Virus record (IMG/VR): IMGVR_UViG_3300035703_001342 | Coordinates: 1-31,074 of that record | Reading direction: 5' to 3' (one strand) | Length of the DNA: 31,074 nt | Source of the DNA: a virus | In this document: positions 1 to 31,074 of the stretch, in pieces | Position numbering within the stretch: the stretch's first letter is position 1 | How the letters are laid out: each line of letters begins with the position of its first letter | Made by a program: the position numbers and the translations under genes | The notes under the pieces: model-generated | Databases searched by the model: none | What the model was told of the DNA's origin: nothing | What the model saw: the letters and a program-made list of their open reading frames with translations, nothing else

Positions 1-1122
1 ACAGAATGCCCTCCGGAAATGGGAATGGCGTCGCAGTCATCAGGTCCGGCTTCGTTAAACATTAGTGCAGGAAGTGCTTCAGATATGGCACAGATAATAA
101 AAACACTTATGTCGTTGAATCAGAGCTCGCCCGCGCCTGTTGTTGATATGAATCCAGAATATGAAGGTGCAATGGGCGGAATTGCCGGTGCTGCTCTTGG
201 CGGCGCAATGGGCGGAATTCCAGGTGCAATTGCAGGCGGATCAATTGGTGATAAGCTGACTGGCAAAGAAAAAGCAGTTGACGAAATGGATAGAGATCCA
301 GGTATTGAAGATGCTGAAAGAGATGACAGCATTGAAAGTGTTATAAGCATGGCAGTGCCCAAGTATAATTTTACACCAGTGGACCACGATACTGCAATGA
401 AGATTGCAACTATAGCATCTAAAAAGAGCAATGTTGGATCATATGTAAATTACGATAATGTTGACGAGTTTTATAATTATCTAGAAAAACGTGGTCTTGT
501 AAAAAACACAGATGAAGCATTTGCTAATGAGCCTAACGAAAAATATCAAGATCATAAATTTATGACTAAAGATTTATCAGGCGGCATTAATCGTCAAAAA
601 ACAATGTATCCACCAGCAGCTAAAGGTGATAATCCGATGGCTGTAGAAAGCATAAAGGATCGTCTTTATCGTGCATTAAACGAAAAAAAATCTAAAGACT
701 TGAGCGAAAAACCAAATGAAGGCAACGAATTCAGCGGAGCATTAGCTCAGGCTAAAAAAATGGGCAAGAACGAATTCGAAGTAGATGGCAAAAAGTACAA
801 AGTCAAAGAAGCTGCAAAGCCAGACTTCCTAGACATGGACAAAGACGGCAATAAAAAAGAGCCGATGAAAAAAGCCGTTGCTGATAAAAAAAAAGATTCA
901 GTAGATGAAGCAGTACCTCTAGCAATAGTAGGAGCATTAGCAGGTCGTGCTGCCGCAGGATATGTAGCAAAGAAACTTGGTAAAGGTGCGGTTCAAAATG
1001 CACTTACTAGCAAGGTTGGTCAAACAATTGCGGGACAATTGGGAAGTCGGTTAGCTAACAAAGCTGGTGCTAGGATGTCCGCCGCTGTTGATGATAAAAA
1101 CAAAAACACATTTAAGAAATAA
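1..1122 (+). CDS. Virion-associated protein with glycine-zipper segment (5' partial)
   Basis: The frame is open to the first base of the window, so the gene probably begins upstream; the first ATG inside is at 19 (367 aa from there). Counting from that ATG, residues about 51-77 form a Gly/Ala-rich stretch with G-x3-G spacing, typical of glycine-zipper membrane segments. A charged middle follows with a phrase (NEPNEKYQDH) of a kind I recall from cyanophage virion proteins. Near residue 272 there is an acidic Ca-loop-like motif, DMDKDGNKKEPMKKA. The C-terminus (about 298-350) is an Ala/Gly-rich amphipathic region. It sits directly before the terminase and ends at a strong terminator. Role is inferred as structural or membrane-active virion protein; no enzyme motif is visible. 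Confidence 0.6.
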   Translation, partial: TECPPEMGMASQSSGPASLNISAGSASDMAQIIKTLMSLNQSSPAPVVDMNPEYEGAMGGIAGAALGGAMGGIPGAIAGGSIGDKLTGKEKAVDEMDRDPGIEDAERDDSIESVISMAVPKYNFTPVDHDTAMKIATIASKKSNVGSYVNYDNVDEFYNYLEKRGLVKNTDEAFANEPNEKYQDHKFMTKDLSGGINRQKTMYPPAAKGDNPMAVESIKDRLYRALNEKKSKDLSEKPNEGNEFSGALAQAKKMGKNEFEVDGKKYKVKEAAKPDFLDMDKDGNKKEPMKKAVADKKKDSVDEAVPLAIVGALAGRAAAGYVAKKLGKGAVQNALTSKVGQTIAGQLGSRLANKAGARMSAAVDDKNKNTFKK

Positions 1123-1123
1123 T

Positions 1124-1150
1124 AAAAAGCGCCGAGAGGCGCTTTTTAAA
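1124..1150 (+). terminator. Rho-independent terminator
   Basis: A 10-bp stem (AAAAAGCGCC / GGCGCTTTTT) closes on a GAGA tetraloop of the GNRA type and ends in a T run. It starts 2 bp after the stop codon of the upstream gene. It separates that gene from the terminase, which has its own late promoter motif immediately downstream. Confidence 0.9.
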
Positions 1151-1152
1151 TT

Positions 1153-1160
1153 GCTAAATA
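1153..1160 (+). promoter_or_regulatory. T4-type late promoter motif before terminase
   Basis: GCTAAATA matches the T4/cyanophage late promoter core (TATAAATA or CTAAATA). Only four bases (TTTT) separate it from the terminase ATG. With T4 geometry, transcription would begin at or next to the start codon. No Shine-Dalgarno sequence is present. Confidence 0.6.
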
Positions 1161-1164
1161 TTTT

Positions 1165-2748
1165 ATGGGAAAAAGTTTAGACGGCGTATTAGTTAAAAAA
1201 GCTAATCAAAAAGAAACATATACAGAAAAGCAAATTGATGATATAGTTAAGTGCATGGATCCTGAACTAGGATATTTGTATTTTGCAAAACACTTTGCTT
1301 ACATTCAGCATCCTGTTAAAGGAAAACTGTTGTTTGAACCTTATGAATATCAATTACGATTATTGCACAGCTATCATAATCATCGATTTAATATTAACAT
1401 GATGCCTCGACAAACCGGTAAAACAACCTGCGCTGCAATTTATCTTTGTTGGTACGCAATGTTTCATCCTGATCAAACCATTCTTATTGCTGCACACAAG
1501 TACACTGGTGCACAGGAAATCATGCAACGTGTAAGATATGTTTACGAAACTTGTCCTGATCATATTCGTGCAGGTGCTACTGGATATGCTAAAGGATTTA
1601 TTGAATTTGAAAATGGTTCACGTATTGTAAGTCAAACTACTACCGGAAATACTGGTCGTGGTATGGCTATTTCTTTACTGTACGCAGACGAATTTGCATT
1701 CGTTCAGCCTAACATTGCAGAAGAGTTTTGGACCAGTATTTCGCCTACTCTTGCTACTGGTGGTCGTGCTATTATTACCAGTACTCCAAACAGCGACGAA
1801 GATACGTTTGCAACTATTTGGAAACAAGCTGAACTAAAGTTTGACGAATACGGTAACGAAAACGAGCTTGGTATAAATGGTTTTCACGCATTTAGGGCTT
1901 ACTGGAACGAACATCCAGACCGCGATGATGTGTGGATGAAAGAAGAAATTGGCCGTATTGGCGAGGAAAAGTTTCGTCGAGAATACGGATGTGAATTTTT
2001 AATCTATGATGAAACATTGATTAGTTCTTTGGTGTTAGCTGAAATGGTTGGAAAGTCGCCTATTATCAATATGGGTCAGACACGTTGGTATAAAAAGCCA
2101 AGTGCAAAATACAACTATGCAGTTGCGTTAGATCCTGCCATGGGCACTGGTGGTAACTATGCTGCTATACAAGTAATAGAACTACCAACATACGAACAGG
2201 TAGGAGAATGGCAACACAACACTACAGCAGTACCTGGTCAAATTAGAGTTTTAAAAGATATTTGTCAATACATATCTGACGAATGTAGAACTGGCGGAAG
2301 CAATATATATTGGTCAGTTGAAAACAACGGGCTTGGCGAAGCAGCACTATTGGTAATAAATGATTTTGGAGAAGAAAATATTCCAGGACTGTTTGTGTCA
2401 GAACCGATAAAAAAAGGGCATGTTAGAAAATTTAGAAAAGGATTTAACACCACGCATAGTTCTAAAGTAACTACCTGCGCTAGATTAAAAAGCATGGTTG
2501 AAAATCAACAACTGGTTATCAATAGCAAATCTTTATTAAGTGAATTAAAAGCATTTGTAGCTACAAACAGTTCATTCTCTGCAAAGCAAGGATATACAGA
2601 TGACCTTGTTAGTGCAGTACTTTTGTCTCTAAGAATGATAGATATCATCAAAGATTGGGATCCTGCTATCTACAACAGCTATTCTCAAATTGATTCTGAA
2701 CAGGACTACGAAATGCCTATGCCTATCTTTATATCCAGTAATTATTGA
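1165..2748 (+). CDS. gp17: Terminase large subunit (T4 gp17-like)
   Basis: Motor ATPase and headful nuclease that packages DNA into the prohead through the portal. The ATPase domain shows Walker A MPRQTGKTT (residues 80-88) and Walker B LLYADEF with D175/E176. The C-terminal RNase H-like nuclease has acidic residues D323 (VALDPAMGTGG), E386 (SVENNGLGE) and D479/D480 (YTDDLV), matching the layout of the T4 gp17 catalytic triad. At 527 aa it is a little shorter than T4 gp17 (610 aa) but typical of marine T4-like phages. The start at 1165 gives the expected N-terminus, although no ribosome binding site precedes it. It is not followed by tail sheath, tube or portal genes as in T4; a 1073-aa virion-type gene follows instead. 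Confidence 0.97.
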   Translation: MGKSLDGVLVKKANQKETYTEKQIDDIVKCMDPELGYLYFAKHFAYIQHPVKGKLLFEPYEYQLRLLHSYHNHRFNINMMPRQTGKTTCAAIYLCWYAMFHPDQTILIAAHKYTGAQEIMQRVRYVYETCPDHIRAGATGYAKGFIEFENGSRIVSQTTTGNTGRGMAISLLYADEFAFVQPNIAEEFWTSISPTLATGGRAIITSTPNSDEDTFATIWKQAELKFDEYGNENELGINGFHAFRAYWNEHPDRDDVWMKEEIGRIGEEKFRREYGCEFLIYDETLISSLVLAEMVGKSPIINMGQTRWYKKPSAKYNYAVALDPAMGTGGNYAAIQVIELPTYEQVGEWQHNTTAVPGQIRVLKDICQYISDECRTGGSNIYWSVENNGLGEAALLVINDFGEENIPGLFVSEPIKKGHVRKFRKGFNTTHSSKVTTCARLKSMVENQQLVINSKSLLSELKAFVATNSSFSAKQGYTDDLVSAVLLSLRMIDIIKDWDPAIYNSYSQIDSEQDYEMPMPIFISSNY

Positions 2749-2754
2749 TAAATA
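2747..2754 (+). promoter_or_regulatory. T4-type late promoter motif before the 1073-aa gene
   Basis: GATAAATA overlaps the last two bases of the terminase stop codon and ends 7 bp before the next ATG (2762). No Shine-Dalgarno sequence is visible between the motif and the ATG, so a very short or absent leader is expected. Confidence 0.6.
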
Positions 2755-2761
2755 ATATATC

Positions 2762-5700
2762 ATGAAGAATCTCGAATCAATAGCAAAAGATTTATTTAAT
2801 AAAATAAGAGGAAGATTTCCTAACATTACCTTAGGTGATAACGAGGGTAATGTTACAAACATTCCTAGCGATGCAAGATATTTTGATTTTGCTTTTTTAG
2901 ATGAAAAAGAAAAGAAAATCAGCGTCAGTCTCGATCAAGACAACGGAATAGTTGTTATTGTTGGAAAAGACATTGTCAGCAATCAACCTGAGCACATACA
3001 AGATAAATGGTACAATTTTTTAAAAGAACTTAGAGTCTTTTCAAAAAAGCGTTTATTGAATTTTGATGTAAGAGATATCAACAAATCAATTTTAAATAAA
3101 AGAGATTATAAATTTTTAGCAGCAACACGACCTGGAGACGAACCGATGGCTGAATCAAAAATGTACGGTACTAATAAAACAAGTTACCAACGAATTGGTA
3201 ATGCTAGATTAGCAATTAAGCATACACAATCAATAAATTTAGAATCAACTGGTAGCCGATCACAAAAAATCAAAGCAATTTATGTTGAATCTCCAGAAGG
3301 TGAACGATTCAAATATCCATACAACCATATTGCTGGTGCACGGGCTATGGCTAGACATGTTAGCGAAGGCGGCAATGCATATGACGATTTTGGAAAATAT
3401 ATTTCTGGATTATCAAATGAAGCTTCAAAATTGCAAAAATTTAAAAAGTATATGAGCCGCAGCAGTGTAATGGCAGAAACACTTTCAGAATATATGGATA
3501 CTGTAAATACACGTATACAAGAAGTCAAAAAAGAAATAATGCATTTACAAAAAGAAGGTTTTTATAAACAATCAATAGAAAACTTTACAGTTCCTGTTGT
3601 TGAAGATGTACCAGAGGGCGTGTCAGAAAACTGGATAGATCAATTAACTATCAAGCAATTCAACGAAGAATTAAAAGATGTATTTCCGTACATTTATAAA
3701 TTAATCGGAGAAGCAACAAAAGCCAAAGAATTAGGTCCAGAAGATTTAGATGAAGCAGAACTAGATACCAATGAAGCTGGCGGCATAGGCGGCGGCATGA
3801 GTGGTACAAAATTCTCAAAAGCTGCCAAGTATGCACCAGCAGTAGGTGCAGGTGTGCGCGGTGCAGTAGATAATTCTACAATGGGACTTGGAAAATACGC
3901 CAGAGCAGCAGCAGATTACGGCGTAAAAAACCTAGGATCGTTAGCAGGCATGTCTGAGCCAACAACCTTTGATAAAGAACTAGATCAAGAACGTGAAAAA
4001 GATATTGCAGCACAACGTGATTATCCTGTTGCATGGGATATAGGTGATAAAGTAAGTACGGCTGCTCAAATAGCAAGTGGTGTTGGTACTGGTAAAGCTT
4101 TGGCAACAACAGCAGCAAGATCAGCAGCAAAGGCAGCAGCAACAAAGGCAGCAGCAGCACAGGCCGCTAAAAAGACTGCCGCAAATTTAAAATATCAGGC
4201 TATGGGCATGAGCAATGCCGAATTATCCAATGCTATGAAAATTTCAAAAAGTCCAGAACTAGCACGTGAATTGCAAAGAAGATTAGCACTTCAAAAACTG
4301 CCAAATCTTCCTGTGCCTAAGCCTTTAAATTTAACTCCGCAAATGAGAACTCCTCCTACATCTAGACTTACCTTGACTCCGCAAATGAGAGTTAACCCTT
4401 CTAGAGAAGAATTTGAAATAGAACAGGCGTTTGAAGATATAATGGGACAATTTTCCGATCATGTGTGCGAAGATTGTGGAAATCCAAGTTGGCGTACACT
4501 AAGCGAAGAAAAGCAAAAAGGTTTAGATGGCAAAGTATGCTGGAAAGGCTACAAGCGTATGGGCACCAAAATGAAGGGTGGCAAGCGTGTAGACAACTGT
4601 GTCAAAATCAAAGAAGCCGACGACAAAGGCGTAGGAACTGTGTTTATGCGTTTTACAACTAAACTAACTCCTGAAAAAGAACCATATCTAGTTGGGTATG
4701 CAAACTTTGCAAATCACCCATCTGAAATCACATTTGACGGATCGTTACGTCAATATACTAATTTAAAAACCATGCCCGATATTGCAAATGCTGTAAAAAG
4801 TATTTTAACTGATAAAGTTTTCATTAATGTTAAGGACATTGTGCTGTACAAAGAACCTGGGGTTGTTAGTAGATTTTCACAGTTGAACAAATTTTTTGAT
4901 TGGATGAACAGTACTTACAAAGGCAACCAGATTAAAATTATGGATGCTCCAGAAAAAGATCAAGACAGATTTGATAAAGACAACACACTTTCAGTTGAGG
5001 TATATTTACCCAAGATTAAAAAAGTAATAAAAGTAGGTAGAGGCTCTATACAATCTAACCGTACCGATAACAGATTAAAGACAGGCGATACAGTTCAAAT
5101 TACCAGTGGAGAATATGCAGGATACACTGGGTCAGTTCAACAAATCAACTATAAAAAAGAAAAAGAAAAAGGCTCAGATAGTCCGTATTCAAACGTTGAT
5201 AAAAGAGTAGTTAAGGCTCCAGAACCAAAAATGACTCGCTACTTTAAATTGGGCAACACTAGACTATTCAATTTTTTAAGAAAAGAACGCCCGGACTTGA
5301 TGCAGCAATATTTTAGACCAAACTTTGGTGGCTTTGTGATGAATGACAAGGCATTTAAAGAATTTTTAAAATTTGCAAACTCTAGCGAATTTGGCGATCC
5401 ACAAATAGAAATAGATCAAGCTCGAAGTTTTTTCGAAGATACTAATGTTGATGAGGGTATTAAAAACAAATTAGCAATGCTTGCACTGTTAGGACTAACT
5501 GGAATGGGTGTTATGAAAGGGTTGGATCCTAGCGATTCGCCTTTGGGACAAGCATTACAAAGTGCAGCAGAACAAGGTGATGAAGACGCAGCTATGCATC
5601 TAAGGAATTTAGGCGCTTACATTGACGGCAACGACACTCAAACACTAAGAATGTTAAACTTTCAATACATAGATGAACCAGCGTCAATGAAAGACGATTC

Positions 5701-5983
5701 AACAGTGCCAAATGATTCAACTGCGTCACCGTTGTCAAAAACTCAAAAAATACCAATAGGCGAATTTATTCTAAGTTATTTTGACAGAGAAACAGGCCGA
5801 TTCCCTAAAGGCGAAACAGCGGTATTGACTGCGGTGCAAAAAGATTACGGCGATCAATATGTAAAACCTGCCGTAGAATTTATTAAAAAAGTTGAGGCAA
5901 TGACAGCTAAGAAACAGGTGGAAAAAATACAAAATTCATCGCACCCAGAAACAGAGATGATTAAACACCTAGCTGGTGTTTAA
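2762..5983 (+). CDS. Large virion-type protein with Cys cluster and KOW-like segment
   Basis: A 1073-aa protein without recognisable enzyme motifs. The N-terminal 330 residues are charged and helical. Residues about 340-480 are Ala/Gly-rich with a poly-Ala run. A perfect 15-bp repeat encodes two LTPQMR copies near 525-543. Near 567-615 lies a Cys cluster (CEDCGNPS then CWKGYKRMG and DNCVKI) of a type seen in cyanophage structural proteins. Residues about 765-785 (TGDTVQITSGEYAGYTG) resemble a KOW motif. Near 900-920 there is a hydrophobic stretch (LAMLALLGLTGMGVM). A late promoter motif and a closing terminator make it its own transcription unit. I infer a large virion or internal/ejected protein; function unknown. 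Confidence 0.85.
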   Translation: MKNLESIAKDLFNKIRGRFPNITLGDNEGNVTNIPSDARYFDFAFLDEKEKKISVSLDQDNGIVVIVGKDIVSNQPEHIQDKWYNFLKELRVFSKKRLLNFDVRDINKSILNKRDYKFLAATRPGDEPMAESKMYGTNKTSYQRIGNARLAIKHTQSINLESTGSRSQKIKAIYVESPEGERFKYPYNHIAGARAMARHVSEGGNAYDDFGKYISGLSNEASKLQKFKKYMSRSSVMAETLSEYMDTVNTRIQEVKKEIMHLQKEGFYKQSIENFTVPVVEDVPEGVSENWIDQLTIKQFNEELKDVFPYIYKLIGEATKAKELGPEDLDEAELDTNEAGGIGGGMSGTKFSKAAKYAPAVGAGVRGAVDNSTMGLGKYARAAADYGVKNLGSLAGMSEPTTFDKELDQEREKDIAAQRDYPVAWDIGDKVSTAAQIASGVGTGKALATTAARSAAKAAATKAAAAQAAKKTAANLKYQAMGMSNAELSNAMKISKSPELARELQRRLALQKLPNLPVPKPLNLTPQMRTPPTSRLTLTPQMRVNPSREEFEIEQAFEDIMGQFSDHVCEDCGNPSWRTLSEEKQKGLDGKVCWKGYKRMGTKMKGGKRVDNCVKIKEADDKGVGTVFMRFTTKLTPEKEPYLVGYANFANHPSEITFDGSLRQYTNLKTMPDIANAVKSILTDKVFINVKDIVLYKEPGVVSRFSQLNKFFDWMNSTYKGNQIKIMDAPEKDQDRFDKDNTLSVEVYLPKIKKVIKVGRGSIQSNRTDNRLKTGDTVQITSGEYAGYTGSVQQINYKKEKEKGSDSPYSNVDKRVVKAPEPKMTRYFKLGNTRLFNFLRKERPDLMQQYFRPNFGGFVMNDKAFKEFLKFANSSEFGDPQIEIDQARSFFEDTNVDEGIKNKLAMLALLGLTGMGVMKGLDPSDSPLGQALQSAAEQGDEDAAMHLRNLGAYIDGNDTQTLRMLNFQYIDEPASMKDDSTVPNDSTASPLSKTQKIPIGEFILSYFDRETGRFPKGETAVLTAVQKDYGDQYVKPAVEFIKKVEAMTAKKQVEKIQNSSHPETEMIKHLAGV
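4334..4390 (+). repeat. In-frame 15-bp direct repeat
   Basis: ACTCCGCAAATGAGA occurs at 4334-4348 and again, identical, at 4376-4390. The 42-bp offset keeps frame, so the protein carries LTPQMR twice, 14 residues apart. This looks like a local duplication inside the Pro-rich linker of the 1073-aa protein. Confidence 0.9.
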
Positions 5984-5987
5984 GTTT

Positions 5988-6019
5988 AAGCGTAGTGGAA
6001 ACACTACGCTTATTTTTTT
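5988..6019 (+). terminator. Rho-independent terminator
   Basis: A 10-bp stem AAGCGTAGTG / CACTACGCTT with a GAAA (GNRA) loop is followed by A and seven T residues. It begins 4 bp after the stop codon of the 1073-aa gene and isolates the virion block from gp32. Confidence 0.92.
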
Positions 6020-6043
6020 ATCAATAAAAATCAAATATTTTGA

Positions 6044-6071
6044 TTGACAGATAAATAATATTGTGTAGTAT
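6044..6071 (+). promoter_or_regulatory. Possible sigma70-type promoter for gp32
   Basis: TTGACA (6044-6049) is a perfect -35 hexamer. TAGTAT (6066-6071) is a 4/6 match to -10 at a 16-bp spacing. It would start transcription about 65 bp upstream of the gp32 ATG, allowing host-polymerase transcription early in infection. The late motif overlaps it. Confidence 0.45.
6050..6057 (+). promoter_or_regulatory. T4-type late promoter motif upstream of gp32
   Basis: GATAAATA lies inside the spacer of the possible sigma70 promoter and 86 bp before the gp32 start. Overlapping promoter types would give expression both early and late, as known for T4 gene 32. The late assignment rests on the motif alone. 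Confidence 0.45.
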
Positions 6072-6087
6072 TGTAAATGTGCTACAC
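6063..6087 (+). promoter_or_regulatory. Inverted repeat in gp32 leader
   Basis: GTGTAG (6063-6068) pairs with CTACAC (6082-6087) around a 13-nt AT-rich loop; CTACA follows again at 6089. In T4, gp32 represses its own translation by binding a structured, A/U-rich leader. This leader could do the same, but only the hairpin is visible. The 6-bp stem overlaps the possible -10, so it could instead be an operator. Confidence 0.35.
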
Positions 6088-6143
6088 GCTACAAGGCACA
6101 AATTTTATTAAGCGCATAGGCATTATTATAGGAGGCATTAACT

Positions 6144-7130
6144 ATGGCATCATTATCAGAAATTAGAGCAAAACTGAAAGAACAAGAAACTCGTTCTTCG
6201 GGCGCTGCAACAGGCGGCGGCGACAATGCAATATATCCATTTTGGAATATGCAAGAAGGTCAAACTACAACATTCCGTTTCCTTCCAGATGGCAATCAAG
6301 ACAATACATTCTTTTGGGCAGAACGCTTGATGATCAAGCTTCCGTTCGCTGGAATAAAAGGCGAGACTGATTCTCGCCCTGTACAAGTTCAGGTTCCATG
6401 CATGGAAATGTATGGCGAATCGTGCCCAATATTGAGCGAAGTTCGTGGGTGGTTCAAGGATCCTACGTTGGAAGATATGGGTCGCAAATACTGGAAAAAG
6501 CGTAGTTATCTTTTCCAAGGTTTTGTTACTGATAATCCACTAAAAGAAGACAATCATCCGGAAAATCCAATTCGTAGATTCATTATTGGTCCACAAATTT
6601 TCCAACTTATTAAAGCAGCATTGATGGATCCTGATATGGAAGAACTTCCAACAGACTATACTGCTGGCGTTGATTTTAGACTTAACAAAGGCAGCAAAGG
6701 TGGCTTTGCTGACTACGGAGCATCAAACTGGGCTCGCAGAAGCCGCCCGTTGACAGATGCTGAAATGCAAGCAATCAATACACATGGATTGTTTAATCTT
6801 TCTGATTTCTTGCCAAAGAAACCAACAGAGATTGAACTCAAAGTTCTTTCAGAAATGTTTGAAGCAAGTGTTGATGGCGAAGCTTACGATACTGATCGTT
6901 GGGGTCAGTATTTTAGACCAGCAGGAGTATCAGCAAAGACTGGTGATCCTGTAGCAAACACTGGTAAAAAAGCAATAGTTGTAGACGACGTTGACGATGT
7001 TGATGTCGAAGTTCAAGTTAAGCCTAGTGCACCAGTAAAACCAAAGGCAACTGAGTCTGAGAACTCATTGGCTGGAAATGCTAGCGCACAAGACATTCTT
7101 GCAAAAATACGTGCTCGTCAAAATCAATAA
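6144..7130 (+). CDS. gp32: Single-stranded DNA-binding protein (T4 gp32-like)
   Basis: Coats ssDNA in replication, recombination and repair and contacts UvsX/UvsY and the replisome. The N-terminus is basic and short (ASLSEIRAKLKEQE), matching the cooperativity region. The OB-fold core includes the aromatic-rich FWNMQEGQTTTFRFLPDG and DMGRKYWKKRSYLFQGFV, typical of marine gp32 proteins. T4's His/Cys3 zinc site is not evident; only two cysteines, in CMEMYGESC, are in the right region. The tail is acidic (DDVDDVDVEVQV) then low-complexity, as expected for the protein-interaction tail. At 328 aa it is close to T4 (301). A strong AGGAGG lies 8 bp before the ATG, fitting high expression. The gene is closed by its own terminator. 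Confidence 0.95.
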   Translation: MASLSEIRAKLKEQETRSSGAATGGGDNAIYPFWNMQEGQTTTFRFLPDGNQDNTFFWAERLMIKLPFAGIKGETDSRPVQVQVPCMEMYGESCPILSEVRGWFKDPTLEDMGRKYWKKRSYLFQGFVTDNPLKEDNHPENPIRRFIIGPQIFQLIKAALMDPDMEELPTDYTAGVDFRLNKGSKGGFADYGASNWARRSRPLTDAEMQAINTHGLFNLSDFLPKKPTEIELKVLSEMFEASVDGEAYDTDRWGQYFRPAGVSAKTGDPVANTGKKAIVVDDVDDVDVEVQVKPSAPVKPKATESENSLAGNASAQDILAKIRARQNQ

Positions 7131-7132
7131 AC

Positions 7133-7162
7133 AGTAGGGGAGTTTTCCCCTACTACTTTTTT
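7133..7162 (+). terminator. Rho-independent terminator after gp32
   Basis: A 9-bp stem AGTAGGGGA / TCCCCTACT with a GTTT loop is followed by AC and six T residues. It sits just after the gp32 stop codon and before the Shine-Dalgarno of the next small gene. Confidence 0.92.
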
Positions 7163-7176
7163 CACAGGAGATAATT

Positions 7177-7380
7177 ATGGCTAAAATTACAAAACTCAGC
7201 GACAAACTTAGTAAGATATCTGAATCATTTAGCGTATACATGTACGACAATGGATTCATGGTCGAGGCGAATGGAAGAGATTCCGAAGACGAATGGTCGA
7301 CTGCAAAAGTTCTCTGTTCAACAGAAGACGAACTAATTGCACTTGTACGTGATGCTGTAAACATTAAAAGAGACGTTTAA
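7177..7380 (+). CDS. Small conserved phage protein of unknown function
   Basis: A 67-aa protein with a good Shine-Dalgarno (AGGAG) 8 bp before the ATG. Its stop codon overlaps the uvsX start by one base (TAATG), so the two are translationally coupled. The sequence looks like a small alpha/beta domain with a basic N-terminus, an EANGRDSEDEW turn and a C-terminal amphipathic helix. I recognise no family. Position between gp32 and uvsX suggests a recombination or replication accessory (inference only). Confidence 0.75.
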   Translation: MAKITKLSDKLSKISESFSVYMYDNGFMVEANGRDSEDEWSTAKVLCSTEDELIALVRDAVNIKRDV

Positions 7381-8456
7381 TGGCTAGCAAAACATTTGAT
7401 CCAACTAAATTTAGAAACAGTTTAACTAAATCTATAACCGGCATGAGTGCCGGTTTTAATGACCCTACTGACTGGATTTCCACAGGCAGCTATGCTTTAA
7501 ATTATCTTATCAGCGGAGATTTCCAAAAGGGTGTTCCGTTGGGAAAAGTGTCGGTATTTGCAGGCGAGTCTGGTGCAGGCAAATCTTACATTTGTTCAGG
7601 AAACATTATAAAAGATGCACAAAAACAAGGCATCTATGTTATTCTTGTAGATTCTGAAAATGCACTTGACGAATCATGGTTAACTGCACTTGGAGTAGAT
7701 ACCAGCGAAGAGAAGTTGTTAAAACTTAATATGGCAATGATTGATGACGTTGCAAAAACAATTTCAACATTCATGAAAGACTATCGTGAATTGTCTGCAA
7801 CAGACAGACCCAAAGTATTGTTTGTAATCGATTCGTTGGGTATGCTTATGACACCCACAGAAATCAATCAGTTTGACGCTGGTGATATGAAAGGTGACAT
7901 GGGCCGTAAAGCAAAAGCACTCAAGGCTCTTGTTACTAACTGTGTTAATATGTTTGGAAATGCAAATGTAGGCTTGGTAGCAACCAACCATACTTACGCA
8001 AGTCAAGACATGTTTGACCCGGATGATAAGATCAGTGGTGGATCTGGTTTTATTTACGCATCGTCTATTGTTGTAGCTATTAAAAAATTAAAGCTAAAAG
8101 AAGACGAAGATGGTAATAAAACATCTGAAGTGCATGGTATTCGAGCAGCATGTAAAGTTATGAAAACACGCTATGCAAAACCATTTGAAGGTGTACAGAT
8201 TAAGATTCCTTATGAAACAGGAATGGATCCATACAGCGGATTGTTTGACTTGTTTGAAAAATATGGCTTATTAGAAAAGGTAGGCAATAGGTATCAATAT
8301 GTTACAAGTCAAGGCGAAGTGATGCTTGAGTATCGTAAAAATTGGACCGGAAGTTTATTAGATCGTGTTATGGAAGATATGCCCAATAAAAAGTTATCGT
8401 TGGTAAATATCAACGAAGCTGAAAAAGAAGCAGAACTAACCCATAGCGAGGAATAA
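7380..8456 (+). CDS. uvsX: UvsX recombinase (RecA/Rad51 family)
   Basis: Strand-exchange ATPase that drives recombination-dependent replication and repair. Walker A is GESGAGKS (residues 62-69) and Walker B is VLFVIDS with D151. The switch and L2-like region includes ATNHTYASQDMFDPDDKISGG, a typical UvsX segment. The 358-aa length is close to T4 UvsX (391). The acidic C-terminal tail (NEAEKEAELTHSEE) is usual for recombinases. It is coupled to the small gene upstream and followed 4 bp later by a small acidic gene and then a UvsY-like gene, forming a recombination operon. Confidence 0.97.
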   Translation: MASKTFDPTKFRNSLTKSITGMSAGFNDPTDWISTGSYALNYLISGDFQKGVPLGKVSVFAGESGAGKSYICSGNIIKDAQKQGIYVILVDSENALDESWLTALGVDTSEEKLLKLNMAMIDDVAKTISTFMKDYRELSATDRPKVLFVIDSLGMLMTPTEINQFDAGDMKGDMGRKAKALKALVTNCVNMFGNANVGLVATNHTYASQDMFDPDDKISGGSGFIYASSIVVAIKKLKLKEDEDGNKTSEVHGIRAACKVMKTRYAKPFEGVQIKIPYETGMDPYSGLFDLFEKYGLLEKVGNRYQYVTSQGEVMLEYRKNWTGSLLDRVMEDMPNKKLSLVNINEAEKEAELTHSEE

Positions 8457-8460
8457 TTTA

Positions 8461-8679
8461 ATGAACGAAGAACAGATTGCAGACATTTGGATGTTATTTA
8501 AAGAATATGCCGATAAAAAAACTGTAGCTATTACTGCTGAAAAGTTTGTTGACATACTAGCAGACTATGGAGTATCTGATGAGACTTTTCATTCTCTTGT
8601 AGGAGTCGACGGACATTTAGACGATGCAATCAACTACTATCTTGACTTAGATTCTGAAACCGACGAGGACGACGAGTAA
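8461..8679 (+). CDS. Small acidic conserved protein downstream of uvsX
   Basis: A 72-aa, strongly acidic protein ending in DSETDEDDE. The first 60 residues are helical (EQIADIWMLFKEYADKK, then AEKFVDILADYGVSDE). I recall similar small proteins next to uvsX in marine T4-like phages but no defined function. It lies between uvsX and the UvsY-like gene with 4-bp gaps on both sides, so it is co-transcribed with them. Confidence 0.75.
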   Translation: MNEEQIADIWMLFKEYADKKTVAITAEKFVDILADYGVSDETFHSLVGVDGHLDDAINYYLDLDSETDEDDE

Positions 8680-8683
8680 TCAT

Positions 8684-9139
8684 ATGGGATGGTATTCCGA
8701 GGTATCTAGAGATATTTTGAAAATTCCTAATGCGATACAATACTTTGAAGACGAGCTGTTACAAGCTCGTCTTGAAGTAAAGATCAAAGGAAATATCGAG
8801 CGAACTTCGGCAGAATTGCCGGGAATAGTAGAACACAGATTTAACCAACTTCAAGAAATTGAAGCAATACTAGAATACTTGAATATTGAATTGCGAAGAT
8901 TACGCAGTACATTTTTTAAAAAGTATTTGGAAAATTATCAACGAGCGTTAAGTAGTCGCGATGTTGAAAAATACGTTGATGGTGAAGATGATGTTGTTGA
9001 CTACGAAAAAATCATTAACGAATTTGCACTGATAAGAAACAAGTGGCTTGGAGTGTTAAAAGCATTGGATCAAAAACAATGGCAGATAACTAATATTGTA
9101 AAACTTCGAGTTGCAGGAATGGAAGACGCTACCTTATGA
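8684..9139 (+). CDS. uvsY: UvsY-like recombination mediator (probable)
   Basis: A 151-aa, mostly helical protein. UvsY (137 aa in T4) loads UvsX onto gp32-coated ssDNA. The C-terminal part has the UvsY-type pattern of a long helix, a variable acidic linker (KYVDGEDDVVDYEK) and a final helix, LKALDQKQWQITNIVKLRV, which resembles the T4 region that reads through NNRSFQIKNAI. Direct linkage to uvsX supports the call. Homology is suggested by pattern only; a profile search would decide it. The stop overlaps the next ATG (ATGA), so it is coupled to the first glycan gene. Confidence 0.6.
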   Translation: MGWYSEVSRDILKIPNAIQYFEDELLQARLEVKIKGNIERTSAELPGIVEHRFNQLQEIEAILEYLNIELRRLRSTFFKKYLENYQRALSSRDVEKYVDGEDDVVDYEKIINEFALIRNKWLGVLKALDQKQWQITNIVKLRVAGMEDATL

Positions 9140-9906
9140 AATACCCCAAGTTACAAGGAACTAGATCTACGCAAAAGCACGTGATTTATTTTTCTTGTGA
9201 CTGGTTGTATTATCAAGAACATGGCATACCACTAATAAAAAGTATTGTAAATACAATAGACTGGATTGGTGTGCATGTACATTTAGTTTTATATAGACCT
9301 CCCACTGATTTATATTATCACACTCGTGTTTCTTATACATACGAAATTATCTCAGATGATTTTATAAATTCTATTGTACTAGCAACTGACAGCGGTAAAT
9401 TAACTGTAAACAAAGAACTGTTGCACACCGACAACGAATATAGAATCAAAGAAATAATTTACTTTAGTTGTGCAAGATTTATAAAGTTAGCAGAGTTATT
9501 CCAAAAAAATCAATTTGTATTGCAGATTGACGCAGATGCAATATTGTTTAACGAATTTTCTTTAGAAGAGTTTAAAGAAGTAACAGTCAAACCGCGCGGC
9601 ATGAGAAAGCCCAAAGATCCACACACATTGATTGCCAGCTGTATCAGTTTGGGCACAGGAGATGCTGGAGAAAATTTTAAAAACAGTTTTTCAACTTTGT
9701 TACAAAATTCATTTTCCAAGGGTGCATACTGGTACATAGATCAAGAAATATTAAGAAAAGTTTTTTATAATATTGAATTTGAAACAATCAATACCAAGTG
9801 GTGTAATTGGGGACTTAAAAAAACAGACTACTTTTCTACAGGAAAAGGGAGTAAAAAAACTCACCCTAGATTCGTAGAAAGGGTAAAAGTATGGAAGGAT
9901 ATATAA
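9136..9906 (+). CDS. GT-A type glycosyltransferase-like protein
   Basis: A 256-aa protein with a nucleotide-sugar/metal D-x-D motif, QIDADA (D132, D134), preceded by an ARFIKLAELF helix as in GT-A enzymes that handle a polymer-bound acceptor. A later motif (KGAYWYIDQEIL, about residues 195-206) resembles the D-Q pair seen in GT8-like enzymes. It would transfer a sugar from an activated donor, but donor and acceptor cannot be read. It is the first gene of the glycan cassette, overlapping the UvsY-like gene by 4 bp and the next gene by 16 bp. Confidence 0.7.
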   Translation: MKYPKLQGTRSTQKHVIYFSCDWLYYQEHGIPLIKSIVNTIDWIGVHVHLVLYRPPTDLYYHTRVSYTYEIISDDFINSIVLATDSGKLTVNKELLHTDNEYRIKEIIYFSCARFIKLAELFQKNQFVLQIDADAILFNEFSLEEFKEVTVKPRGMRKPKDPHTLIASCISLGTGDAGENFKNSFSTLLQNSFSKGAYWYIDQEILRKVFYNIEFETINTKWCNWGLKKTDYFSTGKGSKKTHPRFVERVKVWKDI

Positions 9907-10457
9907 TATATCTTCCAGAATACGCCAACAGTGTCAAATGGGCACAACATGCACTAGATAGTGCAAAAAAACACAACTGGAATGTGCAGTTATATCCAGG
10001 TGTTGATGGCACTAAAATGCGAATACAAGACCTCGGATTATCTGTATTCTCTTCGTCAAAAAAAGTAAAAAGACTGTTTGAAAAATCCGGTGTGCATGGA
10101 TGCTTTTTATCTCATTATCATCTTTGGAAAAAAGCAGTTCAAGAAAACAAAACTATTGCAATTTTTGAACACGATGTTGAATTTTACAAACCATATATCA
10201 AAACTGATTTTGAGGATGTATTAAAACTAGAAGGTTTTACGGAAGCAAAACCTATATCACCGGGTAAATGGTGGGAAGGTGCAAGAGCGTATGTAATCAC
10301 TCCTCAAGCTTCGCAAAAAATAATAAATTGGATTGAACAAAACGGTGCTATGCCGGCTGACTGGATGCTGTGCGACGGCATTGTTGATATTAAGTTTGAC
10401 CACAACAATCTAGTTGGATATTGTAAAAATACATTCAGTTTTACAAAGGATTTGTAA
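9891..10457 (+). CDS. GT25-family glycosyltransferase
   Basis: A 188-aa protein with GT25 (LgtB/LpsA) hallmarks: GCFLSHYHLWKKAV (from residue 70) followed by AIFEHDVEF (E93, D95), the family's LSH and E-x-D signatures. GT25 members in bacteria commonly add galactose or glucose to lipooligosaccharide. The N-terminus keeps the usual YIIYLPE strand and PGVDG turn. It is shorter than cellular GT25 proteins (about 250 aa). It overlaps both neighbours (16 bp upstream, TAATG downstream). Confidence 0.85.
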   Translation: MEGYIIYLPEYANSVKWAQHALDSAKKHNWNVQLYPGVDGTKMRIQDLGLSVFSSSKKVKRLFEKSGVHGCFLSHYHLWKKAVQENKTIAIFEHDVEFYKPYIKTDFEDVLKLEGFTEAKPISPGKWWEGARAYVITPQASQKIINWIEQNGAMPADWMLCDGIVDIKFDHNNLVGYCKNTFSFTKDL

Positions 10458-11242
10458 TGAGAAGATTAATTTATCAAGTATATGTCGGACAACCAAGTAA
10501 CCTATATGATGCATGTATTAAAAGCGTTTCGGATTATTGTAAAAAATATAATATAGATCATATTGTACAAAAAAATTCTATATTAAGAATTCAGCCAGAT
10601 TTATCAAGAACCGGCAGAAGCAAAGAAGCAGTTAGTAGATTAGGGTATCTACCTATCTTTGAAAAAGAAAATGCATTTGCTTACGTTGACAAATATGATC
10701 AAATTGCCATAGTAGACAGTGACATTTACATTAAACCAAATGCCCCCAATATATTTGAAAGTTTTGAAAACGCTTACGACTTTGGTGCAGTTGCAGAACG
10801 AGAATTACCCTGCAATAAAAAATATAAATCAAAAATACGAAAATATTCTCATAATGCCTTTGGTAATTTAAAAGACGTAGACTGGAAATGGAACGACCTA
10901 GGTGCAGAGTTTTACAATATGGGACTTATGATTTTTAACTCAGAAAACTTTAAAAAATACTTAAAATCTCAAACTCCGAGAGAATTTATTTCTAGACCAG
11001 AATTCAAAGACTTTGTTGACGGTGTTGGATTTTATAGATGGAGCACAGATCAAATGTTATTAAACTGGTGGGTTAAAAAAGAATCCATGGCAGTAAAAAA
11101 CCTAGATTGGCATTGGAACGCTTTGTATAAAGGTATAGAAGATAAGTATTTAAAAGATGCGCACTTTATACATTTCTTTCTAAAAGATTTGTTACCCAAC
11201 AAAGGCGAAAATGTAACTGACTTACTGAAAGACATTTTATGA
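10457..11242 (+). CDS. GT-A type glycosyltransferase-like protein
   Basis: A 261-aa protein with a clear D-x-D motif in IAIVDSDIYI (D87, D89) and a second motif, YRWSTDQMLLNWW (near 195), where the D-Q pair is typical of GT8-like GT-A folds. The N-terminal strand MRRLIYQVYVG opens a Rossmann-like domain. An aromatic Trp-rich C-terminal stretch (DWHWNALY) and HFIHFFLKD resemble the His-containing metal-binding end of GT8 enzymes. Start overlaps the previous stop (TAATG), stop overlaps the next start (ATGA). Substrate unknown. Confidence 0.75.
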   Translation: MRRLIYQVYVGQPSNLYDACIKSVSDYCKKYNIDHIVQKNSILRIQPDLSRTGRSKEAVSRLGYLPIFEKENAFAYVDKYDQIAIVDSDIYIKPNAPNIFESFENAYDFGAVAERELPCNKKYKSKIRKYSHNAFGNLKDVDWKWNDLGAEFYNMGLMIFNSENFKKYLKSQTPREFISRPEFKDFVDGVGFYRWSTDQMLLNWWVKKESMAVKNLDWHWNALYKGIEDKYLKDAHFIHFFLKDLLPNKGENVTDLLKDIL

Positions 11243-12012
11243 AGCATATTGCAATTAGATCAACTAGTGTAAGAAAACGCAATAGACCTTATACTACCCC
11301 GGGACTAGGAGATCGTGTGCATACTGTTTTAATTGGGTTATTGTACAGCTTATCTCATAATGTTCCGGTAACATTGCACTTAACCAGTGACAAATGGGAT
11401 AAACAAAAGCCTGAATCTTTTAATGAAATTTTGAGTTTAATTCCTCCAGGATTGGTACATATTCAACCTCACTCGGTATCTAATTTACCCGAGGACAAAT
11501 GGTTATCATACTTAAAACAGCAAGGAGTTGATGCAGTACCGTATTGTTATAAAGATTATTTAGGAAAATTTGAAGATCTCGAAGAGCTTGATATTTCAAA
11601 GTATTTTTCTAAGTATCCATGTATTGCTCCGCTAAACAGTAACATAACATTGCCTTCTAAATTTATAACAGTTCAGTGGGATTCCACTGACGAAGCTAGA
11701 CGATTAAGTGATACAGAAATAAAAAATATAGAATCAAAATATCTTGCTCAAGGATACAGTATTGTTGTTATTGGAGGCAACGCACATACTGAAAATTTAA
11801 AATTTTCATTAAAGGACATAGGAAATGCAATGTCCAATGCTGATATGCATGTAGGAGTAGATTCTGGATTCATGCATTTTGCACAGCTTTATAAATTACC
11901 TAACCAGATACACATGTACAATAAAGATCCAGATAAAAACAATTGGTCTCATCATTTAAAAAGAGCAGTTGACAATGGCATAGTGTTTAACAAATATTTT
12001 AATAAGGAATAA
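11239..12012 (+). CDS. GT9-like (heptosyltransferase-like) glycosyltransferase
   Basis: A 257-aa protein with a GT-B layout. The N-terminal part has TTPGLGDRVHTVLIGLLYSL, similar to the glycine loop that opens heptosyltransferases (GDxxxxxP region). The C-terminal part has SNADMHVGVDSGFMHFAQL (residues about 206-224), which parallels the GT9 donor-site motif of the form D-S/T-G-x-M/x-H. GT9 enzymes transfer ADP-heptose or similar donors to LPS core. It is shorter than cellular members (about 320-350 aa). Its place among other transferases supports the role; the donor is not known. Confidence 0.65.
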   Translation: MKHIAIRSTSVRKRNRPYTTPGLGDRVHTVLIGLLYSLSHNVPVTLHLTSDKWDKQKPESFNEILSLIPPGLVHIQPHSVSNLPEDKWLSYLKQQGVDAVPYCYKDYLGKFEDLEELDISKYFSKYPCIAPLNSNITLPSKFITVQWDSTDEARRLSDTEIKNIESKYLAQGYSIVVIGGNAHTENLKFSLKDIGNAMSNADMHVGVDSGFMHFAQLYKLPNQIHMYNKDPDKNNWSHHLKRAVDNGIVFNKYFNKE

Positions 12013-12019
12013 AACAAAA

Positions 12020-12592
12020 ATGATGTTTGGCAAAAATTTACAATCGAGTCATGTTGTCGATAGGATATCTTCTAATACAGTAGGTGTAGAATTAGGAGTT
12101 TGGCAAGGCAATAGTTCTGCAAAATTTGTTACAAAAACAAAACACATGCATTTGGTAGATGCATGGGCTGTAGAACCTTACAAAAACAGCAAAGAGCACG
12201 GAGATTATAACACTTACTTGAGTAGGTATTCGGAATTAGTAGGGTCATCAAATCCTGAGGATTTTCAAAAATACTATGATAAGATATACGAAAGTGTAAA
12301 AGAAAAATTTAAAAATAATAATGTAACAATACATCGTATGACCACTACAGAATTTTTTGAGCAGTTTAAAGAAACAGTTGATTGGATCTATGTCGATGCC
12401 GCCCACGATTTTGACGGTTGTTATAAAGATCTATGCAGTTCTCTAAAAATAGTCAGATCGGGCGGAACAATCTACGGCGACGATTATAACAATCGACCTG
12501 GTGTAAAATCAGCAGTTGATGCATTCGTAAAAGAACATAACTTAAAATTTAATAACTTCTTCGGAAATCAATACGAAATACAGGTTCCATAA
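12020..12592 (+). CDS. Class I SAM-dependent methyltransferase
   Basis: A 190-aa protein. Motif I is VGVELGVWQGNSS (near residue 24), with the E-x-G-x-x-x-G pattern of Methyltransf_24-type enzymes. Motif II/III acidic residues appear in MHLVDAW. The post-motif VDWIYVDAAHDFDGCY and RSGGTIYGDDY match the D-A-x-H and G-G-x-x-x-x-D-D features of sugar and small-molecule methyltransferases such as MacF/TylF-like enzymes. In this cassette a glycan O-methylation role is likely. The stop overlaps the next start (TAATG). Confidence 0.82.
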   Translation: MMFGKNLQSSHVVDRISSNTVGVELGVWQGNSSAKFVTKTKHMHLVDAWAVEPYKNSKEHGDYNTYLSRYSELVGSSNPEDFQKYYDKIYESVKEKFKNNNVTIHRMTTTEFFEQFKETVDWIYVDAAHDFDGCYKDLCSSLKIVRSGGTIYGDDYNNRPGVKSAVDAFVKEHNLKFNNFFGNQYEIQVP

Positions 12593-12945
12593 TGAAAATA
12601 GAAATTCCGATCAGTGTAGGTGATTTTATAGACCGATTGAGCATTTTAGAAATTAAAAAAGAAAATAAATTAAACGTCGACAAAGAATTAGAAATATATT
12701 ACAACATTTCTAATTCTTTAGATCCTCAGGTTTTTTTGTATTTTAAAAATATTATTAAATCCATAAATCTTTCTTTGTGGGATATAGAATATAAAAAGCG
12801 TCAAAAATCTGCAAGATATACATCCGAGTATTCAGATTTAAGTACATTGACTACACAATTAAACGATCTTCGTCACGAAACTAAAAAAAGAATAGATTCT
12901 TTTTTTAACAGTGATATAGTTGAATTAAAGAAACACGAGGAATAA
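12592..12945 (+). CDS. DUF6165-like protein
   Basis: A 117-aa protein that opens IEIPISVGDFIDRLSILEIK, the signature I associate with the DUF6165 family found in glycan and glycosyltransferase clusters of marine and other bacteria. The rest is helical with a central NLSLWDIEYKKRQ and a charged C-terminus. No function is known to me. It is translationally coupled to the upstream methyltransferase and lies 2 bp before a second methyltransferase. Confidence 0.65.
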   Translation: MKIEIPISVGDFIDRLSILEIKKENKLNVDKELEIYYNISNSLDPQVFLYFKNIIKSINLSLWDIEYKKRQKSARYTSEYSDLSTLTTQLNDLRHETKKRIDSFFNSDIVELKKHEE

Positions 12946-12947
12946 CC

Positions 12948-13466
12948 ATGCATCCTAGCAGTATAGAAAATATGAAAAAATGTAGAAATGAATTTCTAAT
13001 ATTAAAAGAAAACATTGACATTCTTGATGTAGGAGGCAGAGGACTTAAAAAAGCCAATAGATCATATTACCCCATATTTCAAGATGTTGCTAAAAATTAT
13101 TTTATAGCAGACATAGTAGCAGGTCCGGGTGTAACACATGTTATGCCTGCACCCTATGTTATTCCTATGGCAGACAACAGTATCGATTTAGTGGTATCTG
13201 GGCAAACATTAGAGCATGTAAAAAATCCTTTTAGAAGTGTTGCCGAGATGACACGAGTATTAAAGTCCGGCGGGTACATTGCATTGATAGCCCCAAGTGC
13301 AGGTCCGAGACATGATGTTATTGACTGTTGGAGATTTATGGACGATTCGTTTGCTGCAATAGCAGAAGAATGCAATTTAGAAACAGTAGCAGATTGGATA
13401 CACCAAGGCCCTAGTGGACGAGAACACGAATGGCGAGATCATGTGTTTGTGGGTCGAAAAAAGTGA
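12948..13466 (+). CDS. SAM-dependent methyltransferase (Methyltransf_11 type)
   Basis: A 172-aa protein with motif I IDILDVGGRG (near residue 23), an acidic post-I segment (FIADIVAGPG), VIPMADNSIDLVVSGQTLEHV (the D-x-V/I-x-S-x-x-x-x-E-H signature) and LKSGGYIALIAPS. This is the usual Methyltransf_11 layout. The small size and position in the cassette suggest methylation of a sugar residue or a sugar precursor. The stop codon overlaps the next gene's GTG start (GTGA). Confidence 0.85.
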   Translation: MHPSSIENMKKCRNEFLILKENIDILDVGGRGLKKANRSYYPIFQDVAKNYFIADIVAGPGVTHVMPAPYVIPMADNSIDLVVSGQTLEHVKNPFRSVAEMTRVLKSGGYIALIAPSAGPRHDVIDCWRFMDDSFAAIAEECNLETVADWIHQGPSGREHEWRDHVFVGRKK

Positions 13467-14122
13467 AAGCATTTATAATAACTATTTTTAGTAATAACAA
13501 TAGTGTTAATTATGCTAATAAATGTTTGGAATCTATAAAAGAAACCAATAGCAAGCTTGCCCCGGAGTTATTTTCAGCAGTTACTCCGGAAACGATGTTT
13601 GACGTTGTATGGCAATGGCCAGCAAGAAAAAAACAAACATGCAACAAAACCGGTCTTTTATTATCAGCTTATAAAAATGTAGATATAAACAAACGTATCT
13701 CTTGCGCACAGAGTCACTACTTGCTTTGGAAAAAATGTGTAGAATTAAATGAAACTATTTGTATATTAGAACACGACGCTGTTTTTATCAAAACATTTGA
13801 TTTAGAAGATTTTGACGGCGGAGCAATGTCTATTAATTCTCCTGCAAATGCTACATTTAATGATAAAATTTATGATTCACTATTGGAAAATAAAGAAAAC
13901 GAAGTTCCTTGGGTAACTGATCGAACTATTCCTCAAGGCCTTCCGGGTAACAGTGCATATGTAATAAAACCCTGGGCTGCTAAAAAAGCAATAGAATTAC
14001 AAGACAATATAGGATGGTGGCCAAATGATGCTATATTATGTAAACAGCTTTGCCCTTGGCTAACAGTATATAAACCATATTTTACTACATTACAAAATAT
14101 CAAATCAACTACAAGCAACTAA
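13463..14122 (+). CDS. GT25-family glycosyltransferase (second copy)
   Basis: A 219-aa protein starting at GTG 13463. This start makes a GTGA overlap and puts the beta-strand KAFIITIF at the N-terminus; an ATG at 13430 would add 11 non-conserved residues and a 37-bp overlap. Signature motifs are SCAQSHYLLWKKCV (from residue 80) and ICILEHDAVF (E103, D105), both GT25. Compared with the GT25 gene at 9891 it has a longer variable loop around residues 45-75 and a C-terminal GNSAYVIKPWAA segment. It likely adds a different residue of the same glycan (inference). Confidence 0.82.
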   Translation: MKAFIITIFSNNNSVNYANKCLESIKETNSKLAPELFSAVTPETMFDVVWQWPARKKQTCNKTGLLLSAYKNVDINKRISCAQSHYLLWKKCVELNETICILEHDAVFIKTFDLEDFDGGAMSINSPANATFNDKIYDSLLENKENEVPWVTDRTIPQGLPGNSAYVIKPWAAKKAIELQDNIGWWPNDAILCKQLCPWLTVYKPYFTTLQNIKSTTSN

Positions 14123-14129
14123 CGTCAAT

Positions 14130-14137
14130 AATAAATA
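14130..14137 (+). promoter_or_regulatory. T4-type late promoter motif inside the glycan cassette
   Basis: AATAAATA lies in the 20-bp gap after the second GT25 gene and ends 5 bp before the ATG at 14143. It suggests a separate late transcription unit for the downstream half of the cassette. No Shine-Dalgarno sequence is seen. Confidence 0.5.
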
Positions 14138-14142
14138 TTTTC

Positions 14143-14910
14143 ATGAATAAACGTATAGTACTTGTTACTGGAGGCTTTGACCCATTGCACAGTGGTCACA
14201 TTGCATATTTTAAAGCTGCAAAAAAACTAGGAAACAAACTGGTCGTTGGAGTAAATTCCGACAGCTGGCTAACTAGAAAAAAAGGCCGGCCTTTTATGCC
14301 TTGGGACGAACGTGCTGCTATTATTAGAGAACTGTCAGTAGTTGATGAAGTTATCGAATTCAACGACGATGACGGAAGTGCAAATTTTGCAATTTATAAA
14401 TGCCTACAAAAGTATCCGGAGCACAAACTGATATTTGCCAATGGAGGTGACCGTGTTCCGGATAATTGTCCTGAATACATTTATAAAAATACTCCTTGGG
14501 TTGAATTTGCATTTGGAGTAGGCGGCGAAGATAAGAAGAACTCAAGCAGTTGGATTTTGGAAGAATGGAAAAATCCAAAAACTACAAGAGATTGGGGATG
14601 GTACAGAGTACTTGATGATAAAACAGGATACAAAGTAAAAGAGCTTGTTATTGAACCAGGAAAAAGTTTATCGGATCAACGACACTTTTTAAGAGCTGAA
14701 CACTGGTATGTATTAAAAGGTTCATGCACTGTTAAAACAGAATATAACAACGTTACTCAAACAATAGAACTAAATGAATTAACATCTGGATATATAATTG
14801 GAAAAGAAGTGTGGCATAAAGTTACCAATAACACTGAAAACCTTTGTCATATTTTAGAAGTACAGTACGGCGAACAATGTGTGGAGAATGATATTGAACG
14901 AAGAAACTAA
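14143..14910 (+). CDS. Nucleotidyltransferase fused to mannose-6-P isomerase-type cupin
   Basis: A 255-aa two-domain protein. Residues 1-145 are a cytidylyltransferase-like domain: GGFDPLHSGH (HxGH at 16-19) and NSSSW (133-137), equivalent to the ISST-type motif of RfaE/TagD enzymes that make ADP-heptose or CDP-glycerol. Residues 151-250 are a type II phosphomannose isomerase cupin: WGWYRVL, then Q-x-H-x-x-R-x-E (Q179, H181, R184, E186), and H225. The expected reactions are NMP transfer to a sugar phosphate plus an isomerase or epimerase step; the substrate is not determined. The two domains are usually separate proteins or fused to other partners. It has its own late promoter motif and overlaps the next gene. 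Confidence 0.85.
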   Translation: MNKRIVLVTGGFDPLHSGHIAYFKAAKKLGNKLVVGVNSDSWLTRKKGRPFMPWDERAAIIRELSVVDEVIEFNDDDGSANFAIYKCLQKYPEHKLIFANGGDRVPDNCPEYIYKNTPWVEFAFGVGGEDKKNSSSWILEEWKNPKTTRDWGWYRVLDDKTGYKVKELVIEPGKSLSDQRHFLRAEHWYVLKGSCTVKTEYNNVTQTIELNELTSGYIIGKEVWHKVTNNTENLCHILEVQYGEQCVENDIERRN

Positions 14911-15700
14911 GCCACTAAGAATCTTTATTGGTTGGGACAGTAGAGAAGATATAGCATATCAAGTTGCTAGACAAAGCATTCTAGACCATGCAAGTGTTCC
15001 TGTTGAAATTGTTCCTTTAAAACAAAACCAACTTAGAAAAGACGAGCTGTACTGGAGAGACGTTGACAAGTTAGCTACAACAGAATTTACCTATACTAGA
15101 TATCTAATTCCTGAATTAACTGGATTTGAGGGATGGGCACTCTTTATAGATTGCGATTTCTTGTTTAAAGAAGATGTTGCCAAACTGTTTGAGCTGACAG
15201 ACGACAAGTATGCAATAATGTGTGCTCAACACGATTACAATCCTCCTGCCGGAATGAAGATGGATGGCAAAAAGCAAACACAATATCCTAGAAAAAATTG
15301 GTCTAGTATGATGCTAATCAATTGTGCTCATCCAAAAAATAAAATATTAACAAAAGAAGTAGTTAACGATCCTAACAAAACAGGTGCATACTTTCATAGA
15401 TTTTCTTGGTTAAAAGATGACGAGATTGGCGCGGTAAGTCACGAATGGAATTGGCTTGTAAATTGGTATACCGAACCACTGGATGGAAAGCCAAAAGCAA
15501 TACATTACACCGAAGGCGGTCCGTGGTTTGAAAAATATCAAGATTGCGAATATGCAACAGATTGGTATAAAGTTTCTAATAGATGTTATGCAAAGATTGT
15601 TGAAGAACAAGCAAAAGAAATAAAAATGTTTGACAAAAGACAGGTTGAAGTTGACGACTTAACATACCCTGATCAAAAAAAAAATTATTTAAACACATAA
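14888..15700 (+). CDS. GT-A type glycosyltransferase-like protein
   Basis: A 270-aa protein when started at ATG 14888. GTG at 14879 and TTG at 14894 are alternatives; a GTGGAG at 14881-14886 is spaced best for the TTG. The N-terminus LRIFIGWDSREDIAYQV is a GT-A opening, and ALFIDCDFLF carries the D-x-D (D88, D90). The C-terminal GPWFEKYQDCEYATDWY fits the end of GT8-like enzymes. It ends in an A10 run and TTTAAAC next to the stop; the frame just after it is open into the next gene (see frameshift site). Donor and acceptor unknown. Confidence 0.8.
   Translation: MILNEETKPLRIFIGWDSREDIAYQVARQSILDHASVPVEIVPLKQNQLRKDELYWRDVDKLATTEFTYTRYLIPELTGFEGWALFIDCDFLFKEDVAKLFELTDDKYAIMCAQHDYNPPAGMKMDGKKQTQYPRKNWSSMMLINCAHPKNKILTKEVVNDPNKTGAYFHRFSWLKDDEIGAVSHEWNWLVNWYTEPLDGKPKAIHYTEGGPWFEKYQDCEYATDWYKVSNRCYAKIVEEQAKEIKMFDKRQVEVDDLTYPDQKKNYLNT
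15675..15694 (+). other. Candidate -1 ribosomal frameshift site
   Basis: Two slippery heptamers lie in the glycosyltransferase reading frame: A AAA AAA within the A10 run (15675-15684) and T TTA AAC at 15688-15694, the classic heptamer. A -1 slip at either enters the frame of the next gene, which is open from 15673 with no stop to 16593. No clear downstream stem-loop was identified. A one-base undercall in A10 would give the same picture. Confidence 0.4.
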
Positions 15701-15777
15701 TACACTCTATAGTAGACCCTACAGAGAAATATTATCCTTCCTCAAAAGAAGAGGCACTAAAAATATGGAATGACGAA

Positions 15778-16593
15778 ATGGGAAATAAGATTGCGGCAAT
15801 TGACAGCGAGGGCGGCGTAAATTATAAATCAAAAGGGCATTCCTATGATCCATACCTTACCAGCTTTATTATAGGGTCGGGCGGATATATCAGCAACTGG
15901 TCCACTGAAGAAAACACCAATACTGCGCTGGTTATCCGCGGACTAGGCGGCGGCAGCAGAAAAGCTATAAAACATTGCTGGAAAACAGGAAGAACTTTCT
16001 ATGCGATCGACACTGGCTACCTAGGTAATGTAAAGACCAAGATATGGAATAGAGTTAGCAAAAACGCATTGCAAAATCTAGGACCAATCGTAGACAGACC
16101 CACAGACAGACTCAAGTTACTGAATTACAAATACAATCATTTTACTCCAGGAAGAAAGATATTGATCTGCCCACCTAGCGACAAAGTAATGGATCTTTGG
16201 GATCAGCCCTCGCCGCAAAAATGGACAGAAAATGTTATTGCAGAGCTGAAACAATACACAGATAGACCCATCGAAGTTAGACTTAAACCTGACAGATCCG
16301 ACCGTATCAATAATAATTCTATACAATCTGCACTAAGCAAAGATGTACATTGTTTAATTACTTTTAACAGTATAGCAGCCACTGAAGCACTGCTATTTGG
16401 AAAACCAGCAATTGCATTAGGGGAAAATGCTGCACAAGTATTGTGCAATAAAAAATTAAAAGATGTTGAAAATTTACGTATTCCTTCCAAAGACGAGATG
16501 CTGGCCTTTGCTGCTCATTTGAGTTATTGCCAATTTAATCAATCTGAATTTGCTAACGGAACAGCTTGGCGCATAGTAAATGAAAGTCGTTAG
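15778..16593 (+). CDS. GT-B-like glycan protein, paralogue 1 (KP in place of HP)
   Basis: A 271-aa protein from ATG 15778. Upstream, the same frame is open back to 15673 and reads like protein (SIVDPTEKYYPSSKEEA) but has no ATG, GTG or TTG, so the real N-terminus may come from a frameshift. The C-terminal half matches two neighbours: a strand KILICPPSDK, a helix before TDRPIEVRLKPD (K170-P171 where the others have His-Pro), TFNSIAATEALLFGKPAI (N197-S198), and a last segment ending NGTAWRIV. This resembles the C-domain of capsule-synthesis GT-B proteins. Loss of His-Pro may mean altered or lost donor binding. Confidence 0.65.
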   Translation: MGNKIAAIDSEGGVNYKSKGHSYDPYLTSFIIGSGGYISNWSTEENTNTALVIRGLGGGSRKAIKHCWKTGRTFYAIDTGYLGNVKTKIWNRVSKNALQNLGPIVDRPTDRLKLLNYKYNHFTPGRKILICPPSDKVMDLWDQPSPQKWTENVIAELKQYTDRPIEVRLKPDRSDRINNNSIQSALSKDVHCLITFNSIAATEALLFGKPAIALGENAAQVLCNKKLKDVENLRIPSKDEMLAFAAHLSYCQFNQSEFANGTAWRIVNESR

Positions 16594-17515
16594 TTATAGC
16601 AGTGTTGTTCCTTTAAAAAACAAGTCGCAAGAAAAATCTGACATTTTAATAAAATTTATAAAAGGTGTAAACGCAGCAGGCGACACTGGAATCTTTCATA
16701 CAGGCTACAACATTGTGGAATGTGATGTTGCAATGATACAAGGCTGGCAACATGAAAAAGGAAAATCTGCCCCTCATCTACAGCTAAGACAACAGATCAT
16801 TGATAGTCAAATAGACAAAAAAAGATTTGTATGCACTGCTGACAGTAATCTTTTTCTTTATGCAAACAAGTCAAATGAGCCACATCATTATTTAAGATAC
16901 AGCTTGAATGGAATCTTTCCTAATACAGGAAAATATTTCGACGATAACCCCGATCCTGCTAGATGGATGCAAATACAAAAAGACACTGGCATAACATTGC
17001 AACCACGTAAAACAACAGGAAAGAACATTGTGTTGTGTTGTCAACGAAACGGCGGCTGGAGTATGGGATCCAACGATGTAACCGGATGGGTTAGACACAC
17101 TGTCTCAATAATTAGAAAATATTCAGATAGACCAATTGTAGTAAGACCGCATCCTGGAGACAAAAATGCAGTAGAATATTTTAATCCAAAAACAACCAGT
17201 TTGCGATTTTTGCACAATGTAACTATTAGTAAATTTGATACACCGCTGGACCAAGATCTAAAGAATGCGTGGTGTGTGGTTAATCATAACAGCAGCAGCA
17301 TAGTTGGCCCTATAATTCAAGGGTATCCAGCATTTATCACAGATCCTATAAAAAGTCAATGTGCCGAAGTAGCACATCATTCTTTTGAGTCTATTGAAAG
17401 CCCAACTGAGTTTGATAGAACACAGTGGCTAGAACGAATTTCTATGTTTCATTGGAAGTTTAGTGAACTTGAGGATGGCACTGCATGGAAACACATAAGG
17501 CCTTATTGCCAGTAA
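16580..17515 (+). CDS. GT-B-like glycosyltransferase, paralogue 2
   Basis: A 311-aa protein, overlapping the previous gene by 14 bp. Its C-terminal half has KNIVLCCQRNGGWSMGS, DRPIVVRPHPGDK (H191-P192) and VVNHNSSSIVGPIIQGYPAF (S238-S240), then DRTQWLERISMF and EDGTAWKHI. The His-Pro and Ser-rich motifs recall CMP-sugar-dependent GT-B enzymes (bacterial sialyl- and Kdo-transferases) and capsule-synthesis proteins. With CMP-Kdo genes nearby, a Kdo or similar transferase is a reasonable guess; homology to those families is not proven. It runs 13 bp into the 3' end of a convergent gene. Confidence 0.65.
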   Translation: MKVVSYSSVVPLKNKSQEKSDILIKFIKGVNAAGDTGIFHTGYNIVECDVAMIQGWQHEKGKSAPHLQLRQQIIDSQIDKKRFVCTADSNLFLYANKSNEPHHYLRYSLNGIFPNTGKYFDDNPDPARWMQIQKDTGITLQPRKTTGKNIVLCCQRNGGWSMGSNDVTGWVRHTVSIIRKYSDRPIVVRPHPGDKNAVEYFNPKTTSLRFLHNVTISKFDTPLDQDLKNAWCVVNHNSSSIVGPIIQGYPAFITDPIKSQCAEVAHHSFESIESPTEFDRTQWLERISMFHWKFSELEDGTAWKHIRPYCQ

Positions 17516-18339
17516 CTGTTGTGATGCTGAACAACCACATCTGTTTTTTTAGATTTTCCTAGAGACTTACGGTCTCCTTTCATGTGATCCATCCATTTTC
17601 CTAATTTGCTGTTGATCAACGGATGCCCACCGCCGCCTGTCTTAGCGCCTGTTAGAGATAGTTCCGCAGTATAATCTCTAACGTTTGGATGTTTAATTTT
17701 CAATGAATTGAGTATTTTTCCAAACACAAATGAGTCGTGCCATTCATCCAGTTTGAAAATACCGTTTTCTGCTTCTTCGTACATACGCTCGAATTCATTT
17801 AAAAATTCTAAACAGGTTGCGTCTTTTAAATTCAAACCATAAAATCCACATTCAGGCCATGATTGCGATCCGCTGCCTCTCCCAACATAGGTAATCCAAC
17901 TGCTGCTTGGTAGAATTTCTAACCAATCGTTGTATTGCCAAGTGGTGTGAATAAAGCTGTCTGCATCCATCCATACAACCCAATCATCACCTTTTGTACA
18001 CGCATCGAACACAGCGTATACTTTATTTGCAAAACGCACAGCATCCCATTTAAATTCTTTATGAAAATCTTTTGGACGTTTTTCAGGGAATGGACATTTT
18101 CCGTTTGCTTTAGGCACTGACTTCCATTTTTCTTTAAACTTGGATAATTTGGGCAGCGATTCTCTAGCATCTAGAATAGTAATTTGTGTGGTATCTGGAT
18201 TATCTGGAACACAATCTTCTGCATATACAATCAACTTTATTTTTTTATCAACTTTTTCTGCAAATGAATTGATAAATCTTTGTCCATATAAATCCATTCC
18301 GGGCTTATGAAAGGTTGTAATCACAGATATGTTGGTCAT
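17503..18339 (-). CDS. GT-A type glycosyltransferase-like protein on the minus strand
   Basis: A 278-aa protein with N-terminal SVITTFHKPG, the opening beta-strand of GT-A folds, and VVWMDADSFI with D125 and D127 as the D-x-D. A C-terminal DEWHDSFVFGKIL and GGGGHPLINSKLGKWMDH follow. AAGGA lies 6 bp before the ATG. It is the only minus-strand gene in the 9-19 kb cassette, overlapping the end of the preceding plus gene by 13 bp and diverging from the next one. It therefore needs its own promoter, not clearly recognisable in the 36-bp gap (18340-18375). Confidence 0.78.
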   Translation of the reverse strand: MTNISVITTFHKPGMDLYGQRFINSFAEKVDKKIKLIVYAEDCVPDNPDTTQITILDARESLPKLSKFKEKWKSVPKANGKCPFPEKRPKDFHKEFKWDAVRFANKVYAVFDACTKGDDWVVWMDADSFIHTTWQYNDWLEILPSSSWITYVGRGSGSQSWPECGFYGLNLKDATCLEFLNEFERMYEEAENGIFKLDEWHDSFVFGKILNSLKIKHPNVRDYTAELSLTGAKTGGGGHPLINSKLGKWMDHMKGDRKSLGKSKKTDVVVQHHNSYWQ

Positions 18340-18351
18340 AATTTGTCCTTG

Positions 18352-18358
18352 TTAAATA
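18352..18358 (+). promoter_or_regulatory. Possible late promoter motif (weak)
   Basis: TTAAATA sits 17 bp before ATG 18376 in the short gap between divergent genes. It deviates from the TATAAATA/CTAAATA core by one base at the variable end. It could serve the plus-strand gene, which otherwise lies downstream of an opposing gene. Confidence 0.3.
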
Positions 18359-18375
18359 GCTATAGGTATTTACAA

Positions 18376-19233
18376 ATGAAATTTAAACTATGGAGAGAAT
18401 ACGGCGCATTAAACTCAAAGCCAGTCTTTGATGCATTTGCAGCCGGAGTTGAAAAATTAGGTTATAAAGTTGTTGAAAACAACACTGCTGACGTTGACGT
18501 AATTTGGAGTGTATTATTTCAAGGAAGAATGTTACCAAATAAAACAGTGTGGGATAATGCAAAAAAAGCAGGACGTCCTGTTATTGTGCTAGAAGTAGGC
18601 GGAATCAAAAGAGGAACAACGTGGAAAATTGGGCTAAACGGAATCAACAGGGGTTCTTATTATACTCCGTTGGATGCAGATGATAGTAGGGCAAAACAGT
18701 TAGGGTTAAGGTTATTGCCTTGGAGGACCACTGGAGAATACATCATCATTTGTGGACAGCACAATAAAAGTTTACAGTGGATTGATATGCCATCAATGAG
18801 CAAATGGATTATAGACACAATAAGTACCATTCAACAGTTTTCTAAACGTACTATAATAATTAGGCCGCATCCGCGATGTCCTTTACCGCATATAGAAAAT
18901 GAATTCAAAAATGTTTACAGTCAACAACCTATGCACATTAGCGGAACTTATGATGATTTTAATCTAAATTTTTCAAACACGTGGGCAACTGTAAGCTGGA
19001 ATTCAAATCCAGCTTCACAAAGTATAATTGCCGGAGTTCCAGCGTTTGTAGGAGAAACCAGTCTTGCAAGAGCAGTGGCTAACACAGATTTATCAAAAAT
19101 TGAAAATCCTGACATGCCCGACCGACAGCAATGGCTTAACGAACTTGCATACACAGAGTATACCTTGTCGGAAATAGAAACAGGAATACCCATAAAAAAC
19201 TTGACACATAGAATACAACATGTTAAGTTTTAA
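18376..19233 (+). CDS. GT-B-like glycosyltransferase, paralogue 3
   Basis: A 285-aa protein from ATG 18376; an in-frame ATG at 18307 would lie inside the start of the divergent gene and add residues with no match. The N-terminus MKFKLWREYGALNSKPVFDA begins a Rossmann-like half. The C-domain shares the paralogue pattern: EYIIICGQHNKSLQW, IIIRPHPRCP (H165-P166), TVSWNSNPASQSIIAGVPAF (S210), and the end DRQQWLNELAYTEYTLSEIE. These are equivalent to motifs in the genes at 15778 and 16580. Its role is likely transfer of an activated sugar; a CMP-sugar donor is possible, not shown. Confidence 0.68.
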   Translation: MKFKLWREYGALNSKPVFDAFAAGVEKLGYKVVENNTADVDVIWSVLFQGRMLPNKTVWDNAKKAGRPVIVLEVGGIKRGTTWKIGLNGINRGSYYTPLDADDSRAKQLGLRLLPWRTTGEYIIICGQHNKSLQWIDMPSMSKWIIDTISTIQQFSKRTIIIRPHPRCPLPHIENEFKNVYSQQPMHISGTYDDFNLNFSNTWATVSWNSNPASQSIIAGVPAFVGETSLARAVANTDLSKIENPDMPDRQQWLNELAYTEYTLSEIETGIPIKNLTHRIQHVKF

Positions 19234-19240
19234 ACATGTT
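19217..19240 (+). promoter_or_regulatory. Paired 8-bp palindromes overlapping a start codon
   Basis: AACATGTT occurs at 19217-19224 and 19233-19240, each a perfect palindrome, 16 bp apart. In RNA the two can pair as an 8-bp stem with an 8-nt loop, burying the ATG (19236) of the next gene. In DNA they look like twin operator half-sites. Both readings are inference. Confidence 0.4.
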
Positions 19241-20408
19241 AGATACTGTAGAAGATATCCTAAGTTTAGTAGTATCCTTTAGCGATGCAGTCCTTCCTAT
19301 GGACAAAGGGATTCTATCAAGCATTGACCGACAACTCAAACGCGGTGTTGCGTTGACTGATCGTCAGCACGAGTTGGTTAAAACAAAACTGCTGTTTTAT
19401 AAAGATTTTTTAATTTCTGTTGGAGTAACAGATCTACAAGAAAAATTAGATACCTTGAAGTTTCCTTTGAGAACTGTTGATCGCTCAAAGTCTATTGTTT
19501 TTAACGATAACTTAGTTGAGATTAAATTTCCGTTTAATAAAAAAATAATTGTGACATTAAACGAAGTAGTTCAGAAATGCAAAAGATTCTACAATCACGA
19601 AATTGGGTCTAATGTTCACAAATTTAAAATTAACGAGTTAACAGTTAAAGAAATAGTAACAGCATTCAAGGACAAAAACTTTTATATAGACACTGCTGTA
19701 TCAGAGCTATACAAAAAAATCAATGAGATCGAAATGGACAGGCAGTCGATTCTACCTGGCATTTACAACAACAAGCTGATGAACTTTAAAAAATCTGCAT
19801 TGGACTTGATGGATCTAGAGCTAGGTCCTCTTACCAGCGAAAACTTGATTAAATTTTATGATCGTCGTCGACGGTATGGCATTGCTGACATTGAAGGTAC
19901 TGTTTATAAAAATACATTGGTTGAAACCATTGCATATCGAGATGCAGCCGAATTGGCAGTTACCCCCGAAATGCATTCTCTAGATTCTGTTGTTGATGCA
20001 GTAATTCAACTTGAAAGATTTCCTATTCTAGTGTTGGTTGATCCTGAAAACACGTTGGAAGACGTTGCTAAAGTTTACAATGCATTCAGAGACGTAGTTC
20101 CCAACCAAAGTCAAACAGTGTTGTTTAGAGTCGACACTTCCACCAGTTACAATTTGAACAATTTCGTTCATGACAATAAAATAAATAATTGGCTTGACAC
20201 ATCAACAAAAATTGTTTATATTAATAAAAATAAGCTGCCAAAACTGCTGCTTCGCAGTGACTGGCGACCTATGGCAACGCTGGCATTATCCAGCTATCGT
20301 GCCAATTCCCACGTTACTACTTACATCAAAGACGTGTGTGACCTTATCATCTATCATGATAAGAGTATGAGTATTATTGGTAATAAAAGAAAGTATGTCA
20401 ACTACTAA
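19236..20408 (+). CDS. Conserved phage protein upstream of uvsW, function unknown
   Basis: A 390-aa protein. The N-terminus has ALTDRQHELVKTKLLFYKD, a phrase I recall from marine T4-like phage proteins beside uvsW. Residues about 85-165 (IVFNDNLVEIKFPFNKKIIV to KFKINELTVKEIVTAF) resemble the fold-like region that precedes SNF2-type helicase cores (HARP-like), a weak resemblance only. The second half is alpha/beta with VDAVIQLERFPILVLVDPEN and a closing VCDLIIYHDKSM strand. It lacks Walker motifs. It overlaps uvsW by 14 bp, so a partner role in fork reversal or repair is plausible (inference). Confidence 0.7.
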   Translation: MLDTVEDILSLVVSFSDAVLPMDKGILSSIDRQLKRGVALTDRQHELVKTKLLFYKDFLISVGVTDLQEKLDTLKFPLRTVDRSKSIVFNDNLVEIKFPFNKKIIVTLNEVVQKCKRFYNHEIGSNVHKFKINELTVKEIVTAFKDKNFYIDTAVSELYKKINEIEMDRQSILPGIYNNKLMNFKKSALDLMDLELGPLTSENLIKFYDRRRRYGIADIEGTVYKNTLVETIAYRDAAELAVTPEMHSLDSVVDAVIQLERFPILVLVDPENTLEDVAKVYNAFRDVVPNQSQTVLFRVDTSTSYNLNNFVHDNKINNWLDTSTKIVYINKNKLPKLLLRSDWRPMATLALSSYRANSHVTTYIKDVCDLIIYHDKSMSIIGNKRKYVNY

Positions 20409-21855
20409 ATTAATAATTGAAGATGAAGTAAACATAAAGTTCGAAGGTTTAGATGTAGATGTAAGAAGAAAACTTGCAAATGCACTGAAATTTGATGTTC
20501 CATACGCTAGACATATGCCGCATTACCAGCTCGGACGTTGGGATGGTAAGGTTGGTTTTTTTGGTATCGGTGGATCAGGTTACGTAAACCACCTAGATGT
20601 AATACAAAAAATCTTATCGGAAAACAAGGTCGAGATCGTCAAAATAGACGACCGTAGACAAGTTGTTGAACTGAATTTTGAAAAAATTGACGAAGACTAC
20701 TGGGGCGATAAAACATGGCCTAAAGGTCATCGTGACGAAGGACAGCCGATACGTCTTCGTGATTATCAATTGTCAGTCATAAACAATTTCTTATCAAACC
20801 CACAGGCGTTGCAAGAAGTAGCAACCGGTGCTGGTAAAACCATCATTACAGCCACACTATCTAAGATAGTTGAGCCGTTTGGAAGAAGTTTGGTCATTGT
20901 TCCAAACAAATCACTTGTTACACAAACCGAAGACGACTACCGTAACTGCGGGCTAGATGTCGGTGTGTATTTTGGTGACAGAAAAGAATTAGGTAAAACG
21001 CACACTATTTGTACATGGCAGAGTCTTAATATACTTGAAAAAAAATTCAAAGACGGTACCGGTATTTTAAGTCTAGCAGAATTTTTAGATGGTGTATCCA
21101 CAGTAATCGTTGACGAAGTGCATCAAGCAAAAGCTGAAGTTCTTAAAAATATACTCACAAGAAACCTACGCAATGCTCCTATACGGTGGGGTCTTACAGG
21201 AACTATACCAAAAGAAGACTTTGAATTTCAAAGTATATTAGCAAGTCTTGGTCCAGTTATTGGAAACGTTACTGCAAAAGAACTACAAGACAAAGGTGTG
21301 TTATCCAACTGTCATGTTAATGTATGTCAATTGATTGACCTACAGGTGTTTAGAGATTATCAATCAGAACTCAAATATCTAGTAACTGACAAAGAAAGAA
21401 TAGAATATATTGCAAATTTGCTGAATAAAGTTGCAAAATCTGGAAATACCCTTATACTTGTAGATAGAATATCAGCAGGAGAAAAATTAAAAGAGTTAAT
21501 ACCCGATTCAACATTTATCAGTGGTGCAGTAAAAGTTAAAGATAGAAAAGAAGTCTACGACGAAATCAACGAAGCTACAAACATGACCATTATTGCAACA
21601 TATGGTGTTGCAGCAGTTGGCATTAACGTTCCACGCATTTTTAACTTGGTATTGTTTGAACCGGGCAAAAGTTTTGTCCGTGTTATACAATCTATTGGCC
21701 GCGGTGTTAGAAAAGCAAAAGACAAAGACTTTGTACAGGTATGGGATATAACCAGTACATGTAAGTATGCGAAAAAACATTTAACGGAACGTAAAAAGTT
21801 TTATAAAGATGCACAATATCCGTTTACAATAGAAAAAATAGACTGGAAAAAATAA
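20395..21855 (+). CDS. uvsW: UvsW DNA/RNA-DNA helicase
   Basis: Superfamily 2 helicase that unwinds R-loops and branched DNA and switches replication from origin- to recombination-dependent. An N-terminal UvsW substrate domain (about residues 1-105, with ARHMPHYQLGRWDGKVGFF) is followed by the DEAD-like core: motif I ATGAGKT (143-149), motif II DEVH (240-243), motif III LTGT, and the C-terminal RecA domain with SIGRGVRK. The ATG at 20395 is preferred over an in-frame TTG at 20377 because it gives the standard N-terminus. At 486 aa it is close to T4 UvsW (503). Confidence 0.95.
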   Translation: MSTTKLIIEDEVNIKFEGLDVDVRRKLANALKFDVPYARHMPHYQLGRWDGKVGFFGIGGSGYVNHLDVIQKILSENKVEIVKIDDRRQVVELNFEKIDEDYWGDKTWPKGHRDEGQPIRLRDYQLSVINNFLSNPQALQEVATGAGKTIITATLSKIVEPFGRSLVIVPNKSLVTQTEDDYRNCGLDVGVYFGDRKELGKTHTICTWQSLNILEKKFKDGTGILSLAEFLDGVSTVIVDEVHQAKAEVLKNILTRNLRNAPIRWGLTGTIPKEDFEFQSILASLGPVIGNVTAKELQDKGVLSNCHVNVCQLIDLQVFRDYQSELKYLVTDKERIEYIANLLNKVAKSGNTLILVDRISAGEKLKELIPDSTFISGAVKVKDRKEVYDEINEATNMTIIATYGVAAVGINVPRIFNLVLFEPGKSFVRVIQSIGRGVRKAKDKDFVQVWDITSTCKYAKKHLTERKKFYKDAQYPFTIEKIDWKK

Positions 21856-21859
21856 TAAC

Positions 21860-22366
21860 ATGAGGATTTTAACCCTTGAAAATAAAACATTTGAATTAAA
21901 TCACTTACCCGACAGTGTTGAAGAAACTGTTAGATTTGCAATACTGGATAACAGCAATCCATTAGATCCGGATTTCTTTTTTAATCCGCTGATATTTTTA
22001 GAAAGCTTTAACAGTCCTGCAATTGTTCTAGAAATCAGCGGTCACGAAATCACCATGCCGTTGGATTGGTGCATTGCAGTAGGTTGCAGTGAAGCTGGAA
22101 GCGATTTAGAAGTATTGCCTCTTACCAGCTTGAATGACAGAGGATTTGAAGCATTTTTATTCAATCCTTTAACAGGGTCTTACCCACAGTTTGGTAAGAT
22201 AGAAATATTAAACTTTTACAACGATGTAAAATGGTATTTTCCAAAAATGCGTAATGGACACTTATTAAGTGTTCCTATCACAGAAACTGATAATCCACAG
22301 TGTGCATTTTTTGTAAAAGACATCAGCAGACAAAGTGAAATTATAGACTTTGGTAAATTATTATAA
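21860..22366 (+). CDS. Hypothetical protein, beta-rich
   Basis: A 168-aa protein I cannot assign. It reads as a mostly beta protein with a hydrophobic core (PLIFLESFNSPAIVLEISGH, then TMPLDWCIAVG) and a C-terminal YNDVKWYFPKMRNGHLLSVP. Start 4 bp after uvsW and co-directional, so likely co-transcribed with it. The motifs look like a compact structural domain rather than an enzyme. Confidence 0.7.
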   Translation: MRILTLENKTFELNHLPDSVEETVRFAILDNSNPLDPDFFFNPLIFLESFNSPAIVLEISGHEITMPLDWCIAVGCSEAGSDLEVLPLTSLNDRGFEAFLFNPLTGSYPQFGKIEILNFYNDVKWYFPKMRNGHLLSVPITETDNPQCAFFVKDISRQSEIIDFGKLL

Positions 22367-22376
22367 CGAGAAAAAA

Positions 22377-23030
22377 ATGGCAAAATCATCTTACTTACCC
22401 CCAATTACTTTATTAGACTACTTTATTCCAACTGCCGATACTTGTGGAGAATGGAGGAAAGCTCGTATTAAAAATGCTAATCTTCCTGTGTTACAGTATA
22501 TGTACAACGGCGACGAAACTGACTCGTTGAGATGTATGATCTCAAAAACTCGCGGTTGGGTTGTCATTCCGGACTACGGCACAGAAGAACTTAAAATTCG
22601 TTTTAGATTAGACTTTAATCATGTTAGACAGAAGTGCTCTACTGCACGACAGGCTGGTACAAGTGTTGACAAAAGCGAAAGAGGGCCTAGTGATATATTT
22701 AGAGGATGGTATTTGTCTCCTAAAAACGCACAAGAAGGTACATTTAAAGATTTTGAAAGAAAAGCAAATCTTATCGAATTTTTAACAATTATGCCAGTGT
22801 GTACAGAACATCATTCGTACATATCTCAAGATAGTGCAAAGTCAGATCTAACCTTGAAAAACTTTTCTAAAGACACATGGATTTGGGCACTACAAAGTCC
22901 AGACAACTTTAATAAAGCCAAAGAGAAACTAAGATTTAATCTTGACTATGATTGGTTTATTGATCATATGTCCAACATAAATTATCCAAACATTCGTGAC
23001 AGATTAGTTGAACTAAATTTTAACTATTGA
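22377..23030 (+). CDS. Hypothetical protein
   Basis: A 217-aa protein; ATG 22377 is used because it follows the upstream stop, while an in-frame start at 22350 would overlap the previous gene. It has an N-terminal hydrophobic-aromatic run (SSYLPPITLLDYFIPTAD), a central charged region with FRGWYLSPKNAQEG and DFERKANLIEFLT, and a C-terminal FNLDYDWFIDHM. No family is recognised. It sits between the recombination genes and the sugar-precursor genes, giving no clear hint of role. Confidence 0.7.
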   Translation: MAKSSYLPPITLLDYFIPTADTCGEWRKARIKNANLPVLQYMYNGDETDSLRCMISKTRGWVVIPDYGTEELKIRFRLDFNHVRQKCSTARQAGTSVDKSERGPSDIFRGWYLSPKNAQEGTFKDFERKANLIEFLTIMPVCTEHHSYISQDSAKSDLTLKNFSKDTWIWALQSPDNFNKAKEKLRFNLDYDWFIDHMSNINYPNIRDRLVELNFNY

Positions 23031-23042
23031 AAGGAAATACAC

Positions 23043-23402
23043 ATGGGAATTCGAGCCGGAAAAGTCTGGGGAAATACAGAACTAATACATGCAAATGGAG
23101 TATTAGAATTTCACCGTATAGAATTTAAAGCAGGATATAAATGCAGCGAACACGAACACAAATTTAAGTGGAATGGCTTTTTTGTTGAATCAGGGAAGAT
23201 GCTGGTACGAGTTTGGCAAGACGCAGATCAACAAGGATTGGTCGACGAAACAATACTCGAACCAGGTCAGTTCACTCAAGTTAAACCAGGTATGATTCAT
23301 CAGTTTGAAGGCCTTGAAGACGGAGTTGCATTTGAATTATACTGGGCTGAATTTTCACACTCGGATATAATACGTAGAACAATTGGATCAAGAGTTGGCT
23401 AG
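23043..23402 (+). CDS. Single-domain cupin protein
   Basis: A 119-aa cupin with a good Shine-Dalgarno (AAAGGA). Motif 1 is CSEHEHKFKWNGFFVESGK (H37, H39, E49) and motif 2 is QVKPGMIHQFEG (H86), giving the usual three-His, one-Glu metal site. Such small cupins in glycan clusters often act as sugar-phosphate or nucleotide-sugar isomerases or epimerases, but others are dioxygenases or carbohydrate binders. It stands next to Kdo-pathway genes, which favours the sugar role. Confidence 0.78.
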   Translation: MGIRAGKVWGNTELIHANGVLEFHRIEFKAGYKCSEHEHKFKWNGFFVESGKMLVRVWQDADQQGLVDETILEPGQFTQVKPGMIHQFEGLEDGVAFELYWAEFSHSDIIRRTIGSRVG

Positions 23403-23631
23403 TTTAATTCCGGGCGAAACGTTAATTTACGAACGTGTTGACAAAAAAATCTATGCAAGATATGCTAATAGACCAGACATACCCAGGTGGTGTATTAACG
23501 GCACTGAGGACACAGAGATTGGATATCATGACTTTAAAAAAATGTTGGAGTTATCTGATAAAAATCCAGTATTTAAAAAAGAACTAGACAAATTATTAAA
23601 TTTGTATTATATTATGAAGGACACTATATGA
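23383..23631 (+). CDS. Small conserved protein, TTG start
   Basis: An 82-aa protein; no ATG or GTG fits, so TTG 23383 is the best start, with a 20-bp overlap of the cupin gene. The core reads IPGETLIYERVDKKIYARYA, then RPDIPRWCING and a helical end with DKLLNLYYIMKD. I recall similar short proteins in marine T4-like phages; function unknown. Its stop overlaps the kdsA start (ATGA), so it is coupled to that gene. Confidence 0.65.
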   Translation: MDQELASLIPGETLIYERVDKKIYARYANRPDIPRWCINGTEDTEIGYHDFKKMLELSDKNPVFKKELDKLLNLYYIMKDTI

Positions 23632-24416
23632 AAATTATTGCAGGCCCGTGCCAACACGAGACGTACGAGCAATCATTAGAAATTGCAACAGAATGTAAAC
23701 GTGTATGTGATATGTTTGGGTTTGAATACATCTTCAAAGCCAGCTATGACAAAGCAAATCGAACACACATTAGTGGTCAACGTGGGCGAGGGATGGCTAA
23801 CACTCTTGAAGAGTTCAAGCAGATTAAAGAGCAGATTGATGGGTTGAAGATCTTGACAGATGTTCACTCTGAAAAAGAAGTGCTGACCATTGCAGATTGG
23901 TGGAGTAGAGTTGTTGATGTTATTCAGATTCCAGCATTCCTTTGCCGCCAGACTGACATCATTCAAGCTGCTTGCGATCAAGGGTTTATTGTTAATATCA
24001 AGAAGGGTCAGTTCCTTGCACCGTGGGACGTAGAAGGCATTTTATCTAAGACTGAGGGTGCAAAAGAAGTTTGGATTACAGAGAGAGGAACGAGCTTTGG
24101 TTATAATAATTTGGTTGTTGACTTTACTGGTATTGATTGGATGCTTAGAAATTATCGTGTACCGATCGTATTCGACGCCACCCATAGTGTTCAAAAACCT
24201 GGTGGGAACGGCACGAGTAGTGGTGGTAATAGGGATTATGTTCCTGCTCTATGTCGCGCAGCTAGCGCTCTTGGCGTATCTAATTTCTTTATAGAAGTTC
24301 ACGCAGATCCAGATAATGCTCCGTCAGATGGACCTAACATGGTACGTCTAGAAGACTTTGAAAAATTAATAAAGGAAATACATGACTACCGCTATATTGA
24401 TACCAGCAAGAATTAA
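23628..24416 (+). CDS. kdsA: 3-deoxy-D-manno-octulosonate 8-phosphate synthase (KdsA)
   Basis: Condenses phosphoenolpyruvate with arabinose 5-phosphate to give Kdo-8-phosphate. Class signatures: IIAGPC with C8, FKASYDKANRT (37-47), LTDVHSEKE, IPAFLCRQTDI (101-111), NIKKGQFLAPW (123-133), ERGTSFGYNN, DATHSVQKPGG with H186, FIEVHADP with E223, and SDGPNM with D234. C8, H186, E223 and D234 match the Cys/His/Glu/Asp set of metal-dependent (class II, Aquifex-type) enzymes; E. coli KdsA has Asn at the Cys position. Length 262 aa is close to cellular KdsA. Next to KdsB, it suggests CMP-Kdo production. The host must supply arabinose 5-phosphate; no isomerase or phosphatase is seen here. Confidence 0.96.
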   Translation: MKIIAGPCQHETYEQSLEIATECKRVCDMFGFEYIFKASYDKANRTHISGQRGRGMANTLEEFKQIKEQIDGLKILTDVHSEKEVLTIADWWSRVVDVIQIPAFLCRQTDIIQAACDQGFIVNIKKGQFLAPWDVEGILSKTEGAKEVWITERGTSFGYNNLVVDFTGIDWMLRNYRVPIVFDATHSVQKPGGNGTSSGGNRDYVPALCRAASALGVSNFFIEVHADPDNAPSDGPNMVRLEDFEKLIKEIHDYRYIDTSKN

Positions 24417-25059
24417 CAGCTCTCGATTTCCTCGCAAAATGCTTGCAGAACTCAATGGGGTTCCGTTGGTGCAACATGTGTTCCAACAATGTTGGAACTT
24501 TGGCTACGAAACTTACGTGCTAACAGACAGTCAAGAAATTGCAGATATACTGCCATCTAAGCGTGTAATAATGACTTGTCCTGATCACGAAAATGGAACC
24601 AGCCGATGCATGGAAGTTATTGACGAAGTGTTGCAATATGATAGATATATTAATGTGCAAGGTGACATGCCAGATGTCACTGCAGAAATGTTGATAAAAA
24701 TTGACACAGAACTAAAATCTTTCTCTGATGTTGCAACTGCATATTCGACCATGAATGCCGATGATCGTCAAAATCCCAATGTTGTTAAAATGATTCACAA
24801 CAGAGGCAGAGCGCATTGGTTTTTACGAGCACCACTGGAATATGGAGATAGACATTTAGGAATTTACGGTTATAATAGAATTGCCAAGTCCTATTACAGT
24901 GTTAGTAAAAAGTTTGCAGAAGAAAACTTCGAACAGCTTGAACAACTTCGTTGGATACAAAATGGTATTAAGATCGGCGTAGTCGAAGTTGATTTCAACG
25001 GTATTGAAATCAACACGCCAGAAGATTTAAAAGAATGGCACAAAAGAAATGGCAAATAA
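24382..25059 (+). CDS. kdsB: CMP-Kdo synthetase (KdsB)
   Basis: Couples CTP to Kdo to form CMP-Kdo. Seen: IPARINSSRFPRKML (nucleotide-binding loop), a CPDHENGTSR segment (family motif GTxR), NVQGDMP with D95, FLRAPLEYG, HLGIYGYNR and LEQLRWIQNGIKIG, all in family order. The C-terminal TPEDL motif reads IEINTPEDL, with Asn at 211 where family members usually have Asp, and QGDEP is QGDMP. The first site is intact, so activity is plausible but the second metal ligand may be changed. AAAGGA lies 6 bp before the ATG. It overlaps kdsA by 35 bp. Confidence 0.93.
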   Translation: MTTAILIPARINSSRFPRKMLAELNGVPLVQHVFQQCWNFGYETYVLTDSQEIADILPSKRVIMTCPDHENGTSRCMEVIDEVLQYDRYINVQGDMPDVTAEMLIKIDTELKSFSDVATAYSTMNADDRQNPNVVKMIHNRGRAHWFLRAPLEYGDRHLGIYGYNRIAKSYYSVSKKFAEENFEQLEQLRWIQNGIKIGVVEVDFNGIEINTPEDLKEWHKRNGK

Positions 25060-25516
25060 ACATATTGATCTTTTTAAAGAAATGATTCCAGCAATTGATC
25101 TAGGATTTAAAGATCTTTGGGATGCTGCTGGGGACGAAGGGCAAAAAGAAATCAAAAATGATTTATGGAACCTCAACAGATATATCAGCAGTGTAAAAGG
25201 ATCACGTGATTCTCAAGAACTTGCTGTATTCAAAACCAATGAATACTATAATAAAAATTGGGCAGTGCTTGGTGCAAAACATCCTAAACTACAATGGCAA
25301 CTGTTGTGTGTTGCTGGTAATACAGGAAAAAAAGAATTTCATCCGTGGTTAGGATTAAAACAGGCCAAAGGTGTTAACACCAAAGCTGTTAAATTTTTAG
25401 AAGAAATATACCCAACTAAAAAAATAGATGAGATTGAATTAATTGCTAGAATATTTACAAAAGCACAACTCGAAGAACTTGCCAGGGACCATGGATACGA
25501 AAAAGTCAATTTTTAA
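25049..25516 (+). CDS. Possible clamp-loader small subunit (gp62-like)
   Basis: A 155-aa helical protein. The order of an early LWNLNRYISSVK, HPKLQWQLLC, EFHPWLGLKQ and a C-terminal KAQLEELARDHG resembles marine phage gp62-type clamp-loader subunits, but similarity to T4 gp62 is faint and the identification is low confidence. If right, it would partner a gp44 homologue to load the sliding clamp; gp44/gp45 are not in this window. It overlaps KdsB by 11 bp and the following zinc-finger gene by 26 bp. Confidence 0.5.
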   Translation: MANKHIDLFKEMIPAIDLGFKDLWDAAGDEGQKEIKNDLWNLNRYISSVKGSRDSQELAVFKTNEYYNKNWAVLGAKHPKLQWQLLCVAGNTGKKEFHPWLGLKQAKGVNTKAVKFLEEIYPTKKIDEIELIARIFTKAQLEELARDHGYEKVNF

Positions 25517-26192
25517 TAAACCATATATATGTGAATACTGCGAAACTGGATATGCCAAAGAAAAAACTCTTATGGTTCATATGTGTGAACAAAAGAGAAG
25601 ACATTTGCAAAAAGGTGAAAAAAGAGTTCAGCTGGGCTACCAAGCTTTTGTAAAATTTTATCAAAAATCTGCAGGTCAAAAAAATATCAAAACCTATGAA
25701 GAATTTTGCAAAAGTAGTTTTTACAATGCCTTTGTAAAGTTTGGATCATTCTTGAACAATGTAAGACCATTATACACCGAAAAGTATATGGACTATATAG
25801 TGACCAGCGGAATTAAAATAGATCATTGGTGCAACGAAACAATTTATGAAAAATATGCTATTGAGTTAATAATGAAAGAAGATGTTGAGACAGCCCTAGA
25901 AAGATCTGTTAGTACAATGGCTGAATGGGCTGCAACACATGAATCGCAATGGAATCATTACTTTTTTTATGTTTCTCTAAATAAAGCTACATTTGATATC
26001 AAGGATGGAAAAATATCTCCGTGGTTGATTTTAAATTGTAAATCAGGAAAAGAAATGTTGGCCAAACTCAACGACGAACAGTTAAATATGATATATCAAA
26101 TATTAAATCCAGAACACTGGGCGTTGAGATTTAAACGTCATCCTAAGGATGTTGAGCTTGTAAAACAAATTGCTAAAGAAGGTAATCTATAA
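25491..26192 (+). CDS. Conserved phage protein with N-terminal C2H2-like zinc finger
   Basis: A 233-aa protein from ATG 25491 (an in-frame ATG at 25443 would lie deep in the upstream gene). Residues about 11-27 hold YICEYCETGYAKEKTLMVH, a C-x2-C ... H finger, with a further C and H downstream. The rest is helical: FYNAFVKFGSFLNNVRPLY, SGIKIDHWCNE, WNHYFFYVSLNKA and ILNPEHWALRFKRHP. I recall close relatives as conserved proteins of unknown function in T4-like cyanophages. Probably nucleic-acid binding. Its stop is directly followed in the same frame by the TTG of the DnaE-like gene. Confidence 0.78.
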   Translation: MDTKKSIFNKPYICEYCETGYAKEKTLMVHMCEQKRRHLQKGEKRVQLGYQAFVKFYQKSAGQKNIKTYEEFCKSSFYNAFVKFGSFLNNVRPLYTEKYMDYIVTSGIKIDHWCNETIYEKYAIELIMKEDVETALERSVSTMAEWAATHESQWNHYFFYVSLNKATFDIKDGKISPWLILNCKSGKEMLAKLNDEQLNMIYQILNPEHWALRFKRHPKDVELVKQIAKEGNL

Positions 26193-26747
26193 TTGGATAT
26201 CGACATAGACTTTGCAGATAGAGATATTATTCTATCTAAAATTACGCATCATGTTGCCAAACTAGACACTGGCAAAAAGCATAATACCGGAGTATATGTT
26301 AATCCTATTCCGCACAACCCACTAACCAATATATCAACAATAGATTACAAAGATGCTGAAGACCGTGGATATTTTAAGATTGATTTTCTAAATGTTTTTT
26401 TGTATAAAAACATAAAAAACGAACAGCACTTAATTGAGCTTTCTAACAAAGAACCACTGTGGGAACTATTGGAACATGCTGAAGTTGTGGATCAACTGTT
26501 TCACATTGCTGGACACAGCGACATTTTAAAGAAATTAAAACCCAAAAGTGTTTTGGAACTAGCTTGTGCATTGGCTATTATACGTCCTGCCAAAAGATAT
26601 TTGTTAACAGAATCGTGGGACAAGATACACCGAGAGGTATGGACCAAACCTACAAATAATCAATACTACTTTAAAAAAGCCCATGCGGTATCATATGCAT
26701 TGGCTGTGGTAGTTCATTTAAATTTACTTTGTGAAAGTTTTACTTGA
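26193..26747 (+). CDS. DnaE-like (C-family DNA polymerase) palm fragment protein
   Basis: A 184-aa protein starting at TTG, immediately after a stop in the same frame; AAGG lies 10 bp upstream. It lines up in order with bacterial DNA polymerase III alpha: MDIDIDFADRD with PDFDVDF (D4, D6 for E. coli D401, D403), KKHNTGVYV with GKHAGGVVI, FKIDFLNV (D64) with VKFDFLGL (D555), LKPKSVLELACALAIIRPA with the QPxxFEDxxALxALxRPG segment, and FKKAHAVSYAL with FNKSHSAAYAL. All three catalytic carboxylates are kept, but PHP, most fingers and the clamp-binding parts are absent. Function unknown: reduced polymerase-like enzyme, regulatory decoy or repurposed binding domain. Confidence 0.8.
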   Translation: MDIDIDFADRDIILSKITHHVAKLDTGKKHNTGVYVNPIPHNPLTNISTIDYKDAEDRGYFKIDFLNVFLYKNIKNEQHLIELSNKEPLWELLEHAEVVDQLFHIAGHSDILKKLKPKSVLELACALAIIRPAKRYLLTESWDKIHREVWTKPTNNQYYFKKAHAVSYALAVVVHLNLLCESFT

Positions 26748-27108
26748 TTTTTCTAATCAACTGAACGCTTCTGCGTTTTACTCTTTTTAGTGCTAGATTG
26801 TTTAAATTAACACAGGGCCCTACTACTATCTTTACATCTTTAGAATTCATTGTCATCATACAATAACGCAGCGGATCTATCTCTCTTCTTAGAAAAGTGT
26901 TTATGGGAATCAGTCTATTTGATTCCCACCACCATACTTCGCCTAAGTCCAGCAAAAGTTTTTTGTGATCATCGGTTTTTAAATTTGTATAAACAAACAT
27001 AGTTGTAACATACTGATCTTGATTTGAAATGATCCCGACATATTCGTTGCCACCATATGCAACTACACTTACGTAAGGAAATTGATGTTCTATCTCTTTT
27101 AATAACAT
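26740..27108 (-). CDS. Conserved phage protein on the minus strand, function unknown
   Basis: A 122-aa protein from ATG 27108 (a TTG at 27147 would extend it across the opposing promoter region). The sequence FPYVSVVAYGGNEYVGIISN, then LLDLGEVWWWESNRLIPIN and a basic C-terminus (LKRVKRRSVQLIRKI) matches a small conserved protein I recall in T4-like cyanophages. The GEVWWWE motif and the Arg-rich end suggest nucleic-acid binding, but no family is known to me. Its 3' end overlaps the DnaE-like gene by 8 bp. Confidence 0.75.
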   Translation of the reverse strand: MLLKEIEHQFPYVSVVAYGGNEYVGIISNQDQYVTTMFVYTNLKTDDHKKLLLDLGEVWWWESNRLIPINTFLRREIDPLRYCMMTMNSKDVKIVVGPCVNLNNLALKRVKRRSVQLIRKIK

Positions 27109-27113
27109 TCTAC

Positions 27114-27121
27114 AATAAATA
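27114..27121 (+). promoter_or_regulatory. T4-type late promoter motif
   Basis: AATAAATA lies 20 bp upstream of the ATG at 27142, which has AAGGA 6 bp before it. This is the best-formed late unit in the window. TATAAT at 27125-27130 overlaps the leader and could be an independent -10 hexamer without an evident -35. Confidence 0.65.
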
Positions 27122-27141
27122 CTATATAATAAGGATTCAGT

Positions 27142-27933
27142 ATGCAACTAACCCCTAGATATTTAGTCAACGAGAGAATAAATGTTGTATCAAATGATGC
27201 TGGATTCTTTGTGGAGTATAGACCTGTGTATAGTAGAACTTTAAATGTATATAGAAATATTGATAATACGCTACAGTTTAGATTATTGAATGCAGATCAA
27301 AAACCTGTACAAATAACCGGTACTCCTTATATCGTGATATTTGACGAAAATCAAACTAAAATTTTAGAACGTCAATGCGTTACAACCGACGACGGTTCAA
27401 CTACAGCAACTAGAGGTATGTTTCATGTTACTATAACAGAAACAGACATGCTCAATGTAAAACAACAATACTTACAGTATAACATCTACATGCTAAATGC
27501 AAACAACACTCGTTCTATAACATATGCAGGAAGAAATTTTTCCAGCAGCGGAAAAATATTTTTAGACGCTGGTGCATATCCTGGACCAAAAAGCAGTATA
27601 GAAATCAAAAACTTTTTTTCTGAAGGGCTGTATTGGGTTGCTGGATCCGACACAGAAAGCAAGATATCTGCGGAACCTGAACTTAATGGAGCCGACGCTT
27701 TGCACACTGTTGCAGTTTATAATAATGGATACGTTGGCAATGTTGAAGTTCAAGCAACTCTAGACAATCAAATTTCTATGACCAACAATTGGGCAACTGT
27801 AAACACTATTACTCTAACTGGCACTGAGACAGAACCTGTTCCTGCTAACTTTAATGGATTGTTTACATTTATAAGATTTAAATTTAACAATGATCCTACC
27901 AACACAATTACACAAATCTTACTTAGAAACTAA
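27142..27933 (+). CDS. Virion structural protein (beta-rich, tail/baseplate type)
   Basis: A 263-aa protein without enzyme motifs, beta-rich and Asn/Thr-rich, as in phage tail, baseplate or fibre proteins. Residues about 25-80 (VEYRPVYSRTLNVYRNIDNT, RLLNADQKPVQITGT) resemble the N-terminal domain of marine phage virion proteins and are reminiscent of BppU-type domains. The remainder is repeated beta strands ending FTFIRFKFNND. A late promoter and Shine-Dalgarno support late high-level expression. The precise virion location cannot be read. Confidence 0.75.
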   Translation: MQLTPRYLVNERINVVSNDAGFFVEYRPVYSRTLNVYRNIDNTLQFRLLNADQKPVQITGTPYIVIFDENQTKILERQCVTTDDGSTTATRGMFHVTITETDMLNVKQQYLQYNIYMLNANNTRSITYAGRNFSSSGKIFLDAGAYPGPKSSIEIKNFFSEGLYWVAGSDTESKISAEPELNGADALHTVAVYNNGYVGNVEVQATLDNQISMTNNWATVNTITLTGTETEPVPANFNGLFTFIRFKFNNDPTNTITQILLRN

Positions 27934-27965
27934 TTGACATTGCTGTTTTAAAATGCTAGTATAAT
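27934..27965 (+). promoter_or_regulatory. Possible sigma70-type promoter for primase unit
   Basis: A perfect TTGACA (27934-27939) and a perfect TATAAT (27960-27965) lie just before the primase gene, but the 20-bp spacer is longer than usual (16-18). Transcription would start near 27972, past the annotated ATG (27969), so an in-frame GTG at 27978 would be the first usable codon. Confidence 0.35.
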
Positions 27966-27968
27966 GAC

Positions 27969-28961
27969 ATGAGCATCGTGTCAGAAACAGTATTCTCTTT
28001 CTTGCCGTCTAAGCGTAAAACTACGCCTAGTGGGTGGATATCATTCAATGCTCCTTGCTGCGTACACAATGGTACATCCCCAGACAACAGAATGCGCGGT
28101 GGTGTTATTGAAGAAGGCGAGTCGGTATCCTATCACTGCTTTAACTGTGGATTTAAAGCTTCGTGGCAACCAGGTCGACACATGTCCTATAAACTGCGAC
28201 AGTTGTTTACTTGGTTGGGTGTGCCCGACAACGACATCAATAAACTGGCTTTAGAGATACTGAAGATCAACGAAGGCATTGTTGTTAAAGAACGTGTAGT
28301 AGAACTTCCGAAGTTTCAAGAGGTAGCATTGCCGCCAAATGCTCAGTTGATAACTGATGATCTTTGCAATACATCTTCCCATCTATCTGCTGTAAAAAAA
28401 TACATGTCAGATAGACAGCTTTGGACAGATCAGGGATACAATTACTATTGGTCTAATTCACTTGGCTATAGAGATCGTGTTATTATTCCTTATCTGTATG
28501 ACGGAAAAATTGTTGGGTGGACTGCAAGAACTATTACACCCAATCGTCAACCCAAGTACATAGAAGAATCTCAACCAGGGTATGTTTTTAATCTTGACGA
28601 ACAGAGGCCACAAAAAATATTTGCAATACTTACTGAAGGGCCAGTTGATGCAATACATTTAGATGGTATCTCGCCCATGGGTTCTGAAATCAGCGAACAG
28701 CAGGTTATGTTGATCAATAGATTGAACAAGGATATTATTGTATTGCCCGATCGTGATCAAAAAGGTCAAGCTCTAGTGGAGTTTGCAATTGAAAACGGAT
28801 GGGGCGTTTCTATGCCTGACTGGAATCAAAATATCAAAGATGCTAGTGACGCAGTTGTTAAATACGGAAGATTGTACACACTGTACAGCGTTGTTTCGGC
28901 TGCCGAAACATCACCTTTAAAAATTAGATTGAGAGCAAAAAAATGGTACGCACATTTATAA
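27969..28961 (+). CDS. gp61: DNA primase (T4 gp61-like)
   Basis: Makes RNA primers for lagging-strand synthesis together with the gp41 helicase. The N-terminal zinc-binding domain uses C30/C31, H33, C57 and C60 (APCCVHNG and YHCFNCGF). The TOPRIM catalytic domain shows ILTEGPVDAIH (E223, D227) and VLPDRDQKG (D261, D263), in correct order and spacing. The 330-aa length matches T4 gp61 (342). A start at GTG 27978 is possible if the promoter with TATAAT is used. gp41 lies 1.7 kb downstream, separated by carbamoyltransferase and small genes. Confidence 0.95.
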   Translation: MSIVSETVFSFLPSKRKTTPSGWISFNAPCCVHNGTSPDNRMRGGVIEEGESVSYHCFNCGFKASWQPGRHMSYKLRQLFTWLGVPDNDINKLALEILKINEGIVVKERVVELPKFQEVALPPNAQLITDDLCNTSSHLSAVKKYMSDRQLWTDQGYNYYWSNSLGYRDRVIIPYLYDGKIVGWTARTITPNRQPKYIEESQPGYVFNLDEQRPQKIFAILTEGPVDAIHLDGISPMGSEISEQQVMLINRLNKDIIVLPDRDQKGQALVEFAIENGWGVSMPDWNQNIKDASDAVVKYGRLYTLYSVVSAAETSPLKIRLRAKKWYAHL

Positions 28962-29059
28962 AATTTTTAACTTGGCCATATCGATATATTCGCGATGAGT
29001 TGGCTTTTAGAAAGAAACTCAAAGAACTGAGGAAGCGCGATCCTTTTATCTACAAATGA
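28943..29059 (+). CDS. 38-aa conserved micro-protein
   Basis: ATG 28943 to TGA 29059, lying between primase and the carbamoyltransferase. It overlaps the primase end by 19 bp and shares ATGA with the next gene. The protein opens with an aromatic amphipathic stretch (FIKFLTWPYRYIRDE) and ends in a basic helix with KKLKELRKRDPFIYK. I recall the RDPFIYK ending in small cyanophage proteins, supporting a real gene. Function unknown; could be a small membrane-associated or RNA-binding peptide. Confidence 0.68.
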   Translation: MVRTFIKFLTWPYRYIRDELAFRKKLKELRKRDPFIYK

Positions 29060-30558
29060 TAACTTGGGGAATCAGTGCGAACAGTCACGATGCTGCGTTG
29101 GCTGTTTTTAGCAAAGACAATAACAAACTAAAACTTGAGTTTGCTAGTCACAGCGAGCGATTCAGTGGAATAAAAAATGATCCACACTTGCACAAAAGCA
29201 ATTCTATTTTTAAAGACGGACTAATTGAATATGCCGTCGATAATTTCGGTGCGCCGCAAGAAGTTGTATGGTATGAAAAACCATACAAAAAAACTTTTCG
29301 GCAACTGTTAGCAGGGCAAGGGTGGCTTGGCAAAGAAAATAATATTTGTAATTATTTGCTTGACTACGGTATTGACGCTCCTATATCTTATGTGGACCAT
29401 CATCTCAGTCATGCTAGTGCAGGCTATTATACAAGTGGGTTTGATTCTGCTACTGTTGTTGTGATTGATTCTATTGGTGAATTTGAAACCCTGAGTATTT
29501 GGTCAGGCGAAGGCAGAAATCTAAAACGAGTCTATTCACAACGCTATCCACACAGCCTCGGATTGTGGTACAGTGCCATGACTGATCGTATTGGTTTAAA
29601 AGCCAACGAGGACGAGTATATTTTAATGGGTATGGCCGCATACGGAAACCCTCATAGATTGTATTGGGACATACTAGCTGATTTCTTTGAAAACTTTGGC
29701 AACGAATCAACTCCAGGTCCAAAATTTAAAAATAATCTACATAGGGGATGCCGTAACTGGAGACCGGACCTTGTATCCGAACAGGATCGTTTTGACATAG
29801 CAGCCGCAACCCAGTACGTATATGAAGTAATTCTTAAACAGATTTCTTACTGGGCTCTACGCAACTTACCATCTCGCAATTTAGTGTTGATGGGCGGTTG
29901 TGCATTAAATTGCTCGGCTAACAGTGTTATACACGGAGATTGGGACCAGGTGTGGATCATGCCCAACCCAGGTGATGCTGGATCTAGTGTGGGTGCAGTG
30001 TTGGCCAAATATCAACAACCAATCAACTGGCCGGGCCCGTACTTGGGATTTGATATCCTCATGCCCTATCCAGTAGAACAGTTGATTGCTGAACTCAAAG
30101 CCACCGGCATTGCAGGAGTTGCCAACGGCCCAGCAGAGTTCGGCCCTAGGGCATTGGGAAATCGCAGTTTGCTTGCTGACCCTCGCGGCGAAGATATCAA
30201 GTTCCGGGTCAATGCTATCAAACAACGTCAACAGTTTAGACCATTTGCCCCTGCTATACTTGCAGAACATGCTGAACAGTATTTTGATGGACCAATGGGT
30301 CCGTACATGCAATACACTGCAAGATGCAGATACCCTGAACAGTTTCCAGCAATTGTACACAAGGATGGTACCAGCAGAGTGCAAACTGTGTCGCAAAACG
30401 ACAACCCAGGTCTAAGACGGTTGTTGGAACGCTGGTATGCAGAGACTGGGTGTCCTATGCTGTTGAACACCAGCCTCAATATCAAAGGCCGCCCAATGGT
30501 TAATACCTGGGGTGATGGGCTGGACTTTGCCAAACACTACGGAGTTAAAGTGTTTTAA
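29056..30558 (+). CDS. NodU/CmcH-family O-carbamoyltransferase
   Basis: Transfers a carbamoyl group from carbamoyl phosphate via carbamoyl-adenylate to a hydroxyl on a sugar. The N-terminal Kae1-like domain has WGISANSHDAALAV and YVDHHLSHASAGYY (HHLSHA at 115-120), with the family's key His residues, and DEYILMGMAAYG. The C-terminal YrdC-like domain has NGPAEFGPRALGNRSLLADP and LLNTSLNIKGRPMV. At 500 aa it is shorter than most cellular members (550-610 aa), lacking some C-terminal sequence. Carbamoyltransferases occur in several marine T4-like phages. Here it likely modifies the same glycan as the cassette. Confidence 0.93.
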   Translation: MITWGISANSHDAALAVFSKDNNKLKLEFASHSERFSGIKNDPHLHKSNSIFKDGLIEYAVDNFGAPQEVVWYEKPYKKTFRQLLAGQGWLGKENNICNYLLDYGIDAPISYVDHHLSHASAGYYTSGFDSATVVVIDSIGEFETLSIWSGEGRNLKRVYSQRYPHSLGLWYSAMTDRIGLKANEDEYILMGMAAYGNPHRLYWDILADFFENFGNESTPGPKFKNNLHRGCRNWRPDLVSEQDRFDIAAATQYVYEVILKQISYWALRNLPSRNLVLMGGCALNCSANSVIHGDWDQVWIMPNPGDAGSSVGAVLAKYQQPINWPGPYLGFDILMPYPVEQLIAELKATGIAGVANGPAEFGPRALGNRSLLADPRGEDIKFRVNAIKQRQQFRPFAPAILAEHAEQYFDGPMGPYMQYTARCRYPEQFPAIVHKDGTSRVQTVSQNDNPGLRRLLERWYAETGCPMLLNTSLNIKGRPMVNTWGDGLDFAKHYGVKVF

Positions 30559-30707
30559 TGGGTTGTTGTACTGAGGTCAAGATTGTTGAACATATTCAAC
30601 AACTTACCGTCGACAAATACAAATATTGTATTACAATACACTATTGTAAGAACTGCGGTAGCGTAAAAGCCACTTCACGCATTGAGGAAATAAAGAGTAG
30701 AGATTGA
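30558..30707 (+). CDS. 49-aa Cys-rich (zinc-ribbon-like) micro-protein
   Basis: ATG 30558 shares TAATG with the carbamoyltransferase stop; TGA ends at 30707, 3 bp before gp41. The protein has CC at residues 3-4, a lone C24 and CKNC (C30, C33), so it may bind zinc through the C-x-x-C. An acidic/basic tail follows (SRIEEIKSRD). It is too short for confident homology. Tight packing between two real genes supports it. Confidence 0.6.
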   Translation: MGCCTEVKIVEHIQQLTVDKYKYCITIHYCKNCGSVKATSRIEEIKSRD

Positions 30708-30710
30708 GTA

Positions 30711-31074
30711 ATGAGTACAAGACAAAACACTGACTACGGATACGATATACAAAAACTTTACTTGGAAATCATGCTCACTGATGCAGAAACATTTGTTCGC
30801 TGCCAAAGTGTGTTTGATCCCAGCAACTTCGACCGACGTCTGCAACCAGCAGCACAATTCATCAATGAATATGTAATCCAGCACAATGCTATGCCGCTGT
30901 TTGAAATGGTTAATGCTGCCAACAAAACAGACTTTCAAAATCCCGGTACACTGCAAAGCGAACACCTAGATTGGCTGTTGTTGGAGTTTGAAACATTCTC
31001 CAGACACAAAGCACTGGAAGCAGCCATACTGAAAAGTGCTGACCTGTTGGAAAAAGGCGAATACGGGCCTGTGG
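30711..31074 (+). CDS. gp41: Replicative DNA helicase (T4 gp41-like), 3' partial
   Basis: The first 121 codons of a gene that runs past the window end. The helical N-terminal domain (YGYDIQKLYLEIMLTDAETF, then FINEYVIQHNAMPLFEMVNA and the end ILKSADLLEKGEY) matches the marine T4-like gp41 N-terminus. This domain mediates hexamer and primase contact. The ATPase domain with Walker motifs should lie beyond the window. Linkage to primase, although interrupted by the carbamoyltransferase, supports the call. Confidence 0.85.
   Translation, partial: MSTRQNTDYGYDIQKLYLEIMLTDAETFVRCQSVFDPSNFDRRLQPAAQFINEYVIQHNAMPLFEMVNAANKTDFQNPGTLQSEHLDWLLLEFETFSRHKALEAAILKSADLLEKGEYGPV

Follow-up and report, generated by a model that had tools for sequence, protein, structure and literature searches.

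The question raised by this locus is why a phage that carries T4-type replication genes should also encode a small piece of the bacterial replicase, DNA polymerase III alpha (Pol III alpha; DnaE/PolC, C-family). The window, i.e., the whole stretch of DNA analyzed, is a 31-kb (31,074-nucleotide) fragment of a phage genome and makes up the total sequence in its record. The first-pass annotation had read one of its ORFs as a stand-alone DnaE-like palm fragment and had considered a C-family core unexpected in such a phage. The second judgement is only partly right, as a split minimal Pol III alpha has been described in jumbo phages (Iyer et al., 2021, Viruses; PMC7824862), and "stand-alone" does not hold: the ORF encodes one half of a two-gene enzyme, the C-terminal unit (C-unit) of that same split enzyme (PMC7824862), and a partner bearing the GS motif ends where the C-unit begins. 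New here are the abundance of the enzyme in uncultured phages, the residue-exact complementarity and near-identical phyletic pattern of its halves, and the synteny of one half with gp44 and of the other with the UvsW-gp61 block; the catalytic residues are also corrected, and the thumb is recognized as lost. A literature search that lacked most subscription journals turned up no experimental work on the split enzyme, and the passages retrieved from other phage polymerase papers do not mention it.

The C-unit, a reduced Pol III alpha palm

The C-unit gene is genuine, and its 184 codons begin with a TTG (26193-26195) that is abutted, in the same frame, by the TAA stop (26190-26192) of the upstream gene. 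A GAAGG lies approximately 10 bases 5' of the TTG, and from this arrangement of sequence the C-unit is likely to be translationally coupled to the upstream gene. As ATG replaces TTG in two relatives (TAA-ATG in L032 and L063) and most others open with MPDIDIDF, the start is well supported.

PHROG 11778, annotated as "DNA polymerase", covers the C-unit over its full length (residues 1-182, E 2e-63). In Pfam only a sub-threshold DNA_pol3_finger match was obtained, and a PF07733 search of the C-unit or the window alone gave no match. Similarly, the single C-unit sequence retrieved only chance matches from the PDB; a family profile was required, and the one built from 128 C-unit homologues retrieved DNA polymerase III alpha chains only, with the segments in order. 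A profile-profile comparison with Pol III alpha gave a probability of 98%. All five Pol III alpha segments noticed in the first-pass annotation are present. The AlphaFold2 model of the C-unit (mean pLDDT 94.4) agrees with the DnaE-type palm fold that had been suspected: the top 15 Foldseek matches are all C-family polymerases, and a structural aligner placed residues 1-184 on the palm and fingers of Thermus Pol III alpha (462-837; Z 10.2, 3.3 Å, 182 residues aligned) and of E. coli alpha (401-780; Z 8.8).

The metal ligands of E. coli Pol III alpha are D401, D403 and D555. Their counterparts in the C-unit are D2, D4 and D64, and D6, which corresponds to D405, is likewise invariant. In a set of 177 sequences, the most divergent approximately 40% identical to the window protein, every member is identical at D2, D4, D6, H30, G33, K62, D64, R131, P132, K134 and H164, and the proximal fingers residues R131, P132, K134, F160, K161 and H164 are invariant or nearly so. 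The earlier claim that all three polymerase carboxylates are kept and conserved in homologues is therefore borne out, but the residues concerned are D2, D4 and D64 rather than D4, D6 and D64. Sequence conservation and the model agree on a Pol-beta-like palm with three carboxylates, and the C-unit shares with bacterial Pol III alpha the palm strands, the positions of D401/D403/D555 and K553, the KHxxG, RP and FxKxH motifs, and the fold. Truncated tblastn matches in named phages, which start from residue 28-30, might be taken for loss of the DxD; this was rejected, as extension of the frame recovers it.

What separates the C-unit from its bacterial relative is the extent of reduction (184 vs. 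1160 aa). Between D6 and K28 there are approximately 20 residues, whereas E. coli has approximately 100 there (407-509), housing the thumb; between P132 and F160 there are 27, compared with about 115 fingers residues in E. coli (641-755). The C-unit lacks the PHP domain, the thumb, most of the fingers including their middle part, the HhH/clamp-binding part, the OB fold and the CTD, in line with the absences listed in the first-pass annotation (PHP, most fingers and clamp-binding parts). The GS motif is absent as well: the C-unit starts at the strand bearing the first two aspartates, so the motif, which in Pol III alpha precedes that strand by approximately 40 residues, falls outside the chain, upstream of its opening.

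A separate gene for the N-terminal half

A GS motif was sought in the genes around the window ORF, and none was found. When nine jumbo phage records with a C-unit were scanned with PF07733, each yielded one convincing match, in a separate gene of approximately 170-200 aa located far from the C-unit gene. In all nine, the PF07733 match of this N-terminal unit (N-unit; PHROG 11127) spans profile positions 13-98, the first third of the domain. The N-units carry RGSS or a close variant and end in EF[LF][KRN]. Among 151 distinct N-units drawn from IMG/VR and named phages, 131 terminate exactly 32 residues, and 10 more 33 residues, from where RGS starts, and in nearly all 151 the terminus falls just ahead of PDIDIDF, the opening of the C-unit. 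For one N-unit (L156; model pLDDT 91), residues 85-179 superimpose on E. coli alpha 279-395 (Z 11.6), and the two models thus tile Pol III alpha, from 279 to 395 (N-unit) and from 401 to 780 (C-unit), with a five-residue gap (396-400). The N-terminal part of the N-units, approximately 80 residues long (L156:9770-10306, residues 1-80, closing with the invariant W81 and Y87), lies outside the Pol III alpha matches.

The two halves occur together. Among 50,697 phage records the C-unit was found in 63 and the N-unit in 60, and 59 of the 60 C-unit records among the matches listed also carry the N-unit, the exception being a 109-kb record. IMG/VR contigs longer than 250 kb gave the same picture: six of seven picked by the N-unit have the C-unit, the sole counter-example being a 359-kb contig (G037) with an N-unit and no detectable C-unit, and the three that were tested after being picked by the C-unit (G060, G061, G070) all carry its partner. 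One 328-kb contig (G042) holds the N-unit, gp44, gp43 and the C-unit together.

Both protein families of the split enzyme (PHROG 11778 and PHROG 11127) are known from the group 2.2 jumbo phages RaK2, 121Q, GAP32, PA5oct and Atu_ph07, the former being shared with the window, and there too an N-terminal NTP-binding protein and a C-terminal Mg/DNA-binding protein are encoded by distant genes (PMC7824862). Unlike these phages, the window belongs to an uncultured clade, whose best named relatives are approximately 53% identical, and it has no N-unit on its own 31-kb contig. Nor was an N-unit found on close-relative contigs, which are incomplete and reach 167 kb; one of them, G001, runs collinear with the window but is clearly truncated. 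The gp44 region, the expected site of the N-unit, was not found on window-clade contigs in a search that had no positive control. We infer that the window clade keeps the N-unit. Phage type and IMG sample numbers suggest that many of the relatives are marine.

Replication genes around both halves

The C-unit gene lies in a phage replication neighborhood, as the first-pass annotation had recognized. The block runs UvsW, PHROG 11279, PHROG 11758, the zinc-finger PHROG 11058, the C-unit, the convergent PHROG 11637, a structural gene, the gp61 primase and the gp41 helicase, and it is common to the window and to Agrobacterium, Pseudomonas, Klebsiella and Vibrio jumbo phages (Table 1). The N-unit gene has a different neighbor: of the 113 N-unit loci spanning 12 kb or more, 107 have it next to the gp44 clamp-loader gene.

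Table 1. Features of the C-unit locus in the window, and unsplit DnaE-like genes on related contigs
Feature	Position	Strand	Syntenic at eligible loci
UvsW-like helicase, upstream end of block	20377..21855	+	
Conserved PHROG 11758 protein	25049..25516	+	149/158
C2H2 zinc-finger-like protein (PHROG 11058), upstream neighbor; possible ATG at 25491	25443..26192	+	163/169
GAAGG ribosome-binding-like sequence, upstream TAA and in-frame TTG	26178..26195	+	
C-unit of split minimal Pol III alpha (PHROG 11778); catalytic D2, D4, D64 and proximal fingers	26193..26747	+	
Convergent gene, PHROG 11637; 3' end overlaps end of C-unit gene	26740..27147	-	166/168
Virion-structural-like gene (PHROG 14467)	27142..27933	+	156/158
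T4 gp61-like DNA primase	27969..28961	+	129/136
Unsplit DnaE-like gene	L061:10755-12383		
Unsplit DnaE-like gene	L083:544-2187	-	
Unsplit DnaE-like gene	L051:7518-9143		
Unsplit DnaE-like gene	L078:13554-15197		
Unsplit DnaE-like gene	L106:7974-9698		
Unsplit DnaE-like gene, at contig ends	L038, L053, L009, L062, L065		

The first-pass annotation had set the C-family core against the B-family polymerase of T4-like phages, and related complete phages do possess one. A B-family polymerase is present in all 10 named records (including the huge phage LR756508, which is without a C-unit) and in 17 of the 23 contigs examined. In the group 2.2 jumbo phages the C-unit is accompanied by a B-family enzyme, and its synteny is that of the window. 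On window-clade contigs, which are fragments and on which the clamp-loader gene was likewise not found, no B-family polymerase (gp43) was found.

Two neighbors of the C-unit deserve mention on their own account. The fixed tail-to-tail layout of the C-unit and PHROG 11637 may matter for regulation, and the C2H2 zinc-finger-like PHROG 11058 protein is a candidate DNA-binding partner that could compensate for the lost thumb. In addition, the translations suggest a sugar-synthesis island within the replication block of the window (9136-19233, 23628-25059 and 29056-30558), comprising a long series of glycosyltransferase-, methyltransferase- and nucleotidyltransferase-like genes that separates UvsX/UvsY from UvsW, together with KdsA-, KdsB- and carbamoyltransferase-like genes. 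The latter three flank the block in the window clade and distinguish it from the group 2.2 jumbo phages, as does the additional unsplit DnaE-like gene of some of its members.

Proposed role and competing readings

We consider it probable that the C-unit contributes the C-terminal half, with the metal site, to a split minimal C-family (Pol III alpha-type) nucleotidyltransferase, partnered by the N-unit and putatively acting as a short-patch enzyme. In Pol III alpha, the GS motif binds the triphosphate of the incoming nucleotide. In the split enzyme, the GRGSS turn that receives this triphosphate would be supplied by the N-unit, and the C-unit would contribute the D2/D4 strand, the K62/D64 strand and a reduced set of fingers helices (R131, K134, K161, H164), the two chains joining non-covalently as one palm. 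Judging from this anatomy, the nucleotidyltransferase site would be complete only with both chains and in neither alone. The complex may then extend a primer terminus by nucleotide addition through two-metal catalysis, tethered by phage replisome proteins.

That the catalytic residues never vary points to catalysis. The loss of the thumb, PHP and clamp-binding part, together with the B-family replicase already present, argues against a processive replicase. A short-patch role is proposed in view of the missing PHP, thumb, clamp-binding part and most of the fingers; the enzyme would work alongside the phage B-family replicase, the best fit being primer extension or the filling of gaps next to gp43. 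Whether polymerization is template-directed is uncertain, as the thumb region and most of the fingers are missing. A more specific proposal is that this two-subunit thumbless C-family enzyme of a T4-type replisome extends gp61 RNA primers and delivers them to gp43, the B-family enzyme, as a phage counterpart of the hand-off made by Pol alpha or DnaE3; we regard it as speculative and rather doubtful.

If the halves do form an active enzyme, it would rank as an unusually small core for a C-family polymerase and offer a natural test of what a Pol III palm is capable of once thumb and PHP are gone, and in many T4-related giant phages two unrelated polymerase families would work in a single replisome. 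Because the chains part exactly between the GS motif and the metal-binding strand, the question can be addressed directly with a mixture of two small proteins.

The main rival is that the N- and C-units together transfer nucleotides to a different acceptor with no templated DNA synthesis, for example as a terminal transferase, in primer tagging or in the modification of another substrate. Such an activity would suit a protein in which the template-primer grip of Pol III alpha (thumb and most fingers) is gone and the catalytic residues are invariant, and the approximately 80 extra N-terminal residues of the N-unit could be read in the same way. However, R131, P132, K134, F160, K161 and H164 are invariant or nearly so, and the genes for both units lie among replisome genes; we therefore judge this reading unlikely, though it keeps an appreciable share of the probability.

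The first-pass annotation had also offered a host decoy or regulator, which is possible but unsupported. A dead protein of this kind, directed at the replisome or the host polymerase and retaining the fold merely as a binding surface, would accord with the small size and the missing domains. It would need neither catalytic residues nor a partner, yet D2, D4, D64 and K62 are kept in 177/177 sequences at identities down to about 40%, and the GS-bearing partner is kept in the same genomes, which makes a decoy improbable.

Decay from a full-length DnaE, or derivation from the unsplit PHP-less DnaE-like ORF present on ten window-clade contigs, is scarcely credible given hundreds of intact homologues with fixed start, length and synteny, and the side-by-side presence of the C-unit and the unsplit gene, which belong to different PHROGs.

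The unsplit gene lies mostly 5-8 kb downstream of the C-unit and encodes approximately 540-557 aa where complete. Its product (about 548 aa) matches PF07733 at 6.7e-44, has full fingers and is PHROG 405-like, and LR756508 encodes a 575-aa relative. By its sequence, we take it to be a second minimal C-family polymerase. These proteins (L061, L083 and LR756508; 543-575 aa) are, like the C-unit, phage-borne C-family palms without PHP, but differ from it in being single chains with a GS motif, a thumb region and full fingers, and in not belonging to PHROG 11778. The 548-aa protein was also considered as the partner or source of the C-unit and was rejected in both roles, since it occurs together with an intact C-unit, bears a GS motif itself and comes from a different family.

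A split of a different kind is hinted at by PHROGs 7513, 13169 and 12219, whose profile lengths and match positions point to a PHP-bearing DnaE divided near the same place in other phages, with proteins of approximately 460 aa ending past the GS motif and an 823-aa family spanning the later part; we note this as a lead only.
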